Assembly (NCBI GenBank): GCA_020628865.1
Contig: JAHDEJ010000018.1
Span: 27,857-91,856 of the forward strand
Length of the DNA stretch: 64,000 nt
DNA from: Acidimicrobiales bacterium
Lineage (GTDB): Bacteria; Actinomycetota; Acidimicrobiia; Acidimicrobiales; SHLQ01
Direction of reading: 5' to 3'
A model generated the notes under the pieces. The model was not told the DNA's origin. It saw only the letters and a list, made by a program, of their open reading frames with translations, and ran no database searches. Positions within the stretch are counted from its first letter, which is position 1. Each line of letters begins with the position of its first letter. A program made the position numbers and the translations under genes. Shown piece after piece: positions 1 to 64,000 of this stretch.

Positions 1-13
1 CGCTCCCTCCGCT

Positions 14-209
14 GACCCCAAAGGTGCCTGGCACCTTCCGGGGTCGATGGTGCCACGCTGACCCCAAAGGTGCCTGGCACCTTCCGGGGTCAATGGTGCC
101 AGGCACCTTGGCGCTCAATCCCGCGTTCGCCCTGTCCCCACAACAAATCTCACGATGTAACCACGGTTGTGCAACCTGGCACCTTTTGCCCCCAAAGGTG
201 CCAGGCACC
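14..209. repeat. Palindromic repeat cluster (GGTGCC-GGCACC family)
   Basis: Two tandem 46 bp units (palindromic cores 14-45 and 60-91) each contain AAGGTGCCTGGCACCTT nested inside an outer GACCCC...GGGGTC inverted repeat. Further copies of GGTGCCAGGCACC lie at about 95-107 and 196-208, and a half copy at 172-186. No gene is convincing before position 227. The same core recurs at 14.6-14.75 kb, so this is a dispersed REP-like element rather than a local accident. Its position beyond the 3' end of the neighbouring minus-strand gene fits REP placement. Confidence 0.85.
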
Positions 210-226
210 ATTCGTCCATTCGTTGG

Positions 227-703
227 TTATTGGCGGTGGAGGGTGGCGCTGAGGTGATGTTGCAGCGGCTGGCCGACGGCACCCATGTCGACCGTGTACG
301 ACAGTGCATCGCCATCCACCGAGAGCGAGCGGCGCACCGCCGACACCTCCTTCGCCGTCGGCGTCGTCAACACGTCCGTCGCCTCCAACACGATCGACCC
401 GGACCCCGCATCGACCGTGCCCGCATGCACCTCCACGATCCCGCTCGGCTGCACCACAACGAACTCCACCGCATCCACACCCACCGGCCGCAGATACCCC
501 GACTCCGCATGCAACGGCAGCCCCGTCTCCGCATGCTTCGTCCGCTGCACATACGAGACAAACGGCTTGCCCACATGCCGGAACTCGACCTGCTCGTTGT
601 ACCCGAACGGCTCGATCGTCGGATACCGGCCCTCCCCCGAGCCATGCCACTCACCGAGCAGAAAGGACAGATGTGCGACGTCGTCATGCAGCGAAGGAGC
701 CAT
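227..703 (-). CDS. Nitrobindin-like heme-binding protein (THAP4/DUF1794 family)
   Basis: The 158-residue product has the family signature near its N-terminus (LLGEWHGSGEGRYPTI, about residues 15-30) followed by GKPFVSYVQRT around 43-53, and it ends in QHHLSATLHR, where the family carries the heme-ligating histidine. Nitrobindins are small cytoplasmic ten-stranded beta-barrels that bind ferric heme and are proposed to isomerise peroxynitrite. The ATG at 703 was chosen because the 18 residues upstream have no family counterpart. It is divergent from the DUF983 gene across a 97 bp gap. The family call is secure; the substrate is inferred from the family. Confidence 0.85.
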   Translation of the reverse strand: MAPSLHDDVAHLSFLLGEWHGSGEGRYPTIEPFGYNEQVEFRHVGKPFVSYVQRTKHAETGLPLHAESGYLRPVGVDAVEFVVVQPSGIVEVHAGTVDAGSGSIVLEATDVLTTPTAKEVSAVRRSLSVDGDALSYTVDMGAVGQPLQHHLSATLHRQ

Positions 704-800
704 GCCGCAGTCTCGCCGAACCCACCCCCACGTGCCACCCGACGCACCAGCAACCACACCCCGCCCACCTACGCTGAAACCACCCGATCACGGACCCGCG

Positions 801-1238
801 ATGGACCCCACCGACCCCCTCACCAACCACACACCCGCCGGCAAGATCCGCACCCTCATACGCGGCGCCACCGGCCGCTGCTCCGTCGACGGCAACCTCC
901 TCGTCAGCGCCCGCTGGACCAAACTCCCCGACACCTGCAGCCGCTGCGGAATCAAGCTCGAACGCAAAGAAGGACAGTTCGTCGGCGCCGTCGGCATCAA
1001 CACGATCCTGTCGTTCGGCGTCATGCTCATCGTCATGCTCGCCGGAATCGCCCTCACCGCCCCCGACATCGCCGTCGGCCGCCTCGTCCTCGCCACCGGC
1101 GCCGCCGCACTTATCGCGCCGCTCTTCCTCCTCCCCCTCAGCAAGACCATCTGGAACGCCATCGACCTCCTCATGATCCCGCTCGAACCCGGCGAAGCGC
1201 CCCTCCTCGAACACGAACTCGCCAAGAAATCCGCCTGA
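801..1238 (+). CDS. DUF983-like membrane protein with residual zinc-ribbon
   Basis: A 145-residue protein with a Cys-rich N-terminus and two membrane segments (about 62-84 and 90-112). DUF983 proteins normally have two CxxC pairs ahead of two transmembrane helices. Here the second pair is intact (C46-SR-C49), whereas the first is reduced to one cysteine (C27 in GRCSVDG). The GQFVGAVGINTIL stretch entering the first helix matches the family's entry into the membrane. The ATG at 801 gives the expected length. Function is unknown. It is followed after 81 bp by the ECF sigma gene, so co-transcription is possible but not shown. Confidence 0.65.
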   Translation: MDPTDPLTNHTPAGKIRTLIRGATGRCSVDGNLLVSARWTKLPDTCSRCGIKLERKEGQFVGAVGINTILSFGVMLIVMLAGIALTAPDIAVGRLVLATGAAALIAPLFLLPLSKTIWNAIDLLMIPLEPGEAPLLEHELAKKSA

Positions 1239-1319
1239 GGCCGTATCCCCGCCGACCTCCCACACGATGTCCTTGATGAGAAGCTGGGAGGACAACCCCT
1301 CCCCGCACGAGGACACGAC

Positions 1320-1904
1320 TTGGACCGCTTCCCCCGAAGCCACAGCGACGACGTCGGGCAGCCGCTGGACGCTGCCATCCAACTCGCGCGCCAAGGCGAC
1401 CCGCTCGGCTACAACCAGCTGTTCCACGCCCACGCCGACGCCATCCGCGGCTTCGGCCGCCTCCGAGGCGCCCCCGACCCCGACGAACTCGCCAACACCG
1501 TCCTCTTCGATGCGTTCCGCGGCCTCCCCAACTTCACCGGCAATGCATCCGACTTCCGCTCCTGGGTCTTCCGCATCGCCCGCAACAAGATCGTCGACGC
1601 CCACCGGGCCGCCGCCGTCCGCCCCCGGGCCGCCGGCGTGACGCCGACCGACGACGACGTCACCCCCGCCGGCGGCGCCGACCTCGACGCCCTCCACCAC
1701 CTGGGCATCGGCCACCTCGCGCCTGCGTTCCATCAACTCACCGACGAACAACGTGAACTGATCGTCCTCCGATTCGTCGCCGACCTCTCCCTCGACGAAA
1801 CCGCCGCCGCACTCGACAAGCCCCTCACCGCCGTGAAGGCCATGCAACGGCGGGCCCTGGCGACACTCCGCCGAACAATTTCTCCCGGAGTGGTATCCCG
1901 ATGA
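1320..1904 (+). CDS. ECF-family RNA polymerase sigma factor
   Basis: 194 residues with the two-domain ECF layout: region 2 at about 20-88 (FRSWVFRIARNKIVDAHR is the typical sigma2.3-2.4 segment) and region 4 at about 136-185 (LTDEQRELIVLRFVADLSLDETAA, then a helix-turn-helix). It would redirect RNA polymerase to a small regulon. Its stop overlaps the start of the next gene by 4 bp (ATGA). That position is usually held by the cognate anti-sigma factor, so the acidic membrane-linked product downstream is the obvious candidate partner. The start codon (TTG) is less certain than the family. Confidence 0.88.
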   Translation: MDRFPRSHSDDVGQPLDAAIQLARQGDPLGYNQLFHAHADAIRGFGRLRGAPDPDELANTVLFDAFRGLPNFTGNASDFRSWVFRIARNKIVDAHRAAAVRPRAAGVTPTDDDVTPAGGADLDALHHLGIGHLAPAFHQLTDEQRELIVLRFVADLSLDETAAALDKPLTAVKAMQRRALATLRRTISPGVVSR

Positions 1905-3310
1905 CCGACTCCAACGATGTCCCGGGTGAGATGCCCACACCAGCCAACGACCCGAACGACTACCAGCCCGGCACCGACCCCGGCCTGGACGCCATGTTCG
2001 CCGAGCTCTCCCAGGCCGCCCACTCCGGCAGCCCGGTCGAGCCCAGCGACGCGCTGCGGTCGTTCGTGTCGATCGGCCGGGTGGACCTCTCCGATTCCGC
2101 CGCCGGCGGCGTCGTCCACGACCTCGGAACCGTGCCCATGGGCGCAAGCACGGAACCGGAGACTCCCAGGAGAAAACCCTTGCTTTCCACCTTCACAGCC
2201 CTGTTCGCCACCGCAACCGGGAAACTCGTGCTCACCGGCAGCCTCGCCGCCGCAAGCGTCGCCGGCGCCCACTCCACCGGCGTCGTCGACGTACCGCTCC
2301 TCCCCGAGGTGAACGAACCCGCCGTCGTCATCGTCCAGGACGACGAGGCCGCCGACGACAGCGCCGAGTTCGCGGCCCAGACCGACACCACCACAACCAC
2401 CGTCCCCGGCGCCGACGACACCGAAGACTCGGCCGACGACCGGATGGACGACGACGTCGATTCGTCCGACGACAACGACAGCAGCGACGACGATGACACC
2501 TCGAGCGTCACGGTCACCATCAACGGTGAAGAGGTCGAACTCACCGACGACGAGATCGACGCGTTCCTCGACCAGTTCGAGGCCGACATCGAAGCGAACA
2601 CCGAAGCCTGGGAGGCCGCCGTCGCCGCCTGCGAAACGGCGTTCGACACCATCGCCCCCGACGCCGGCGCCGGCTTTGATCCGGCCGACATCGACGCCTT
2701 CATGGCCCAGGTCGACGACGCCATGCAGGCCTGCTTCGACGCCATCGACGACGCCGGATTCGCCGGCCCGCTCAGTGGCCTCGACCTGGACGACATCGAG
2801 GACTTCGACTTCGATCTGGACCTCGACGACCTCGGCGAGTTCGACCTGGACTTCGACCTCGACGACCTGTTCGACGAGGACTTCCCCTTCGACGACCACG
2901 ACGGATTCCCCCTCGACCCCGAGGCCTTCGGCGACTTCGACCTCGAAGGCTTTGACCTCGACGAGTTCGACTTCGAGGGCTTCGACTTGGAGGACTTCGG
3001 CGACGACTTCCCCTTCGGCGAGCTGCCCTTCGACCCGACCGATCCGAACGGCTTCGACCAATGGCTCCAGGACCAGGGCATCAACCTGGACGACCTCGGC
3101 TTCGACCTCAGCGATCTCGAGGGCTTCGGCGCCGACGGGTTCGACTTCGACGACTTCGGGGCATTCGATGATCTGATCGACCAGTTCGAAGACGACTGGG
3201 ACGAGCTCGAAGACGATTGGGATGCGCTCGAGGACCAGCTTGACGACGACCTCGAAGAGGACGCAGCCGACGAGGACCTCGACGAGTTCGAGGACGACAC
3301 CGACAGCTGA
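1901..3310 (+). CDS. Highly acidic Asp/Phe/Leu-repeat protein, candidate sigma-factor partner
   Basis: 469 residues with no enzyme motif that I recognise. Residues 1-90 are hydrophilic and could meet the sigma factor. Residues 95-123 form one hydrophobic stretch (FTALFATATGKLVLTGSLAA) resembling the membrane segment of actinobacterial anti-sigma-type proteins. From about 140 the chain is acidic, first Asp/Thr-rich and then, from about 285, built from irregular FDLDDL/FDFDDF-type repeats dominated by Asp, Phe, Leu and Gly. Translation is coupled to the sigma gene by a 4 bp overlap. A membrane-anchored anti-sigma or divalent-cation-binding surface protein is plausible; neither is proven. It has no lipobox or clear signal peptide. 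Confidence 0.6.
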   Translation: MTDSNDVPGEMPTPANDPNDYQPGTDPGLDAMFAELSQAAHSGSPVEPSDALRSFVSIGRVDLSDSAAGGVVHDLGTVPMGASTEPETPRRKPLLSTFTALFATATGKLVLTGSLAAASVAGAHSTGVVDVPLLPEVNEPAVVIVQDDEAADDSAEFAAQTDTTTTTVPGADDTEDSADDRMDDDVDSSDDNDSSDDDDTSSVTVTINGEEVELTDDEIDAFLDQFEADIEANTEAWEAAVAACETAFDTIAPDAGAGFDPADIDAFMAQVDDAMQACFDAIDDAGFAGPLSGLDLDDIEDFDFDLDLDDLGEFDLDFDLDDLFDEDFPFDDHDGFPLDPEAFGDFDLEGFDLDEFDFEGFDLEDFGDDFPFGELPFDPTDPNGFDQWLQDQGINLDDLGFDLSDLEGFGADGFDFDDFGAFDDLIDQFEDDWDELEDDWDALEDQLDDDLEEDAADEDLDEFEDDTDS

Positions 3311-3321
3311 TCGCCCCGCAC

Positions 3322-3350
3322 GCCCGGGAGATCCCCCAGATCTCCCGGGC
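3322..3350 (+). terminator. Strong hairpin after the sigma/acidic-protein operon
   Basis: A perfect 11 bp stem, GCCCGGGAGAT at 3322-3332 paired with 3340-3350 around a 7-base loop, starts 12 bp after the stop codon. It has no T tract, as is common for high-GC actinobacterial terminators. Confidence 0.65.
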
Positions 3351-3458
3351 ATGTGCGCGTACAGCCCCGGAATGAGCCATCCGACTGCCGCACCACGCCG
3401 TCGCAGATGGTAAACCGGGCCTTTGGCGGGATGGAACTAGGACAGGCGCACACCCTCG

Positions 3459-4499
3459 TTGAAACCAGATGAGCAGGAGACGAACTTCGGAACGTCTCGA
3501 ACCACAATCACGACGCCCGACACGGGCGCGCCCCCGCCGGCCGCACCGTCCACGGAAACCCTGACCCCGCCGCCGATTCCCGGCCACGCCCGAATCGCGC
3601 CCGATGCCACGCCCACCGTCGGCGCCCGGGCCGAAATCGTCCTGGAAACCGACCTCGTCCTCATCCCCGACCCACCAGCCCTGCCGGCGCCAGCACCGAC
3701 GCCGGCACACCAGCTCCCGGTCCTCGTCCATCCCGACGACCTCGAAGAGCCGGAACCGCCCGGCTACTGGAAGTGGGCGCTCGGCGGAGCGACACTCGGC
3801 GCGATCATCGCCGCCCTGCTCACCGTCTTCGTCATCCAACCGAGCCGGAGCGACCCGGCCGACGCAACCCTTCCCGCCAGCGCCGCCCTCGACGGTGTCG
3901 AACCGTCCCGAACGATGGAAGGCGAACTCCTCACCGAAGCGGACCTCGCACTCGCCCGGGCCAACCTCGACGACGCCCGTGTCCTCCCGGCCCTCGTCGC
4001 CGACACGCCCTATGCCCGAAGCCTCTACCGACTCAGCGGCTGGCCGGACACCGACGACGACTGCCAGGACGCCCGAACCGAGGTGCTGATCGCCGAAGCG
4101 ACCGGGCCGGTCGAGTTCCGAGCCGACGGCTGCGCTGTGGTGACCGGCGAATGGATCGATCCGTTCTCCGGAGTCGTCCTCACCCACACCAACACGCTCG
4201 AAATCAACCACATGGTGCCGCTCGCCGAAGCCCACCGAGCCGGCGCCTGGGAATGGAGCGACGCCGAGCGCGCCGAGTTCGCCACCGACCTCCAGAGCAC
4301 CCAGACGCTCGCCGTCGTCAGCACCCCCATCGACCAGGGCAAGGGCGATCGCCGACCAGACCAGTGGCGGCCGCCGCTGCGCTCCGCGTGGTGCGGCTAC
4401 GCCGTCGACTGGATCGGCGTGAAGACCCGCTGGGACCTCGCCTTCGTGCAGCGCGAGGTCGACGCACTCGCCGACATGCTCGACACCTGCGTGAGCTGA
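3459..4499 (+). CDS. Membrane-anchored HNH-nuclease-like protein (DUF1524/GmrSD C-terminal-like)
   Basis: 346 residues. A Pro/Thr-rich N-terminus is followed by one transmembrane helix at about 107-127 and a C-terminal domain of the HNH family common in actinobacteria. Recognisable parts are YRLSGWPDTDDDC (190-202), GEWIDPFSG (230-238), EINHMVPLAEA (248-258), KGDRRPDQW (295-303) and WCGYAVDWIGVK. Most relatives read DIDHxVPLAEA and NxxKGD. Here the motif is E-I-N-H and the expected Asn before GKGD is Asp292, so the metal site may be altered. The topology would put the domain outside the cell, as in secreted nucleases. The start is TTG at 3459; no in-frame ATG lies upstream. Confidence 0.75.
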   Translation: MKPDEQETNFGTSRTTITTPDTGAPPPAAPSTETLTPPPIPGHARIAPDATPTVGARAEIVLETDLVLIPDPPALPAPAPTPAHQLPVLVHPDDLEEPEPPGYWKWALGGATLGAIIAALLTVFVIQPSRSDPADATLPASAALDGVEPSRTMEGELLTEADLALARANLDDARVLPALVADTPYARSLYRLSGWPDTDDDCQDARTEVLIAEATGPVEFRADGCAVVTGEWIDPFSGVVLTHTNTLEINHMVPLAEAHRAGAWEWSDAERAEFATDLQSTQTLAVVSTPIDQGKGDRRPDQWRPPLRSAWCGYAVDWIGVKTRWDLAFVQREVDALADMLDTCVS

Positions 4500-4569
4500 C
4501 CGCCGAACAATCCTCGAAGTCGCCCGGTTTCTGCTCAACCCCCGGCGCCGGACGTTCGATGCCTCAGAC

Positions 4570-5586
4570 ATGCTCGTCACCGCCTACGCCACGCACGTGG
4601 ATCCGCCTGCGCTGACCTTCCCGCACACCCTGCTCACCCGCAGGGACCGAACCGACCCCGCGGTCCAGCACGAGTTGGGCGACGTGCTCGGTCAGCTTCG
4701 TCGCCGAGGCGACGGCGCCGCCCCGACACTGCGGGCCGTGCGCAGCCACCTCAACCACGTCCAGACGCAGGTGGCATTCGAAGTCGACGACCGCGCCGAC
4801 ATCGCCCCGCTCCGGGAATGGGCCGAACAATCGAACGCCCTCTTCTTCCTTCCGGACGACACCCTGCGCGACCCCGACTTCCGGGTGCTCTTCGACCCCG
4901 CCGGCAGCATCGATCACCGGGCGACCGTCCCGCGGTTCAGCCACGGCGAACAACGCAAGCTCTCGACCATCGCCACCCTCCACGCCTGGGGGGTCCACAC
5001 GGGCGATCACCTCCCCGAACTCCCCGCCGACCCGGAGGTCCGACTGCCCGCCGTCGGCGACATCGTCGACCGCATGGCCTCGCTGCTCGCCGTCGCCGTC
5101 CGCAGCGAGTCCATCCGAGCCAACGAGCCGATGGGTTCCGCCGACATCGCCGCCACCCTTCCTCGCGCCATGCGCGCCCCGACCCCACTCGAAGACGCCT
5201 TCCTCAACCAGGACCGGCCGGACGACCAGCGGCTCGCCAACATGTTGTGGCGCTACGAGTGCGTGCCCGTCTTCCTCTGGACACTCGGGCTCCAGCTCGA
5301 ACTCACTCCGCCGAACCGTCGATGCGACATCTCGCAGGTCACCGCCGCCGTCCTCACGTCGAACCTCGACGACGTGGAGGATCGGGGCTGGCGTCGTGAC
5401 GTGGGCGAGATCCTCGACCAGGCCGACCTCATGTATCGCCTCCACTGGGCATTGCGAGACGCCCAGCTCACCGGTCAACGACCGCCCGAGAACGTGGAGG
5501 CGAGTGTGGTCCTCGAACGGCGATGGGCCCTGCAGTGGCTCCTCGATCCGACGGTGCCGTGGGACGAACTGAGCCTCGACATCTGA
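4570..5586 (+). CDS. DUF4272-like protein
   Basis: 338 residues, apparently soluble. The C-terminal half has the features I associate with DUF4272: MASLLAVAVRSE helices, LANMLWRYECVPVFLWTLGLQLEL, and a terminal ERRWALQWLLDP...WDELSLDI block. The family is widespread in bacteria and has no known biochemical role. It follows the HNH-like gene after 70 bp on the same strand, which allows co-transcription. I see no signal peptide, membrane segment or catalytic motif. Confidence 0.6.
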   Translation: MLVTAYATHVDPPALTFPHTLLTRRDRTDPAVQHELGDVLGQLRRRGDGAAPTLRAVRSHLNHVQTQVAFEVDDRADIAPLREWAEQSNALFFLPDDTLRDPDFRVLFDPAGSIDHRATVPRFSHGEQRKLSTIATLHAWGVHTGDHLPELPADPEVRLPAVGDIVDRMASLLAVAVRSESIRANEPMGSADIAATLPRAMRAPTPLEDAFLNQDRPDDQRLANMLWRYECVPVFLWTLGLQLELTPPNRRCDISQVTAAVLTSNLDDVEDRGWRRDVGEILDQADLMYRLHWALRDAQLTGQRPPENVEASVVLERRWALQWLLDPTVPWDELSLDI

Positions 5587-5750
5587 CGCCGCTCCGGCCC
5601 GTGATTTCGGGGCGAAATCGTCCTTACCGAGCCTTCAGGAACACCTAAGTCACGCTTTCTGCTCTCTACAGGTTCTCTTGTTTCGGGTTCTCGATAGTGA
5701 ACTCATCGCCGAACGCCGGCGGTACGAACCCCTCCCAAAGGAACAAGCAA

Positions 5751-6398
5751 ATGAAGAACCTCAAGAACCTCGGTTTCATCGGCGCCGGCACCCTCGGTGC
5801 AGTCGCCGTCACCTTCGGAGCCGCTGGCATCGCCGGAGCCCAGGACGTCGATCCTGACCTCGTCGAGCCGGACGTCGCCGAAGAGGAGACCGTCGAAGAG
5901 GACGCCGGTGAGCGCAACGGTCGCCGGGGCAACCGTGGCCTCAACGGGGACCGCATCGCCCAGCTGATCGAAGAAGGTGTCATCACCGAAGAGCAGGCCG
6001 ACGACCTCGACGCCATCCGCACCGCCGTGCAGGAAGCACGCGCCGAGATGCGGGCCGAGAAGCAGCAGGCCATCGCCGACGTGCTCGGCATCACGGTCGA
6101 GGACCTCCAGGCCGCCAAGGAAGAGGGTCAGACCCTCGCCGAGATCGCCGGCGACAACGTCGACGCCCTCGTCGACTACTTCGTCGAGCAGAAGACCGAG
6201 AAGATCAACGAGAAGGTCGCCGCCGGCGATCTGACCCAGGAAGAGGCCGATGAGAAGATCGCCGGTCTCGAAGAGCGCATCGAGTCCCGCATCGAGAACG
6301 GCGGCGGCTTCGGTCGCCGTGGCGGCGACGGACCCCGCAACGGTGGACCCGCCGGCGACGCCGACGCTGCCGCCGAAGAAGCGAGCTTCTCCGCATGA
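5751..6398 (+). CDS. Secreted acidic helical protein, unknown function
   Basis: 215 residues beginning with a Sec signal peptide (MKNLKN, a hydrophobic core, then AGIAGAQ with cleavage near residue 30). The mature chain is charged and helical, with two similar short segments (LIEEGVITEEQADDLDAI and VAAGDLTQEEADEKIAGL) resembling SHOCT-like or DUF2680-type helical hairpins, then a Gly/Arg-rich tail. ATG 5751 was chosen because AAAGGAA lies 8 bases upstream and the signal peptide starts there. The 164 bp upstream gap presumably holds its promoter, and a strong terminator follows, so the gene is probably monocistronic. Confidence 0.7.
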   Translation: MKNLKNLGFIGAGTLGAVAVTFGAAGIAGAQDVDPDLVEPDVAEEETVEEDAGERNGRRGNRGLNGDRIAQLIEEGVITEEQADDLDAIRTAVQEARAEMRAEKQQAIADVLGITVEDLQAAKEEGQTLAEIAGDNVDALVDYFVEQKTEKINEKVAAGDLTQEEADEKIAGLEERIESRIENGGGFGRRGGDGPRNGGPAGDADAAAEEASFSA

Positions 6399-6455
6399 TC
6401 GCCTGACCGCAGGATGACCTGCAGGGCCGCAATGGCCCCCGTCTCTCCCCACACG

Positions 6456-6491
6456 AAACCGGCGCCGGACTCCCCTCCCCGGCGCCGGTTT
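6456..6491 (+). terminator. Intrinsic terminator of the secreted-protein gene
   Basis: A perfect 13 bp stem (AAACCGGCGCCGG at 6456-6468 with 6479-6491) around a 10-base loop, ending in TTT. It lies 58 bp after the stop codon. Confidence 0.8.
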
Positions 6492-6521
6492 CGCGCGCAC
6501 CGCGCGCACTCCCCCACCTTT

Positions 6522-6657
6522 GGGGGCTGCCCCCAACTCGTTGTTCACTCGTGCGCCGGCATGCGAAACCTCAAGTGAGCGCAGGGCAAAGCCATTCGAA
6601 CACGACCCGGCCACCCACTCCCTGCGCGCACGCTGCCACTTCCGGGGGCTGCCCCCA
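6522..6657. repeat. Two GGGGGCTGCCCCCA palindromes in a gene-poor gap
   Basis: The gap 6399-6754 contains the terminator and then two copies of GGGGGCTGCCCCCA (6522-6535 and 6644-6657), each set among GCGCGCA-type sequence. Their 122 bp spacing and similar surroundings suggest a diverged duplication. No ORF in the gap looks real. Confidence 0.6.
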
Positions 6658-6754
6658 CCTGTGGTGCGGTGCGCGCTCTTCGTGGTTGATTGACGGAGTC
6701 AAGAACTCCGGGTTCGGCCCGCCGACCCGGTGATGGCACAGGCACACTGATGCC

Positions 6755-6973
6755 ATGCCGAAGCGTCCTGTCCACGACTTTTGGGCCGACGCCGAGACCC
6801 GGATGGTCCAGCCATACGAGGCCAACAAGACCTACCTGTGCCCCGGCTGCAACCGAGACATCCCACCCGGCATGGGCCACCTCGTCGCCATCCCCCTCGA
6901 CGCCGTCGATCTTCGCCGCCACTGGCACAAAGGATGCTGGGCCAACCGCAGCCGCCGCGCCCCGCTCAGCTGA
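6755..6973 (+). CDS. Small conserved actinobacterial zinc-ribbon-like protein
   Basis: 72 residues with YEANKTYLCPGCNRDIPPG and RRHWHKGCW, giving a CxxC...HxxxC set likely to bind zinc. The pattern matches a short actinobacterial family often labelled ATP/GTP-binding protein, a name with no support here since there is no P-loop. The following gene starts 4 bp after its stop, so the two are probably co-transcribed. Function unknown. Confidence 0.75.
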   Translation: MPKRPVHDFWADAETRMVQPYEANKTYLCPGCNRDIPPGMGHLVAIPLDAVDLRRHWHKGCWANRSRRAPLS

Positions 6974-6977
6974 TGCG

Positions 6978-7439
6978 ATGACCGAACCGTTCCGTCCACC
7001 CCGCGGCATCACCGGCTTCAACATCGACGACACCCCCGTCCAACGCCGGGAACGCACCGACACCTTCGAACGCTGGACCCACGCACTCGCCCAATCCCGC
7101 GGGCAACGCGCAACCGCACAGCCCACCACCGGCAACTACGACATCATGCGGTTCGACGGCGCCGACCTCTGGCTCGTCCACAACCACTTCCGGCCGCTCG
7201 TCGCCGCGCTCGACTCCGAACCCGTCGCCGGCTTCGCCTTCGCCGTGCAATGCGAGTTCGTCGACATCGACGCTCCCGCCCACCTCACCGCCTGGGGCCC
7301 CACAATCCTCCCGGCCGCAGACCTGCACCGCGAACTCGACGACGACGACTGGGCCAACTTCAGCCCGCCGGCCCGGGCCCACGCCGACCGATTCAAACCA
7401 ACCCACATCGGCCACGTCATCTTCAACCACTGGGACTGA
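6978..7439 (+). CDS. Hypothetical protein, 153 residues
   Basis: A soluble, acidic protein with no signal peptide or membrane helix and no family that I recognise. Visible features are a conserved-looking core, YDIMRFDGADLWLVHNHF, and a C-terminal HIGHVIFNHWD. ATG 6978 was chosen because it follows the stop of the zinc-ribbon-like gene by 4 bp. The upstream in-frame extension only reads through that gene in another frame. Base composition matches the neighbours. Confidence 0.6.
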   Translation: MTEPFRPPRGITGFNIDDTPVQRRERTDTFERWTHALAQSRGQRATAQPTTGNYDIMRFDGADLWLVHNHFRPLVAALDSEPVAGFAFAVQCEFVDIDAPAHLTAWGPTILPAADLHRELDDDDWANFSPPARAHADRFKPTHIGHVIFNHWD

Positions 7440-7479
7440 ACCGCCAGCGGAACCCGCGAAGCCGGCGAACCGAACGACG

Positions 7480-7671
7480 TCAGCTGATGAACTCCGCCAG
7501 CTGCGCCTCGAGCTGCGCAATCCGAGCGAGCACCTCGCCCCGCACCCGCTCCCCATCCACCCCATCGACTCCGCCGGCACGGTCCATGTCGGCCAGCCGC
7601 TGACGCGAACCCTCCAGCTGCGCCTGCAGCACACGGTGGCGGGAAAAGAACCGGGACGAAGAGCGCGACAT
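7480..7671 (-). CDS. Small coiled-coil protein, unknown function
   Basis: 63 residues, MSRSSSRFFSRHR followed by two amphipathic helices (VLQAQLEGSRQRLADMDR and LARIAQLEAQLAEF) with heptad-like leucine spacing. It reads on the minus strand, divergent from the MFS transporter across 64 bp, and converges on the preceding gene. No family recognised. The coiled coil and plausible start argue for a real gene, but it is short. Confidence 0.45.
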   Translation of the reverse strand: MSRSSSRFFSRHRVLQAQLEGSRQRLADMDRAGGVDGVDGERVRGEVLARIAQLEAQLAEFIS

Positions 7672-7735
7672 GCCCCCGACTCTATGGACGCCCTCTGACA
7701 GCGCCCGAAGGACGGCCGGCCGATAGCGTCGAACG

Positions 7736-9205
7736 ATGACCACCCCCAGCGAGGCCACCGACACGGCACTCCCTCGCTGGCAGACGCCCAAGTGGCGGGC
7801 GTTCACCGCAATCGCGGTCACCTACATCACCATCGTCTTCGCCACCGCCTTCAGCTTTCTCGCCCTCCCCGCCATCGCCGAAGACTTCGACGTCACCCTC
7901 CGCGCCGTCGGCTGGATCGTCATCATCGAATCGCTCCTCGTCGCCGCGCTCCTGCTCCCCCTCGGCGGTCTCGCCGACGCAATCGGCGACAAACGGGTGC
8001 TCAGCATCGGCATCGCCATTTTCGGCGCCGGCACCCTCTTCGCCGGCCTCGCTCCCACCTTCGTCACCCTCATCGTCGCCCGCGTCATCATGGCGCTCGG
8101 CAACGCCCTGGTGCAGTCCGTCGGCACCGGCATGGTCGTCGCCGTGTTCCCGGCCAACGAACGCGGCCTCGCCATGGGCGCACAAACCTCCGCCGTCGCC
8201 ATCGGTTCCGCCGGCGCGCCGCTCCTCGGCGGCCTCGGCCTCGCCGTCCTCTCCTGGAACACCATGTTCCTCCTCCTGCTCATCCCCACAGCGCTCTCGT
8301 ACCTGGCCGCCCACACGCTCGTGCCCGACCACCAGCTGCGGGAGATCGACCCGGATCGCCGGTTCGACATCAGCGGCAGCGTGCTGTCCGCGCTCGCCGT
8401 CGCCGTCCTCGTCGTCACCATCAACAACCCCTTCTCGCTCGACTGGCTGTCGCCCGGCATCCTCGTCGGCGCCGCCACCGCAGCCGGCCTCCTCGCTGCG
8501 TTCATCCGCTGGGAACTCCGCACGGAACACCCGATGCTCGAGCTCCGCCTGTTCGCGATCTCCGTCTACCGCACGGCCGTGTCGCTGCGAGTCCTCGGGT
8601 TCCTGGCCTCGACCGTCACGAACCTGCTGCTCCCCGTCTACCTCCTCAGCTTCCGTCAGGCCGGTGCGGCGACCGCCGGGGTGATCCTCGCCGGCGCCGC
8701 CGTCGGCATGTTCATCGCCGCGCAGATCTCCGGACGGATGTACGACCGCTTCGGTCCTCGAGCCCCAACCCTCATCGGGCTCGGCCTGCAGACCGTGGTC
8801 AGCCTGGTGTTCGCCTTCTCCACCGACACGACCTCAATGTTCGTCATCGGCATCGGCACCGCCGTCTCCGGATTCGCGATGGGCATGTGGAACGTGCCGA
8901 ACAACGGGGCGATGCTCGGCGCAACTCCCCCGCAGTTCCTCGGCGTGGGTGGAGCCTTCACGAACGTGACCCGCACACTCGGCAACGTGCTCGGCCAGGC
9001 GATGGCAGCCACCGTGGTCGCGGGCGTGATGGCGGCGCAGGGGTTCGACATCCCCCTCGGCGAGCTCGACGAGAACCCGGCCGCCGGAATCGCATTCAAC
9101 GACGGCTGGCGCGTCGCCTACCTCATCGCTGCCGGACTCACCGTTGCCCTCATCGCCCTCGCCACTCGGCTCCCCGGCCGGGCCGAATCGAACGGACAGA
9201 GCTGA
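7736..9205 (+). CDS. MFS transporter, DHA2 (EmrB/QacA) type
   Basis: 489 residues with about 14 hydrophobic segments. Family marks include the loop 2-3 motif GGLADAIGDKRVL and the motif C-like GSAGAPLLGGLGLA in the fifth helix, typical of proton-driven antiporters. It probably exports a drug-like or metabolite compound; no substrate can be read from the sequence. It stands alone on its strand, and the only linked regulator candidate is the uncharacterised small coiled-coil protein across the divergent gap. Confidence 0.85.
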   Translation: MTTPSEATDTALPRWQTPKWRAFTAIAVTYITIVFATAFSFLALPAIAEDFDVTLRAVGWIVIIESLLVAALLLPLGGLADAIGDKRVLSIGIAIFGAGTLFAGLAPTFVTLIVARVIMALGNALVQSVGTGMVVAVFPANERGLAMGAQTSAVAIGSAGAPLLGGLGLAVLSWNTMFLLLLIPTALSYLAAHTLVPDHQLREIDPDRRFDISGSVLSALAVAVLVVTINNPFSLDWLSPGILVGAATAAGLLAAFIRWELRTEHPMLELRLFAISVYRTAVSLRVLGFLASTVTNLLLPVYLLSFRQAGAATAGVILAGAAVGMFIAAQISGRMYDRFGPRAPTLIGLGLQTVVSLVFAFSTDTTSMFVIGIGTAVSGFAMGMWNVPNNGAMLGATPPQFLGVGGAFTNVTRTLGNVLGQAMAATVVAGVMAAQGFDIPLGELDENPAAGIAFNDGWRVAYLIAAGLTVALIALATRLPGRAESNGQS

Positions 9206-9224
9206 CCAGCGGCGGATCAGCGAT

Positions 9225-9842
9225 TCAGCGGATCAGCTCGGCATCGCTGCCAACAGCGCCGGTCCAGCAATACAGAAGCACGGTTGGCGTGACACCGAAA
9301 TCCTGCGAGTGAACGTCCCACGGCTTGTTGTGGACGGCATCGCCGGGCACGGTCGGCACCGCCACGCCGGACGCTCCTGTGAAGGTCGGCTCGCCATGGA
9401 GCACGTGGTACAACTCTTCCGCCTCGTGGCGATGCGCCGGATAGTGCTGGTGCGGACCCCACACACCGATCCCGATCCGCACCGACGGCTCTTCAACAAT
9501 CGCTCCCGGTCCGACCAACTGCACGTAGCCGTAGTTGTCGAGATAGTCGGCGCTCAACACGTCGAGGTAGCTGGCGGTTCGGCGCCACGGCAGCATTGGG
9601 GCGAGCCGTTGGAACTCCTCAAGCAAGGGGTCGATCACCGGGTCGCCCGTTGGCTGCACAGCCTCGAGGTGGCGTGCGACGGGTAGCGACACGGCTCCAA
9701 CCGTCTCCGGTGAAGCTGCCCGGTCAAGTACGTCGAGCACCTCGGCGACCATCGGATACTCCGGCACCACCGATCGGCTGCGATGGAACACGGCGATGCG
9801 CGCCAGCAACTCGTCGATCATGTCCGCCACGCTAGTTGCCAC
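9225..9842 (-). CDS. Cupin protein of the DMSP-lyase (DddQ/DddL-like) family
   Basis: 205 residues: a helical N-terminal part, then YLDNYGYVQLVGP (92-112) and a cupin with HYPAHRHEAEELYHVLHG (133-150) and PGDAVHNKPWDVH (167-178). The set H137, H139, E143, Y145 and H171 matches the metal-binding and catalytic layout of DddQ-type lyases, which cleave dimethylsulfoniopropionate to dimethyl sulfide and acrylate. The N-terminal PWR...DNY...GP pattern is also family-like. The start is GTG 9842, with internal GTG 9830 or ATG 9821 as alternatives. It is divergent from the enolase-led operon across only 42 bp, so shared regulation is likely. A related cupin lyase with another substrate is the main alternative. 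Confidence 0.7.
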   Translation of the reverse strand: MATSVADMIDELLARIAVFHRSRSVVPEYPMVAEVLDVLDRAASPETVGAVSLPVARHLEAVQPTGDPVIDPLLEEFQRLAPMLPWRRTASYLDVLSADYLDNYGYVQLVGPGAIVEEPSVRIGIGVWGPHQHYPAHRHEAEELYHVLHGEPTFTGASGVAVPTVPGDAVHNKPWDVHSQDFGVTPTVLLYCWTGAVGSDAELIR

Positions 9843-9884
9843 CGCCCACTGGACGAACGTTCAGTTTGACCGTAGCGTTCGACC

Positions 9885-11084
9885 ATGGCCGCCATCGCCG
9901 AACGCACGCCCGTACCCATCGCCTCGGTCGAAGCGCTGATCGTCGCCGTGCCCGCCGAGGGCAACGCCTTCGCCGAAGGCGAAGAAGAGACGCTGCTCGT
10001 TCGCATCACCGACGAAGACGGCACGTGCGGCATCGGCGAATCCGTGTGCACGCCCAAGGTCGTGCAGGCGATGATCGAGCAGGAGACCATCCACTTCTGG
10101 AGCCAGGGCATCGGCGACCTGCTCGTCGGCGCCGACCCCGTCGAAGCCCGAGCGCTCTACGACCGGATCTACCACGGCAGCTTCTACCACGGCCGCCGCG
10201 GCACCTTCATCCAGGCCATGTCGGCCGTTGACATCGCCCTCTGGGACCTCGCCGGCAAGCAGCTGGGCGTGCCCGTCTACAAGCTGCTCGGCGGCGCCCG
10301 CACCGACCGAATCCGCCCGTACGCCACCTGCTACCCGGGCGACATCTACGACGGGCCGATGACCCCCATCGTCGACGAGATCGCCCGCCAGGCCGAGATC
10401 GCCGTGGACCAGGGCATCACCGCCATCAAGGTCCCCGTGCTCTTCGGCGACACCACCACCGACAAGCAGATCGTCCAGTTCACCGCCGAGTGCCGGCGCA
10501 TGGTCGGCGACGACATCGTCCTCGCGCTGGACTTCGGCTACCGCTGGTGGGACTGGCACGACGCGGCGTGGACCATGCGCCGCATCGAGGAGCACGACAT
10601 CCACTTCGCGGAAGCGCCGCTGCGGCACGACGACCTGCACGGCCACGCCCGCCTCGCCGACGTCTCCCCCATCCGCATCGGTGGCGCCGAGTTCGCCGCC
10701 GGCCGCTGGGAGGTGCGCGAGTGGCTCGAGACCGGAGGCGTCTCCCTCGTGCAACCCGGCGTCAGCCGCGCCGGCGGCTTCACCGAGCTCATGCGCATCG
10801 CCGAGATGTGCGAGATGTACGGCGCCCAGCTGATGCCGCACAGCTTCGCCACCGGCATCACCGACGTCGCCAACTTCCATCTCCAGGCCGCATCGCTCAC
10901 GATCCCCATGGTCGAGTTCCGCAGCAGTCGACTCGGCCCGTCCCGCCTGCGCACCGAGCTCGTTTCGCCGCCCGAACCCGAGATCGTCGACGGCTACGCC
11001 GAGCTGCCAACAGGAGCCGGTCTCGGCGTCGAGCTGAACGAAGACCTCGTCGCCGCACACACCAAGGTCAGCGGTACCCCGTGA
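9885..11084 (+). CDS. Enolase-superfamily protein (mandelate racemase/muconate-lactonising type)
   Basis: 399 residues with the capping domain and barrel of the MR group. Metal ligands are D216, E243 and E269. The second-strand motif reads K182-V-P184 instead of KxK or KxR, and the strand-7 Asp of the His-Asp dyad is Gly (QPGVSRAGG, position 292) although H319 (MPHSF) remains. The enzyme could still bind a carboxylate and magnesium and abstract an alpha proton through Lys182, but its chemistry is probably not the standard racemisation. It opens an operon whose next four junctions are 4 bp overlaps. 4-hydroxyproline-betaine epimerase is a known superfamily member acting on betaines, which suggests the substrate class but is not proof. 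Confidence 0.8.
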   Translation: MAAIAERTPVPIASVEALIVAVPAEGNAFAEGEEETLLVRITDEDGTCGIGESVCTPKVVQAMIEQETIHFWSQGIGDLLVGADPVEARALYDRIYHGSFYHGRRGTFIQAMSAVDIALWDLAGKQLGVPVYKLLGGARTDRIRPYATCYPGDIYDGPMTPIVDEIARQAEIAVDQGITAIKVPVLFGDTTTDKQIVQFTAECRRMVGDDIVLALDFGYRWWDWHDAAWTMRRIEEHDIHFAEAPLRHDDLHGHARLADVSPIRIGGAEFAAGRWEVREWLETGGVSLVQPGVSRAGGFTELMRIAEMCEMYGAQLMPHSFATGITDVANFHLQAASLTIPMVEFRSSRLGPSRLRTELVSPPEPEIVDGYAELPTGAGLGVELNEDLVAAHTKVSGTP

Positions 11085-12115
11085 CCGAACCCGAGGTGCC
11101 ACTCGTTCCCGCAGACGACTCTGCCTCCTCCGCGGCATCGAAGCGGTGGCACCACGTTCCCGACCAGCCCGTCTCCACCGCGCCGTTCCTGCACTGGCCG
11201 CTGCGGCCGGCCGCAATCGCCCGCCACCTTGCGAGCGCATGGTGGCCGCTCGGCACCCGGGTACTCATGCTGATCACGGCAATCGTGATCTGGAACTGGT
11301 TCAGCCCGACACTTGCGGAGGCCGAATCGTTCCGCCTCGGTTGGATGGCCGAGATCTGGGTTCGCAACGTGGTGCTGATCGCCGCGTGCGCAGGCCTGCC
11401 GCATCTCTGGCTCTACGTCCTTCGCCGCCAGGACGACGACCTTCGCTTCGATGCCCGGCCGCTCGGCAAGAACAAGCGGCTCTTCCTCTTCAACGACCAG
11501 GTCAAGGACAACGCCTTCCTGAGCCTCGTGCCCGCGCCGCTCATCGGCACGCTGTGGGAGTCGCTCGGGTGGTGGGCCTACGCCAACGGCCACGCCTCGA
11601 TGATCTCCTTCGACGACAACCCGGTCTGGTTCATCGCCTTCTTTGCGATCGTCCCCGTCTGGTCGATCGTCTACTTCTCGCTCGGCCACTGGCTACTGCA
11701 CCGCGGGCCCGCCTACACCCACGTGCACTCCTGGCACCACAAGAACGTCAACGTCGGCCCGTGGTCCGGCCTGGCCATGCACCCCGGCGAACACGTCGTC
11801 CTCTACGGAGACGTGCTCTTCTTCCTGGTCATCGCCTCGCACCCCGTGCACTTCCTGTTCGCAATGATGCACCACTCCATGGGCGCGCCCCTGAGCCACA
11901 CCGGCTACGACGCGATGAAGGTCGGCCCCGTCACCCTTCCGGTCGGCGACTTCTATCACCAGCTCCATCACCGCTTCATCGAATGCAACTACGGCGGCCC
12001 CGAAGCACCGCTCGACGACTGGCTCGGCTCGCTGCACGACGGCACCACAGCCGGCGACGAGAAGATCGCCGCCCGCCGCCGCCAGCTGAGCGCCGCGAAG
12101 CGAGGCAACCAATGA
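11081..12115 (+). CDS. Membrane di-iron hydroxylase (fatty-acid hydroxylase/sterol desaturase superfamily)
   Basis: 344 residues with several membrane helices and the histidine clusters of the superfamily: HWLLHR, HSWHHK, MMHHSMGAPLSH and HQLHHRFIECNYG. These ligate a di-iron centre that hydroxylates or desaturates with O2. The start is GTG 11081, overlapping the enolase stop by 4 bp; the following gene overlaps it by 4 bp. In this context a small-molecule hydroxylation step seems likelier than lipid modification, but that is inference from neighbours. Confidence 0.82.
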   Translation: MTEPEVPLVPADDSASSAASKRWHHVPDQPVSTAPFLHWPLRPAAIARHLASAWWPLGTRVLMLITAIVIWNWFSPTLAEAESFRLGWMAEIWVRNVVLIAACAGLPHLWLYVLRRQDDDLRFDARPLGKNKRLFLFNDQVKDNAFLSLVPAPLIGTLWESLGWWAYANGHASMISFDDNPVWFIAFFAIVPVWSIVYFSLGHWLLHRGPAYTHVHSWHHKNVNVGPWSGLAMHPGEHVVLYGDVLFFLVIASHPVHFLFAMMHHSMGAPLSHTGYDAMKVGPVTLPVGDFYHQLHHRFIECNYGGPEAPLDDWLGSLHDGTTAGDEKIAARRRQLSAAKRGNQ

Positions 12116-13365
12116 TCGCCGAGCGGCACGACTCCCCGAACGACATCGAGGCGCACAACCCGTTCCTCGGCAACAACCTCGGCATCGACGGGTTGCCCGC
12201 CGTGACCGCCGCGGCCATCGGCGAACGAACGATCGAGGTCTCGTTCTCCGATGGCGCGTCACACGACTTCCACCATCAGTGGCTCCGCCTCGCCTGCTAT
12301 TGCCAGGCGTGCGGGAACCCCGCCGACGGCATCCGGTTCAGCACCGCCATCGACATCGACCCCGACGCTGCCCCAGCATCGATCTCCGCAATCGACAGGG
12401 GCCTCGAAGTGCACTGGACCGACGGCCACATCTCGACCTACGGAAACGACTGGCTCCTCCACCACGCCTACGACGGTGCCGCCGCCGAGCGTCGACGCAC
12501 GTGGCGGCCGACGCTCTGGCGCTCCGAACTCGCCGCCGCCTTCCCCACGATCGCCTGGATGGATGCAACCGACGGCGCAGCCGGCCACCTCCGTCTCCTG
12601 CAACTCCTTCGGGACTTCGGCATCGTCCAGATCGCCGACATGGGTCCTGCGCAGGAGCGCACCGAGGAGCTCGCCAACCTGGTCGGGCCGATCCACGAGA
12701 CCACCGTGTATGGCCGCATCTACGACGTGCAGGCCGAACCCGTCGCCAAGCTCGGCGCCAAAACCGGCATGGCCCAGGCCGTGCACATCGACGATGCCTT
12801 CTCCTATTCGCAGCCCGGCATCGACATTTTCCACTGCCTCGTCAACACCGCGGTCGGCGGCATGAGCACCTACGCGGACGGCTTCGCCATCGCCGACGCG
12901 ATCCAGTCCGAGGAGCCCGACGCCTTCGAACTCCTCACGACCGTGCCCATCAGCCACATCCGCCGCCACCCCGGCGAGATCGACATGCGGAACCGGGGTC
13001 CACTCATCTCACTCGACGAGTTCGGCCGGCTCAGCGGCATCCGCTACTTCGACCGAGCCCTCGCGCCGCTGGACTGCGCGCCAGAGCTCATCGAGCCGAT
13101 GCTCGACGCCATCCGCGCCTTCAACCGCCGCATGGTCGATCCGGCGTTCATCGCCCAGATTCGAGTGGCGCCCGGCAACGGCATGCTCATCGACAACCAC
13201 CGAGTCATGCACGGACGCACGGCCTTCGACCCCTCCGCCGGTCGCCACATCCGGCTCTGCCACGTACCCCGCGACGAGTTCCATGGCCGCCTCCGAGAGC
13301 TGAGCCGCACGCTCGACCCCGCCCACCACGACCTCCACCTGCCCCAGGGTTCAACGCTGTCGTGA
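12112..13365 (+). CDS. Gamma-butyrobetaine/trimethyllysine hydroxylase-like 2-oxoglutarate dioxygenase
   Basis: 417 residues. The N-terminal DUF971-type zinc domain has C62, C64 and C67 (LACYCQACG) and HH at 117-118. The C-terminal TauD-type jelly roll has H225-I-D227 and distal H367 (DNHRVMHGRTAF), with R381 available for 2-oxoglutarate. This two-domain layout is that of gamma-butyrobetaine hydroxylase and trimethyllysine hydroxylase, which hydroxylate trimethylammonium acids. Here it lies between a di-iron hydroxylase and aconitase X, so it probably hydroxylates a betaine-like or related acid that later enzymes dehydrate. ATG 12112 overlaps the previous stop by 4 bp. Confidence 0.85.
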   Translation: MIAERHDSPNDIEAHNPFLGNNLGIDGLPAVTAAAIGERTIEVSFSDGASHDFHHQWLRLACYCQACGNPADGIRFSTAIDIDPDAAPASISAIDRGLEVHWTDGHISTYGNDWLLHHAYDGAAAERRRTWRPTLWRSELAAAFPTIAWMDATDGAAGHLRLLQLLRDFGIVQIADMGPAQERTEELANLVGPIHETTVYGRIYDVQAEPVAKLGAKTGMAQAVHIDDAFSYSQPGIDIFHCLVNTAVGGMSTYADGFAIADAIQSEEPDAFELLTTVPISHIRRHPGEIDMRNRGPLISLDEFGRLSGIRYFDRALAPLDCAPELIEPMLDAIRAFNRRMVDPAFIAQIRVAPGNGMLIDNHRVMHGRTAFDPSAGRHIRLCHVPRDEFHGRLRELSRTLDPAHHDLHLPQGSTLS

Positions 13366-14618
13366 CCATCTCGCTCGACGACCAAGAGCAGCGGTGGCTG
13401 GACGGTGCCGACGGCGCCGCCATGCAGCTCGCCATGCGCCTCGTGCTCGCGGCTGCGGAGGTGAGCGACGCCACGTCGTTCGTGCCGATCGAGATGGCCC
13501 ACATCAACTCGTGCCACTACAGCGGACGACTCTCGCTCGACTTCGCCGAGTTCCTCCTGGCCGAGGGCGCCACGCTCGCCGTGCCCACCCACACCAATGC
13601 CAGCCTCATCTCCTGCACGTCGCCCCACGTCCGCCCCGAAGCCAGCACGCCCGACGAGGTCGCCGGTGCCCGGCGGGTGATGGAGATCTACGAACAGCTC
13701 GGCTGCTCCACGATGTGGACGTGCGCCCCGTACCAACAACCCGAAGGCCGCCCGGCGTTCGGAACGCATGTGGTGGGGTCAGAGTCGAACGCCGTGGGCT
13801 TCACGAACTCGGTCCTCGGCGCCCGCACGAACAAGTACGGCGACCTGCTCGACATCTCCGCCGCCATGGTCGGCCGGGTGCCGCTGGCGGGCCTGCACAC
13901 CGACGAGGGTCGGCGAGCCTCCCACGTGTTCGACGTGGGCGACCTGACCGCCGCCGAGATCGCCGACCCCAACCTGCCGCACCTGCTCGGAGTGGTGCTG
14001 GGCCGCACGGTCGGCTCCGGCATCGGCGTGATCGACGGACTCGCGTCGGCCTCCGAAGACGAGCTCAAGGCGATCGCCGCGGGTGCAGCCGCCGCCGGCG
14101 GGGTAGACATGTTCCACGTTGTCGGCATCACCCCGGAAGCCCCGACGCTCGACGCTGCGCTCCACGGCGCACCAGCTGCGCAGCACACCACGGTCACCAG
14201 CACGCACCTGCGCGAAGCGGGAGCGATGCTCACCACCGCCGCCGCCGGCGACGAGTCGCTCTCGGCCGTGTGCCTGGGCACGCCCCACTTCTCCATCGAC
14301 GAGTTCGTCGAGACGGTCGATCGGCTCGACGGCCGCCAGGTGGCCGACGGCGTCACCGTGATGATCACGACGAGCCGCGCCGTCGCCGCCGAACTGTCGC
14401 TCCGCGGACTCGCCGACACACTCGCCGCCGCCGGCGTGCAGGTCGTGCTGGACACGTGCACCTACTACCCGCCGCACCCGACCGGCCTCGACGGTCTCAC
14501 CATGACCAACTCAGCCAAGTGGGCCTACTACGGCCAGGGCATGCTCGGCGTCCCCATCGCCTTCGCCAGCCTCGAACACTGCCTCGAATCCGCCATCGCC
14601 GGCCGGAGACTCCAGTGA
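13362..14618 (+). CDS. Aconitase X large subunit (DUF521), dehydratase
   Basis: 418 residues of the AcnX large-subunit family. It begins LDDQEQRWLDGADGAAMQLAM and carries INSCHYSG, SLISCTSPHV, FTNSVLGARTNKYGD and, near the end, MTNSAKWAYYGQG, all characteristic blocks. AcnX enzymes use an Fe-S cluster to dehydrate hydroxy-acids; known members act on cis-3-hydroxy-L-proline or phosphomevalonate. GTG 13362 overlaps the dioxygenase stop by 4 bp. The small subunit is encoded just downstream, so this is the two-subunit type. A product hydroxylated by the two upstream oxygenases is a logical substrate. Confidence 0.88.
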   Translation: MTISLDDQEQRWLDGADGAAMQLAMRLVLAAAEVSDATSFVPIEMAHINSCHYSGRLSLDFAEFLLAEGATLAVPTHTNASLISCTSPHVRPEASTPDEVAGARRVMEIYEQLGCSTMWTCAPYQQPEGRPAFGTHVVGSESNAVGFTNSVLGARTNKYGDLLDISAAMVGRVPLAGLHTDEGRRASHVFDVGDLTAAEIADPNLPHLLGVVLGRTVGSGIGVIDGLASASEDELKAIAAGAAAAGGVDMFHVVGITPEAPTLDAALHGAPAAQHTTVTSTHLREAGAMLTTAAAGDESLSAVCLGTPHFSIDEFVETVDRLDGRQVADGVTVMITTSRAVAAELSLRGLADTLAAAGVQVVLDTCTYYPPHPTGLDGLTMTNSAKWAYYGQGMLGVPIAFASLEHCLESAIAGRRLQ

Positions 14619-14638
14619 CTCTTCCCTCTCTCCCCCAC

Positions 14639-14746
14639 AAGGTGCCTGGCACCTATCACCCCTTTAGGTGCCAGGCACCTACGAGGCGAATCGTTGATTT
14701 TTGGGGGTTTTGGTGCGCGAAGTGAACGCAAAGGTGCCAGGCACCT
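14639..14746. repeat. Three GGTGCC-GGCACC palindromes inside the operon
   Basis: AAGGTGCCTGGCACCT (from about 14639), AGGTGCCAGGCACCT (about 14668-14682) and AAGGTGCCAGGCACCT (14731-14746) lie between the large and small AcnX genes. They are the same element as at 14-209. The third copy falls within the likely first codons of the small-subunit gene. This is the only junction among the first six operon genes that is not an overlap, so the array probably inserted there. Confidence 0.85.
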
Positions 14747-15108
14747 GGTTGGTGGATGGGGCGGTGCACGGGGAGGTCGTGCGGCTCGATGAGGCGCTCA
14801 GTTTCTGGGGAGGGTTCGACGCGGCGACCGGGCGCATCATCGACCAGAGCCATCCGCAGCACGGCACCTCGCTCGCCGGCAAGGTCGTCGCCATGCCCGG
14901 CAGCCGCGGCAGCTCGGGAACGCCCGGTGTGCTCGGCGAGGCCATCCGCCGGGGAACCGGCCCCGCCGCGATGATCATCACCAAAGCCGACATCAACCTC
15001 GTCGCCGGCGCCCTCACCGCACAGGCCCTCTACGACACCACCTGCCCGATCCTGCTCGTCGACACCGACACGTTCGCCGAACTCCCCGACCGAATGGACA
15101 TGCCATGA
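14713..15108 (+). CDS. Aconitase X small subunit (DUF126)
   Basis: Up to 131 residues with the whole DUF126 pattern: SFWGGFDAATGRIIDQSHPQ, GSRGSSGTPGVLGEAIRRGTGPAAMI, then ALTAQALYDTTCPIL. It swivels over the large subunit to complete the dehydratase. Start choice is awkward. GTG 14713, 14722 and 14734 are in frame, and the family's first strand aligns with TWLVDGAVHGEVV, so the REP palindrome at 14731-14746 would be translated as KVPGT. GTG 14752 would avoid it but lose part of that strand. Its stop overlaps the next gene by 4 bp (ATGA). Confidence 0.85.
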   Translation: MREVNAKVPGTWLVDGAVHGEVVRLDEALSFWGGFDAATGRIIDQSHPQHGTSLAGKVVAMPGSRGSSGTPGVLGEAIRRGTGPAAMIITKADINLVAGALTAQALYDTTCPILLVDTDTFAELPDRMDMP

Positions 15109-15926
15109 AACCCGAGAAGTGGTCCGACCCCACCAAGAAGCTCTTCCCCCACCAGGTCGGCTTCACCGGCCCACCCATGGACTTCGACGCCGCGCCGTCC
15201 GACTTCCTGCGCATCAGCCCGCCCACCGTCGGCGCCCACGGCCGGCTCCTGCACGCTCCCGGCTACAGCCACCAGCTCGATCAGCGGGTCGACAACTTCC
15301 ACCAACTGGAAGAGGTCGTGCATTGCTTCTCCAACGCCGGCGCCGACGTGGTCGGTCAGGTCGGCACCAACTGGGTCCACGCCGGCGGCCGGGACGTGCA
15401 CGACATCCGCACCTACGTGGCCGAGATGACCGAGAAATACGAGACGCCGCTGCACATGGCCGGCCTCACGCTCGTCCAGGCGTGCGAGGCGATGGGCTAC
15501 GAGAAAGTCGCCCTCAACTCCGTCTACTTCTGGCCGGACTGGCGAGACGGCGTCGTCCGGTTTCTGCGCAGCGCCGGCATCGACGTCGTCTGGTACGGCA
15601 ACTTCGTCGACCAGGGCTGGTACGACGACCAGGAGGTCGTCAACGAGCTCACCTGGATCTTCCCCGGCGACCTCGCCCTGAAGTCGTGCCAGCACGCCGT
15701 CGAGCACGCGCCAGATGTTGACGCCGTGCTCGTCAACGGCATGTCCAACTACGTCAACGACGACGGCCTGCCGCAGCGATTCGTCAGCCTCGCCGCCGAC
15801 ATCGAAGCCGAGATCGACACCCCCGTCCTCGCCGCCGACATCACCCTCTACTGGCAGATCTACCGCACCCTCGGCGTCGCCCCCGAAGGCCGCCAGGGCT
15901 CGCTGCTCTCCACCCTCCAATCATGA
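15105..15926 (+). CDS. Aspartate/glutamate racemase-superfamily protein lacking canonical cysteines
   Basis: 273 residues resembling the maleate-isomerase/arylmalonate-decarboxylase branch: FRVSPPT-like entry (DFLRISPPTVGAHG), EEVVHCFSNAGADVVGQVG, MAGLTLVQACEAMGYEKVAL and DAVLVNGMSNY. Family enzymes use one or two cysteines at the ends of the Gly/Thr-rich loops. Here the first loop reads GQVGTNWVHAGG and the second VNGMSN, neither with Cys. It may isomerise or decarboxylate by another route, or be non-catalytic. It overlaps the AcnX small-subunit gene by 4 bp, which ties it to the pathway. Confidence 0.65.
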   Translation: MKPEKWSDPTKKLFPHQVGFTGPPMDFDAAPSDFLRISPPTVGAHGRLLHAPGYSHQLDQRVDNFHQLEEVVHCFSNAGADVVGQVGTNWVHAGGRDVHDIRTYVAEMTEKYETPLHMAGLTLVQACEAMGYEKVALNSVYFWPDWRDGVVRFLRSAGIDVVWYGNFVDQGWYDDQEVVNELTWIFPGDLALKSCQHAVEHAPDVDAVLVNGMSNYVNDDGLPQRFVSLAADIEAEIDTPVLAADITLYWQIYRTLGVAPEGRQGSLLSTLQS

Positions 15927-15979
15927 ACAACAACGCAACCACGGATGCTCGGGCGGAAGTCCCGACGAAAGGACAGCCA

Positions 15980-16717
15980 ATGTTCCTCACCCTTTGGGCC
16001 ACGCCCCGTTCCACGTCCACCGCGTTCGAGTGGATGATGCGACAGCGCGGCGACTTCGCCTGCCACCACGAGCCGTGGAACGAGCTCTACTACTACGGCG
16101 AGGATCGGGTCAGCGACCGCGACGCCCACGTCGAAGCGAAGCCCGGCCACAACTACGCGGCCACCTGGCAGGAGCTGTCCGACGGCGGCCGCACCGGCCA
16201 CGTGTTCGTGAAGGACTTCGTCTACTCGGTCGAGCACACGCTGACCGATGAGATGCTCGCCGAGATCACCCACACGTTCCTCATCCGTGATCCGAAGCGG
16301 GTCGTGCAGGGGTTGGCCAAGCACTGGCCGGATTGCAGCTGGGACGAGGTCGGCTTCGAATCGCTGCACCGGCTCTTCCATCGCGTCGCCGACCGCGACG
16401 GCACGCCGCCACCCGTGATGCACTCGGCCGATCTGCTCGACGACCCGGCCGGCACCGCCCGCGGCTACTGCGACGCCGTCGGCATCCCGTTCATCGCCGA
16501 GGCGCTCGAGTGGGAAGCCGGCGATCGCAGCGAGGTCAGCTGGTACGGCGAAGGCACCGGCCCCTGGCACGACAACCTGCGCGAGAGCACCGGCATCCAG
16601 AAGCCGAAGACCACCTACCCGCCGCTCGAAGAGAACCCGCGCCTCTTCGAACTCTACGAACGAGCCGTCCCCCTCTATGAGGACATGCTCGCCCACGCGT
16701 TCTCCCCGATCAGCTAG
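15980..16717 (+). CDS. Sulfotransferase-like protein
   Basis: 245 residues. The N-terminus LWATPRSTSTAFEWMM is the 5'-phosphosulfate-binding loop of PAPS-dependent sulfotransferases, and THTFLIRDPKRVVQGLAKH matches the 3'-phosphate-binding region. ATG 15980 is preferred because GAAAGGAC lies 5 bases upstream and the loop begins at once. An ATG at 15923 overlapping the previous stop would add 19 residues. A sulfonated intermediate is possible, but some members of this family have other or unknown roles. The SDR gene follows after 30 bp. Confidence 0.7.
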   Translation: MFLTLWATPRSTSTAFEWMMRQRGDFACHHEPWNELYYYGEDRVSDRDAHVEAKPGHNYAATWQELSDGGRTGHVFVKDFVYSVEHTLTDEMLAEITHTFLIRDPKRVVQGLAKHWPDCSWDEVGFESLHRLFHRVADRDGTPPPVMHSADLLDDPAGTARGYCDAVGIPFIAEALEWEAGDRSEVSWYGEGTGPWHDNLRESTGIQKPKTTYPPLEENPRLFELYERAVPLYEDMLAHAFSPIS

Positions 16718-16747
16718 TCAACCGAACACCGAAAGGTCCCACCCACA

Positions 16748-17518
16748 ATGGAAATCTCCCTCGAAGGCAAGCGAGCATTCGTCACCGCCGGCGGTGACGG
16801 CATGGGCCGCACCACCGCGATGACGATGGCGAAACTCGGCGCCGAGGTCTTCACCTGCGACATCGATCCGAGCGGCCTGGCCACCCTCCCCGACGAGATC
16901 ACGACCTGGGAGTGCGACGTCACCGACTCCACGCAGCTCGACGCGATCTTCGACGAGATCCTGCCCGGCGGGCTCGACATCATGGTCAACAACGCCGGCG
17001 TCGGCGGCCCGACAAAGATGGTCGAAGACGTCACCAACGAGGAGTGGGCCCACTGCATGGGCGTGTGCATCGACGCGCAGTTCTATTGCGCTCGCCGCGT
17101 CGCCCCCGTCTTCAAGGCCCAGCAGAGCGGCGTGCTCATCAACATGGTGTCGGCGGCCGGCATCCTCGGTTTCCCCGGCCGCTCGCCGTACGTTGCCGCA
17201 AAGTGGGCGGTCGCCGGCTTCACCGAGACCCTCGCGATGGAGCTCGGCCCCGACAACATCCGCGTGAACGGCATCGTGCCCGGCAACGTCAACGGCCAGC
17301 GCATGGAGAACGTCATCGCCGCCCACGCCGCCGCCGAAGGGCTCGACCCCGAGGATGTCCGCCGCATGTACGCCATCGGAACGTCGATGCAGTGCTATGT
17401 GGACCCGCAGGAGATCAGCGACCTCATCATGTTCCTCGTGAGCGACTACGGCCGCCACATCTCCGGGCAGATCATCGGCGTCGACGGCAACACCGAAACG
17501 CTCTACCCACGCAGCTGA
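16748..17518 (+). CDS. Short-chain dehydrogenase/reductase
   Basis: 256 residues, classical SDR length. Visible motifs are TAGGDGMGR (cofactor-binding TGxxxGxG, residues 13-21), NNAGVGG, the catalytic Ser in MVSAAG and YVAAK. CDIDPSG after the second strand indicates an NAD-preferring site. It would oxidise a hydroxyl or reduce a ketone, and it is the last gene of the rightward operon: the next gene converges on it. A GAAAGG ribosome-binding site precedes ATG 16748. Confidence 0.88.
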   Translation: MEISLEGKRAFVTAGGDGMGRTTAMTMAKLGAEVFTCDIDPSGLATLPDEITTWECDVTDSTQLDAIFDEILPGGLDIMVNNAGVGGPTKMVEDVTNEEWAHCMGVCIDAQFYCARRVAPVFKAQQSGVLINMVSAAGILGFPGRSPYVAAKWAVAGFTETLAMELGPDNIRVNGIVPGNVNGQRMENVIAAHAAAEGLDPEDVRRMYAIGTSMQCYVDPQEISDLIMFLVSDYGRHISGQIIGVDGNTETLYPRS

Positions 17519-17550
17519 CGCTGTCCCCGCGCAGCTGACGTCCGGCCTGT

Positions 17551-18867
17551 TCAGCGAACCTCGACCGGGCCGAGCACCCGGTCGAGGTAGTCGTTGGTGA
17601 ACGTGGCCGAAGGGTCGACCCGCCGGCGGACGGCCGCGAACCGATCCCATTCGGGGTACCGGGGGCGCAGGGTTTCGGCCGTCTGGTAGTGCCACTTGCC
17701 CCAGTGGGGCCGCCCGTCGTAGTCGTTCATGATCGCTTCGACCGCGCGGAAGTACGGGTCGTGGTCCGTGCCCTTGTAGCGATGAACGGCAATCCAGCCG
17801 CTGGCTCTGCCGTGCGCGGTCGACAACGGAATGTCGTCGGCGGCCGAGACCCGAACCTCGATCGGGAACGACGGCGCCTCCGGCAGCGAGGCCACCACAT
17901 CCTGCACGCGCCGGAAGGCCTCGGGCAGTGCGTCGAGCGGGATGCCGTACTCCATCTCCATGAACCGGACGTGCCGGGGCGACGCGAACACGTCGAAGCT
18001 TCGGCCAACCCGTTCGGACGACGTCACCGCGCTGCCCAGCAACTTCTGCACCCGGTCGCGCGAGCCGGGAAAGCGGCGAACGGTGCGCATCGCCGCGCCG
18101 AACGCCAGATTCTCCAGGAGCAGCTTCTCGGCCTTGACCCGCCGCTCCGTGAACCGACCGGGCTCCTCGTTCGTGTGGTCGTTCCGCTTGACCAACGCAC
18201 GTCGGGTTCCCGGCATCCAGAAGAACTCGGCGTGGGCGGCGCTGCTCACGAACCCGTCCCAGTCCGCCAGCAGGTCCTCCACCACCTCGGCGGTCTCCAC
18301 CGAATGCAAGTTGAACGCAGGCACCGTCTCGAGTTCGACCCGCGTGATGATGCCGAGCGCACCCACGCTCACCCGGGCCACGGCGAAGAGCTCCGGGTCG
18401 GTGGTGGCGTCGCACCAAACCACCTCGCCCGTTGCGGTGACCAGCTCCAGCCCCGTGATCCCGGTAGACAGATTGCCGAGGTTCAAGCCGGTGCCGTGCG
18501 TTGCCGTGGCCGTCGCTCCCGCAATCGTCTGCACGTCGATGTCGCCCAGATTCGGCAGCGCACGGCCATGCGCATGCAACGCCAGGTTGAGGTCGGCGAG
18601 CCGCATGCCCGCGCCGACCAGCACCCGGCCGGTCGATGGGTCCATGCGCAGCTGGCTCGGCATTGCGTCGAGCTGCATCAACACACCATCGGTCATTGCC
18701 GCACCCGTGAACGAATGGCCGGCGCCGATCGCCTTCACCCGACAGCCGGCCGTCGTCGCAGCCGCCATTCGATCCGCGAGCTCGCCGACCGACCGCGGCC
18801 GTACGATCGCCGCCGGATCACACCATTGGTTACCCGCCCAGTTCTCGTTCACCCGCTCCCTGCCCAT
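17551..18867 (-). CDS. FAD-linked oxidase of the aldonolactone oxidase type
   Basis: 438 residues: an N-terminal FAD domain (IVRPRSVGELADRM, then AIGAGHSFTGAAMTDG, whose His is the usual covalent FAD site) and a C-terminal domain with RPHWGKWHYQTAE and the ending FTNDYLDRVLG. This pattern is that of D-arabinono-/L-gulono-1,4-lactone and alditol oxidases, which oxidise sugar lactones or polyols with O2 or another acceptor. ATG 18867 was chosen over TTG 18891. It converges on the SDR gene with a 32 bp gap; nothing shows it belongs to the neighbouring pathways. Confidence 0.85.
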   Translation of the reverse strand: MGRERVNENWAGNQWCDPAAIVRPRSVGELADRMAAATTAGCRVKAIGAGHSFTGAAMTDGVLMQLDAMPSQLRMDPSTGRVLVGAGMRLADLNLALHAHGRALPNLGDIDVQTIAGATATATHGTGLNLGNLSTGITGLELVTATGEVVWCDATTDPELFAVARVSVGALGIITRVELETVPAFNLHSVETAEVVEDLLADWDGFVSSAAHAEFFWMPGTRRALVKRNDHTNEEPGRFTERRVKAEKLLLENLAFGAAMRTVRRFPGSRDRVQKLLGSAVTSSERVGRSFDVFASPRHVRFMEMEYGIPLDALPEAFRRVQDVVASLPEAPSFPIEVRVSAADDIPLSTAHGRASGWIAVHRYKGTDHDPYFRAVEAIMNDYDGRPHWGKWHYQTAETLRPRYPEWDRFAAVRRRVDPSATFTNDYLDRVLGPVEVR

Positions 18868-18897
18868 CGAGACACGGTACCGGGGAGCCAACGCACA

Positions 18898-20277
18898 TCA
18901 TTGACAACCTCCGACCAACTCCGGGACCCGTAGGTGGTGGTCGGTCGCTGCCTGAAATTGCGCGCCGACTGCAGCGAGCGTCCGTTCAGAAAATGGTCGA
19001 CCGATCAGCTGAAAGCCGATGGGCAGGCCATCGGAGGCAAAGCCTCCCGGCAACGCAATCGACGGCAGACCAACCCCGTTGACCGGGAACGTGAATTGCG
19101 TGGTTGACGGAATGAGGGGGACATCATCGATCGTTTCGACGCCATGCGGAAGAACCTGATTCGGGTTGACCGGAGCGATGATCAGGTCCACGCCTTGATC
19201 GTCGAACACGTTGAGGTAGTCACGCTCGACGGTCATGCGAGCGGCTTGTGCCTGGGCGAAGGCGGTACCCGGAATGGCCGCGCCGTCCGCCATGATCGCC
19301 GCAGCCTCGTCACCGATCAACGCGCCCTTCTCATCCCGCAACTCCTCCAGAAGTGCCGCAGATTCCGCGAACACAATGGTCGCTCCAGACTCGAAGTGCG
19401 CTTCGGTGTTCGGCACACGAACCTCCTCCAGGCCCTGCAGGAGCAGTTCAAGCACGCCGATCGCGCGCTCCGCGACCGCCCTGACCTCCACATCCGTCAC
19501 GAAACCTTCGAAGAAGGACTCGTCTGGAACCCCGAGCACCAGGCCCGAGGGAACCGCAGCCCGAGCAAGCGGCGTCTTCGCAGAGAAGGGGTCCAACGGC
19601 GAATAGCCTGCAATCACATCGAGGAGCACTCCACAGTCCATCGCGCTCCTCGCCATCGGACCGACGGTGTCGTAGGTCCAGGAAATCAGGTGAACACCGT
19701 CTCGTGGAACGGCACCTCTCGTCGTCTTGATACCGGTCGTACCGCAATAGTTGGACGGAATACGGACCGATCCTCCCGTGTCGGTTCCCAGTGCGCCGAA
19801 GACCTGACGAGCCGCGAGCGCTGCGGCACTACCCCCAGACGATCCACCCGTCATCCGGGCGGTGTCCCACGGGTTTCGAGACGCCGGACAAGACACGCCG
19901 TAGGCGAGCTCGTGAGTGTTCGTCTTGCCCACGATCACCGCCCCAGCCGCACGAAGCCGACCGACGACACTTGCGTCTCGATCAGGGGTGAAGCCGGTCA
20001 ACGCATCGCAGTTGGCCTCGGTCGGCACGCCCTCGGTGAAGAAGAGGTCCTTGACCGCGATCGGTACGCCGTGGAGCGGGCCGATCGGCTCGGACGCGTC
20101 GAGCTTTGCTGCAGCCGCCAACGCCTGATCGGCCTGCACCGAAGCGAAGGCAGCGATGGCTGCGTCGGTCGCATCGATTCGGGCGAGGGCCGCCTCGACC
20201 AACTGGACCGAGGTCACCGACCGCGCTCGAACAGCTGCGGCCGCCTCGGTGAGGCTCATGGAATTGTGATCCGTCAT
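18898..20277 (-). CDS. Amidase-signature hydrolase
   Basis: 459 residues with the Ser-cisSer-Lys triad of amidase-signature enzymes: K76 (VKDLFF), S146 (TGGSSGGSA) and nucleophile S170 (GTDTGGSVRIPS). It hydrolyses carboxamides to acid plus ammonia; GatA-like, aliphatic and aryl amidases share this fold. It is the last gene of a five-gene minus-strand operon behind an ABC importer of the amide/urea/branched-chain type, 11 bp after the livF-like gene, so it probably hydrolyses the imported amide. No GatB or GatC partner is present nearby, which argues against a tRNA amidotransferase role. Confidence 0.88.
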   Translation of the reverse strand: MTDHNSMSLTEAAAAVRARSVTSVQLVEAALARIDATDAAIAAFASVQADQALAAAAKLDASEPIGPLHGVPIAVKDLFFTEGVPTEANCDALTGFTPDRDASVVGRLRAAGAVIVGKTNTHELAYGVSCPASRNPWDTARMTGGSSGGSAAALAARQVFGALGTDTGGSVRIPSNYCGTTGIKTTRGAVPRDGVHLISWTYDTVGPMARSAMDCGVLLDVIAGYSPLDPFSAKTPLARAAVPSGLVLGVPDESFFEGFVTDVEVRAVAERAIGVLELLLQGLEEVRVPNTEAHFESGATIVFAESAALLEELRDEKGALIGDEAAAIMADGAAIPGTAFAQAQAARMTVERDYLNVFDDQGVDLIIAPVNPNQVLPHGVETIDDVPLIPSTTQFTFPVNGVGLPSIALPGGFASDGLPIGFQLIGRPFSERTLAAVGAQFQAATDHHLRVPELVGGCQ

Positions 20278-20288
20278 GTTGTGTCTCC

Positions 20289-20975
20289 TTAGATGACGAG
20301 GTGTGTGGCGATTCGTTCGTGGATGTCTGGCTCGTCGGCATGTCCGCTCGCAACGACCTCGCCCTTTTCGAGAACAACGAACCTGGTAGCCAAACTCGTT
20401 GCGAGGGCCAAGTGCTGCTCGACCAGAATCACTCCCAGCCCGTCGTCGCGAGCCTGCGAAAGGTGCTTCCCGAGAAGGTCGACATTCGAGGGCTGCAGAC
20501 CCTCAGTTGGTTCGTCCATCACGAGAATCGACGCGCCCGCACGGAGCGCACAGCCGGATGCGAGCATCTTCTGCTCGCCACCGGACAGGGTTCCGGCACG
20601 TTGCTGATCGCGGCCGATCAGCGAGTCCGGGAACATCTCCAGGACGTCCGCCTGTGCTGAAGCGTCTAGGCCGTTGAGACGAAGATTGTCACGTACGGTC
20701 AGTTCCGAGAACACGGCGCGCTCCTGATACACGGCCCGTAGCCCCGCCCGCACCCGCCGTGATGGAGGCCAGCGGGTCACGTCATTGCCTCCGAGACGCA
20801 CCGACCCGGAAGTCGCCGGGAGCAACCCCATGAGCGCCTTGATCAGGGTCGTCTTCCCCACGCCGTTGCGTCCGACGATGGCAACGATCTCACCCTGTTC
20901 GACCGAGACAGACACGCCGTGAAGCGCCGGTACCGCTCCATAGCCTGCTTCGAGCCCTGTCGCTTGGAGCCGCAT
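20289..20975 (-). CDS. ABC transporter ATPase, LivF/UrtE type
   Basis: 228 residues: Walker A GRNGVGKTT, Q-loop in AVYQERAVFSELTV, signature LSGGEQKML, Walker B ILVMDEPTEGLQPS and the switch His in VEQHLALA. The short length and LQPSNV are typical of LivF/UrtE ATPases, which pair with a LivG partner to power branched-chain amino acid, urea or amide import. ATG 20975 shares one base with the stop of the upstream fused gene (TGATG), so translation is coupled. Confidence 0.88.
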   Translation of the reverse strand: MRLQATGLEAGYGAVPALHGVSVSVEQGEIVAIVGRNGVGKTTLIKALMGLLPATSGSVRLGGNDVTRWPPSRRVRAGLRAVYQERAVFSELTVRDNLRLNGLDASAQADVLEMFPDSLIGRDQQRAGTLSGGEQKMLASGCALRAGASILVMDEPTEGLQPSNVDLLGKHLSQARDDGLGVILVEQHLALATSLATRFVVLEKGEVVASGHADEPDIHERIATHLVI

Positions 20976-22723
20976 CAGTGCGCCTGGCCCAGGTAGACCG
21001 CTCGCACCGCCGGATCGCTTTCGACGACATCCACGGTGCCGTCGGCGAGCAGTGCGCCACGAGCGAGCACCGTGACCCTGTCGGCAACGGCGCGGATGAA
21101 CGCCATGTCGTGCTCGACGATCAGGATTGGCAGGTCGAAGTCCGAGTGGAGCTGACGCAGGAGCTCGGCAGCACGAAGGCTCTCCGCAACCGTCATACCT
21201 GCGGTAGGTTCGTCGAGGAGAAGGACTCGACAATCACCTGCCATCGCCATGGCGATCTCCAACCACTGCTTCTCACCGTGCGACAGTTCGCCGGCCGCAT
21301 CGTTCAGTCGCGCATCGAGCCCCGTCTGCGAAAGAACCTGCAGCGACCCCTGGGCCACCTGTGCCGACCATGACTGAGCCGCAAGCGCAAGCGGCCATGC
21401 CGTTGGACCCCATGCGGCAATGGCGATGTTCTCGGCAACCGTGAGAGGGTCGATCACCTGCGGCGCCTGAAACTTCCGGCTGATACCGTGTCGGGCGAAC
21501 TGCCACGCCGGCTTCGACGTCAGCCGGTGCCCGAGCAATGAAACATCGCCCTCCTGGTGACTCTGCTGTCCGCAGAGCAGATCGAGAAACGTTGTCTTGC
21601 CGGCGCCATTCGGTCCGATCAGGCATCGGAGCTCCGGCGTCTCCATCTGGAGCGAAATGTCGGCCAGAACGGTGAACGAACCAAATCGTTTCTCAATGTT
21701 GGAGGCGTCGATGATCGGCGACGCTCGCTCATCGCGCTCGTCAACCGGCCGCTCGACAAGATCCGGTTCCAGGGTCTTGCGTGCGGGGCGCCCCACGAGC
21801 CCGAGAAGCGCGGGCACGAGACCCTGCGGGACGAGGATGACCGCCACGATGAAGATCAGTCCGGTCGCGAGGACCCAGTACTGCAACCATGCGTCCGCAA
21901 GAGCGGCAGACAGGAAGTTGATCAGAAGCGTCCCAACAACCGGTCCAACGACGGTGCCCCGGCCTCCGATGAGGGTCCAGAGGACAACATTGGTGGCAAG
22001 CGTGAATCCGAAGATGCCAGGCGAGACGAATCCGGTCCGGTGCACGTAGAGCGTGCCGCCCAGTCCGGCGATCGCCCCACCGAGCGTAAAGGTCCAGATC
22101 TTCAAGTGCGTCACGTGGTAGCCGCACGCCTCCATTCGGCGTTCGTTTTCGCGGATCCCGATCAGCACGGCTCCGAACGGTCGACTGACAAGCCAGGCCA
22201 CAGCACCGATCGCAAGAATCGCCACCACCGAGATGACAAGGTCCTGCCCGCGGTCGGATGTTTGGTAGCCGAAGATGTTGAGGCGGGGAACACCCGTCAA
22301 CCCCGTGAACCCGCCGGTCACGTCGCGCCATTGCTCGGCGATTTGTTCGAACATCAACGACAACATGAACGTCAGAAGGCCGACAACGATCAGCGAGAGG
22401 CGACGACGAAAGGCCGCAAGGCCGACAAGGTACGAGACTGCGGCCCCGACCACGACCGAGCCGAACACAGCGACCAGGCCGAGCGTTGGCTGAGCGATGC
22501 TCAGCTTCGCCGACAGATATGCAGCGACACCAAAGGGCAGGAGCTGACCCAACGAGAGTATTCCTGCCTGACCCCACACCAGGTCGAGGCTCACTGCGAG
22601 AACGGCGAGGCTCAAGAACAACGACAGCTGGCCGCTTCGGAACTCGCCGAGGGTGAGGTTCAATGCAACAGCTGCACCGAGCGACATCAGCAACCAGGCC
22701 TTCCGCGGAGTGGCGAGATTCAT
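20975..22723 (-). CDS. Fused ABC permease-ATPase, LivM-LivG type
   Basis: 582 residues joining two proteins that are often separate. Residues 1 to about 320 form a LivM/UrtC permease (GQAGILSLGQLLPFGVAAY, IRENERRMEACGY, WTLIGGRGTVVGP). After a charged linker, residues from about 340 form a LivG/UrtD ATPase with GPNGAGKTT, LSHGEKQWLEIAMAM, LLLDEPTAGM and VEHDM. ATG 22723 overlaps the previous gene's stop by 4 bp; the longer upstream reading lacks homology. The fusion fixes one ATPase per LivM subunit. It contributes to import of an amide- or amino-acid-like solute. Confidence 0.88.
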   Translation of the reverse strand: MNLATPRKAWLLMSLGAAVALNLTLGEFRSGQLSLFLSLAVLAVSLDLVWGQAGILSLGQLLPFGVAAYLSAKLSIAQPTLGLVAVFGSVVVGAAVSYLVGLAAFRRRLSLIVVGLLTFMLSLMFEQIAEQWRDVTGGFTGLTGVPRLNIFGYQTSDRGQDLVISVVAILAIGAVAWLVSRPFGAVLIGIRENERRMEACGYHVTHLKIWTFTLGGAIAGLGGTLYVHRTGFVSPGIFGFTLATNVVLWTLIGGRGTVVGPVVGTLLINFLSAALADAWLQYWVLATGLIFIVAVILVPQGLVPALLGLVGRPARKTLEPDLVERPVDERDERASPIIDASNIEKRFGSFTVLADISLQMETPELRCLIGPNGAGKTTFLDLLCGQQSHQEGDVSLLGHRLTSKPAWQFARHGISRKFQAPQVIDPLTVAENIAIAAWGPTAWPLALAAQSWSAQVAQGSLQVLSQTGLDARLNDAAGELSHGEKQWLEIAMAMAGDCRVLLLDEPTAGMTVAESLRAAELLRQLHSDFDLPILIVEHDMAFIRAVADRVTVLARGALLADGTVDVVESDPAVRAVYLGQAH

Positions 22724-23583
22724 GCGACGAGTCCACTTCTGGACGATCGACCGAACTGGAGTACAACGACCGCCAGCAGCAGGGACACGATCTGCGCCAA
22801 CACGGCGTCGGCGAAGTGGATCGCTCCCGTCTGAACAGCAGCGACGATGCCAGCGCCGAGAACGACACCCCACAGGCGACTGACACCACCAACGATGACG
22901 ACGAGAAACGCACCCGGAAGATACGTGAGGCCAATCTGCGGCTCGACCGCCCCGAGCGGCGCCACGAGCGCGCCGGCCACACCTGCCGTGGCGGCACCGA
23001 TCCCAAAGGCAAGGCTGTTGACGACACTCGTACGGATTCCGGCCGACTCCGCCAGCTCACGATCGGCGACGATCGCTTGAACCGTGAGTCCGAATTGCGA
23101 GCGGGTGAACGTGAGCAAGGTCACCACCACGACCGTCACGGCAACAGCGATCAGGACGAACCTATACGTCGGATAGAGGACGCCGAGCGCCGGAGTCGCA
23201 CCGGGAACCGGGTTCACCACGGACCGGAAGTCTTTGGTGAAGATCAGCTCTGCGAGCTGGCGGAGCACGATCGACAACCCGAAGGTCGCAAGGATGGTGA
23301 GCTCCGGACGCTGGTAGATCCGCCTGATCAGCGCGAGCTCAATCATCCCACCGAGCAGGAGAAGCACGATGGCGGCGATCGGAATCGCAAGCCAATGGCT
23401 GCGTCCGGCCTCCTGGACCATGAAGGCGACGTAGGCGCCGACCATCACGAACTCGCCGTGTGCCAGGTTGATCACACCCATGAGTCCAAACACGATGCCC
23501 AGGCCGAGGGCGACGATCGCAAGGGTGGCGAATGATCCGACTCCGTTGAGAATTTCCGAGGTCAGTGCGTCCACAACGAACAC
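22720..23583 (-). CDS. ABC transporter permease, LivH/UrtB type
   Basis: About 287 residues with eight or so membrane segments and the LivH signatures GLMGVINLAHGEFVMVGAY near the N-terminus and VVIVGGVSRLWGVVLGA near the C-terminus. GTG 23583 was chosen because GGAAAGGAAG lies just upstream; the longer ORF start has no such site. It pairs with the LivM half of the next gene to form the membrane channel. A strong hairpin separates it from the binding-protein gene upstream. Confidence 0.86.
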   Translation of the reverse strand: MFVVDALTSEILNGVGSFATLAIVALGLGIVFGLMGVINLAHGEFVMVGAYVAFMVQEAGRSHWLAIPIAAIVLLLLGGMIELALIRRIYQRPELTILATFGLSIVLRQLAELIFTKDFRSVVNPVPGATPALGVLYPTYRFVLIAVAVTVVVVTLLTFTRSQFGLTVQAIVADRELAESAGIRTSVVNSLAFGIGAATAGVAGALVAPLGAVEPQIGLTYLPGAFLVVIVGGVSRLWGVVLGAGIVAAVQTGAIHFADAVLAQIVSLLLAVVVLQFGRSSRSGLVA

Positions 23584-23603
23584 GCTTCCTTTCCGCTTGG
23601 AGC

Positions 23604-23641
23604 GGAGGCGGTGGTCAGCCCGTCGGCCAACCACCGCCTCC
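23604..23641 (-). promoter_or_regulatory. Hairpin between binding-protein and permease genes
   Basis: A perfect 12 bp stem (GGAGGCGGTGGT at 23604-23615 with 23630-23641) and 14-base loop lies 31 bp after the binding-protein stop and about 20 bp before the permease start. Such hairpins commonly protect upstream mRNA or partly terminate, giving more binding protein than permease. No T tract follows. Confidence 0.6.
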
Positions 23642-23672
23642 TCTCTGGTTGTCCTGTCACCAGGAGGGATGG

Positions 23673-24983
23673 TCAGGACGGGTCGCAGGTCTCGTCGGGT
23701 TCGACGGCGGGGAAGGACTGGACGATCTTCTGCGATCCGTCCGCTTGGACCTCAGCGATGTGGATCGGCTGGAGAAGATGCCGGCTGTCGGTGATCGTCA
23801 GGTCGCCGGTTGGCGTGGTGATCGAGCGTCCCTCGAGCGCTGCGATGACGGCGCCGGTTTCGGTCGTGCCGGCATCGTTCGCCGCCGAAGCGTAGAGAAG
23901 CGCGGCATCGTAGATGTGGGAACTGAAGGTGGCATGAGGCGCCGCTTCTTCACCGAAGGTCTCGATGTAGCGCTCGACGAACGCCATGTTCGCCTCGCTC
24001 TCGACCTCCTTGAAGTAGCCGAGCGTCACGTACATTCCTGCGGTGATCTCGGGGCCCATCGCAGCAAGCACGTTCTCTTCATAGATGTTGGCCAGACGTG
24101 CGATCGTGTCCTGGCCGATGCCGAAGTCGACGGCCTGTGTCTCGAACGCCACGGCGTCACCGCCGACGAGGGCGGGGAAGAGCAGGTCTGCGCCGGAGCT
24201 GGCAATCTGTTGAGACACGGAAGCGAAATCCTGAGTGCCCAGCGGAACGTACTCTTCGCCGACAACTTCGCCGCCAATCGACTCGATGTACTCCCGAGCG
24301 AGCTCGAAGCTGCGCCGCGGCCACTGGTAGTCGTTACCGAGAAGGAACCACTTCTGACCGGCGGTCTCTTGCATGACCCATGGAATCGCGGGCGCCAACT
24401 GTTGGCTCGGGACTTCGCCCGTGTTGAACATGACGGCGGAACACTCGCCGCCTTCGTAGAGCGCCGCATAGATGTACGGCACGTTTGCCGCTTCGGCGAG
24501 GGGTTTGGCGGCAGCTCGGGTGGCGCTCGAGTGTGTGCCGAGGACGACGTCGACGTTGTCCGAGTCGAGCAGCTGCTCCATCGCCTGGCGGCCCACCTCG
24601 GGGTCGCTGGCGTCGTCAGCGAAAACGACCTCAACCGGGCGGCCGTTGATCCCGCCTGCTTCATTGAGATCTTCCTCGATGAGCTGACCGATGTTGCTCA
24701 CGGGTGGGCCGAAGACTCCCGCTGGTCCGCTGTTCGAGAAGAGCACACCGATTCGGACGGGCTCATCGGAAGGGCCGGTCGATGCGTCGGAGTCATCGTC
24801 GGTCTCGGCAGCCTCGACGTCCTGCGAAGTACCCGCCGATCCCGAATCGATGTCCGCTGTCGTTGCATCGCTGTCGTTGTTGTCGCCGCGGCCGCACGCC
24901 GCGGCCAGCAAGGCGATCACGATCATGAACGCCGTGAAGCAAGTTGTCCATGGCCGCTGATGAGTGTCGGATCGAGATTCCAT
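23673..24983 (-). CDS. ABC transporter substrate-binding lipoprotein (AmiC/UrtA-like)
   Basis: 436 residues. A signal peptide ends in a lipobox (LLAAACGRG), followed by an Asp/Ser/Thr-rich linker and a type I periplasmic-binding fold: RIGVLFSNSGPAGVFG, FADDASDPEVG, GTHSSATRAAAK, PYIYAALYEGG and LGNDYQWPRR. These blocks resemble amide (AmiC), urea (UrtA) and formamide binding proteins more than leucine-binding ones. ATG 24983 has GGGGGAA upstream. A palindromic operator sits 14 bp before the start, matching the one at the arsR gene. It delivers the solute to the permease complex encoded downstream. Confidence 0.88.
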   Translation of the reverse strand: MESRSDTHQRPWTTCFTAFMIVIALLAAACGRGDNNDSDATTADIDSGSAGTSQDVEAAETDDDSDASTGPSDEPVRIGVLFSNSGPAGVFGPPVSNIGQLIEEDLNEAGGINGRPVEVVFADDASDPEVGRQAMEQLLDSDNVDVVLGTHSSATRAAAKPLAEAANVPYIYAALYEGGECSAVMFNTGEVPSQQLAPAIPWVMQETAGQKWFLLGNDYQWPRRSFELAREYIESIGGEVVGEEYVPLGTQDFASVSQQIASSGADLLFPALVGGDAVAFETQAVDFGIGQDTIARLANIYEENVLAAMGPEITAGMYVTLGYFKEVESEANMAFVERYIETFGEEAAPHATFSSHIYDAALLYASAANDAGTTETGAVIAALEGRSITTPTGDLTITDSRHLLQPIHIAEVQADGSQKIVQSFPAVEPDETCDPS

Positions 24984-24996
24984 CTTTCGATTCCCC

Positions 24997-25024
24997 CAAT
25001 ATGTGAGTAAGTATTCACATATTG
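24997..25024. promoter_or_regulatory. ArsR-type operator of the transporter operon
   Basis: A perfect inverted repeat CAATATGTGA-N8-TCACATATTG, just upstream of the binding-protein ribosome-binding site. Its inner part ATGTGAGTA-N5-TCACAT is nearly the same as at 26944-26963 in front of the arsR gene, so one repressor probably binds both. Confidence 0.8.
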
Positions 25025-25075
25025 CACTCAGTGGAAGAAGCGGTCAAGCCGAGTCCGAGAGAATTGGTCTGCCGC

Positions 25076-25102
25076 GGTCGGCGCGCATCCGCCGCGCCGA
25101 CC
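25076..25102 (-). terminator. Hairpin after the SRPBCC/binding-protein fusion gene
   Basis: A perfect 10 bp stem GGTCGGCGCG/CGCGCCGACC with 7-base loop, 26 bp past the fusion gene's stop on the minus strand. It separates the regulatory pair from the transporter operon, which therefore needs its own promoter. Confidence 0.6.
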
Positions 25103-25127
25103 AAGGCGACGCGCGAGTCGGATCAGT

Positions 25128-26571
25128 TCAGGACGCCCGACGAAACGCCGGCAGTTCGTCGATGACCCTCACGCCATCCGACTCCGCACGACCCAACAAC
25201 AGACGTTCAGGTTCAGCGTGCACCGACGGCAACCTCGGACCCGCTCCACGGGTCGCACGCAGTTCACCAAGCCACGAGCTGGAGTCGACTTCGCGCGCAC
25301 TGCGGCACGCCCTCGCCCACCGATGCACCGCCTCGTAGACACCTTCTCCGGCGGCGGAGACAGGAGCCGAACAGTCGCCGAACCGAGAACGATACCGAGC
25401 CAGGAACGCCCGATTCTCCGGCGTGTCGAGACCCTGGAAATAGCCAAGAACGTTCCAGGTGCCCGTTCCCAACTCGCCGAGATGCTCGAGCACCGCATCG
25501 TCCATGAGTGGAGCGAAGATGCTGACCGAATCCCGCAGCCCGCTCGCAACGAAGGCGCGCTGGAACCGAACGTGGTCCTCACCGACAAAACTCGAGATGA
25601 CATGGTCGCAACCGCTCGCCTGAACGGCTGCGATCATCGGCCCGAACTCACGAGCACCAACCGGCAGGAATCCCTCGCCGGCCACGCTTCCACCCATCTG
25701 CTCGACAATCCTCCGCGCCGTCGAGGCAACGGATCGAGGCCACGAATAGTCGTTCCCAACAAAGAACCAGCGCGAGCCGCCCGTCTCTTCCGCAAGCCGC
25801 GGCAGCGCACGATGCAACTGGTCCAGCGGCGTCTCCCCAAACCCGAACAGCAGCGGATGCCGGGGCTCCACCTCGCTGGTCGCCGTGTAGATGTACGGCA
25901 TGCCAGCCTGGATCGCCAGCCGACTCGTTACGGCAAACGTCGCCGAGGAGTGCATCCCAACCACAGCGGCCAGGTTCGGGAGCCGGAGGAGCTTCTGAAT
26001 CGCAAGCCGGCCCAGCGCCGGATCGGTCGCATCATCAGCGACCGCCAAGCGCACCCGACGACCGACCACTCCGCCCGAGGCGTTGATCTCATCGATCGCC
26101 AACTCTGCACAGTTGACCGTCGAACGACCGAGGATCCCTGCCGCCCCCGAAAGACTGATGAGGAGACCGAGCCGAAGATCCTCAGTCGACTCCGAAGGGT
26201 CGTCCTGCAAGAGACCGAGCGCTCCCCCCAGCCGCAGAATCTCGTCCTCACTGATCGTCACCCGAAGCCGCAGGCGCGTGCCCCCGGTGACGAGCGGATC
26301 AAGTCGACAATCGACAAGCCCGGACCAGGGCGACTCGTGCACGAGCTGGATCCGGCGCTCTGGAACGAGCGCTGCAACCCTCGCGGTTCCATCCAGGCCG
26401 GCGAGGCCGCCAAGCGGAACGGCGAGCCGGACCAACGCGCCCGGCGCAACCTTCGAAGCCTCTGCACCAAACAGCCACCCGAGGGTTGGGTCACCCTTTG
26501 CCGAAAAGAGAAAAGACGTCGCCGGGCGCCGCTGGCAGCCGAACTTCGTTGTTGAGAACCAGATCACCCAT
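25128..26571 (-). CDS. SRPBCC domain fused to cytoplasmic AmiC-like binding protein, with apparent +1 frameshift
   Basis: From GTG 26567 one frame reads about 479 residues: an SRPBCC (START/AHSA1-like) half to about residue 118 (GTARVAALVPERRIQLVHESP), then from about 131 an AmiC-type binding fold (RLGLLISLSGAAGILG, VADDATDPALG, GMHSSATFA, VGNDYSWPR) that parallels the lipoprotein at 23673-24983. There is no signal peptide, so it is cytoplasmic. The true SRPBCC start lies in another frame: ATG 26571 encodes MGDLVLNNEVRLPAAP then GDVFSLFGKG and stops at TGA 26491-26493. A +1 shift at GGG-TGA-C restores GDPTLGW and a normal domain. It follows arsR by 11 bp. It is either a programmed-frameshift sensor or a recently broken gene. 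Confidence 0.75.
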
Positions 26572-26582
26572 CTCGGACCGAC

Positions 26583-26927
26583 CTACGCAGATCGCTCGTC
26601 GGCTTCACGCGCTGTCGCTTCCTCCATAGCCGCAGTCAACTGATGAAGAGAGTTCCGGTAGACCGAGGCCAAGTACCCGACGACGGCATCGGCGGGGCTG
26701 GACGTGATCGAGTACAGGCGGTAGCGGCCATCGCGTCGCTCGGAGACCAACCCTGCCAGCCGGAGAATTCGAAGATGCGCCGAGATTCCGCTTCGGGTGA
26801 CGTCCTCGAAGTGGGAGGCGATGTCCCCTGATGGCATCTCGCCGTGCTCGCCAATCAAGTCCAGAATCGCCCGCCGATTCGGGTCGGACAACGCCGCAAA
26901 AATCTCATCGTCGTTTCGCTGCTGCAC
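26583..26927 (-). CDS. ArsR-family transcriptional repressor
   Basis: About 114 residues with a winged helix-turn-helix: IFAALSDPNRRAILDLIGEHG, SGDIASHFEDVTRSGISAHL, RLAGLVSERRDGRYRLYSI. It has no cysteine pair for metal sensing, and ArsR proteins of this subtype are usually followed by an SRPBCC gene, as here. GTG 26927 is preferred because GAGG precedes it; ATG 26945 would place the start inside the operator. It likely represses its own unit and the transporter operon through ATGTGAGTA-N5-TCACAT sites, with the downstream fusion protein as candidate ligand sensor. Confidence 0.85.
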   Translation of the reverse strand: MQQRNDDEIFAALSDPNRRAILDLIGEHGEMPSGDIASHFEDVTRSGISAHLRILRLAGLVSERRDGRYRLYSITSSPADAVVGYLASVYRNSLHQLTAAMEEATAREADERSA

Positions 26928-26943
26928 ACTGACCTCAACCAAC

Positions 26944-26963
26944 ATGTGAGTAGATGATCACAT
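26944..26963. promoter_or_regulatory. ArsR-type operator of the arsR/SRPBCC unit
   Basis: Inverted repeat ATGTGA-N8-TCACAT (spacer begins GTA) just upstream of the preferred arsR start and within the divergent gap to the gene at 27036. The arms and GTA match the site at 24997-25024. Confidence 0.78.
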
Positions 26964-27035
26964 CATAGATCCATTCAGCTGCCGCAGTACAGCGACGTGC
27001 CGCCTGCCCTCCACCGTTTGGTAGATACTGACTGG

Positions 27036-28052
27036 ATGACCCCGTCGCCCGACACGATCGACCAACTGCCGACCCCCGCACTCGTCGTCGAGCAGTCCAC
27101 GTTCGACGCAAACCTCGCCGCCATGGACACGGTCCTCCCCGGCACCGCACTCCGCCCCCACGTGAAGGCCTTCAAGAGCACGGCGCTGGCCGCCCGCCTC
27201 CACGCCGACGGACACACCGGCTTCTGCGCCGCAACACCCCGGGAAATCGAAGGCATGGTGGCCGCCGGCCTCGGCGACGACCTGCTGCTCGCCAACGAAT
27301 CGCTGGACGTCGCCCGGCTCGGCAAACTCGCCGACCAGGCCCAGATCACCGTCGCGGTGGACAGCGACACAACGCTTCAGGCGGCGATCGACGGTGGCAT
27401 CCTCAGCGTGCTGATCGATGTGGAGGTCGGCCTGCCCCGTTGCGGATGCGGTGTTGACGACGCCGGCCGACTCGCCGACGCCGCCCGAGCTGCCGGCCTC
27501 GAGGTGCGAGGTGTGATGGGCTACGAAGGCCACCTGATGATGGTGGACGACCGGGCCGAGCGAACCGACCGGGTCGCCGACGCGATGACCCAACTGCTGC
27601 GGGCACACGAGACCGTCGGCGGCGCAATCGTCTCCGGCGGCGGCACGGGCACCTTCGACACCAACACCTGGTGCACCGAGATCCAGGCCGGCAGTTACAC
27701 ACTGATGGACACCCACTACGACGGGCTCGACCTGCCGTTCGCCATCGCCGCCAGCGTGCTCGGCACCGTCATCTCCATCTCACCCAAGGGCTGGATCGTC
27801 ATCGACGTCGGCCTCAAGTCGCTCGGCATGGACCACGGCGACCCGACCTGGCCCGACGGCGACGTCTTCTTCTGCAGCGACGAACACACCACGCTCGCCC
27901 CCCGTGATGGAGTGGCCGGCTGGAACGTCGGTGATCGGACCCGCCTGCTGCCGGCCCACATCGACCCCACGGTCGCCCGCCACGAAGCCATGTGGCTCGT
28001 CGACGGAGAACGAGTCGTCGACCGATGGGCCGTGGACCTGCGGCACTGGTGA
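27036..28052 (+). CDS. PLP-dependent D-threonine aldolase / D-serine dehydratase-like protein
   Basis: 338 residues with the alanine-racemase-type N-terminal barrel: TPALVVEQSTFDANL, RPHVKAFKST whose Lys would bind PLP, GYEGHLM, VSGGGTGTF and, in the C-terminal domain, SDEHTTL near the usual metal ligands. Family members split D-beta-hydroxy-amino acids or deaminate D-serine, using PLP and a divalent metal. ATG 27036 was chosen because the ORF upstream of it runs toward the operator region without homology. It is divergent from arsR, so the operator at 26944 could also affect it. The EamA gene follows after 22 bp. Confidence 0.82.
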   Translation: MTPSPDTIDQLPTPALVVEQSTFDANLAAMDTVLPGTALRPHVKAFKSTALAARLHADGHTGFCAATPREIEGMVAAGLGDDLLLANESLDVARLGKLADQAQITVAVDSDTTLQAAIDGGILSVLIDVEVGLPRCGCGVDDAGRLADAARAAGLEVRGVMGYEGHLMMVDDRAERTDRVADAMTQLLRAHETVGGAIVSGGGTGTFDTNTWCTEIQAGSYTLMDTHYDGLDLPFAIAASVLGTVISISPKGWIVIDVGLKSLGMDHGDPTWPDGDVFFCSDEHTTLAPRDGVAGWNVGDRTRLLPAHIDPTVARHEAMWLVDGERVVDRWAVDLRHW

Positions 28053-28074
28053 CCCACGGCCGTACGCTGCCGGA

Positions 28075-28956
28075 GTGTCCAACGCACGCCTCGGCCGCAT
28101 CGCCGTTCTCACCGCGATCACGTTCTGGTCCGCAGGCAACCTGATCGTCCGCGGCACCGAGCTCACCGGCCCGCAGATCGCGTTCTGGCGCTACCTGCTC
28201 GCCTCGATCGCCTACGCCATCGGCCATCGCATCTGGGTCGGCCCACTGCGGTGGAGCGACTTCAAAACCGCCGCCCCCGTCGGCATCACGCTCGCCCTCG
28301 AGATCGCCGCGTTCTTCGTCGCCATCAAGGACACGAGCGTCGCCAACGCAACCATCATCGGTGCACTCACGCCACTGCTCCTCTTCGGCGTGGCCGCTCG
28401 CCGCTTCTCCGAGCGCATCTCGCTGCGGCTCATCATCACGACGATCATCGCCCTCTTCGGCGTCGCCGCCGTCGTGTTCGGAGCAGATGGCTCGGTCGGC
28501 TGGAACCCGCGGGGAGACACGCTCGCCGTCGTCGCCCTCATCTTCTTCGCCATGTACTTCGCCCTCGGCAAGGTGGCGCGAGAAACGCTGTCTGGCATCA
28601 CGCTGCAAACCCACTCGCTACTCGCCGGCACCCCCGTGCTCTTCATCGTCTTCCTCCTCGACAGCGGTGGCATCCCGCTTCCCGAGGGCGGCCAGTGGTT
28701 CTACGTCTTCGGCCTCATCGCACTCCCCAGCACCGGCCACTTCCTCATCGGATGGGCCCACGAACACGTGTCGCTCACGCTCCTCTCTCTCATGACGCTC
28801 GGCGTGCCCGTGCTCTCCGTCGTCGGCGCACGCGTGCTCTACGACGAGACGCTCACCGCCGCCCAGGTCATCGGCATCGTCGCCGTGCTCGCCGTCCTCT
28901 CGTTCGCGATCGTCGAGACGGCCCGGATCGAAGCGGAAGACACCGCCACCACCTGA
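28075..28956 (+). CDS. EamA/DMT-superfamily transporter
   Basis: 293 residues with ten hydrophobic segments in two EamA repeats, the first starting AVLTAITFWSAGNLIVRG. Members carry metabolites or amino acids out of the cell; no substrate can be read here. GTG 28075 with an upstream CCGGAG is the best start, since the in-frame extension overlaps the previous gene without homology. Close spacing to the D-threonine-aldolase-like gene suggests a shared transcript. Confidence 0.83.
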   Translation: MSNARLGRIAVLTAITFWSAGNLIVRGTELTGPQIAFWRYLLASIAYAIGHRIWVGPLRWSDFKTAAPVGITLALEIAAFFVAIKDTSVANATIIGALTPLLLFGVAARRFSERISLRLIITTIIALFGVAAVVFGADGSVGWNPRGDTLAVVALIFFAMYFALGKVARETLSGITLQTHSLLAGTPVLFIVFLLDSGGIPLPEGGQWFYVFGLIALPSTGHFLIGWAHEHVSLTLLSLMTLGVPVLSVVGARVLYDETLTAAQVIGIVAVLAVLSFAIVETARIEAEDTATT

Positions 28957-29035
28957 ACGCCCGATCCTGCGCCGTGGTCATGGCCGCGCCCGACCGCCTA
29001 CCATCGACCCCACGAACAGCAGCGAGGGGACACGC

Positions 29036-29890
29036 ATGGCACCAACGATCACGCCACTTCCGCAGGCCGGCGCCGAGATCACCGGCGTCGACCTCGCCAC
29101 CCTTTCGGACGACGACTTCACCGCCGTCCGCACCGCATTCACCGACCACGGCCTGCTCTTCATCCGCGACCAATCGCTCACCGAAACCGACCACATCGCC
29201 TTCGCCGAACGCTGGGGCGACATCAACATCAACCGGTTCTTCACCGCCCACGACGACCACCCGCAGATCGCCATGGTCGTCAAGGAACCGGAGCAGACCG
29301 GGAACATCGGAGAGGTCTGGCACACCGACCACAGCTACGACGTCGAGCCGGCACTGGGTTCCATCCTCGTAGCCCGAGAACTGCCCAGCAGCGGCGGCGA
29401 CACCCACTTCGCCTCCATGTACGCCGCGTACGAGGGCCTCGACGACGAGATGAAGGAGTTCGTGCGCACCAACCGGGCCATCCACTCCGCTCGTCACGCC
29501 TTCGGCGCCGCCGCCTTCTATCGGGACGGCGACCAGGACGACTTCGAAGGTCGCTACAGCAACTCCGACGTGGCCGATGCCATGGACGATGTCGTCCACC
29601 CGATGGTCATCGAGCACCCGCTCAGCGGCCGACCGGCGCTGTACGTCAACCCCACGTTCACCATCGGCATCGAAGGCATGGAACGCGAGGACGCCCGACC
29701 GATCCTCAAGCAGCTGTACCGCCATGCCATGCAGCCACGCTTCGTGCAGGTGCTGGAATGGCGGCCGGGGACCGTCGCCTTCTGGGACAACCGGGCCGTC
29801 TGGCACAGCGCACAGAACGACTACCACGGCGAACGACGCATCATGCACCGCATCACGATCGAAGGGTGCGCGCTCAGCCCAGCGGCATGA
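29036..29890 (+). CDS. TauD/TfdA-family 2-oxoglutarate dioxygenase
   Basis: 284 residues of the taurine-dioxygenase family: EITGVDLATLSDDDF, VWHTDHSY with the HxD iron ligands, FASMYAAYEGLDD, WDNRAVWHSA with the distal His, and RIMHRITIEG with the 2-oxoglutarate-binding Arg. Such enzymes hydroxylate next to a sulfonate, ether or similar group, releasing it. Taurine is not assured as substrate. The start ATG 29036 follows GAGGGGACACGC. Its 3' end overlaps the convergent membrane-protein gene by 17 bp. Confidence 0.88.
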   Translation: MAPTITPLPQAGAEITGVDLATLSDDDFTAVRTAFTDHGLLFIRDQSLTETDHIAFAERWGDININRFFTAHDDHPQIAMVVKEPEQTGNIGEVWHTDHSYDVEPALGSILVARELPSSGGDTHFASMYAAYEGLDDEMKEFVRTNRAIHSARHAFGAAAFYRDGDQDDFEGRYSNSDVADAMDDVVHPMVIEHPLSGRPALYVNPTFTIGIEGMEREDARPILKQLYRHAMQPRFVQVLEWRPGTVAFWDNRAVWHSAQNDYHGERRIMHRITIEGCALSPAA

Positions 29891-30359
29891 GCTCACCCTC
29901 CGACGTGTCGTCGAAGGGGTCGACGGCAGGCGGGGCCGTTCCATCGGGGAACCGGAGTGTCGCAAGCCGTTCCTCTCGCAGCTCCTTGCCGAGCTCGCGG
30001 TAACGGGCCGAACACCACCCGAACGCAAGCGCCCACGCCAACGGGATCATCAGCAGCGGTTGGGCATCGCTGATGAAGAACGCTGCGCAGAAGACCACCA
30101 GGCCGAACGAGGTCGCCAAACCGAATCCGCCGCCCTTCGCCCGACAACGATCGGCGATGAAGTAGAGCGAGGCGAGGAATGCCTGCAGCGCAATCAGCGC
30201 CGCGGCGGTCCCGACGAGAAGACGGGTCGCACCCAGCCAGGCGGCGAACACCGCCAACACCGCTCCCGCGCACAGCGCGAGCAGCATGCCGAGGCTGACC
30301 AGCAGCCGCCAGATGGATTCGAGGGTCTCTTCGTGTGGCTCGAGGGGTCGGGCGTCCAT
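29874..30359 (-). CDS. Four-helix membrane protein, unknown function
   Basis: 161 residues from ATG 30359, with four hydrophobic helices arranged as two pairs and a charged C-terminal tail (ARYRELGKELREERLATLRF). I recognise no family. It converges on and overlaps the TauD-like gene by 17 bp at the 3' ends. The upstream minus-strand gene is the TetR regulator, 74 bp away. Confidence 0.55.
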   Translation of the reverse strand: MDARPLEPHEETLESIWRLLVSLGMLLALCAGAVLAVFAAWLGATRLLVGTAAALIALQAFLASLYFIADRCRAKGGGFGLATSFGLVVFCAAFFISDAQPLLMIPLAWALAFGWCSARYRELGKELREERLATLRFPDGTAPPAVDPFDDTSEGELMPLG

Positions 30360-30433
30360 GCCCGAACTCTTGCATTGGGCTGTTGGGAGCGCACTGGGGA
30401 GCGCCCCCCATTGCCCGACCACCCGGGCAGGTG

Positions 30434-30994
30434 TCAGCGCAGGGCCAGTACCAGCTCGACCACTTCGTCTGCGTACGCAGCCGGGTCGACGTCCTGACCG
30501 AGCAGCGCAGTGCGGACGATGATCGCACCGGGAACCGAATCGGCGAGCAGCTCGAGACAGGTGGCGCCGGGAGCGACCTGCGCCATGACGTTCATGAGCA
30601 TCGGCCGGACCTCGCCCATGATGGAATCGACCAGCGCCGCCCGCAGGTCCTCGTGCTCCTGGATGGCGCTGAGGAACCCGGCGATCATGTCGCCACCGCC
30701 GATGTCGCTGGCCAGCACGGCGACGATGTCGCGGAGATCGGCGACCGGGTCCCCGCTCGGTTCGAACTCGATGACGTTCTTGTGGCGGATCGCCGCGGCG
30801 ACGAGCTCCGCCTTGTTCGACCAGCGCCGGTAGATCGTGGCGAGACCAGCGCCTGCGCGGTCGGCCACGTCTTGCATCCGAAGCCCGTCGTAGCCGAGCT
30901 CGCGGCAGAGCTCGTTGGTCGCGTCGAGGATCGCGTCGGTCCGGTCGGAGGACCGGGGGCGACCTCGGGTCGAGGAGCTCGTGGCGGATGTCAT
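30434..30994 (-). CDS. TetR-family transcriptional repressor
   Basis: 186 residues from ATG 30994. The N-terminal helix-turn-helix is clear (ILDATNELCRELGYDGLRM, DVADRAGAGLATIYRRWSNK), and the C-terminal ligand domain is variable. It is divergent from an MFS exporter across 125 bp that holds two similar palindromes, the usual layout in which the repressor controls the pump and itself. The longer ORF to 31054 would run through one operator and was rejected. Confidence 0.88.
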   Translation of the reverse strand: MTSATSSSTRGRPRSSDRTDAILDATNELCRELGYDGLRMQDVADRAGAGLATIYRRWSNKAELVAAAIRHKNVIEFEPSGDPVADLRDIVAVLASDIGGGDMIAGFLSAIQEHEDLRAALVDSIMGEVRPMLMNVMAQVAPGATCLELLADSVPGAIIVRTALLGQDVDPAAYADEVVELVLALR

Positions 30995-31006
30995 AGGTCG
31001 ATCATA

Positions 31007-31080
31007 TACGGAAATGTTGCTTTTCGTATCCGGATGGATCATAGTGAAATCCATATTACCGGAAACAGTGATTTCCGGTA
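31007..31080. promoter_or_regulatory. Two TetR-type operators in the divergent gap
   Basis: TACCGGAAA-N6-TTTCCGGTA (31057-31080) is a perfect 9 bp inverted repeat. TACGGAAA-N6-TTTTCGTA (31007-31028) is a second copy with one mismatch and the same spacing. They lie between the TetR and MFS genes, close to each start, and so probably serve the two promoters. Confidence 0.75.
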
Positions 31081-31119
31081 GAATAAGTTTCCGAAATCAT
31101 CCCTCAGGAGGGGAACCCA

Positions 31120-32715
31120 ATGACCAGCATCAGCGACAGCGCCGCAAGCGCTCCACCATCAGGGGTTGACGAGATCAGCCCACAACGCCGCACCTGGATC
31201 CTCGTCACGATGTGTTTGGCACTCATCGCCGTCGTCGCCTCGGTCTCCGGCCTCAACGTCGCCCTCAACGAACTGTCCGTCGAATTCGACGCCTCGACCT
31301 CCGCACTGTTGTGGGTGGTCAACGCCTACACGCTCGTCATGGCCGCACTGCTGCTGCCCATCGGCGAGATCGGCGACCGGATCGGCCGCAGCACCATCCT
31401 CACCGTCGGCCTCGTCGTCTTCGCCGCCGCCAACGGGCTCAGCATCTTCGCCGACTCGATCGGCCAGCTCATCGCGTTCCGCGGCCTCGCCGGCCTCGGC
31501 GCCGCCATGATCATGCCCGCCACGCTGTCCACACTCACCTCCGTGTATCCCGAAGACGAACGAGCCCGGGCCGTCGGCATCTGGGCCGGCTTCGCCGGCG
31601 CCGGCGGCATCCTCGGACTCTTCAGCTCCTCGCTGCTGATCGACTACGCCAGCTGGGAATGGCTGTTCGTCCTCCCGATCGTCATGGCCGTGCTCGGCAT
31701 CGTGCTGAACGTGGCGCTCGTCCCCAACACCCGCTCGAGTGAAACCCACGCCCTCGACTGGGTCGGCGGACTCCTCAGCGCCCTCGGCGTCGGCGGCATC
31801 GTGCTCGGCGTCCACGAGGGGCCGGAGATCGGCTGGACGGAACCCATCACGCTCGTCGGCCTCGTCGGTGGAACCATCGCCATGGCCGCATTCGTCAGCT
31901 GGGAGCTCCGCCAGGACCATCCCCTGCTCGACATCCGCATCTTCCAGAACCGTCGACTGGCCGCCGGCTCCTTCTCGCTGCTCGCCCTGTTTGCGCTGAT
32001 GTTCGGGGTCTTCCTCGCCTTCATCCAGTTCCTCCAGGCGGTCATGGGCTACTCGGCCCTCGGCGCCGCCAGCGGTCTGCTCCCGATGGCTGTGGCGATG
32101 ATGGGCCTGTCGCCGATCGCCCCCGGGCTCGCAGAACGGTTTGGTTTGGGCCGTATCCTGCCGCTGGGCGCCGTCACGTTGGCCATCGGGTTTGCTGCGC
32201 TCGCCTTCGTCGGCGCCGACCCCTCGTACCTCAGTGTCCTTCCCGGCCTGGTCATCGTCGGCATCGGCATGGGGCTCTCCATGAGCCCGGCCACCACGGC
32301 GATCACCGAATCACTGCCGGCCGACAAGCAGGGTGTCGCTTCGGCGCTGAACGACACGGTCCGGGAGTTCGGTTCGGCGCTCGGTGTGGCGCTGCTGGGT
32401 TCGGTTCTGGCCGCCGGCTACGCAGGCAGCATCGAGTCGACCACGGAGCAGCTCCCCGAGGAGCTGGCCGAGCCGGTCGGCGAGGGCATCGGCCAGGCGA
32501 TGGCCGTGGCTGCCCAGCTCGGCCCGGACGGTCTGCCGATTGCCGAGGCAGCCACGTCGGCGTTCCTCGATGGTTGGAGCCTGTCGATGATCATCGCCAC
32601 CGGCCTCGCCCTCCTCGCCGCAGCCGGCACCGCCACAATGCTCCGAGGCACCGACGAAGACCCGACCGTCAACCTCACCGACACCCCCAAGACAGACGAA
32701 CTCCTCCCCGCCTAA
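31120..32715 (+). CDS. MFS drug exporter, DHA2 family
   Basis: 531 residues with about 14 membrane segments. LPIGEIGDRIGRSTIL is the loop 2-3 motif, and the fifth helix has GFAGAGGILGLFSS near motif C. The C-terminal third contains the SLPADKQGVASALNDTVREFG block typical of EmrB/QacA-type pumps. AGGAGGGG precedes ATG 31120. Its divergent TetR neighbour and paired operators imply induction by a transported toxic compound. Confidence 0.88.
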   Translation: MTSISDSAASAPPSGVDEISPQRRTWILVTMCLALIAVVASVSGLNVALNELSVEFDASTSALLWVVNAYTLVMAALLLPIGEIGDRIGRSTILTVGLVVFAAANGLSIFADSIGQLIAFRGLAGLGAAMIMPATLSTLTSVYPEDERARAVGIWAGFAGAGGILGLFSSSLLIDYASWEWLFVLPIVMAVLGIVLNVALVPNTRSSETHALDWVGGLLSALGVGGIVLGVHEGPEIGWTEPITLVGLVGGTIAMAAFVSWELRQDHPLLDIRIFQNRRLAAGSFSLLALFALMFGVFLAFIQFLQAVMGYSALGAASGLLPMAVAMMGLSPIAPGLAERFGLGRILPLGAVTLAIGFAALAFVGADPSYLSVLPGLVIVGIGMGLSMSPATTAITESLPADKQGVASALNDTVREFGSALGVALLGSVLAAGYAGSIESTTEQLPEELAEPVGEGIGQAMAVAAQLGPDGLPIAEAATSAFLDGWSLSMIIATGLALLAAAGTATMLRGTDEDPTVNLTDTPKTDELLPA

Positions 32716-32744
32716 CCACTCCCCAACCCAAAGACCCCGCCCCC

Positions 32745-32807
32745 GGGTCAGACCCCTAGCGACTGATAGGGGTCTGACCCCTAATCGCGTTTAGGGGTCA
32801 GACCCCT
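32745..32807. repeat. Left REP cluster
   Basis: Three palindromes: GGGTCAGACCCCT at 32745-32757, AGGGGTCTGACCCCT at 32768-32782 and AGGGGTCAGACCCCT at 32793-32807. The last overlaps the final codons of the transposase gene, which therefore ends in GSDP. Confidence 0.88.
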
Positions 32808-33402
32808 CTTCGGGATCGTCGGAGAGGATTCGGGGAGGGCGGGGACGACTCAGAAGCCGATCGACGTCGGTGACAAGGTCGTTCTCGACCAGACCCCGAT
32901 AGCGTTCCCGACCGCCGATCTGCTTCAAGGTGAAGTCGAGCTCGAGCCACGGTTCTGGGGGACGCTCACCTCGGTATGCCGGGTAGCTCGACCATGGATA
33001 GGTGGGGAACTTTGGTCCGCAGATCGACGTCGGATTTCGATGGATGTAGCGGGTGAGCGCAGCAAGGTAACGCTCGGTCTCAACCAGAATCGAGCAATAC
33101 CGGCCACGAAACAGGGCGCCGTCACGCTCATGTCGATCGTTGAAATGACGGGTGTACCCGCCAATCAGACGCTGCATGGCCGTATCGAGAACTGGCTCCG
33201 GCGTGCGGATCAAGACGTGAAAGTGGTTCGTCATGAGGCAGTACGCGTGGACCTCAATACCGAATTGGTCGACCACTTCGCCGAGCAGGGCGAGAAAGGC
33301 AAGTCGGTCATTGGCGGTCAGAAACGTCGCCTGGTGGTTCGCACCACGGTTCATCACGTGGTGCCACGCTCCCGCATACTGCCGTCGTGGCATTCGGGGC
33401 AT
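32791..33402 (-). CDS. REP-associated tyrosine transposase (Y1/IS200-like, RAYT)
   Basis: 203 residues. HHVMNRG (14-20), H60-F-H62 in YCLMTNHFHVL and the catalytic Tyr83 in RLIGGYTRHFNDR form the HUH single-strand nuclease site; FRGRYCSILVE follows as in TnpA_REP proteins. These enzymes nick and rejoin single-stranded REP hairpins and seldom move themselves. The gene's stop lies inside the left palindrome cluster. It appears intact, so current activity is possible. Confidence 0.9.
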   Translation of the reverse strand: MPRMPRRQYAGAWHHVMNRGANHQATFLTANDRLAFLALLGEVVDQFGIEVHAYCLMTNHFHVLIRTPEPVLDTAMQRLIGGYTRHFNDRHERDGALFRGRYCSILVETERYLAALTRYIHRNPTSICGPKFPTYPWSSYPAYRGERPPEPWLELDFTLKQIGGRERYRGLVENDLVTDVDRLLSRPRPPRILSDDPEEGSDP

Positions 33403-33481
33403 CGTTATCTCCTGAGATGGTTAATCAACAGGGGAAGTGGTTGCACCCTAGACCGAACCGCGCCGTCGATGTCGAGCAACC

Positions 33482-33569
33482 GGGGTCAGACCCCCGACAC
33501 GAGTTAGGAGTCTGACCCCTAATCGCGTTTAGGGGTCAGACTCCTGGGCGCGATTGGGGGTCTGACCCC
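33482..33569. repeat. Right REP cluster
   Basis: Four palindromes: GGGGTCAGACCCC 33482-33494, AGGAGTCTGACCCCT 33506-33520, AGGGGTCAGACTCCT 33531-33545 and GGGGTCTGACCCC 33557-33569. The middle pair mirrors the left 40 bp unit with two single-base variants. Confidence 0.88.
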
Positions 33570-33595
33570 GGAAGTTGGGACGGAGCGGGTGGGGG

Positions 33596-35002
33596 TTAGC
33601 GGGTGATGTTGTCGGCGATGGCGGCGGTGGCGACGGCTTCGGCGACGGCGATGGAGACCGAACGGTCAAAGACTGACGGGACGATGTTCGTCTCCGACAG
33701 CTCCGACTCCGGGAGCGCCGCCGCGATCGCATCGGCCGCCGCCAACTTCATGTTCTCCGTGATGTCCGTCGCCCGCGCATCCAACGCACCCCGGAAAATC
33801 CCCGGGAACGCCAGCACATTGTTGATCTGGTTCGGATAGTCGCTGCGCCCCGTCGCCATCACCCGCACGATGCCCTCGACCTCCTCCGGCGTGATCTCCG
33901 GATCCGGATTCGCCATCGCAAACACGATCGGATCCGACGCCATCGACTCCACAGCCGCAACCGACAGCACACCCGGCGCACTCACACCGAGGAACACGTC
34001 CGCACCGGCCATCACCGACGACAACGAACCCTGCAGCCCTCGCTGGTTCGTGTTCTCCGCAAACCACTGCTTCGAGCTGTTCAGATCCTCACGGCCGTCG
34101 TACACCGCACCACTGCGGTCCACGCCAACGAGGTGCCCGACACCCGCACCCAGAAGGATCTTCCCGATCGCCACACCGGCCGCACCGACACCCGACAGCA
34201 CAACGGAGATGTCCTCCATCTCCTTGCCGACGATCTTCAACGCATTCCGCAGACCCGCCAGCGTCACCACGGCCGTGCCGTGCTGATCGTCGTGGAACAC
34301 CGGAATGTCGAGATGCTTCTTCAGCTCCTCCTCCACGAAGAACGCACCCGGTGCCGCGATGTCCTCCAGGTTCACACCGCCGAACGTCGGCGCCAGCCGA
34401 ATAACCGTCTCCACGATCTCTTCCGGCGACGACACCTCCAGACAGATCGGGAACGCGTCGACCCCAGCGAACTCCTTGAAGAGCAGCGCCTTGCCCTCCA
34501 TCACCGGCATCGCCGCCTTCGGCCCGATGTCCCCCAAGCCGAGCACGGCCGAACCGTCGCTGACGATTGCGACCGTGTTCTTGCGAATCGTCAGATCGTC
34601 GGCCCGCAAGGCGTCCTTCGCGATCGCCGACGAGATCCGCGCCACGCCGGGGCTGTACGCCATGGACAGGTCGTCACGGTCACCCACGGGGCAGAGCGGC
34701 AGCACCTCGATCTTGCCGCCGTCGTGCATGGCGAAGGTGCGATCCCACCAGTCGATGAGGTCGACGGAATCCAGGTCACGAACCGCCGCAACCACCCGAT
34801 CCTGATGTGCCTCGTCGGCACAGTTCACGACGATCTCGCGCTCGAGCGTCGGCCCCTTGGCCACAAACCCCTCGATCGCGAAGATGTTGCCGCCGGCCTC
34901 ACCGATCGTCGTCGTGAGCTGGCCCAGCACTCCGGGCACGTTCTTCAGGCTGACCCGGAGGGCGATCGAATACTGGGTGGAGGTGGGGCGAGAGGTGGTC
35001 AC
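33596..35002 (-). CDS. NAD(P)-dependent malic enzyme with N-terminal ACT domain
   Basis: 468 residues. An ACT regulatory domain spans about 10-85 (IALRVSLKNVPGVLGQLTTTI). The malic domain contains DLSMAYSPGVARI, TIRKNTVAIVSDGSAVLGLGDIG, and VFHDDQHGTAVV with the metal-binding acidic residues. The NAD-binding half has LSGVGAAGVAIGKILLGAGV. It decarboxylates malate to pyruvate with NAD(P)H formation, and the ACT domain suggests amino-acid allostery. It is monocistronic here, reading toward the right REP cluster. Confidence 0.92.
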   Translation of the reverse strand: MTTSRPTSTQYSIALRVSLKNVPGVLGQLTTTIGEAGGNIFAIEGFVAKGPTLEREIVVNCADEAHQDRVVAAVRDLDSVDLIDWWDRTFAMHDGGKIEVLPLCPVGDRDDLSMAYSPGVARISSAIAKDALRADDLTIRKNTVAIVSDGSAVLGLGDIGPKAAMPVMEGKALLFKEFAGVDAFPICLEVSSPEEIVETVIRLAPTFGGVNLEDIAAPGAFFVEEELKKHLDIPVFHDDQHGTAVVTLAGLRNALKIVGKEMEDISVVLSGVGAAGVAIGKILLGAGVGHLVGVDRSGAVYDGREDLNSSKQWFAENTNQRGLQGSLSSVMAGADVFLGVSAPGVLSVAAVESMASDPIVFAMANPDPEITPEEVEGIVRVMATGRSDYPNQINNVLAFPGIFRGALDARATDITENMKLAAADAIAAALPESELSETNIVPSVFDRSVSIAVAEAVATAAIADNITR

Positions 35003-35101
35003 GCCGAAAGGCTACGAAGCCCGCAGCGGAAGGACCATTCGAACGGCAACAACATTCCGCAAACGGCAATCCGTGCCGAGGCACAGGGATACGATCGCCC
35101 G

Positions 35102-35980
35102 ATGCCCACCACCTCACCCACCTTCGGCTGGCTCTCCCCGGTCATCGGCAATCGCTTCAGCGACCACAAGCCGATCGTCGTCTACCAGGCCGACCACATC
35201 CTGCCGACCGTCAACGAGCACTTCGACTCGCTGTGGATCGCCGATCACTTCTACGGCATGGACGCCAAGACCGACCCGTTCATGGAGGCGTGGACGACGA
35301 TCACGTGGTTGGCGGCGAAGTTCCCCGACCTGCAGCTGTGCCACCACGTGCTCGGTCATGGGTACCGGCCACCGGCGCTCACCGCGAAGATGGCGGCGAC
35401 CCTGCAGGTGTTCTCCGGCAACCGGTTCATGCTCGGTATCGGCGCCGGGTGGCGGGGCGAGGAGTACGAGGCCTACGGCTACGACTTTCCGAAGCCGTCC
35501 GTGCGCTTTGCCCAGCTCGAGGAGGTCGTCCAGATCTGCCGACTGATGTGGACGGAGGACTTTCCGTCGTTCACCGGCGAGCACTACTCGATCGACGAGG
35601 CGTGCGCTCCACCCCTGCCCGAGGTCGTCCCACCGATCTGCATCGGGGCCAACGGCGACAAGGTGGGCCTTCCGCTCACCGGCCGGGTCGCCGACGTGTG
35701 GCACGGCTTCGCGCCCGACGACGACGAATGGACCCGCAAACGCGCGATCGTGACCACAAGCGCCGAGGCCGCCGGGCGGAACCCGGACGACATCGAGAAT
35801 GCGGTCACGATCGAGAAGCCGCTGCCGGAAACCGACAGCGACTCCGCTGCGCTACTGGACGAGATCGGCCGCCGGCATGCGCTCGGCGTCCACCACTTCG
35901 TCATGGACTTCGGCCACCCGCTCTCACCCGAACCGATCCTTCGGTTCGAGGAACAGGTGATGGCTCCGCTGCGGGGCTGA
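35102..35980 (+). CDS. LLM-class (F420-dependent-type) oxidoreductase
   Basis: 292 residues in a luciferase-like barrel: HFDSLWIADHFYGMD near the N-terminus, LQLCHHVLGHGYRPPALTA, NRFMLGIGAGWRGEEYEAYG and RFAQLEEVVQICRLMW are standard LLM blocks, with ICIGANGDK near the end. Actinobacterial relatives mostly use F420, some FMN. The substrate is unknown. ATG 35102 is divergent from malic enzyme across 99 bp. Confidence 0.85.
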   Translation: MPTTSPTFGWLSPVIGNRFSDHKPIVVYQADHILPTVNEHFDSLWIADHFYGMDAKTDPFMEAWTTITWLAAKFPDLQLCHHVLGHGYRPPALTAKMAATLQVFSGNRFMLGIGAGWRGEEYEAYGYDFPKPSVRFAQLEEVVQICRLMWTEDFPSFTGEHYSIDEACAPPLPEVVPPICIGANGDKVGLPLTGRVADVWHGFAPDDDEWTRKRAIVTTSAEAAGRNPDDIENAVTIEKPLPETDSDSAALLDEIGRRHALGVHHFVMDFGHPLSPEPILRFEEQVMAPLRG

Positions 35981-35991
35981 CCAGCTGCGGG

Positions 35992-36636
35992 TCAGTCCCG
36001 GCTGGCCGGGCCCTCGTCGCGAACGGCTTCGAGATCCGTCATCGCCGCACGAAGGCGGTCGATCCAGTCGGACTCGTTCTCCGACACGAGGCGTACGCAC
36101 CAGGCGAGCGCCTCGCTGCGCGAACGGGCAACACCCGCATCGATGAGTGTGTCGAGCACGGCCCGGTCTTCGAGGTGCAACCGCGTCATCACCGGCACGC
36201 TGGCCGAGGTGAAGATGCGATCCTCTTCGCCGCACCGGACGGCCCAGCTCACCTTGCGGAGCCAGTGGGCTTCCGCCCGCTCCGCAATGCTGATGCGATG
36301 CTCGCGCGTGTCTTCGCGGAACGCGGCGATGCGTGCTCCGGCGGCCACGGCGACGTCGTCACCATCGTTGAGCTTCGGTACCGCCAACGTTCCGGTGACG
36401 ATGATCTCGTCCCGATCGAAGACGACGGACACCGGCTCGGCGAACCAGTCGTCAGGAAGATTGCCGGCGAACCAGGCGCTCAGTTCTTCGGTGGTGGTCG
36501 GCGTGGGTTCGACCTGACGGCGGCCGCGGCCTCGTGGTCCGCGCCCCCGTCCTGATCCTGGTCCTCGTCCTGCTGCCATGGCGGCGGCCAACTTTCGTGC
36601 GTGGGGATGGTTGTGAATGTCGTTGGATCGCGTCAC
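35992..36636 (-). CDS. Protein with possible C-terminal ribbon-helix-helix domain
   Basis: 214 residues from GTG 36636, chosen for AAAGGAG 6 bases upstream. The N-terminus is Gly/Arg-rich and basic. The middle part is unfamiliar. The C-terminal part (TRLHLEDRAVLDTLIDAG, then ARSRSEALAWCVRLV) reads like a ribbon-helix-helix DNA-binding motif. The AT-rich upstream region has GTAAT-CAAC-ATTAC (36674-36687), a possible autoregulatory site. No toxin gene adjoins, so an antitoxin role is unsupported. Confidence 0.5.
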   Translation of the reverse strand: MTRSNDIHNHPHARKLAAAMAAGRGPGSGRGRGPRGRGRRQVEPTPTTTEELSAWFAGNLPDDWFAEPVSVVFDRDEIIVTGTLAVPKLNDGDDVAVAAGARIAAFREDTREHRISIAERAEAHWLRKVSWAVRCGEEDRIFTSASVPVMTRLHLEDRAVLDTLIDAGVARSRSEALAWCVRLVSENESDWIDRLRAAMTDLEAVRDEGPASRD

Positions 36637-36712
36637 GCGATCTCCTTTCGAGAGTCTGTCATATTGTAAGTATGTAATCAACATTACGATCCACAACGTC
36701 AGGCTCCCCCGT

Positions 36713-37594
36713 CTATTCCCGAATCCCCAACCAATCCTTGGCCACCCGCCAACCGGCCGACTCCGGCACGATCAGCCGGAGGTGGTCTTCGTCCACCGTT
36801 GCCACAAGCACCTCCGAACCATCGGGCCACGGCGCCCGCGCATACACCTCGGGCACGAGGTCATCGAGCGAACCGGTCACCACCAGCACGGCAACGTCCG
36901 GTGCAGGCAGCGGGGCGGCAACGGCGTATCGCAGCGGAACCTCCGACGGATCACCTCCCAACAGATCGATGACGGCGCCGTTGCCCAAGCCAACCGTCGC
37001 CGCAGCTGAGAGGTCCGCAATCGGCGCCATCGCCACCACCCGATCGACCCCGACCACCGGAACCGGACGCATCACCTCGTCGTCCCATGCACTTCGAGCA
37101 GCGAACCCATCCCGGCCCGCCACCCACAGGGCCAGATGCCCACCGGCGGAATGACCGACCACCGTCACGTCATCGAGATCGAGCGCGACGCGCTCACCGA
37201 TCTCGGCCAGATGGTCCACCGCAGCGGACACATGATTGAACGTGTGCGGCCAACCCCCGAACCGCTCCCCCGTCCGCCCGTACTCGACGTTCCACACGGC
37301 AACACCCCGTTCCACGAGGTCCGCGGCCAACGGCTCCATCAACGAGAGATCGCCCCCACCTCGACGCCAGAAGCCACCGTGCAGCAACACAACCACCGGC
37401 ACCGGTTCGGCATCCTGCGAATGCCCGACCGGAAGATGCAACCGGCCGAACTCGCTCGGCGCGTCGCCATACACCAGCGTCTCGACCGACGGGTCGGCGG
37501 CCGCCACTCCCGCATCCTCATCTGCAGTCAGCAGGCGAGCGGCGACGAACAGCAGAGCCACGATCGCCGGCAGGCCGAGCCATCCCTGTCGCAT
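36713..37594 (-). CDS. Membrane-anchored or secreted alpha/beta hydrolase
   Basis: 293 residues from ATG 37594. A hydrophobic N-terminal segment (about 6-24) is followed by an alpha/beta hydrolase fold: oxyanion [11 protein letters not shown], nucleophile elbow [13 protein letters not shown], an Asp in TGSLDDLVP and His in VDEDHLRLI. It resembles BD-FAE/kynurenine-formamidase-type esterases, probably exported. Divergent from coaA with 59 bp between. Confidence 0.82.
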
Positions 37595-37653
37595 GGCGAG
37601 AGCGTAGTTCGGCTGAGTTCGCTTCTGTCCAGCAGATCCGGCACCATGATCTG

Positions 37654-38571
37654 GTGACCGGCCGCTATGAGAGCTTCGACCGAGCGCGCTGGGCCAGCCT
37701 CCGAGCATCGACGCCCCTCACGCTCACCGACGACGACGTCGTCGAACTCCGAGGCATCAACGAGCGACTCGACCTCGACGAGGTCGTCAACGTCTACCTC
37801 CCGCTCTCCCGACTCCTCAACCTCCACGTCGCGGCGACCCAGAGCCTGAACTCGGTGACCGACACCTTCCTCAGCACCAAGCGGGAATCCGTGCCCTATG
37901 TCATCGGCATCGCCGGCAGCGTGGCCGTCGGAAAAAGCACAACGGCCCGTGTACTGCGCAAACTGCTCTCCACCTGGCCAGACCACCCTCGGGTCGACCT
38001 GCTCACCACCGACGGGTTCCTTCACCCGAATGCCGTGCTCGAATCGCGCGACCTGATGTCTCGCAAGGGCTTCCCGGAAAGCTACGACACGGGTGCGCTC
38101 GTGGAGTGCCTGCAGAAGATCAAGTCGGGCCAGCCCGCAACCGCCCCCGTCTACTCGCATCTCACCTACGACATCGTCCCCGAGGAGACGGTCACCATCG
38201 ACCGGCCCGACGTGCTGATCGTCGAAGGACTCAACGTGTTGCAGTCCGGTCGGGGAAGTTCTGCCTTGTTCGTGTCGGACTTCTTCGACTTCTCCATCTA
38301 TGTGGACGCCGAAGAGGATCAGATTCGAACCTGGTACGTCGAACGATTCCTCACGTTGCGATCCTCCGTGTTCCAGAATCCCCAGTCCTATTTCCGCAAC
38401 TATGCGGAACTCACCGAGGACGAAGCGACCGAGGTCGCCATCGGCATCTGGAACGAAATCAACGCACCGAACCTGCGGGACAACATCGAACCGACCCGCA
38501 TCCGCGCCGACCTGATTCTCACCAAAGGTCGTGAGCACGCCATCGAGCGTGTCGAGCTGCGCAAAGGCTGA
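37654..38571 (+). CDS. coaA: Type I pantothenate kinase
   Basis: 305 residues, normal length for bacterial CoaA. P-loop [14 protein letters not shown] (about 85-98), [33 protein letters not shown] and VEGLNVLQ are diagnostic. It phosphorylates pantothenate in the first committed step of coenzyme A synthesis and is normally feedback-inhibited by CoA. The GTG start at 37654 gives the standard N-terminus ([13 protein letters not shown]). Confidence 0.95.
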
Positions 38572-38723
38572 GTTCGGCTACCATTTGCGCAGCGACGTGT
38601 TTCGTGCATGTCGCAGGGAAACGGTGAAGACAACTCGTTGTGCGTTTGGCGTGAAAATGCGCGACGGCTTCGCTGTACCCGAAATCAGCCACTACAACCC
38701 GGCGGGGAGAAGAACAGCCACAC

Positions 38724-39098
38724 ATGGATGATCAGCACAAAGCCAAACTGGCACAGGGCAGAAACGACGCCCGCGCCGTGAAGAATTACCTCGAGTTCCT
38801 CGAGAACAACAAGCCAAAACGGGGCCGCAAGCGCACTCCGGACACCATCCAGAAGCGCCTCGCCAAAATCGAGGCCGAACTGGACGACGCCGGCACGCTC
38901 CAGCGTCTTGCCATGCTCCAGGAGCAGGAAGACCTGGCCGCCGAGCTCGAGAAGATGGGTGAGGTCGTCGACGGCTCCGAGCTGCGCGCCGCATTCGTCG
39001 AAGCAGCCGCCCGCTACGGAAAGTCCAAGGGAATCTCCCGAGGCACCTTCCGCAAGATGGGCGTGGACGCCAAGACCCTCACCGAGGCCGGCGTCTGA
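38724..39098 (+). CDS. Conserved helical protein, unknown function
   Basis: 124 residues, highly charged and helical: QGRNDARAVKNYLEFLE, KRGRKRTPDTIQKRLAKIE, LQEQEDLAAELEKM. It ends in GISRGTFRKMGVDAKTLTEAGV, which looks like a short helix-turn-helix. I believe similar proteins occur across actinobacteria, but I cannot name the family. GGGGAGAAGAA lies upstream of ATG 38724. The 152 bp before it holds no other gene and presumably its promoter. Confidence 0.6.
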   Translation: MDDQHKAKLAQGRNDARAVKNYLEFLENNKPKRGRKRTPDTIQKRLAKIEAELDDAGTLQRLAMLQEQEDLAAELEKMGEVVDGSELRAAFVEAAARYGKSKGISRGTFRKMGVDAKTLTEAGV

Positions 39099-39111
39099 TC
39101 GACCGTACGCA

Positions 39112-39135
39112 CCCGGGGCGCGGCGACGCCCCGGG
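39112..39135. terminator. Bidirectional hairpin between convergent genes
   Basis: Perfect 9 bp stem CCCGGGGCG/CGCCCCGGG with 6-base loop, in the 43 bp gap between genes ending at 39098 and 39142. Confidence 0.6.
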
Positions 39136-39141
39136 CCGCGG

Positions 39142-41844
39142 TCACGTCCACAGGGATCGCTGATCGACGCTTCGCAGCGGACCTGCGCCCACTTGGTTGC
39201 CACCCCGGTCGATTCGCTGGTGCCGCCGCACGAGCAGGAAGACGGCCAGGCCGACCAGCCAGACATGGCCAACCGCCCAGTGCACCCGCTGGGCCAGGCC
39301 CGATGACCCCAAACCGGCCAGCGTGAGCAGGAACCATCCACCGCTCGCGACGGTGAGTGCGCCCCAGATTCCGCTGAAGCGGCGGAACGGCGCCCAGTCG
39401 AGCTCGTAGCCCATCGGCAGACGAACGAGCACCTGACGGGCCGTGAGCACGGGGAGCAACATCAACAACAGCACCATCCCGAGAGCGGCACCGATGTGCA
39501 CCAGCTCGGCGAAGCGGCTCCAACCGGACGCGCAGCTCGTCGACGAGCCGACCTCGGGGCAGATCGGCATCAGGCCGACCACCATCCAGAGGAAGCCGAG
39601 CCACGAGAGCCCCCAGACCAGCACCTGGGAACCCGGCGTGAAGCGTCGCACGACGGCGGCGAACAGCTGGAGCAGGATCCAGCCGATGACGGTCACCGCC
39701 GCGTACCACCAGCGAGTCGCGTCGTCGCGGCCCAGCACCGAGATCGCATCGTTCATGTGCGAGTAGCCGTCGATCCGGGTCGCCAGGACGAAGGCGGAGA
39801 CGAACCCGAGCAGCGTGACAAGCAGGCCGCCGCTGATCAACACCCGATCCCGGGCCACCATCGGGTCCCCGAACCCGCGCCGCCGGTCGTGACGAGTCGT
39901 CGTGACCCGCAATCCGCGCGGCTGCGGGTCGGCATTGTCGGGAACCGTGCCGGTCACGATGCCGACGCTCGTGTCGAAGGTCGGTACCCGTGGCCCGCCC
40001 ACCGTGTGTTCCACGAGCTCGGAGCGATGGCCCTCGTACCGGTCGTTCAGCCCGGCCACGAGATCCGTGCCCGCCCGCAAGGGGGCCCGGGCCAGCAACA
40101 CGAACCAGCCGACAGTATGTCCGATGAGCGAGAACAGGATTCGAAACAGCGGCCAGAGAACGGAGCCATGCCATCGAGGCGGCGGCCCGGCGGGAACCGG
40201 CACCTGCTTCGCCACGAGGTCGTGGCAACTGTCCAGTTCCTTGCGGGTGAGTTGTGAAGTCTGGCCGTAGGCGCCCACGGCGCCGACTTCCATGCGCCGG
40301 ATCTCGTTGGTGAGCAGCACGCCGCGGGCCGCGTTCGCCCCGCTCTCCACCGCCGCCTCCATGCCGGCAACATCCACGGCCAGTTTCACGAAGTCGCCGG
40401 CGAGGTACAGGTTCTCCACCTCCGGGATGTTCGCCGGCGGGCGGCTGTCCCACGTGCCGGCGTCGTTCATCGTGAGCTTCTCGTCGCTGCTCGGAAGCGG
40501 CACGCATGCGTAGAGGTGACGCTCGGGGTCGAAGCCCAGGTACTCGGCGATCTCGTCGATGAGGAGGCGGGCGAAGGCCGGCTCCGGGTAGTGGTGCACG
40601 TCGAGCACATTGCCGGCGACGAACTGCAGCACGAGGCCGGGAGCGCCATCCAGGTGGTCCTTCCACCCTGGAACACCCGAGATCGGGAAGCCCGTCAGGC
40701 CGAACTCGGACTCGATCAGAGAGAAGTGCCGGCTGGTGAACCGGTCGGGTCGAAGATGCTCGGGATAGTCGTCGACCGAATCCGGGTCGACGAAGTAGAG
40801 GTCGATCGCTCCCATCGGGGCGCTCCGGAGATGGGTGAGCCGGGCGATCGGGCGAAGCGTCGCCATGTGGTCGTCCCGCTTGGCGATGTCCAGCAAGACG
40901 TCGGGCGGCAGCGCAACCACCACGTCCACGTCCCGCACATCGAGGCATTCGCCGTCGGCGAACTCAAGTGACGTGAGGAAGTCCTCATCACGGCGCATGC
41001 ACACCAGCTCGCCGCGCTCCATCACGACACCTCGCTCGACACACCCCTCGACGATCGGGTCGATCAGGCAGGTCTGCAGCGGACCGTTCGGGGGCGTCCA
41101 CGGGTTCCCCGATGCGAGCGTGGGAATCCACCGGCGAAAGAGCTGACGCATGGTGTACGCCGACGTGTGCCGGCTCGGATTGGCGAGCGCCTTGACGATC
41201 AGGTCCTGCAGCACGGAGGCCCGTTCGCTGCCGTTGTACCACCGGGTCGAGATGAAGTCCGGCACCGTCATCTCCTCGACGGTGCGTCCCGACGATGCGA
41301 CCAACCCCATCGCCGTCAACACCATCGAGACGAGCGGCCCCCACTCCCACAAGCGCAGCTTGTTCGCAGGAATCAGCGCCTTCTCGTTGGCAACGCGGGA
41401 TCGTGCGGCGTCGTCCCGCCGATCGCCCTCGAAACTGAGATCTTCGAGCGGGGGCATGAACAGCGCATAGTCGTCGGCCTCGGGCGTCTTTTTTCCCCGG
41501 ACTTTCTTGCGGGGAAAGAAGTTCTCGGTTGCACCGACCTCGTCGACAAGCGTCCACAGCTCCCAGTACCAGGCCGGAAAGATGTGGTAGCCCTTGTCCA
41601 CCATCGGATGAAAATCGTCGAGTTCGGCCGACTCCAGATACGGCTGGATCGGCCGTTTCTGCATCGGCCCACCGAACGAACGAGCCTTGCCTCCGAGCAG
41701 ATCACGAGACTCGTACACCGTGACCTTGCGGCCGGCCTTTGCCAACCAATACGCCGCCGTCAGCCCTGCAAGGCCGCCGCCGACCACCACCACATCGTGC
41801 GAGTTGCCACGTGGACCGCCCGCTCCCCCCGGTTGAGAATCCAC
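39142..41844 (-). CDS. FAD-dependent amine-oxidase-like protein fused to DUF998 membrane domain
   Basis: 900 residues. The first part, to about 530, is a flavoprotein of the phytoene-desaturase/hydroxysqualene-dehydroxylase type: VVVVGGGLAGLTAAYWLAKAG binds ADP, GGKARSFGG follows, and NLYLAGDFVKLAVDVAGMEAA is the C-terminal FAD block. A segment with one hydrophobic stretch leads to a C-terminal domain of about six helices (GYSHMNDAISVLGRDDA, MGLMPICPEVGSS-like region) typical of DUF998. Such a fusion would fix a carotenoid- or isoprenoid-modifying enzyme to the membrane. Start is GTG 41844. The cyclase gene lies 36 bp upstream on the same strand. Confidence 0.78.
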   Translation of the reverse strand: MDSQPGGAGGPRGNSHDVVVVGGGLAGLTAAYWLAKAGRKVTVYESRDLLGGKARSFGGPMQKRPIQPYLESAELDDFHPMVDKGYHIFPAWYWELWTLVDEVGATENFFPRKKVRGKKTPEADDYALFMPPLEDLSFEGDRRDDAARSRVANEKALIPANKLRLWEWGPLVSMVLTAMGLVASSGRTVEEMTVPDFISTRWYNGSERASVLQDLIVKALANPSRHTSAYTMRQLFRRWIPTLASGNPWTPPNGPLQTCLIDPIVEGCVERGVVMERGELVCMRRDEDFLTSLEFADGECLDVRDVDVVVALPPDVLLDIAKRDDHMATLRPIARLTHLRSAPMGAIDLYFVDPDSVDDYPEHLRPDRFTSRHFSLIESEFGLTGFPISGVPGWKDHLDGAPGLVLQFVAGNVLDVHHYPEPAFARLLIDEIAEYLGFDPERHLYACVPLPSSDEKLTMNDAGTWDSRPPANIPEVENLYLAGDFVKLAVDVAGMEAAVESGANAARGVLLTNEIRRMEVGAVGAYGQTSQLTRKELDSCHDLVAKQVPVPAGPPPRWHGSVLWPLFRILFSLIGHTVGWFVLLARAPLRAGTDLVAGLNDRYEGHRSELVEHTVGGPRVPTFDTSVGIVTGTVPDNADPQPRGLRVTTTRHDRRRGFGDPMVARDRVLISGGLLVTLLGFVSAFVLATRIDGYSHMNDAISVLGRDDATRWWYAAVTVIGWILLQLFAAVVRRFTPGSQVLVWGLSWLGFLWMVVGLMPICPEVGSSTSCASGWSRFAELVHIGAALGMVLLLMLLPVLTARQVLVRLPMGYELDWAPFRRFSGIWGALTVASGGWFLLTLAGLGSSGLAQRVHWAVGHVWLVGLAVFLLVRRHQRIDRGGNQVGAGPLRSVDQRSLWT

Positions 41845-41880
41845 CGCTTGTCGTGCTCCCTCGTCCGCCCAAATCCGGTT

Positions 41881-44598
41881 TCAGCGCCCCCGTTGTGCGA
41901 GCAACGCCCGCTTCGCCATTCGCAACAACAATGATGCACTCAGTTGTTCATCGACCGGAGCACGGCTCGCGACAACATGTTCAAGCGTGATTTCTGGATC
42001 GATGCCGGTGTTTCGCAACACGGTCCGCCATGTCGGATGGCGACGTTCCAGTGCGTCGCCGAGCACGCCGGCGTCATCCCAATCGCCAAGTTCCGCCAGG
42101 ACATGCGCAAGGATCGAGAGGACTGCGGGCTCCCATTCGGCGCTGTCACACGCGAGCGCATGGTCGGTCAGATCGATGGCCGCGTCGACGGCCGCTTGCT
42201 GATCGCCCCGCCGGGTTTGGATCGCCGTATTCACACATGCCGTGATGACGAGGTTCTGCGTATCGCCGGTGCGCTCAAGCGACGACAGGCAGGCGGTGAT
42301 GTTCTCCTGCGCCAGCTCGAGGTCACCGACCGAGAGTTGGATGAACGCAGCGTGGCCGAGCGCATATGCCTTCACCAGGCTCACGCCAGCCAGCCCGGCC
42401 AGGTCGAGCAGCTCGCCGGTGAGCCGCAGCGCCTCGTCATGGTCGCCCTGCAACAGCGAGGCCCAGCCGAGGTACGGGTACGCGAGCAGCACGCCGAAGT
42501 GATCCTCACCATCCCGGAACGCGGCAACCGCCGAGTTCAGACGCTCCTGGGCTTCGGTCAGGGCCAGCGGCGGGACCAACCCGAAGTGCACCTGCACGAC
42601 CGTATTCCGCGCAACCCAGTGGTCGCAGTAGGCGATCGCGTCGACCCGCCCGAGCTCCTCGTACCGGCGCCGGGCCTCGGCAAACAGCTCTGCCGACCGT
42701 TCGTATCGACTGTCGAGCGCGGCGGCCATCCCGGCGCCGCGTAGCGCCGCCGCAAGCACAGCGGGGTCGGCGTCCTCGGCCGACGCCAACACGCGAGCGA
42801 ACCGGCGGTCCCCCTCGCTGGCGTTTCCGGACAGCACCCAATACAGCGCCAGGTTGCCGGCCATCCGCAACGCCTGCGTCGGATCGTGCACCACGGCATG
42901 ATCGAGCGCCGCCATCAGGTTCTCGTGCTCCCGGGCGAAGCGATCCAGCCACGCCGGGTCGTGCTGCACGAGGTTGCTGCCCTCACGAGCCAGACCGGCG
43001 AAGTAGGCGAAGTGCAGCTGAAACGCCTCGGCAAGACGGTCTGCGGCATCGGAGCGGTCCCGAACCGTCTCCCGAATCACGGCGAGCATCCGGAACGAAC
43101 CGTCGGGAAGACGCCGCAGGAGCGACTTGTCGACCAGGTCCCCGAGCAGGTCGATGGGCAAGGCGCCGGCCTGCGGATTGACCGCCGCAATCGCATCCAG
43201 GTCGGCGGCTCCGGCGAAGGCCGCCACACCCACGAGCAACTGCCGTTCCTGCTCGTCGAGCAGGCTGATGCTCCAATCCACCGTGTTGGCCAGCGTCTGG
43301 TGACGATACGGACGGTCGCGATCCCGCTGTGCCAACAACGCAATCAGCTCCGCTGAGCGTCGTGCCATTTCGCCGGGCGAGAACACATTCAGCCGCGACG
43401 CCGCAAGCTCGATCGCCAGCGGAAGTCCCTCGAGCGATTCCACGACCTTGCGGATCGCCTCGCGGTCCTCCGCCGAGAACTCGGCGTTCGCATTGCGTGT
43501 CGTCGCCCGGTCGATGAAGAGCTCGACCGAGGGGGACTCCGACGATTCGTCCTGCTCCTGCACGTCGAGCGGCGCCAGCGGCCACACGACTTCCTGACGC
43601 AGCCCGAGCACCTCCCGAGACGAGGTGAGCACCGCCAGCCTCGACCCGTCTGCGACCAACGAACGAGCCACCTGCGCCACGTCGTCGATCGCCTGCTCGC
43701 AGTTGTCGAGGATGACGAGCGCATCGAGCGACCGCAGGGACGCCCCGAGTTCCGCCGGGCCGTTGCCCATCGCCACCGTCGGCAGCCGCATGGCGCGGCC
43801 GATGGCCGAGACGACATCGTCGAGCGAGGTGGCGGACTCGAGCTCGACGAACCAGACGCCGTCAGGAAACTGCGCCTTGAGCTGGTGCGCGAGTTCGAGG
43901 GAGAGCCGGGTCTTGCCGACCCCGCCGGGCCCCAGCAGCGTGGTGATCGTGCCCGGCGAGAGTTGCGCGGGAAGTGTTGCCTGCTCGTGTTCGCGTCCGA
44001 AGAAGCGGTTTGCCACGACCGGCAGCTCATCGCGCCACTCGACCACGTGATGGACCGCGGGGGTGAGCTCTTCGAGCTCCGGCGCCAGCACGGTCCACAC
44101 TTCGACCGGGTCCGGAATTCCCTTCAGCTCAGCCAACCGACGATGCATGAACTCGACCGGTGAGCGGGTCCCGGCCAACGATCGAACCAGGTCGCTGCAG
44201 ACGATCTCACCGGATTCGGCCACCGACTCCAGCCGGGCGGCAACGACGACGGGAAGACCGAACATCTCACGGCCGCGTTCGACCACATCACCGGCCGAGA
44301 TGCCGATCCGCAGCGCTGGCACCGCCACCTCGAAATCGATCCCACCGACCGCCGCCCGGAGCGCCGTCGCACAACGCAGCGCAGAGGACGCCGACGAGAA
44401 CGACGTCAGGAAACCGTCGCCGTGGTTGGCGACGACCCGGCCGTCGTTCGCCGTGACGAGATCCTCCGCCAGCCGCTCGAACCGGACCAGCAGCGCATCG
44501 GCGGCCGCATCGCCGTGACCGACTCGAAACGATGTGGAGTCGACGAGGTCGGCAACCATCACCACCCGAGTGGTCGAGTCAGCCGTGCTTCCGCGCAT
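41881..44598 (-). CDS. Cyclase-homology/AAA-ATPase/TPR regulatory protein
   Basis: 905 residues. Residues about 10-170 form a class III nucleotide-cyclase domain with both metal aspartates (D17 in VADLVDSTSF, D61 in NHGDGFLTSF). The usual purine-selecting Lys position and transition-state Asn are missing: VVANHGD instead of VKTxGD, and LPVVVAARLE instead of VNxAARLE. Residues about 195-480 form an AAA/NB-ARC ATPase (LLGPGGVGKTRLS, VILDNCEQ, LEGLPLAIELAA). The remainder is TPR-like. The domain order is that of large actinobacterial signal-integration ATPases, but this one ends without a LuxR helix-turn-helix. Confidence 0.85.
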   Translation of the reverse strand: MRGSTADSTTRVVMVADLVDSTSFRVGHGDAAADALLVRFERLAEDLVTANDGRVVANHGDGFLTSFSSASSALRCATALRAAVGGIDFEVAVPALRIGISAGDVVERGREMFGLPVVVAARLESVAESGEIVCSDLVRSLAGTRSPVEFMHRRLAELKGIPDPVEVWTVLAPELEELTPAVHHVVEWRDELPVVANRFFGREHEQATLPAQLSPGTITTLLGPGGVGKTRLSLELAHQLKAQFPDGVWFVELESATSLDDVVSAIGRAMRLPTVAMGNGPAELGASLRSLDALVILDNCEQAIDDVAQVARSLVADGSRLAVLTSSREVLGLRQEVVWPLAPLDVQEQDESSESPSVELFIDRATTRNANAEFSAEDREAIRKVVESLEGLPLAIELAASRLNVFSPGEMARRSAELIALLAQRDRDRPYRHQTLANTVDWSISLLDEQERQLLVGVAAFAGAADLDAIAAVNPQAGALPIDLLGDLVDKSLLRRLPDGSFRMLAVIRETVRDRSDAADRLAEAFQLHFAYFAGLAREGSNLVQHDPAWLDRFAREHENLMAALDHAVVHDPTQALRMAGNLALYWVLSGNASEGDRRFARVLASAEDADPAVLAAALRGAGMAAALDSRYERSAELFAEARRRYEELGRVDAIAYCDHWVARNTVVQVHFGLVPPLALTEAQERLNSAVAAFRDGEDHFGVLLAYPYLGWASLLQGDHDEALRLTGELLDLAGLAGVSLVKAYALGHAAFIQLSVGDLELAQENITACLSSLERTGDTQNLVITACVNTAIQTRRGDQQAAVDAAIDLTDHALACDSAEWEPAVLSILAHVLAELGDWDDAGVLGDALERRHPTWRTVLRNTGIDPEITLEHVVASRAPVDEQLSASLLLRMAKRALLAQRGR

Positions 44599-44660
44599 CG
44601 CCTGCGAAGGTACCGCGTCCCCACCAGCCCGGCACGATCGGAACCGACCCGGACAACTGT

Positions 44661-44831
44661 TCAGGCCTCGCGATCAGGGGATGGCTGTGGTGGGCCTGAT
44701 GTGCCGTCGGCTCCATCGTTGGGAACCGAATCGAGCACCGCCTTGCGCAACGAGATCGGCGCTGGGGACTCCGCCGCGGCCCCCAGCGCCCGCTCGACCT
44801 CCAACCCGAACACGTCGGACTGCGACTGCAT
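44661..44831 (-). CDS. 56-residue ORF translationally coupled to ECF sigma factor
   Basis: The ATG at 44831 shares one base with the sigma-factor stop (TGATG) and the frame stays open for 56 codons to 44661. The product starts MQSQSDVFGLEVERALGAAA and continues through PAPISLRKAVLDSV to a Pro/Asp-rich tail. No family is recognised and there is no membrane segment. Position suggests a small sigma-binding partner, parallel to the acidic protein behind the first ECF gene. A short coupled ORF can occur by chance. Confidence 0.4.
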   Translation of the reverse strand: MQSQSDVFGLEVERALGAAAESPAPISLRKAVLDSVPNDGADGTSGPPQPSPDREA

Positions 44832-45334
44832 CACACCGGTGCCGCGGTGGGAGCGGCCGTGGGGAGTGCGAGTGCGTGAAAGGCCCGCCGGGCCTTCGCC
44901 AACAGTTGTTGGGTCGTTACATGAGGACGATCGATCATGTGCGCTACCTCGGCCACCGGACGGCCCTCGAGGTAACGCAGGGCGAGCACGGCCCGCTCGG
45001 CACCGGGAAGGCAGTCGAGCGCATCGAGCACCTGGTCCGGGTTCCAGTCGGTGCCGATTCGCACCTCGGGTGCCGGTGCATCGACGGCCGAATCCGGCTC
45101 GGCCCGTTCGGCGACGAGGCGCCAGTGCGCCAGAATCCGGTTGCGGGTGCGAGTCAACAGCCAGGACCGGGAGAGCACCTCGCCCTCGCCCCGATCAAAG
45201 GTGTGGCGGGCGGAGCGAAACACATCGAGCACCACCGCATCGGCGACGTCCCGTCCGACTCGAGCGGCGGCAAACCCGTAGACCGGATCCAGGTGCGCAT
45301 CAACGAATCCGCTGAAGTCGTCCGATTCGCTCAT
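44831..45334 (-). CDS. Second ECF-family sigma factor
   Basis: 167 residues: region 2 at about 8-70 (FVDAHLDPVYGFAAARVG, SWLLTRTRNRILAHWR) and region 4 at about 100-155 (LDCLPGAERAVLALRYLEG, VAEVAHMIDRPHVTTQQLL). The -35-binding helix is clear. It is unrelated in detail to the sigma at 1320, and no classical membrane anti-sigma gene follows, only a 56-codon overlapping ORF. Divergent from the Crp/Fnr gene. Confidence 0.8.
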   Translation of the reverse strand: MSESDDFSGFVDAHLDPVYGFAAARVGRDVADAVVLDVFRSARHTFDRGEGEVLSRSWLLTRTRNRILAHWRLVAERAEPDSAVDAPAPEVRIGTDWNPDQVLDALDCLPGAERAVLALRYLEGRPVAEVAHMIDRPHVTTQQLLAKARRAFHALALPTAAPTAAPV

Positions 45335-45501
45335 CCTGCCGTCCTTCCGCTGCCGCTGCGCTCATCGTCGCGGGTGGCCGGCCGGCCGTCGTCGCACCGG
45401 GACACGCGCGATGTGTGCACCGGTACATATTCAGGGCCCAGACACGCCGTCTCGGCGAAGAAAGCAGCAAACAACCGGGCACGGTGCAGTACGTTCTCGC
45501 T

Positions 45502-46176
45502 GTGACCCGCAGCTACACCACCGCCCTGAGCGACGAAACGATCGCCGCAATCCGGGACGCAGGAACGACCACGACCTACCCGGCCCGTGCCTGGGTCTTC
45601 TCCGTCGGCTCCGACTCCGGTTCCGTGCTGTTCGTCGAGTCCGGCCTCCTCCGCGTCGAACGGCCCACCTCGACCGGCCGAACCGTGCTCCTCGAACTCA
45701 CCAGCGAAGGCCACACCCTCGGCGAGCTCGGCGCCATGACCGGCGCACCCCGGTCTGCCAGCGTGATCACGATCGAACCGAGCACGGTCATCACGCTTGG
45801 CGCCGACGCCTTCAACCGACTCGTCGAGACTCGCCCCGACCTCAACCGATACGTGATGCGGCAGCTGGCCGACCGCATCGTCGCCCTCACCAGTCAGCTG
45901 ATCGAAGCGTCCGATCGCAGCGCCACCGCCCGGGTGGCCAGCCGACTGATCGAGCTGCTCGATCGATCCGACCGGCGAAACGACCGGGAGCCCACGATTC
46001 CGCTGCCCATCTCGCAACAAGAGCTCGGCCAGTGGGCCGGCCTGTCCCGCGAAGGGACGGCAAAGGCGCTGCGAGAGCTGCGCGAAGCCGGCGTCGTACG
46101 CACCCGACGGATGGAGATCACGCTCGTGCAGCCGGAGACGCTCCGCGAGCTCGCTCGTTCGGCCGGCCGACTCTGA
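45502..46176 (+). CDS. Crp/Fnr-family transcriptional regulator
   Basis: About 224 residues: an N-terminal cyclic-nucleotide-binding-type barrel (VFSVGSDSGSVLFVESGLLRVER, EGHTLGELGAMTGAPRSASV), a long dimer helix and a C-terminal winged helix-turn-helix (PISQQELGQWAGLSREGTAKALREL). No Fnr-type cysteine cluster is present. The barrel's GELGAMTGAPRSA resembles the phosphate-binding cassette, so cAMP or a related ligand is possible. The start is uncertain: GTG 45502, 45484 and 45415 are in frame, none with a strong ribosome-binding site. Confidence 0.85.
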   Translation: MTRSYTTALSDETIAAIRDAGTTTTYPARAWVFSVGSDSGSVLFVESGLLRVERPTSTGRTVLLELTSEGHTLGELGAMTGAPRSASVITIEPSTVITLGADAFNRLVETRPDLNRYVMRQLADRIVALTSQLIEASDRSATARVASRLIELLDRSDRRNDREPTIPLPISQQELGQWAGLSREGTAKALRELREAGVVRTRRMEITLVQPETLRELARSAGRL

Positions 46177-46177
46177 C

Positions 46178-47221
46178 TCAGGCGGGAAGCGGCGGCAAGG
46201 ACCAGAGCAGCGCCGTCAACCAGAGTTCTTCGTTCGGGTTGCGGTTGAGCGCATCGGCGGCCTCGGTGAGTTGGCCGTGCACGTCCATGTGCTGACCCCG
46301 TTCCACCACCGGTTCCCGGTAGCGCAGGGCGAGCGTGGCCAACCCCATGCGCCATTCATCCGTGCGGTGCAGGCGAGCTTCACGTTTGTGGCGCGTCTCC
46401 AACGCCTTGCGCCCCGAGCCACGAGTTCCGGTCAGCTCCTCCTGCTCGGCAATCGCCTCGAGCTCCGTGGTGTGCCGGGCCTCCAACGGCTCCTGCGCCT
46501 CGTCGATGGCCGCCCGAATGTCCTGCACCACCTCGGACACGGCATGACCTGTGCCGTCTAGCCGGGCCGGCGCACCCCACCACAGATTCCGACGTTCGGC
46601 GAACGCCTCGTCGGACACGAGCAGTTCCGCTCGACCGACGTCGCCACCGCTTCCCTCCGCGGCCACCATCGCCACCTCGTGGGGCACACCCTGGGCCTCG
46701 AGTGCCGCAGCGATCGCCGCCGTGGTGACCGACGGGAAGTCGATTCGGGTGGACCGCGAGGCGATCGTGATGTGTTCGGGTGGGACCTCTTCGGCGAGGA
46801 GGATGAATCGAGTGGACGCCGGCGGTTCCTCGATCGGCTTGAGCAGCTTCGCAGCGGCCTCCGGAGTCGCATCGTGGAACCGGTCGATCAGGATGACCTT
46901 CGCCCCGTTCTCGATCGGCGAGCGCGACGCCGCATGCACGATCGCTTCCGCCTCCTCGGTCCGCAGCGTGTTGCCCTCGGGCTCGACGATGACCAGGTCG
47001 GGGTGGTTCTCGCTCGCCGCCAACCGCCGGGTACGTTCGCGATCCTCCGGCGCACCCACGTACTCACCGGCCAGCGCCGCCGCCGCCCGGCGTTTGCCCG
47101 AACCGCGAGGCCCGACGAACAGGTAGGCGTGCACCGGTTCCTGGGCCGCCGCCCGAAGCTGCTCGACCGCCCGCTCCTGCCCGACAATCCGGGCGAACGG
47201 ATCGGTGATCACCTCGTCCAT
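46178..47221 (-). CDS. holB: DNA polymerase III delta' subunit
   Basis: 347 residues. RIVGQERAVEQLRAAAQ and AYLFVGPRGSGKRRAAAA open the clamp-loader AAA+ fold; ILIDRFHDATPEAAAKLLKPIEEPPASTRFILL is the Walker B to sensor region, and SRSTRIDFPSV replaces the usual SRCQ. It helps load the beta clamp during replication. ATG 47221 shares one base with the tmk stop, the common actinobacterial tmk-holB arrangement. Confidence 0.9.
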   Translation of the reverse strand: MDEVITDPFARIVGQERAVEQLRAAAQEPVHAYLFVGPRGSGKRRAAAALAGEYVGAPEDRERTRRLAASENHPDLVIVEPEGNTLRTEEAEAIVHAASRSPIENGAKVILIDRFHDATPEAAAKLLKPIEEPPASTRFILLAEEVPPEHITIASRSTRIDFPSVTTAAIAAALEAQGVPHEVAMVAAEGSGGDVGRAELLVSDEAFAERRNLWWGAPARLDGTGHAVSEVVQDIRAAIDEAQEPLEARHTTELEAIAEQEELTGTRGSGRKALETRHKREARLHRTDEWRMGLATLALRYREPVVERGQHMDVHGQLTEAADALNRNPNEELWLTALLWSLPPLPA

Positions 47222-47853
47222 CACCCCAACCCCAATCGTTCCTGCACCACCGCGGCCACCCGGTCGGCCACCTCGCCGACCGACCCGTTGCCGTCGACGA
47301 TCGCCCACCGATCCGGATGCTCTGCGGCAAAGCCGTGGTAACTGTCGCGGACGAGCGAGGCGAGATCGGAGCCAGCGGCCTCGATCCGGTCCAGGTCGTC
47401 ACCGAGCCGTTCCGATGCCTCGTGCAGATCAACGTCCAGCAGCACGATCAGATCAGGGACCAATTCGCCGGTGCCGAACCGATTCAGTTCCAGCACGGCA
47501 TCGACACCGAGCCCACGGCCGACACCCTGGTACGCCAGTGACGAGGCGACGTGGCGATCGGACACGACGTGGCGTCCGGCAGCGAGGGCCGGTTCGATCA
47601 CTTCGGTCACGTGTTGCGCCCGGTCGGCAGCCATGAGCAGCGCCTCGGTCCGATCGCCGAGCTCGGGGAAATCCGGGTCGAGCACGAGCGCCCGAATGCG
47701 GGCGCCGACGGCGGTTCCACCCGGTTCACGGGTGAGCGTCGCATCGAGGCGCTCGGCCAGTTGGGCCGCCTGCGTGGACTTTCCACAGCCGTCTCCGCCC
47801 TCGAACACGATGAAATGGCCCCGGGCGTCGGCCTGCTGGTGGTTCTCCGTCAT
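47221..47853 (-). CDS. tmk: Thymidylate kinase
   Basis: 210 residues, normal length. P-loop FEGGDGCGKSTQ, TREPGGTAVGARIR, DRHVASSLAYQGVGRGLG and VLLDVDLHEASERLG are the family blocks. It phosphorylates dTMP to dTDP. ATG 47853 was chosen because the P-loop starts about 14 residues later, as in relatives. Translation is coupled to holB. Confidence 0.93.
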   Translation of the reverse strand: MTENHQQADARGHFIVFEGGDGCGKSTQAAQLAERLDATLTREPGGTAVGARIRALVLDPDFPELGDRTEALLMAADRAQHVTEVIEPALAAGRHVVSDRHVASSLAYQGVGRGLGVDAVLELNRFGTGELVPDLIVLLDVDLHEASERLGDDLDRIEAAGSDLASLVRDSYHGFAAEHPDRWAIVDGNGSVGEVADRVAAVVQERLGLG

Positions 47854-47920
47854 GACCCGTCCGAACCTACCAAGCGGATTCGTCGGATTCACCACCGCAT
47901 CCGCCGATACGCTCAGGCCC

Positions 47921-49021
47921 ATGACCGACGGTCCCGCCACCGACGACGACGCCGTGGTCGACCACTCGCCGGATATACCGCGCGGGTTTCCGGCGGTCGG
48001 CGAACTGGACTACATCGGCGCCCTCGTCCGTCGGGCGCTGCTCATCGCCGTCGTCGTCATCGCCATCTCGTTCGTGGCTCCGGGCCTCATCACCGACCTG
48101 CTGCGGGTGCTGAGCGACGCCGACCGCATCGGCACCATCCGCCCGCAGTGGTTCGTACTCATGGTCGCCATGGAGATCCTCAGCTTCATGTGCATCTGGT
48201 GGCTGACCCGAATCGTGCTGCCGAAGGTCTCGTGGTTCGTGGCCGGCACCAGCCAGCTCACCGCCAACTCCGTCAGCCGCATCGTGCCCGGCGGAGCCGC
48301 CGTCGGTGGCGCCACGCTGTACCGAATGCTCGCCGTTTCCGGCGTCAGCCCCACGCAGGCAGGTGGCGCGCTCGCCGCAACGTCCATCCTCTCGACCGGC
48401 GCGCTGGTGGCCATCCCCGCCATCGGCGGACTCATCGCATTGTTCGGCGCCCCGATCCCCGAGGACATGGCGCCGGTCGCCATCGCCTCCGCCGTCCTGT
48501 TCGTGCTCCTGACCCTCGTCGGCGTGCTCGCAATGCGCTGGACCCGGCCGCTGGAGATCGTCGGCGGCGTCGCCGACCGCATCGCCCGGGGCATCTCCTC
48601 GTTCCTCCCCAACCGGTCGTGGACCGTCGACCCGGCCGACCTCGTGAAGGAGCGCAACCGGCTGATCGACATCGCCGGCTCCCGCTGGCCCCAGGCAACC
48701 GCCGCCAGTGCCCTCAACTGGATGTTCGACTACCTGGTGCTCGTCGCCGCGCTCTACGCCGTCGATGCCGACCCCCGGCTCAGCCTCGTGATGATCGCCT
48801 ACGCCGCCGGTGCCGTGCTCGGCATGATCCCCATCACGCCGGGCGGGTTCGGGTTCGTCGAGGTCGGCCTGTTCTCGCTGCTGGTGCTCAGTGGCATCAG
48901 CGCCCAGGACGCGACCGTCGCCACGCTCGCCTACCGCGTCGTGTCGTTCTGGCTGCCACTGGCAACCGGGCCGTTCGCCTGGCTGGCATTCCGCAAGCGC
49001 TACCCGCGCCGCACCGCCTAG
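47921..49021 (+). CDS. Flippase-like integral membrane protein (LPG-synthase TM/UPF0104 type)
   Basis: 366 residues with seven or eight helices. Family features are QLTANSVSRIVPGGAAVGGA, NWMFDYLVLVAAL, GMIPITPGGFGFVEVGL and the closing AYRVVSFWLPLATGP. This domain forms the lipid flippase half of MprF and is found alone in actinobacteria, where it may move lipids or glycolipids. No aminoacyl-transferase half is attached. It diverges from tmk and overlaps topA by 4 bp at the 3' end. Confidence 0.85.
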   Translation: MTDGPATDDDAVVDHSPDIPRGFPAVGELDYIGALVRRALLIAVVVIAISFVAPGLITDLLRVLSDADRIGTIRPQWFVLMVAMEILSFMCIWWLTRIVLPKVSWFVAGTSQLTANSVSRIVPGGAAVGGATLYRMLAVSGVSPTQAGGALAATSILSTGALVAIPAIGGLIALFGAPIPEDMAPVAIASAVLFVLLTLVGVLAMRWTRPLEIVGGVADRIARGISSFLPNRSWTVDPADLVKERNRLIDIAGSRWPQATAASALNWMFDYLVLVAALYAVDADPRLSLVMIAYAAGAVLGMIPITPGGFGFVEVGLFSLLVLSGISAQDATVATLAYRVVSFWLPLATGPFAWLAFRKRYPRRTA

Positions 49022-51714
49022 CTGTCGGCTGCCTTCTTCTTCGCTGCCGCCTTCTTCTTGGCGGGAGCCTTCTTCTTGGCCGGGGCCTTCTTCTTTGCGG
49101 CCGCCTTCTTCTTGGTGGCTTTCTTCTTCTTTTTGGCCGGACCGGCAGCCCGACGGATCGCCAGCAGCTCGGCCGCCCGCTCGTCGGTCAGCTCCTCGAC
49201 GGTGTCGCCCTTGCGCAGCGAGGCGTTGGTCTCCCCGTCGGTCACGTAGGGGCCGAACCGGCCGTCCTTGACGATCATCTGCTTGTCGGTCTCGGGGTCG
49301 ACGCCCATCTCCCGCAGCGGCGGCTTCACCGTCTGACCACGACGGGTCTTCGGCTGCGCCAGGATCTTCAGGCATTCCTCGAGCGTGATCGTGAACAGCT
49401 GCTCCTCGGTTTCGAGGCTCCGACTGTCCTTGTCCTTCTTCAGGTACGGGCCGTACCGGCCGTTCTGCACCGTGATCTCGAGGTTGTCGGCCGGGTCAGC
49501 ACCCACCACCCGCGGCAGGGCCAGCAACTTGAGAGCCTCGTCGAGCGTGATGGTCTCGGTGGTCATGGTCTTGAACAGCGACGCCCGCTTCGGCTTGTCC
49601 TCGCCGTCCACCATTTCGCCGAGCTGCACGTAGTCGCCGAAACGACCGGTCATCACGTAGACGTCCATGTCGGTCTCGGGGTCCTTGCCCAACGACTTCG
49701 GGCCCTTGGCCGCGTCTTCGATGTACTTGACGGCCCGATCGATCGTGAGCTCGTCCGGCGGGATGTCGTCCGGGATCGAGGCGGTGTCGCTCTCACCCCG
49801 CTGCACGTACGGACCGAACTTGCCGACGCGGGCGACGACCATCTCACCATCCTCGGTCACACCGAGGGGGATGGAGTTGACGGCGCGGGCGTCGATCTCG
49901 CCGAGGCGTTCATCGACCTTCGTCTTCAGGCCGAGGGTGTCCTCCTGGCCGAAGTAGAACTTCTGCAGCCACGGAATGGCCTCGCCCGTGCCGCCGGCGA
50001 TGGAGTCCAGGTCCTGTTCCATGCGACGGGTGTAGTCGTAGTCGACCAGGTCCGGGAAGTGCTGTTCGAGCAGGCTGACCACCGAGAACGCGGTGAACGA
50101 CGGAATCAGGGCGGAGCCCTTCTTCCACACGTACTCCCGGTCCTGGATCGTGCCCATGATCGACGCATAGGTAGATGGGCGACCGATTTCGAGCTCGGCC
50201 ATCTTCTTGACGAGCGAGGCTTCGGTGTAGCGGGCCGGCGGCTGCGTTTCGTGTCCGCTGGCCGTGACGGCGTTCGCGTTCAACGCATCGGAAACCGCAA
50301 GGGTCGGCAGCTGGCCGCCGTCGGCCTCGTCCTTCGCTCCGTCGGTGTCCTCGATGTAGACGGCCCGGAAACCCTGATGGCTGATGATCGTGCCACTGGC
50401 CGAGAACTCGGCATCGCGGCCGTCGGTCGCCTTCGCCCCGACCCGGACCGACACAGTCTCGCCCGTGGCATCGGTCATCTGCGAAGCGACGGTGCGCTTC
50501 CAGATCAGCTCGTACACGCGGGCTTCTGACTTCGGCACCTCTTTGGCCACCTGCTCGGGCGACATGAACGTGTCGCCGGCGGGACGGATGGCCTCGTGCG
50601 CTTCCTGCGCGTTCTTGGACTTCGTGTTGTAGATGCGGGGCTCGTCGGGGAGGAACTTCTCGCCGAACTGGCTCTTGATGGCGGAGCGAGCGGCATCGAG
50701 CGCGGTCTGCGACAGCGTGGTCGAGTCCGTACGCATGTAGGTGATGTAGCCCTTTTCGTACAGACCCTGAGCGCCGCGCATGGCCATCGCCGAGCTCATG
50801 CCGAGCTTGCGACCGGCCTCCTGCTGGAAGGTGGAGGTCATGAACGGCGCGGCCGGACGGCGACGGTACGGCTTCGGCTCGACTGAACGCACCGAGAAGT
50901 CGGCACCGTCGAGCGCCTGCACCAGACCGTTGGCGCCGGTCTCGTCGAGCACCACGACCGAATCGGCCTTGGCCAGACGGCCGTCGTCGCCGAAGTCCTT
51001 GCCGGAGGCCACGCGCTTGCCGTCGAGCTCGAGCAGCTTCGCCGTGAACGACGCCGGCTCGCCCTTGGCGACTTCGCCCGTTACGGCGAACTCGCTCTCG
51101 AGGTCCCAGTAGCCGGCCCGGATGAACGCCATGCGTTCGCGCTCACGCTCCACCACGATTCGGGTGGCCACAGACTGCACACGGCCGGCCGACAGCCGCG
51201 GCATGACCTTCTTCCACAGCACCGGCGACACCTCATACCCGTAGAGGCGATCCAGCATGCGGCGCGCTTCCTGCGCATCGACGAGGTGACGGTCGAGTTC
51301 CCGAGGGTTCTCCAGCGCCGAGAGAATGGCGGTCTTGGTGATCTCGTGGAACACCATCCGCTTCACCGGCACCTGCGGGTTCAACACCTCGAGCAGATGC
51401 CAGGCAATCGCCTCGCCCTCGCGATCCTCATCCGTTGCGAGATAGAGCTCGTCGCTCTCCTTCAGCATGGACTTCAGCTTCTTGATCTGGTCCTTCTTGT
51501 CTGGAGAGACCACGTAGAGCGGCTTGAAATCATTGTCGACATCGATGCCCATCCGACTCCACGACTCGCCCTTGTAGGCGGCAGGAACATCAGCGGCGTT
51601 GCGGGGGAGATCCCGAATGTGGCCAATGGAAGACTCGACGATGAAGTCGTCGCCGAGGTACTCGGCAATCTTCTTTGCTTTGGCGGGGCTCTCCACAATC
51701 ACGAGTGCAGTCAC
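49018..51714 (-). CDS. topA: DNA topoisomerase I
   Basis: 898 residues. The Toprim domain starts TALVIVESPAKAKKI and includes ATDEDREGEAIAWHL; the active Tyr lies in GYITYMRTDST. The C-terminal third has four actinobacterial-type repeats in place of zinc fingers (RFGDYVQLG, RYGPYLKKD, RFGPYVTDG). The last 45 or so residues are a run of AKKKA/PAKKK repeats typical of actinobacterial TopA, which binds DNA and aids processive relaxation of negative supercoils. Confidence 0.96.
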   Translation of the reverse strand: MTALVIVESPAKAKKIAEYLGDDFIVESSIGHIRDLPRNAADVPAAYKGESWSRMGIDVDNDFKPLYVVSPDKKDQIKKLKSMLKESDELYLATDEDREGEAIAWHLLEVLNPQVPVKRMVFHEITKTAILSALENPRELDRHLVDAQEARRMLDRLYGYEVSPVLWKKVMPRLSAGRVQSVATRIVVERERERMAFIRAGYWDLESEFAVTGEVAKGEPASFTAKLLELDGKRVASGKDFGDDGRLAKADSVVVLDETGANGLVQALDGADFSVRSVEPKPYRRRPAAPFMTSTFQQEAGRKLGMSSAMAMRGAQGLYEKGYITYMRTDSTTLSQTALDAARSAIKSQFGEKFLPDEPRIYNTKSKNAQEAHEAIRPAGDTFMSPEQVAKEVPKSEARVYELIWKRTVASQMTDATGETVSVRVGAKATDGRDAEFSASGTIISHQGFRAVYIEDTDGAKDEADGGQLPTLAVSDALNANAVTASGHETQPPARYTEASLVKKMAELEIGRPSTYASIMGTIQDREYVWKKGSALIPSFTAFSVVSLLEQHFPDLVDYDYTRRMEQDLDSIAGGTGEAIPWLQKFYFGQEDTLGLKTKVDERLGEIDARAVNSIPLGVTEDGEMVVARVGKFGPYVQRGESDTASIPDDIPPDELTIDRAVKYIEDAAKGPKSLGKDPETDMDVYVMTGRFGDYVQLGEMVDGEDKPKRASLFKTMTTETITLDEALKLLALPRVVGADPADNLEITVQNGRYGPYLKKDKDSRSLETEEQLFTITLEECLKILAQPKTRRGQTVKPPLREMGVDPETDKQMIVKDGRFGPYVTDGETNASLRKGDTVEELTDERAAELLAIRRAAGPAKKKKKATKKKAAAKKKAPAKKKAPAKKKAAAKKKAADS

Positions 51715-51743
51715 TGCTTCACCTTAGACATACGGGCCAGAAT

Positions 51744-53162
51744 TCAAACGACCGGTTCATCCTTCGTCGCCCAACGCAGCAGTGCGAGGCCGCCGACGGC
51801 CGCGGCGAGCGACGCAGCGAGAATACCCATCCGAGCTTCCGTGTCGAAGACATTCAATGCGTCACCGTCGAATGCCAGACCCGTGATGAAGAGCGCCACG
51901 GTGAAACCGATGCCGGCCATCATGGCGACGGCCACGATCATCGGCCAGGTCACGTTGCTCGGCAGGGTGCAGAAGCCGGAGCGGACGGCGATCCACGATG
52001 CCAGCGAAACGCCGATCGTCTTGCCCGCCACGAGCCCGATCACGATGCCGAGAGTCACCGTCGAAGAGGCGGCGTTGCCGAGCGCTTCGCCCGAGAGTTC
52101 GATCCCAGCGTTGGCCAACGCGAAGATCGGGAGGATCACGAACGAGGAGAACGGATGGATCGCCGTCTCGAGCCGTTCGGCGACCGAGACCGATTCGCGC
52201 ATGTGGAGCTGGGCGCGGCGGATGCTGTCGGCGCTGAGATCGTCCGGCTCGATGGCCACGCCGAACCCCTGACGGTCCTTCGGATCAACCAATGGTGTGG
52301 CGGGAGTGAGCAAGCCGAGCGCCACGCCGGCGATCGTGGCGTGCACGCCCGACTCGAGCACCGAGTACCAGATGACGATGCCGACGGTCACGTAGAACGG
52401 CGTGTACCAGATCCTCATCCTCTGAGCGACGAAGAGCGCCACGAGCAGGCCGATGCCGATCAGCAGCCACGTGAGGTTGATGCTTGCCGTGTAGAAGATG
52501 GCAATCACGGCAATCGCACCCAGGTCGTCGACGATCGCCAGGGTGAGCAGAAAGAGCTTGAGTTCGTTCGGCACCCGTTTGCCGAGCAACGACATGACGC
52601 CCAGGGCGAACGCGATGTCCGTCGCCATGGGGATGCCCCAGCCGTCCGATCCGGGTCCCGAAGGGTTCAAGGCGAAGTAGATGCCGGCCGGAACGATCAT
52701 GCCGCCGATTGCGGCGATGGTGGGCAGCGCGGCCGCCCGCGGATCCCGGAGTTCGCCCGAGACGAGTTCCCGCTTGATCTCCAACCCGACCACGAAGAAG
52801 AAGATGGCGACCAGGCCGTCGTTGATCAGGTGCTCGACCGACTCGTCGATGATGCTGAGGTCGCCGAACTCGATGACCAAGTGCAGCTCGAGGAGGTCGT
52901 GGTACAGACCGCTCCAACCCGAGTTCGCCCAGACCAACGCAACGATGGTCGCGATCACGAGCATGATCCCCGACGCCGCCTCGATCTCCATGAAACGGAG
53001 CACCGGCCGACCCACCCGACGGGCCAAGCCACGATCTGAGCCCAGCCAGGTCAGTTTGCTTGGGGGTGAAGCGTTGCGAGACAACCGGCCAGATCCTCGA
53101 CGTTGGTGGGTGACAAACCCGTTTGAAGTGAAGCGTTCCGCCGGGCGCCGAGGGTAGCGCAT
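51744..53162 (-). CDS. nhaA: Na+/H+ antiporter NhaA
   Basis: About 472 residues. FMEIEAASGIMLVIATIVALVWAN starts helix I; GLVAIFFFVVGLEIKREL, MATDIAFALGVMSLLG and LAIVDDLGAI with the paired aspartates of the ion site are diagnostic. It exchanges protons for sodium across the inner membrane, suiting a saline habitat. The start is unsure: ATG 53162 or GTG 53114; the region before RFMEIE is longer and more basic than in Escherichia coli NhaA. The RsbW-like gene ends 49 bp before ATG 53162. Confidence 0.92.
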   Translation of the reverse strand: MRYPRRPAERFTSNGFVTHQRRGSGRLSRNASPPSKLTWLGSDRGLARRVGRPVLRFMEIEAASGIMLVIATIVALVWANSGWSGLYHDLLELHLVIEFGDLSIIDESVEHLINDGLVAIFFFVVGLEIKRELVSGELRDPRAAALPTIAAIGGMIVPAGIYFALNPSGPGSDGWGIPMATDIAFALGVMSLLGKRVPNELKLFLLTLAIVDDLGAIAVIAIFYTASINLTWLLIGIGLLVALFVAQRMRIWYTPFYVTVGIVIWYSVLESGVHATIAGVALGLLTPATPLVDPKDRQGFGVAIEPDDLSADSIRRAQLHMRESVSVAERLETAIHPFSSFVILPIFALANAGIELSGEALGNAASSTVTLGIVIGLVAGKTIGVSLASWIAVRSGFCTLPSNVTWPMIVAVAMMAGIGFTVALFITGLAFDGDALNVFDTEARMGILAASLAAAVGGLALLRWATKDEPVV

Positions 53163-53211
53163 CGACACCACCAAGGACAGCAGCGGAGGCAACGGCCGAT
53201 GGCCGTCGGCG

Positions 53212-53652
53212 TCAGGCCGGTTCGATCGACGTGTCGATGATGAGCCGCACGAGGGTGCCGTCGTCGCCGGTCTCGACGTCCGTGCGGTCGACGAGCGTCC
53301 GCATCAACGGCAGGCCGAGACCGTTCTCGAAGAAGAGCCGGTCCGGCGCTTCCGCATCGGGGGCTTCGACCACATCGTCCGGGTCGAAGCCGGGCCCGCG
53401 ATCGCGGACGGTCACCTCGACCTGATGCTCGACCGTCACGCAACGCACTTCGATGCGGCTGTCGGTGCCGTTCATCTGATGCGCCTCGACGGCGTTCGTC
53501 ACCGCTTCGGACACGGCAACCCGGAGGTCGTCGATCCGGTCGTCCCGGGAGTCGGGGTCGATCGACGCAGCCGCGGCGAGCACGACCCGAACGAGCGCGA
53601 CATAGTCCGACTTCGCAGGAACCCGCAGGATCACCTCGTCGCCGACACTCAT
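53212..53652 (-). CDS. RsbW/SpoIIAB-like anti-sigma kinase (HATPase)
   Basis: 146 residues with a GHKL ATPase fold: N-box LRVAVSEAVTNAVEAH, G1 DRGPGFDPDD and G2 ENGLGLPLMRTL. Anti-sigma kinases of this size phosphorylate an STAS antagonist and bind a sigma factor. ATG 53652 overlaps the STAS stop by 4 bp, so the two are made together. No SigB/SigF-type gene lies in the window, so the target is elsewhere. Confidence 0.85.
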   Translation of the reverse strand: MSVGDEVILRVPAKSDYVALVRVVLAAAASIDPDSRDDRIDDLRVAVSEAVTNAVEAHQMNGTDSRIEVRCVTVEHQVEVTVRDRGPGFDPDDVVEAPDAEAPDRLFFENGLGLPLMRTLVDRTDVETGDDGTLVRLIIDTSIEPA

Positions 53653-54044
53653 GGGGTGTTCCCATCGGCGGCGGGAGCAGCGACTGGAGCCGACGGCCCG
53701 GCTGCCGCGATGGCGGCGTCGAGGTCGGCGTGGAGCGTGAAGATGCGATCGAGCTCGCACAGCTCGAAGATGCGGCGCTGTTCGGGGAGCGGAACGACGA
53801 GCTCGAGTCGCCCGGCGCGGCTGCGGATGCGACGGAGGAAGCCGACGATCACGCCGACGCCGCTGGAGTCGATGAAATCGGATCCGGTCAGATCGAGGAC
53901 GAGGTGGGTCCAGCCGTCGTCGAGCTGCTGGAGCACGGTGGCACGCAACGCGGGCGCCGACGCCATGTCCAGATCACCCACCACGTGCGTCACCGACCAG
54001 TCGCCATGAATGCTGACGCGCGTTCCGATCTGCACCCCGTCCAC
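53649..54044 (-). CDS. STAS-domain anti-sigma-factor antagonist
   Basis: 131 residues. VTHVVGDLDMASAPALRATV and LDLTGSDFIDSSGVGVIVGF carry the conserved phosphorylatable Ser region (DSSGVG) of RsbV/SpoIIAA proteins. In the unphosphorylated state such proteins free sigma from its RsbW-like partner, here the overlapping downstream gene. The start is GTG 54044. Confidence 0.88.
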   Translation of the reverse strand: MDGVQIGTRVSIHGDWSVTHVVGDLDMASAPALRATVLQQLDDGWTHLVLDLTGSDFIDSSGVGVIVGFLRRIRSRAGRLELVVPLPEQRRIFELCELDRIFTLHADLDAAIAAAGPSAPVAAPAADGNTP

Positions 54045-54091
54045 CGTATCCGCGCCCTCCTCCCTTGGTTGTCCGCCTCTAGCCTGATCGG

Positions 54092-55087
54092 ATGACGTTG
54101 GACGCGGTTCCGATCATCAACCTGGGTGGTCGGGCAAATGCCATTCCCGAAGCCGACGTGGTGTCGCAGGTGGCCGGCGCGGCGGAGCGGTTCGGCTTCT
54201 TCCAGGTCGTGAACCACGGCATCCCCGAAGCGCACCTCGACGAGGTCTGGTCGGCGACCCGCGCCTTCTTCTCCCAGGACGCCGCCACGAAGCGGCAGCT
54301 CAACCGGACGAAGGAGAACAGCCGCGGCTACTACGACCGTGAGCTCACAAAGAACAAGCGGGACCTGAAGGAGGTCCTCGATCTGGCGCAGGTGCCGTTC
54401 CCGGACCTGCCCGAGGACCATCCGGACAACCATCATCCGGTCGACGGGCTGAACCAGTGGCCGGAGCTCGCCGGGTTCCGGTCCACGCTCACCCGCCACC
54501 TCCACGACTGCTACGACCTGTCGCTGTGGCTGCTCTCCGCGTTCACGATCGGTCTCGGCGAGGCGCCGAATCATCTGCGTGGTGCGTTCGATCCGTTGCA
54601 CACGAGCTTCGTGCGGTTGAACCATTATCCCGTGGACGATCTGCTCGACGAGGCCGAGGCGGCCGACGTGACGCCGCTCGGCGACATGGCGCTGCATCAT
54701 CACACCGATGCCGGCGCGCTGACGCTGTTGCTCCAGGACGAGGTCGGCGGGCTGCAGGTGCAGTCGGCCGAGGGCTGGGTCGACGTCGAGCCGACCCCGG
54801 GCGCGATCGTGGTGAACACGGGCGACATGATGCAGGTCTGGTCGAACGACCGATACCAAGCTGCGTTGCACCGGGTGTTGCCCCGCACGAATCGCACCCG
54901 TTCCTCGCTCCCCTACTTCTTCAACCCGAGCTACCAGACCGACTACGAACCGCTCCCGGGGTCGGTGGTCGCAGGGGACACGCCGCACTACCGGTCGATC
55001 AACTGGGGCGACTTCCGCCAAGCCCGCGCCGACGGCGACTTCGCCGACTACGGCACCGAAGTGCAGATCTCCCAGTTCCGCCAGTAG
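54092..55087 (+). CDS. Isopenicillin-N-synthase-like 2-oxoglutarate/Fe(II) oxygenase
   Basis: 331 residues. The N-terminal DIOX_N part reads VPIINLGG, GFFQVVNHGIPEAHLDEVW; the C-terminal 2OG-FeII part has HHHTDAGALTLLLQ (HxD), DMMQVWSND, ALHRVLPRT (distal His) and RSSLPYFFNPSY (Arg-x-Ser). It hydroxylates or desaturates a small molecule; related bacterial genes are not tied to beta-lactams. It is monocistronic or shared with the helicase 38 bp downstream. Confidence 0.87.
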   Translation: MTLDAVPIINLGGRANAIPEADVVSQVAGAAERFGFFQVVNHGIPEAHLDEVWSATRAFFSQDAATKRQLNRTKENSRGYYDRELTKNKRDLKEVLDLAQVPFPDLPEDHPDNHHPVDGLNQWPELAGFRSTLTRHLHDCYDLSLWLLSAFTIGLGEAPNHLRGAFDPLHTSFVRLNHYPVDDLLDEAEAADVTPLGDMALHHHTDAGALTLLLQDEVGGLQVQSAEGWVDVEPTPGAIVVNTGDMMQVWSNDRYQAALHRVLPRTNRTRSSLPYFFNPSYQTDYEPLPGSVVAGDTPHYRSINWGDFRQARADGDFADYGTEVQISQFRQ

Positions 55088-55125
55088 CGAAGCGGTCCCG
55101 GGGACTGTCAGTGGGGCCGCGTACG

Positions 55126-57465
55126 ATGACGCCCATGGCCCTGGCAGAAGCTCCGCTCACTGGGGAGGAGACTGCCGACGCCACGGTCATCGACCTCTGG
55201 GATCACGTCGAGCAGCTTGACCACGAGGGGTTCGAAGCGGTCCTCGACGCGCTGCGGGAAGACGGCCGCCTGGTCCATGTGGAACGCCAGCCGGCCCGGG
55301 CCGCCCGCTACGCCCGCACCCGTGAACCGCTGTCGCCCGAGGTGGCGAAGGCACTGCGCGTGGAACAGTTGTGGACCCATCAGGCCACCGCCATCGACCT
55401 GATTCGCGACGGCGAGTCGGTCGTCATCGCCACCGGTACCGCGTCGGGCAAGTCCCGCTGCTACCAGATTCCCATCGCCGAAGCCGGCCCGAAATCCACC
55501 TCGCTCCTCCTCTACCCCACCAAGGCACTGGCGCAGGATCAGCTGCGCGCCTTCGCCGCACACGGCTTCGCCGACATCGTCCCCGGCACGTACGACGGCG
55601 ACTCCACCCCCGAGCAGCGCCAGTGGGTCCGCTCCACCGCGAACGTCGTGCTCACCAACCCCGAGATGCTGCACAACAGCCTCCTCCCCTGGCACGAACG
55701 TTGGGCCACGTTCCTCAGCCGGTTGGACCATGTGGTCATCGACGAGCTCCACGTGCTGCGCGGCGTGTTCGGCACACACGTCTCCCACGTTCTGCGTCGC
55801 CTTCGCCGACTGTGCGACCACTACGGCTCCGACCCAACCTTCATCTTCACGTCGGCGACCATCGGCGAACCCGAGCGGCTGGCCAGCCAGCTGTGCGGCA
55901 AGCCGGTCACGCCTGTGCTGAACGATGGCTCGCCCCGCGGCGAGCGCACCATCGCGCTGCTCAACCCACCGCTGCTCGACGAGGCCAAGGGCCTTCGCAC
56001 CTCAGCGAACACGGAGGCAGCCAGCGTGGCCGCCGGGCTCATGCGGGAAGGCCACCGCACCATCGTGTTCTGCCGCAGTCGCAAGGGCACCGAGCTCGTC
56101 ACCGGCGACATCGGCTCCCGCCTGCCGAAGGGCGACGAGAGCCTCGTGCGCGCCTACCGGGCCGGGTACCTGGCGGCGGAACGTCGCCAGATCGAACACG
56201 AGCTGTTCAACGGTTCACTGCGCGGTGTGGTCGCCACCTCGGCCCTGGAGCTGGGCGTGGATGTGGGCGGGCTGGACGCCTGCGTGCTCAACGGCTTCCC
56301 GGGCACCGTCGCCTCCATGTGGCAGCAGATCGGCCGGGCCGGCCGTGGCCAGCAGAAGTCGGCCGCCGTGCTCGTCGCCGGCGACGACCAGCTCGACCAG
56401 TGGATCATGTCGCATCCCACGGAGCTGCTCGATCGTCCGCCGGAGACCGCCGTCATCAACCCGACCAACCCGTTCGTCCTCGGCCCGCACCTCGCCTGCG
56501 CCGCGTTCGAAAAGCCCATAGCCCACACCGACGATGCCTACTGGGGCGAGGCCCTGGACGATGGCATTCGAGACCTCGTCCTCGACGACACGATCCTCCT
56601 CAAGCCATCGGGCACCGGCGCACCGCTCGCCGTCTACGCGGGCACCGGCCGACCGAGCAATGGCATCGGCCTGCGTTCGGGCAGCGCCAAGGAGTTCCGC
56701 ATCGCCGACAAACGGGGCACCCTCATCGGCACGGTCGACGGCGCCCAAGCCTTCACCGTTGCGCATCCGGGCGCCATCTACCTCCATCAGGGTCGCCCCT
56801 ACCGGGTGGTCGACCTGGACCTCGACGACATGGTCGCCACCGTGGAGGACGCCGATGGCGAGGAGTACACGCAGGCGCGCACCCGGGTGGACATCTCCAT
56901 CATCGAATCGGAAGAGGAGACCACGCTCGGTCCGGTCGCCGTGCACCTCGGCGCCGTCGAGGTCACGAGCCAGGTCGTCGGCTACCAGCGAAGAGAGGTG
57001 CGCAGCCGCCGCATCCTCGCGAACGAAACGCTCGAGCTTCCGCCGTCCACCCTGCGCACCCGGTCCTTCTGGTACGTGATCCCCACCGGCGTCATCGAAC
57101 GGGCCGGGGTCGAGCCGGCCCAGGTCCCGGGAGCGCTGCACGCCGCCGAGCACGCCGGCATCGGCATGCTTCCGCTGTTCACGATCTGCGACCGATGGGA
57201 CGTCGGGGGCGTGTCCACGCCATGGCACGCCGGTGCCGGCGGCCCGGCCATCTTCATCCACGACGCGTATCCGGGTGGCGCCGGCATCGCCGAGCTCGGT
57301 TTTGCCGAGAAGGACCGCCACTTCGCGGCCACCCGAGACGCCATCAAGGCGTGCAAGTGCACGGACGGCTGCCCATCGTGTGTGCAGTCACCGAAGTGCG
57401 GCAACGGCAACGAGCCGCTGGACAAGCACGCGGCTGCTGCGCTGCTGGATCAGATTTTGGATTGA
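55126..57465 (+). CDS. MrfA-like DEAD/DEAH-box helicase with DUF1998
   Basis: 779 residues. The helicase core has Q-region LWTHQATAIDLIRDG, Walker A ATGTASGKS, DELH, TSATIGEP, ALELGVDVGGLDACV and QQIGRAGRGQQ. The C-terminal DUF1998 carries the four-Cys cluster CKCTDGCPSCVQSPKCG. This matches MrfA/Hrq1-type 3'-5' helicases involved in repair of crosslink or mitomycin damage. ATG 55126 or 55135 would serve. The nuclease partner MrfB is not encoded in this window. Confidence 0.9.
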   Translation: MTPMALAEAPLTGEETADATVIDLWDHVEQLDHEGFEAVLDALREDGRLVHVERQPARAARYARTREPLSPEVAKALRVEQLWTHQATAIDLIRDGESVVIATGTASGKSRCYQIPIAEAGPKSTSLLLYPTKALAQDQLRAFAAHGFADIVPGTYDGDSTPEQRQWVRSTANVVLTNPEMLHNSLLPWHERWATFLSRLDHVVIDELHVLRGVFGTHVSHVLRRLRRLCDHYGSDPTFIFTSATIGEPERLASQLCGKPVTPVLNDGSPRGERTIALLNPPLLDEAKGLRTSANTEAASVAAGLMREGHRTIVFCRSRKGTELVTGDIGSRLPKGDESLVRAYRAGYLAAERRQIEHELFNGSLRGVVATSALELGVDVGGLDACVLNGFPGTVASMWQQIGRAGRGQQKSAAVLVAGDDQLDQWIMSHPTELLDRPPETAVINPTNPFVLGPHLACAAFEKPIAHTDDAYWGEALDDGIRDLVLDDTILLKPSGTGAPLAVYAGTGRPSNGIGLRSGSAKEFRIADKRGTLIGTVDGAQAFTVAHPGAIYLHQGRPYRVVDLDLDDMVATVEDADGEEYTQARTRVDISIIESEEETTLGPVAVHLGAVEVTSQVVGYQRREVRSRRILANETLELPPSTLRTRSFWYVIPTGVIERAGVEPAQVPGALHAAEHAGIGMLPLFTICDRWDVGGVSTPWHAGAGGPAIFIHDAYPGGAGIAELGFAEKDRHFAATRDAIKACKCTDGCPSCVQSPKCGNGNEPLDKHAAAALLDQILD

Positions 57466-57466
57466 G

Positions 57467-58807
57467 CTAGGCGCAGGCCTGCTCCACGCCATCGATGAAC
57501 TCGTAGAGGAGCGCCCAGGCGTCCTCGGTCTGTTCGGCGAGGCTGTCGGCGTTGCCGGGGAAGAAGGCGCGGCAGCCCTTGGCTTCCTTGTCGTTGGCGA
57601 GGATCTCGCCCTTCTGGATCAGGCCGGCGACTGCGATGGTGTTGTCCCACACGACTCGTCCCCAGATCTCGAGCGTCTCGACCTGCTCATTCGCCGGGAT
57701 GATGACGACCGGCTTCGGGCGGCCGGTGGTGGTGAGCGCGACTTCGCGCTCCTCGCCGCCCGGTGGGGTGTAGTCGAGCTGTGCCGTGCGGTCGAGCTTC
57801 GGCGGGTTCTCGGTAATGCCACCGGCCTGCACGAACATGGACTTGAGTCCGATGATGGTGGCGTCGGTGCCGAAGATGTTCCAGTCGAACCCTTCGCCTT
57901 CGACGTCACCGAGGAGCAGCACGACGTCGCCACTGTCGGTCACGTTGGCATCGAAGACGTCGTCTTCGAACCAGCTCACGACGTAGCCGGCTTCGAGGAG
58001 CTCGGTGTGGAGTCGGTTGGTCTGTACGTCGGCGGCCGGATCGGCCTGCTGCGAGACGACGATCAGGATGCGGTTGCTGGTGCGACCGGTGAGCACGGTG
58101 ATGCTTCGGCTGAATTCGGATTCGTTTCCGTTGCCATCGACAGCGGCGACGGCGTAGGTGGCGATGATGCCGGGCTCGATGTCGTCCATGAGCTGCGGCT
58201 CGGTCGTCTCGATGTCGACCGTTTCCTCACCGGCCGTGCGTCGAACGATGTAGTTGGACACCCCAGAGATGTCGCGGGAGTCTGCCCACGAGATCGCGAC
58301 GGAGGCGTCGGCGTCTTCGATGATGCGGGGGCGGCCGGGCGTGGTGGGCGGGTTCGAGTCGACGCCGACCTGGGCCGACACGTTCTCGCTGCGGCCGCTC
58401 TGGCCGGCCGGTGAAACGGCGGCGACGGCGTAGCTGAAAATCTCGCCGTCCTCGAGGCCCGTGTCGACGAAGCTGGTGCCGCCGACCTCGAAGCGTTCGG
58501 TGGTGCCGGCTCGGCCGACGCGGGTGATCTCGTAGCCGGTCACGTTCTCGGATCGGGACGCTTCCCACAGCAGTTCGATGGCACCGTCGCTGGTGTTCAC
58601 GACGGTGAGGCCGATCGGCGGCGTCGGCGTCTCGTCGACGTCGGCGTCCTCAGCCGTCTCGAGATCGTCGAGCGGAACCGATTCCGGTGTGGTGTCCGGC
58701 GTGGTCGTGTCCGTGGTGGACGCCTCGCCGCTGGTGCAGGCGGTGGCCACCATGGCGAGGAGAAGGGCGATCGCAGTCTTCCGAGCGCGAACAAGAGAGA
58801 AAGCCAT
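57467..58807 (-). CDS. Lipoprotein with two fibronectin type III domains
   Basis: 446 residues from ATG 58807. Signal peptide with lipobox (AMVATACTSG), a Thr/Asp-rich linker, then two Fn3 domains at about 62-150 and 155-245 (NVTGYEITRVGRAGT, FSYAVAAVSPAGQ; ISGVSNYIVRRTAG, IATYAVAAVDGNGNES). The C-terminal 200 residues have ILIVVSQQADPA and GDVVLLLGD resembling a glutamine-amidotransferase-like or flavodoxin-like sheet, but no catalytic Cys is apparent. It is surface-exposed and may bind carbohydrate or pilus components. 251 bp separates it from the TadE gene. Confidence 0.75.
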   Translation of the reverse strand: MAFSLVRARKTAIALLLAMVATACTSGEASTTDTTTPDTTPESVPLDDLETAEDADVDETPTPPIGLTVVNTSDGAIELLWEASRSENVTGYEITRVGRAGTTERFEVGGTSFVDTGLEDGEIFSYAVAAVSPAGQSGRSENVSAQVGVDSNPPTTPGRPRIIEDADASVAISWADSRDISGVSNYIVRRTAGEETVDIETTEPQLMDDIEPGIIATYAVAAVDGNGNESEFSRSITVLTGRTSNRILIVVSQQADPAADVQTNRLHTELLEAGYVVSWFEDDVFDANVTDSGDVVLLLGDVEGEGFDWNIFGTDATIIGLKSMFVQAGGITENPPKLDRTAQLDYTPPGGEEREVALTTTGRPKPVVIIPANEQVETLEIWGRVVWDNTIAVAGLIQKGEILANDKEAKGCRAFFPGNADSLAEQTEDAWALLYEFIDGVEQACA

Positions 58808-59058
58808 GGTGGTCCTATCGGCAGCCAAGGTGGGTCGTGTGAATCCGCCGGGGGTCAATTCTGCCGGACCCGGACACACGGGTGTTGGCAGCAGTCCTCC
58901 CCATGGGCACATCGGCCCATCGACGCCGTTTCCTTGCAAGCGCAAAGATCGTGAGCAGTGACGGGGGAGGTCCGCCGGTCTCGTCAACAGGCTCGAACCA
59001 CCGGGTGCGCTCCCACCGTGCATCCGGTGTTTCGCGTCACGTTGGATCTGTACCCGTC

Positions 59059-59433
59059 TCACCCGTTGATGAGGTCTTCGCGCCGCATGGTTGCGTCGGC
59101 CTCAAGGGTCCGGGAGCCGCCGGCGCCGAGCAGCGGCAACAGCGCAAGCTGCGTCTCGATCCGGACGGTGACGAATTCAGCGCCGAGCTGGGTGGCCACC
59201 GACGTCGGACGATCGACCGATTGCGCAACCGCCGCCGAGGCAGCACCGGCAGCCCGCTCGGGTTCGACCGCCGCCGCCCGGGCGCCTTCCCGCGCCGCGT
59301 GTTCCAGCTGCAGCTGCACGACGAGCGCGGCGCCGAGGTGCAGCAGCAGAGCCGCACACAGGAGCAGCAGCGGGAGGACGAGGGCGAATTCGACCGTGGC
59401 CTGCCCTCGTTCCTCCCGCAGCCGTCCCCGCAT
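59059..59433 (-). CDS. TadE-like pseudopilin
   Basis: 124 residues. EERGQATVEFALVLPLLLL is the TadE processing site and membrane helix (cleavage near Gly-Gln), followed by a helical domain with AAREGARAAAVEP. TadE pseudopilins help assemble Flp pili. ATG 59433 shares one base with the pilin-like stop (TGATG). No TadA, TadB, TadC or TadZ gene is present in the window. Confidence 0.82.
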   Translation of the reverse strand: MRGRLREERGQATVEFALVLPLLLLCAALLLHLGAALVVQLQLEHAAREGARAAAVEPERAAGAASAAVAQSVDRPTSVATQLGAEFVTVRIETQLALLPLLGAGGSRTLEADATMRREDLING

Positions 59434-59642
59434 CAGATGTCGCCCAAGATCGAGTCGACGACCGAGTCGAAGAGCTCACCGATCTTGCCCGTGCCCGAGG
59501 CCCAAGTCACGACGATTAACGCAATGGTCGCCGCTCCGAGCAGGAGCAGGGCGTACTCGACAGTCGATTGACCGCGGTCGCCCCGACGGTCGAACCACTC
59601 GTGGACGCGGTGGATGAGGTGAGCTGCGTGAAACGCAAGCAT
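59433..59642 (-). CDS. Flp-pilin-like/DUF4244 small membrane protein
   Basis: 69 residues. RGDRGQSTVEYALLLLGAA is a class III signal sequence plus hydrophobic helix as in Flp pilins and DUF4244 proteins; the remainder is FDSVVDSILGDI. Probably processed by a prepilin peptidase encoded elsewhere. ATG 59642 gives a short basic leader; the upstream extension lacks homology. Confidence 0.78.
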   Translation of the reverse strand: MLAFHAAHLIHRVHEWFDRRGDRGQSTVEYALLLLGAATIALIVVTWASGTGKIGELFDSVVDSILGDI

Positions 59643-59792
59643 GGCGTGTCCTTCACAAGGAACGATGGCGGGCCAAAGGCCAAGAGCCGGCAGGTCGGTC
59701 ACCTGCGAGACGGCAGCACAACGCTGCGAGACACGGCCACTCTCGCGCGGTCCTTCAAGCAACGCAACCGGTTTCCGCGCGAGGATCGAACC

Positions 59793-60332
59793 ATGACCAC
59801 CGCCTCGTCTTCCCGCCCGACCACGTCGATCTCACAGGTCATGCTCGAGTCCATGGACGATATGGCCGCACAACTCCTGAGCCGACTCGAGGGCATCGGC
59901 AACGAGGAGTACCTGTGGGAGCCGGTCGCCGATGTCTGGACCGTGCGCGACACCCCCGACGGGCCCACCGCCGATCTCGGCGACCGGGCGGCCGACCCTG
60001 CTCCGGTGACGACGATCGCCTGGCGGCTCTGGCACCTCGGTTCGGACTGCTTCGACTCCTACACGGCGCGGTTCCTCGGGCAAGCGGACGTGGAGCTCCG
60101 TTCGTGGACCATGGACGCCGCAGACGCCGTGGCCCGATTCGACGCCAGCTGGTCCAACTTCCGCACCGTCCTCGCCGATGCCGACGACTGGTTCGCCGAG
60201 ATCGGCGACGCCTTCGGCCCGTGGCATCGCCATTGCATTGCCGACTTCGCCATGCACGCCAGCAACGAACTCGTCCATCACGGCGCCGAGATCGCCCTCC
60301 TTCGCGACCTCTATCGAGCCGAGCACGGCTGA
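59793..60332 (+). CDS. DinB-like (DUF664/DinB_2) protein
   Basis: 179 residues in a four-helix DinB-like pattern: MAAQLLSRLEGIGNEEYLWEP, TIAWRLWHLGSDCFDSY and HASNELVHHGAEIALLRDLY supply the three histidines that would bind a metal. Members include mycothiol- or bacillithiol-dependent enzymes; many have no known function. Starts at ATG 59793, reading away from the pilin-like gene. Confidence 0.78.
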   Translation: MTTASSSRPTTSISQVMLESMDDMAAQLLSRLEGIGNEEYLWEPVADVWTVRDTPDGPTADLGDRAADPAPVTTIAWRLWHLGSDCFDSYTARFLGQADVELRSWTMDAADAVARFDASWSNFRTVLADADDWFAEIGDAFGPWHRHCIADFAMHASNELVHHGAEIALLRDLYRAEHG

Positions 60333-60368
60333 CGCTCACCGAAGCCCGGTCGGCACCGATGGATTGTC

Positions 60369-61409
60369 ATGTCCGAATCGCCACCAGATAGCGCTGACTT
60401 CGATGAGACGTGGATGCGTCTCGTGCAGGTGGCGACGGCTGAGTGGACCGCGCTCGATCACCGCACCAACGAGGCGATTGAACTTCTACGGAGCCGCCAC
60501 CCTCGGGCGGCCTATGACGTATCGATCTGGGTTCTGGAACGGGAGAACGAGCATTCGGGTGCCCTCGGCGTGGCCATTCTTTCGCTACTCCAGCTGAAGG
60601 AACTGAAACGTGCGAGAGCGACGGCGAGCCGCCTCCTGGAGGTCGCTCCCGAAGACTGGCGCTCCCACGTGCTGTCGTCCTGGGTGATGATGGCGGAGAA
60701 GAAGAAGGCCGAGGCAGTGGAGGTCGCTGCATCAGCGCTGCACCTCGCGCCGGCAGATGCTCAGGCCTATGCGGCTGTTGCGCACGTAGCTGCTCAGGTT
60801 GCACGACACGCAGGATTCGCACAGACAGCAGCGGAGCGTGCCATCGCACTTGACCCCGAGCTCATCGACCCGCATTTCACTCTGGCACTGCTGCGAGAAC
60901 TCCAGGGAGACTGGGCCGGAGCCATCGACCGGTACGGGGAGGCGTTGCAGACCAGTCCCGGTGACCCCCGGGCGCTGATGGGTTTGGCCGAGGCACAGCG
61001 CTTGGCTGGACGCCGCGCCGATGCGGGCCGAACCTACCAATCACTTGCAGACGCTGCACCGGAGAGCGACGAGCTTCAGGATGTGCTCAAACCGGAAACG
61101 CCGTTGTCCGTGTTCCGGCTGCTTCGCTCGATTGCCGTCCTGTTCTTCGGCGCGCTGATCTTGATGCTTGTTGTTGCAGCGACCAAGCCGACGATGACCC
61201 TCCTTGTGATCACGCTTGTTGTCGCTGCTCTGACTGCGACTACACCAGTCCGTCGTGGCATCGCCCTGCGACTCAAACCCCGGGCCATGGCACAGGCAAA
61301 GACGAAGACCTCTTGGCCCGGCAGGAACCCTGACTTTGTTGCCGGCTTGGTCGCCTCCGGATGCCTGGTCGCACTGTTGGTCATCTCCATCGCATCGTCT
61401 CCGGGCTAG
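60369..61409 (+). CDS. TPR protein with C-terminal membrane helices
   Basis: 346 residues. About residues 38-235 form tandem TPR-like repeats (ALGVAILSLLQLKELKRARA, AYAAVAHVAAQVARHAGF, PHFTLALLRELQGDWAGAID, ALMGLAEAQRLAGRR). Two hydrophobic segments at about 255-298 and one at 327-343 anchor it. It may organise partner proteins at the membrane. It is 37 bp after the DinB-like gene. Codon use is slightly less GC-biased than its neighbours. Confidence 0.72.
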   Translation: MSESPPDSADFDETWMRLVQVATAEWTALDHRTNEAIELLRSRHPRAAYDVSIWVLERENEHSGALGVAILSLLQLKELKRARATASRLLEVAPEDWRSHVLSSWVMMAEKKKAEAVEVAASALHLAPADAQAYAAVAHVAAQVARHAGFAQTAAERAIALDPELIDPHFTLALLRELQGDWAGAIDRYGEALQTSPGDPRALMGLAEAQRLAGRRADAGRTYQSLADAAPESDELQDVLKPETPLSVFRLLRSIAVLFFGALILMLVVAATKPTMTLLVITLVVAALTATTPVRRGIALRLKPRAMAQAKTKTSWPGRNPDFVAGLVASGCLVALLVISIASSPG

Positions 61410-61482
61410 ACCCAAAGGGACTGCGGAACGACTTGGACGAGATCAGTCTTCGTTGTCACACCCCCGACGTAGCTTCGGGGGT

Positions 61483-62940
61483 ATGGCGATTGCGGATGTT
61501 GCGGCGAGTGGAGAAGGCGAGGCGGGCGACGACTTCGATGCGCTCGTCGCGGCTGCCCTGCCTGACGGTTTCGATTGGGACTGGCCGTTCACGCACGACA
61601 TCGCCGACGATCTGACGATTCTTGAAGACGCCATCAGCCTGGTGGGCGACAATCCCCTCGTCCCCAGCTCATCGAGGGAGGCGGCCAACCGCGTGGCGCA
61701 GGTCGAGAAGTTGGCCACGCGGCTCGATGCCCTGCAGGCCCGCTTGCTGAGCGAGCTCGCCCAGTCCACCGCTTGGGAAGCCGACGGGCACCGCAGCGCC
61801 AAGGCAATGGTGAAGTTTCACGCCAACCTGTCCATCGCCGAGGCCACGGCCCGCCAGCAGTGCGTGGCCATGGTTCGTACGCTGCCGAAGATCGGCGTCG
61901 AATGGGCGGCCGGGCGGCTCGGCACCTGCCAGGTGCGCACGCTGGCTCGGGCCCACGCCAACCCGCGGGTACGAGACCACATGCCGGCAGCCGAAGACTG
62001 GTTCCTCGAACACGGTCTGGCCGACGATCACCGACTCTTTGCGTCGATGGTCACCAACTGGGTTCGTCTGGTCGACGAGGACGGCACGCTCGACGTGAAC
62101 GAGCGCAACCATCGGAACCGCAAAGCCCGCCTCACGCAGGACTCGGTCGACCTCTCGTGGCGCCTCGAAGCCGAGATGGCTGCCCTGCAAGGGGCAGAGA
62201 TGGACCGAATCCTCGAGGAGTTCATCGAAGCCGAATGGCAGATCGATTGGGCGGCAACCGTCGCCGAATGGGGCGACGACGCCTGCATCGAGAAGATGCC
62301 GCGCACGCCTGCACAGCGCCGGTGCGATGCGCTCCATCGAATCTTCCGTCAGGCCGTCGGGCTCCGCCTCGGCGAGACGACCGCCACCATCGAGACGAAC
62401 ATCGTGCTCGATCAGGCCACCTGGGAACGCTCGCTCACCCGGCTCGCCGGAGCCGAGGTGGAACCGATGGGCGGCGCCGAGGCGGCCGAACACCTCGACG
62501 ACGGACACCGCTGCGCCACGATCGACGGCGTGCCCGTCGAGCCGGTCGAAGCCGCCGCCCACAGCCTTGTCGGCGCACTGCGCCGGGTGGTGCTCGACGC
62601 CGCCTCCGTACCCATCGATCTTGGCCGCAAGCGCACGTTCACCGGGCTGTCGCGGCTCGCCGCGCAGCTCGGCTCGACCACCTGCTATTGGCCGGGGTGC
62701 GATGTTGCCTCCAGCGCCTGCCAGATCGACCACCTCGACCCGTACACACCCCGCCCCGGGCCAGACCCCAACGGGACCCAGCCGAGTGGGGGCGGCGCCA
62801 CCAACCCCCACAACTCGGGCACTGCGTGCGGCTGCCACAACCGGTTCAAAGAACGAGGGTTCACCGTCGTGCGCACGTCGACGGGTGGCTTCGAGGTTCG
62901 GCGACCTGACGGCAGCATCCTCGAACGAGCACAGCGCTGA
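61483..62940 (+). CDS. DUF222/HNH-endonuclease-domain protein (13E12-type)
   Basis: 485 residues. The N-terminal DUF222 part includes LLSELAQSTAWEADGHRS and GVEWAAGRLGTCQVRTLARA. The C-terminal HNH motif reads CYWPGCDVASSACQIDH, then ATNPHNSGTACGCHNRFK, with the two Cys pairs and H...N...H residues in order. These proteins are abundant in actinobacterial genomes, often as multicopy families, with an undefined role. ATG 61483 follows a short 73 bp gap. Confidence 0.88.
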   Translation: MAIADVAASGEGEAGDDFDALVAAALPDGFDWDWPFTHDIADDLTILEDAISLVGDNPLVPSSSREAANRVAQVEKLATRLDALQARLLSELAQSTAWEADGHRSAKAMVKFHANLSIAEATARQQCVAMVRTLPKIGVEWAAGRLGTCQVRTLARAHANPRVRDHMPAAEDWFLEHGLADDHRLFASMVTNWVRLVDEDGTLDVNERNHRNRKARLTQDSVDLSWRLEAEMAALQGAEMDRILEEFIEAEWQIDWAATVAEWGDDACIEKMPRTPAQRRCDALHRIFRQAVGLRLGETTATIETNIVLDQATWERSLTRLAGAEVEPMGGAEAAEHLDDGHRCATIDGVPVEPVEAAAHSLVGALRRVVLDAASVPIDLGRKRTFTGLSRLAAQLGSTTCYWPGCDVASSACQIDHLDPYTPRPGPDPNGTQPSGGGATNPHNSGTACGCHNRFKERGFTVVRTSTGGFEVRRPDGSILERAQR

Positions 62941-62990
62941 ACGCCCCGACCCCGGGGAAACGATCGGTCGCCGCGCGATACCATCGCAGC

Positions 62991-63653
62991 ATGAGCGAAG
63001 ATCGGCCGGAGGTACGCCTGTCGAATGCAGAACGTGAAGCCATCGTCGACCGACTGAAGGTCGCACAAGACGAAGGCCGCATCGACCTGCACGAGTTCGA
63101 AGAGCGCGTCGGCCAGGTCTACGCCGCCAAGGTGAGCTCCGAAATCGGGCCCGTCCTCGCCGACCTGCCCGCCGCCCAACCCCCGCCGCCGGCCGGCCCA
63201 CCCATCTCGCAGCAGGCGCCGACACCACCGGCCAACGCAACCATCGATCTGCACGCCACGCCGGTCAAAAGCACCCGCTGGATGTTCGCCGTGATGAGCG
63301 GACGCCAGAGCCGGGGCCGCTGGTCGCCGGGCGCACCCAACCGCACCTTCACCCTCATGGGCAGCCAGACGCTCGACCTCACCCAGGTCGACGCGGTCGA
63401 TGTGGACATCCGTGCCTTCACCATGATGGGCGAAACGAAGATCATCGTTCCCCCCGGCGCCCACGTCGATGTGGGCGGCTTCATCCTGATGGGCGAAACC
63501 TCGAACAAGACGCACGACGAAGAGGGCGCCTCGTCGCCACTGCGCGTCCGGGTCCGCTCCTACGGACTGATGGGCGAATGTTCGGTCCGCACCCCGGGCA
63601 AGCGGGACGTCATCCGCAAGATGATCAACAAGAAGATTCGCGAGCTGGAATAG
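62991..63653 (+). CDS. DUF1707 (SHOCT-like) protein with LiaF-type C-terminus
   Basis: 220 residues. RLSNAEREAIVDRLKVAQDEGRIDLHEFEER at about 9-39 is the DUF1707 motif; a Pro-rich linker follows; the C-terminal beta-rich part repeats LMG (TLMGSQ, MMGETKIIVPPGAHVDVGGFILMGE, GLMGE) as in DUF2154/LiaF-like domains. Actinobacterial relatives are thought to monitor the envelope. Converges with the VanZ-like gene by a 29 bp overlap. Confidence 0.85.
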   Translation: MSEDRPEVRLSNAEREAIVDRLKVAQDEGRIDLHEFEERVGQVYAAKVSSEIGPVLADLPAAQPPPPAGPPISQQAPTPPANATIDLHATPVKSTRWMFAVMSGRQSRGRWSPGAPNRTFTLMGSQTLDLTQVDAVDVDIRAFTMMGETKIIVPPGAHVDVGGFILMGETSNKTHDEEGASSPLRVRVRSYGLMGECSVRTPGKRDVIRKMINKKIRELE

Positions 63654-63996
63654 GTCGGCTCGACCCCGCCGCAATCATCCATCCGACGGTCACGCCGATC
63701 AGGTTCGCCAGCATGTCCTCCCGGCTGAAGTCGCGGCCCGGAACGGCTCGTTGTCGAAACTCGTCGATCAGGCTGAACGTCAGGACCACGCTGGGCCACA
63801 GCGGAATGAACCGGAGGAAGCGGCGATCGCCGGCGCCGTAGACGGCGAGGGCAGTGAGCGCGCCGTAGACGACGACATGGCCGACCTTGTCCATGCCCGG
63901 CACGCGCAGAAGATCATTCAATGGGCCGGAGTCGGCGCCGCCTCCGACGGTTGCCCAAACGACGAGCGAGAGCACAACGCCGAAGGCGGCTCCCAC
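63625..63996 (-). CDS. VanZ-like membrane protein, start uncertain at window edge
   Basis: At least 123 residues with four hydrophobic segments: GMDKVGHVVVYGALTALAV, LWPSVVLTFSLIDEFRQRAVPGRDFSREDMLANLIGV carries the VanZ D-x-x-R...GR pattern. VanZ family members give low-level teicoplanin resistance in enterococci; most are uncharacterised. GTG 63996 may be internal, since the frame could continue past 64000. Confidence 0.75.
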   Translation of the reverse strand: MGAAFGVVLSLVVWATVGGGADSGPLNDLLRVPGMDKVGHVVVYGALTALAVYGAGDRRFLRFIPLWPSVVLTFSLIDEFRQRAVPGRDFSREDMLANLIGVTVGWMIAAGSSRPIPARESSC

Positions 63997-64000
63997 ACGA

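Follow-up and report, generated by a model that had tools for sequence, protein, structure and literature searches.

The window, the whole stretch of 64,000 nucleotides that was analysed, comes from a contig of 117 kb in a draft genome of 5.36 Mb. Between positions 9885 and 17518 it carries eight genes on the same (+) strand, each with its family above the Pfam gathering score, and a cupin gene runs divergently from them (Table 1). An earlier reading made from sequence alone (hereafter, the sequence-only reading) had described eight co-directed genes with five 4-bp overlaps, and the gene coordinates and Pfam matches bear this out: there are 4-bp overlaps at exactly five junctions (11081-11084, 12112-12115, 13362-13365, 15105-15108 and 15923-15926). 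A gap of 82-94 bp lies between the two AcnX genes, the repeats in it and at the start of the small gene being three copies of one palindrome, and a gap of 30 bp between the sulfotransferase and SDR genes. Overlaps of 4 bp are by themselves ordinary for operons. That this operon is real beyond chance is argued by full-length reading frames kept at 62-95% identity across independent contigs, and by the full gene order recurring in two other loci. Downstream of the operon, the window also encodes an ALO-family oxidase.

Table 1 Coordinates of the operon genes and associated features in the window
Feature	Position	Strand	Evidence and remarks
DddQ-like cupin (DMSP_lyase family), possible accessory	9225..9842	-	PF16867 93.6 bits; divergent from operon
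MR-type enolase-superfamily protein	9885..11084	+	PF13378/PF02746
Membrane di-iron FA_hydroxylase-superfamily protein, accessory	11081..12115	+	PF04116
GBBH-like Fe(II)/2OG oxygenase, new subfamily	12112..13365	+	PF02668+PF06155; nearest PDB TmpA 6npb
AcnX large subunit	13362..14618	+	PF04412 E=1.2e-110
Palindrome AGGTGCC[A/T]GGCACCT x3, between AcnX genes	14640..14746	+	106 copies in genome
AcnX small (swivel) subunit	14713..15108	+	PF01989; GTG start, alternative TTG at 14701
AMDase-fold protein without catalytic cysteine (gene 6)	15105..15926	+	AF2 model and structural match
PAPS-type sulfotransferase (Sulfotransfer_5), predicted	15923..16717	+	PF19798
SDR oxidoreductase	16748..17518	+	PF00106/PF13561

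To place the operon among relatives, an AcnX search (40 relatives) was combined with a scan of 84,980 species genomes using the AMDase-like protein of gene 6 (40 loci), which together with the window and locus L068 gave about 41 non-redundant loci. The AMDase-like gene is present in every scanned locus by construction, since it served as the bait. The named loci matching the window were almost all Acidimicrobiales MAGs; a phylum-wide search returned 2 of 396 genomes at E<=1e-40, and a plasmid search with gene 6 gave only 23% matches, in Planktothrix. The full order of enolase, di-iron protein, GBBH-like oxygenase, AcnX large and small subunits, AMDase-like protein, sulfotransferase and SDR was found in three MAGs, those of the window, L026 and L061. 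L026 has an extra amidase inserted after the enolase, and the flanks of L026 and L061 differ. The trio of AcnX, GBBH-like oxygenase and di-iron protein singled out by the sequence-only reading is therefore not confined to the window.

Other loci hold modules of the system, either AcnX with the AMDase-like protein, sulfotransferase and SDR, or SDR with AcnX alone (L017 and L018). Ten similar MAGs (L038-L043, L045-L047 and L060) combine the enolase, the GBBH-like oxygenase, other SDRs and the AMDase-like protein with a SoxA-like gene, some of them without one or more of the module genes; as these ten are closely related, the loci are not independent counts. In Alphaproteobacteria (L057-L059 and L062) the AMDase-like protein and the sulfotransferase occur alone. 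No other pair is kept as widely as these two, which usually occur with AcnX and the SDR. In the AcnX search, for which the AMDase-like gene was not the bait, AcnX of the Asn type (described below) lay near the SDR on all seven of seven contigs. The SDR near AcnX is 74-95% identical across loci and adjoins Asn-type AcnX wherever both sides are visible; L056 has a Gly-type AcnX and no SDR. Judged by gene order, the operon is conserved and modular. Gene order and conservation, like the folds and the catalytic residues kept or lost that are described below, are given by the sequences and models.

AcnX retains its catalytic core (S70, W35, C273, C508, E292, S293, N294, N233, K530 and Y534), with all cluster, carboxylate and hydroxyl ligands common to the type IIa enzymes. 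By sequence it is closest to cis-3-hydroxyproline (C3LHyp) dehydratase and shares with it the two-part fold, the Ser base, Cys273/Cys508, Glu292, Lys530, Tyr534 and Trp35. It differs, however, in forming a separate clade and in three substitutions, T72 to Gly (G69) in the small subunit, which retains S70, and D203 to Asn (N49) and I206 to His (H52) in the large subunit. T72 and D203 hold the proline nitrogen in C3LHyp dehydratase (PMC8184944). Both of these amine ligands are replaced in all SDR-linked AcnX, and a sister clade in related genomes carries Ser and Asp at the same positions. The position of AtAcnX Cys510 is Tyr in the window AcnX and in the related sister clade, and the third cluster cysteine (Cys283 of TkAcnX, at the position of AtAcnX S449) is Thr307 in 19 of 19 sequences with that column. 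We thus rejected C3LHyp as the substrate on account of the replaced T72 and D203 ligands, and phosphomevalonate on account of the missing third cysteine, so that these landmark residues agree with the sequence-only reading, which had placed the enzyme in neither known AcnX pathway. No Lhp genes were seen beside window-type AcnX in the loci examined. Subclasses c-f of AcnX type II are functionally unassigned (PMC8184944).

The Fe(II)/2OG oxygenase slot is filled by GBBH-like proteins in 13 loci, HalD-like proteins in six and PhyH-like proteins in three. The HalD-like proteins carry HxD in the form HFD, which we take to mark hydroxylases, not halogenases. The use of three families in one slot argues that hydroxylation belongs to the pathway. 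Like BBOX and TmpA, the GBBH-like protein has a GBBH N-domain with CxCxxC, the HxD...H iron triad and the 2OG Arg; the Fe ligands H202, D204 and H347 and the 2OG ligand R360 (BBOX numbering) are present in the window and its orthologs. In contrast, the trimethylammonium cage of BBOX (Y177/W181/Y194/Y205) reads Y/Y/K/D, and the carboxylate ligands N191/N292 are L/F (BBOX residues from PMC4497603). The cage Lys at the Y194 position occurs in all close GBBH-like orthologs, and K217 and H384, at the Y194 and Y366 positions, are invariant. This Lys and His count against a trimethylammonium group at that place and disfavour a simple trimethylammonium compound. Both equivalog scores fall below cut-off, with 212.1 bits against TIGR02409 (BBOX; cut-off 414.75, about half) and 234.6 bits against NF049936 (TmpA; cut-off 400). 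With cage and carboxylate ligands lost, gamma-butyrobetaine (GBB) and carnitine themselves, which the sequence-only reading had named for growth tests, were rejected as substrates.

The di-iron protein has the motifs HxxxH, HxxHH and HxxHH, and a PDB sequence search with it gave no match. Its orthologs (69-80% identity) occur only in L026, L061 and L019; given this narrow presence it was rejected as a core enzyme, and the "two oxygenases" from which the sequence-only reading argued are not the defining feature. The enolase keeps the metal ligands D216, E243 and E269 as well as K182 and H319. Its residues at K166 and D270 are Pro (P184) and Gly (G292) in 13 of 13 sequences, and the KxK motif and His-Asp dyad, whose positions we take to be as in MR, are not intact. 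The nearest PDB entry, 3mqt, is uncharacterised by its title, and the best NCBIfam scores are to sugar-acid dehydratases, all far below cut-off. The divergent cupin exceeds the PF16867 cut-off, with DddQ structures (4la2/5jso) as its best PDB matches, and is a DddQ-like protein by family prediction; it had no NCBIfam match and was not found in the other loci.

The AlphaFold2 (AF2) model of gene 6 (pLDDT 90.5) was nearest to 4ix1, annotated as hypothetical (Z 30.4), and matched arylmalonate decarboxylase (AMDase) over 230 residues (Z 26.5, rmsd 2.3), so the fold is that of AMDase. The PP motif and the equivalents of AMDase G74, T75 and Y126 are kept. Unlike AMDase, gene 6 has Gly212 at the Cys188 position in 26 of 26 sequences, together with S76 to N89, G189 to M213 and an invariant Arg (R47) at Y48. 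In AMDase, C188 is the proton donor and Y48 lies in the hydrophobic pocket that expels CO2 (PMC4996985); with R47 in place of Y48, decarboxylation by gene 6 is not assured. AMDase activity was rejected for lack of Cys188 and is not to be assumed. Asp/Glu racemase and maleate isomerase were rejected as well, both racemase/isomerase catalytic cysteine positions being Gly. Judged by these diagnostic residues, the textbook functions of the operon enzymes are excluded.

By fold and motifs, gene 7 is a predicted PAPS sulfotransferase. The PRSTST (5'-PSB) and RDP (3'-PB) motifs are conserved, and the top structural matches of its AF2 model (pLDDT 90.5) are all sulfotransferases, although a PDB sequence search gave no match. 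The best were the Ols (Z 13.4) and CurM (Z 12.6) sulfotransferase domains, a ranking that is weak evidence because tyrosylprotein sulfotransferase follows closely (Z 12.0). Ols and CurM sulfotransferase domains sulfonate beta-hydroxyacyl groups before decarboxylation (PMC3903477). The protein here differs from them in being stand-alone, with 15-16% identity and no PKS context. The logic of the sequence-only reading left out both this sulfotransferase and the cysteine-less AMDase-like protein. One long-shot idea is that the two could form a two-step catabolic unit, in which a beta-hydroxyl made by the Fe(II)/2OG enzyme would be sulfonated and the AMDase-fold protein would then drive a decarboxylative elimination, sulfate leaving and no cysteine protonating the carbanion. 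Chemistry of the CurM kind would then act on free small acids in primary catabolism, and AcnX would offer an alternative route of plain dehydration. A PAPS-consuming sulfotransferase is unusual in catabolism, which counts against a catabolic reading.

Neighbouring genes in relatives were used to narrow down the substrate. DddP-like M24 genes adjoin the system in six of about 37 usable loci (L013, L027, L044, L048, L052 and L068), against a chance expectation of about 0.5% per locus (1.84 genes per genome in the family; p about 1e-7). These proteins keep the metal-binding motifs, and the genes are multi-copy in the genomes concerned. The window has the DddQ-like cupin in place of a DddP-like gene. 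N-demethylase-like genes are also among the neighbours, in L026 and L061 the enolase is preceded by a GbdR-like regulator, and L056 has carnitine dehydrogenase-like and choline-sulfatase-like genes. The enolase of L068 is nearest cis-3-hydroxyproline dehydratase, and the locus also encodes a GbcA-like Rieske protein and a sarcosine-oxidase/GcvT-like protein. The pairing of all three with the AMDase-like gene recalls the proline betaine/hydroxyproline betaine clusters (with HpbD and LhpJ enolases), this enolase being of the LhpJ type; the window enolase belongs to another MR branch. Only one neighbour exceeds its curated cut-off, the type III glutamine synthetase that L028 has close to the core. 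The DddP-, GbcA- and GbdR-like matches, the L068 enolase and the L056 genes all fall below such cut-offs, so these neighbours name classes, not substrates. As sequence matches, they speak for the catabolism of an onium compound or an imino acid. LtnD/HIBADH-like, class II aldolase and second enolase genes occupy the same position in L035, L044 and L048, and partly in L014 and L030; a sugar-acid substrate would also suit these loci.

Our tentative best explanation is that the operon may encode a modular catabolic pathway for a small carboxylate osmolyte, most likely betaine- or imino-acid-like. From the evidence above we infer catabolism, the order of reactions, the beta-hydroxylation, the role of sulfation and the substrate class. 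The Fe(II)/2OG enzyme, of the GBBH-like family in the window and of the HalD-like or PhyH-like family in some relatives, would place a hydroxyl beta to the carboxylate, and the AcnX heterodimer would then dehydrate a 3-hydroxy acid that has no free amino group at position 2. The SDR may interconvert hydroxyl and keto groups before or after dehydration, and the sulfotransferase may add sulfate to the hydroxyl as a leaving group. The AMDase-fold protein would offer a carboxylate-stabilising site at which a C-C step or an elimination could proceed with no cysteine proton donor. The enolase would epimerise or dehydrate a related intermediate, and the di-iron protein would be an optional extra hydroxylase. 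The retention of Trp35 for ring packing, the loss of the nitrogen ligands and the L068 enolase would all be compatible with a cyclic, N-methylated substrate. The sequence-only reading is partly supported overall. Its hydroxylation followed by dehydration is strengthened by the three Fe(II)/2OG families in one slot and the intact AcnX dehydratase core. Its betaine-like substrate draws support from neighbours in relatives only, and GBB and carnitine are not supported, given the pocket.

The main rival, possible if on balance unlikely, is a sugar-acid-type substrate: the operon would degrade an anionic sugar-acid-like or hydroxy-dicarboxylic compound, the enolase would dehydrate a sugar acid, and its product would pass to the hydroxylase, AcnX and SDR. 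The invariant Lys and His of the GBBH-like pocket, the LtnD/HIBADH-like, aldolase and second enolase genes, the sugar-acid dehydratase scores of the window enolase (far below cut-off as they are) and the downstream ALO-family oxidase all fit. The Pro and Gly at K166 and D270, however, are not the standard sugar-acid dehydratase pair, and the DddP-like, GbdR-like and N-demethylase-like neighbours would be left unexplained. A role in making or detoxifying a sulfated small metabolite, instead of in catabolism, would make sense of a PAPS-type sulfotransferase as the partner that the AMDase-like protein keeps most widely, Alphaproteobacteria included. We consider it improbable, as the loci have no NRPS, PKS or exporter pattern around them, the neighbours are catabolic enzymes and betaine-type regulators, and L038-type loci without the sulfotransferase still keep the hydroxylase, enolase and AMDase-like gene.

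Service to DMSP or another sulfonium compound, one step being carried out by a DddQ-like or DddP-like lyase, would account for the divergent cupin in the window and for the six loci with DddP-like enzymes of intact metal-binding motifs. Yet the cupin is without an NCBIfam match, the DddP-like proteins do not reach the NCBIfam cut-off for the lyase, their genes are multi-copy and most loci have neither gene, which makes this a rather remote prospect. A variant cis-3-hydroxyproline pathway, with the GBBH-like enzyme making 3-hydroxyproline and AcnX dehydrating it, is quite doubtful: AcnX is nearest C3LHyp dehydratase and keeps W35, which packs on the pyrrolidine ring, but the amine ligands retained in the sister clade are replaced in every SDR-linked AcnX, and no Delta1-pyrroline-2-carboxylate reductase was identified in the operon. 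True GBB/carnitine degradation, in which GBBH would make carnitine and AcnX crotonobetaine, is very improbable. The family resemblance of gene 3 and the carnitine dehydrogenase-like gene in L056 point towards it, but the BBOX cage and carboxylate ligands are lost in all orthologs (PMC4497603) and the score is about half the GBBH cut-off.

Known enzyme families make up the operon; the literature searched describes neither their combination nor the residue changes. That search, with most subscription papers outside its scope, found no description of the gene combination and no paper joining AcnX with a sulfotransferase and a dioxygenase; titles and abstracts since 2017 mention no further AcnX activity. 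If the modular catabolic pathway proposed here is true, it would be new and would bring a third AcnX activity and a new GBBH-family substrate. It would also give a function to the cysteine-less AMDase-like family, whose only solved member found, 4ix1, is annotated as hypothetical. The residue changes offer concrete, cheap assays. As the carriers found are nearly all Acidimicrobiia MAGs, the pathway would bear on the use of small organic compounds by Acidimicrobiia.

Downstream of the eight-gene operon, and convergent to it, run genes for an ALO-family oxidase, an amidase and an ABC transporter of the branched-chain/urea type with two binding proteins; uptake of the operon substrate could proceed through these genes. 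A palindromic repeat, AGGTGCC[A/T]GGCACCT, occurs seven times in the window against 0.09 copies expected, and one of its clusters lies inside the operon, between the genes for the large and small AcnX subunits. With 106 copies genome-wide and 0-5 in 11 relatives, it is a lineage-specific REP-like repeat.

Coordinates of the repeat clusters and of further gene sets
Feature	Location	Strand	Remark
Palindrome clusters	window 22-210; 14640-14746
Oxidase, amidase and transporter genes	window 17551-26567	minus
AMDase-like and sulfotransferase loci with Fe/2OG-like and PhyH/EctD-like genes	L049:3816-9907; L050:11624-15439; L051:3008-5989
Second GBBH-like paralog	L056:1448-2719
L068 island	L068:6573-19314		distant Acidimicrobiales family

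At loci L049, L050 and L051, the AMDase-like and sulfotransferase genes are followed by those for an unnamed Fe/2OG-like protein and a PhyH/EctD-like hydroxylase. The genes that follow also encode a EutA-like protein with cysteines and, in L049 and L050, a DoeA-like M24 protein, and the core is possibly joined there to an ectoine-type pathway. The GBBH-like paralog at locus L056 (42%) has Glu at the position of the operon enzyme's invariant Lys and adjoins genes for a choline-sulfatase-like protein and an OYE-family oxidoreductase.

DddP-like M24 proteins are multi-copy in the window's family (mean 1.84, genomes G000-G018). One is also encoded in the L068 island, together with an LhpJ-type enolase, AMDase-like, sulfotransferase, sarcosine-oxidase-like, Rieske and MmgE/PrpD proteins; this island is a promising locus for tracing the pathway substrate.
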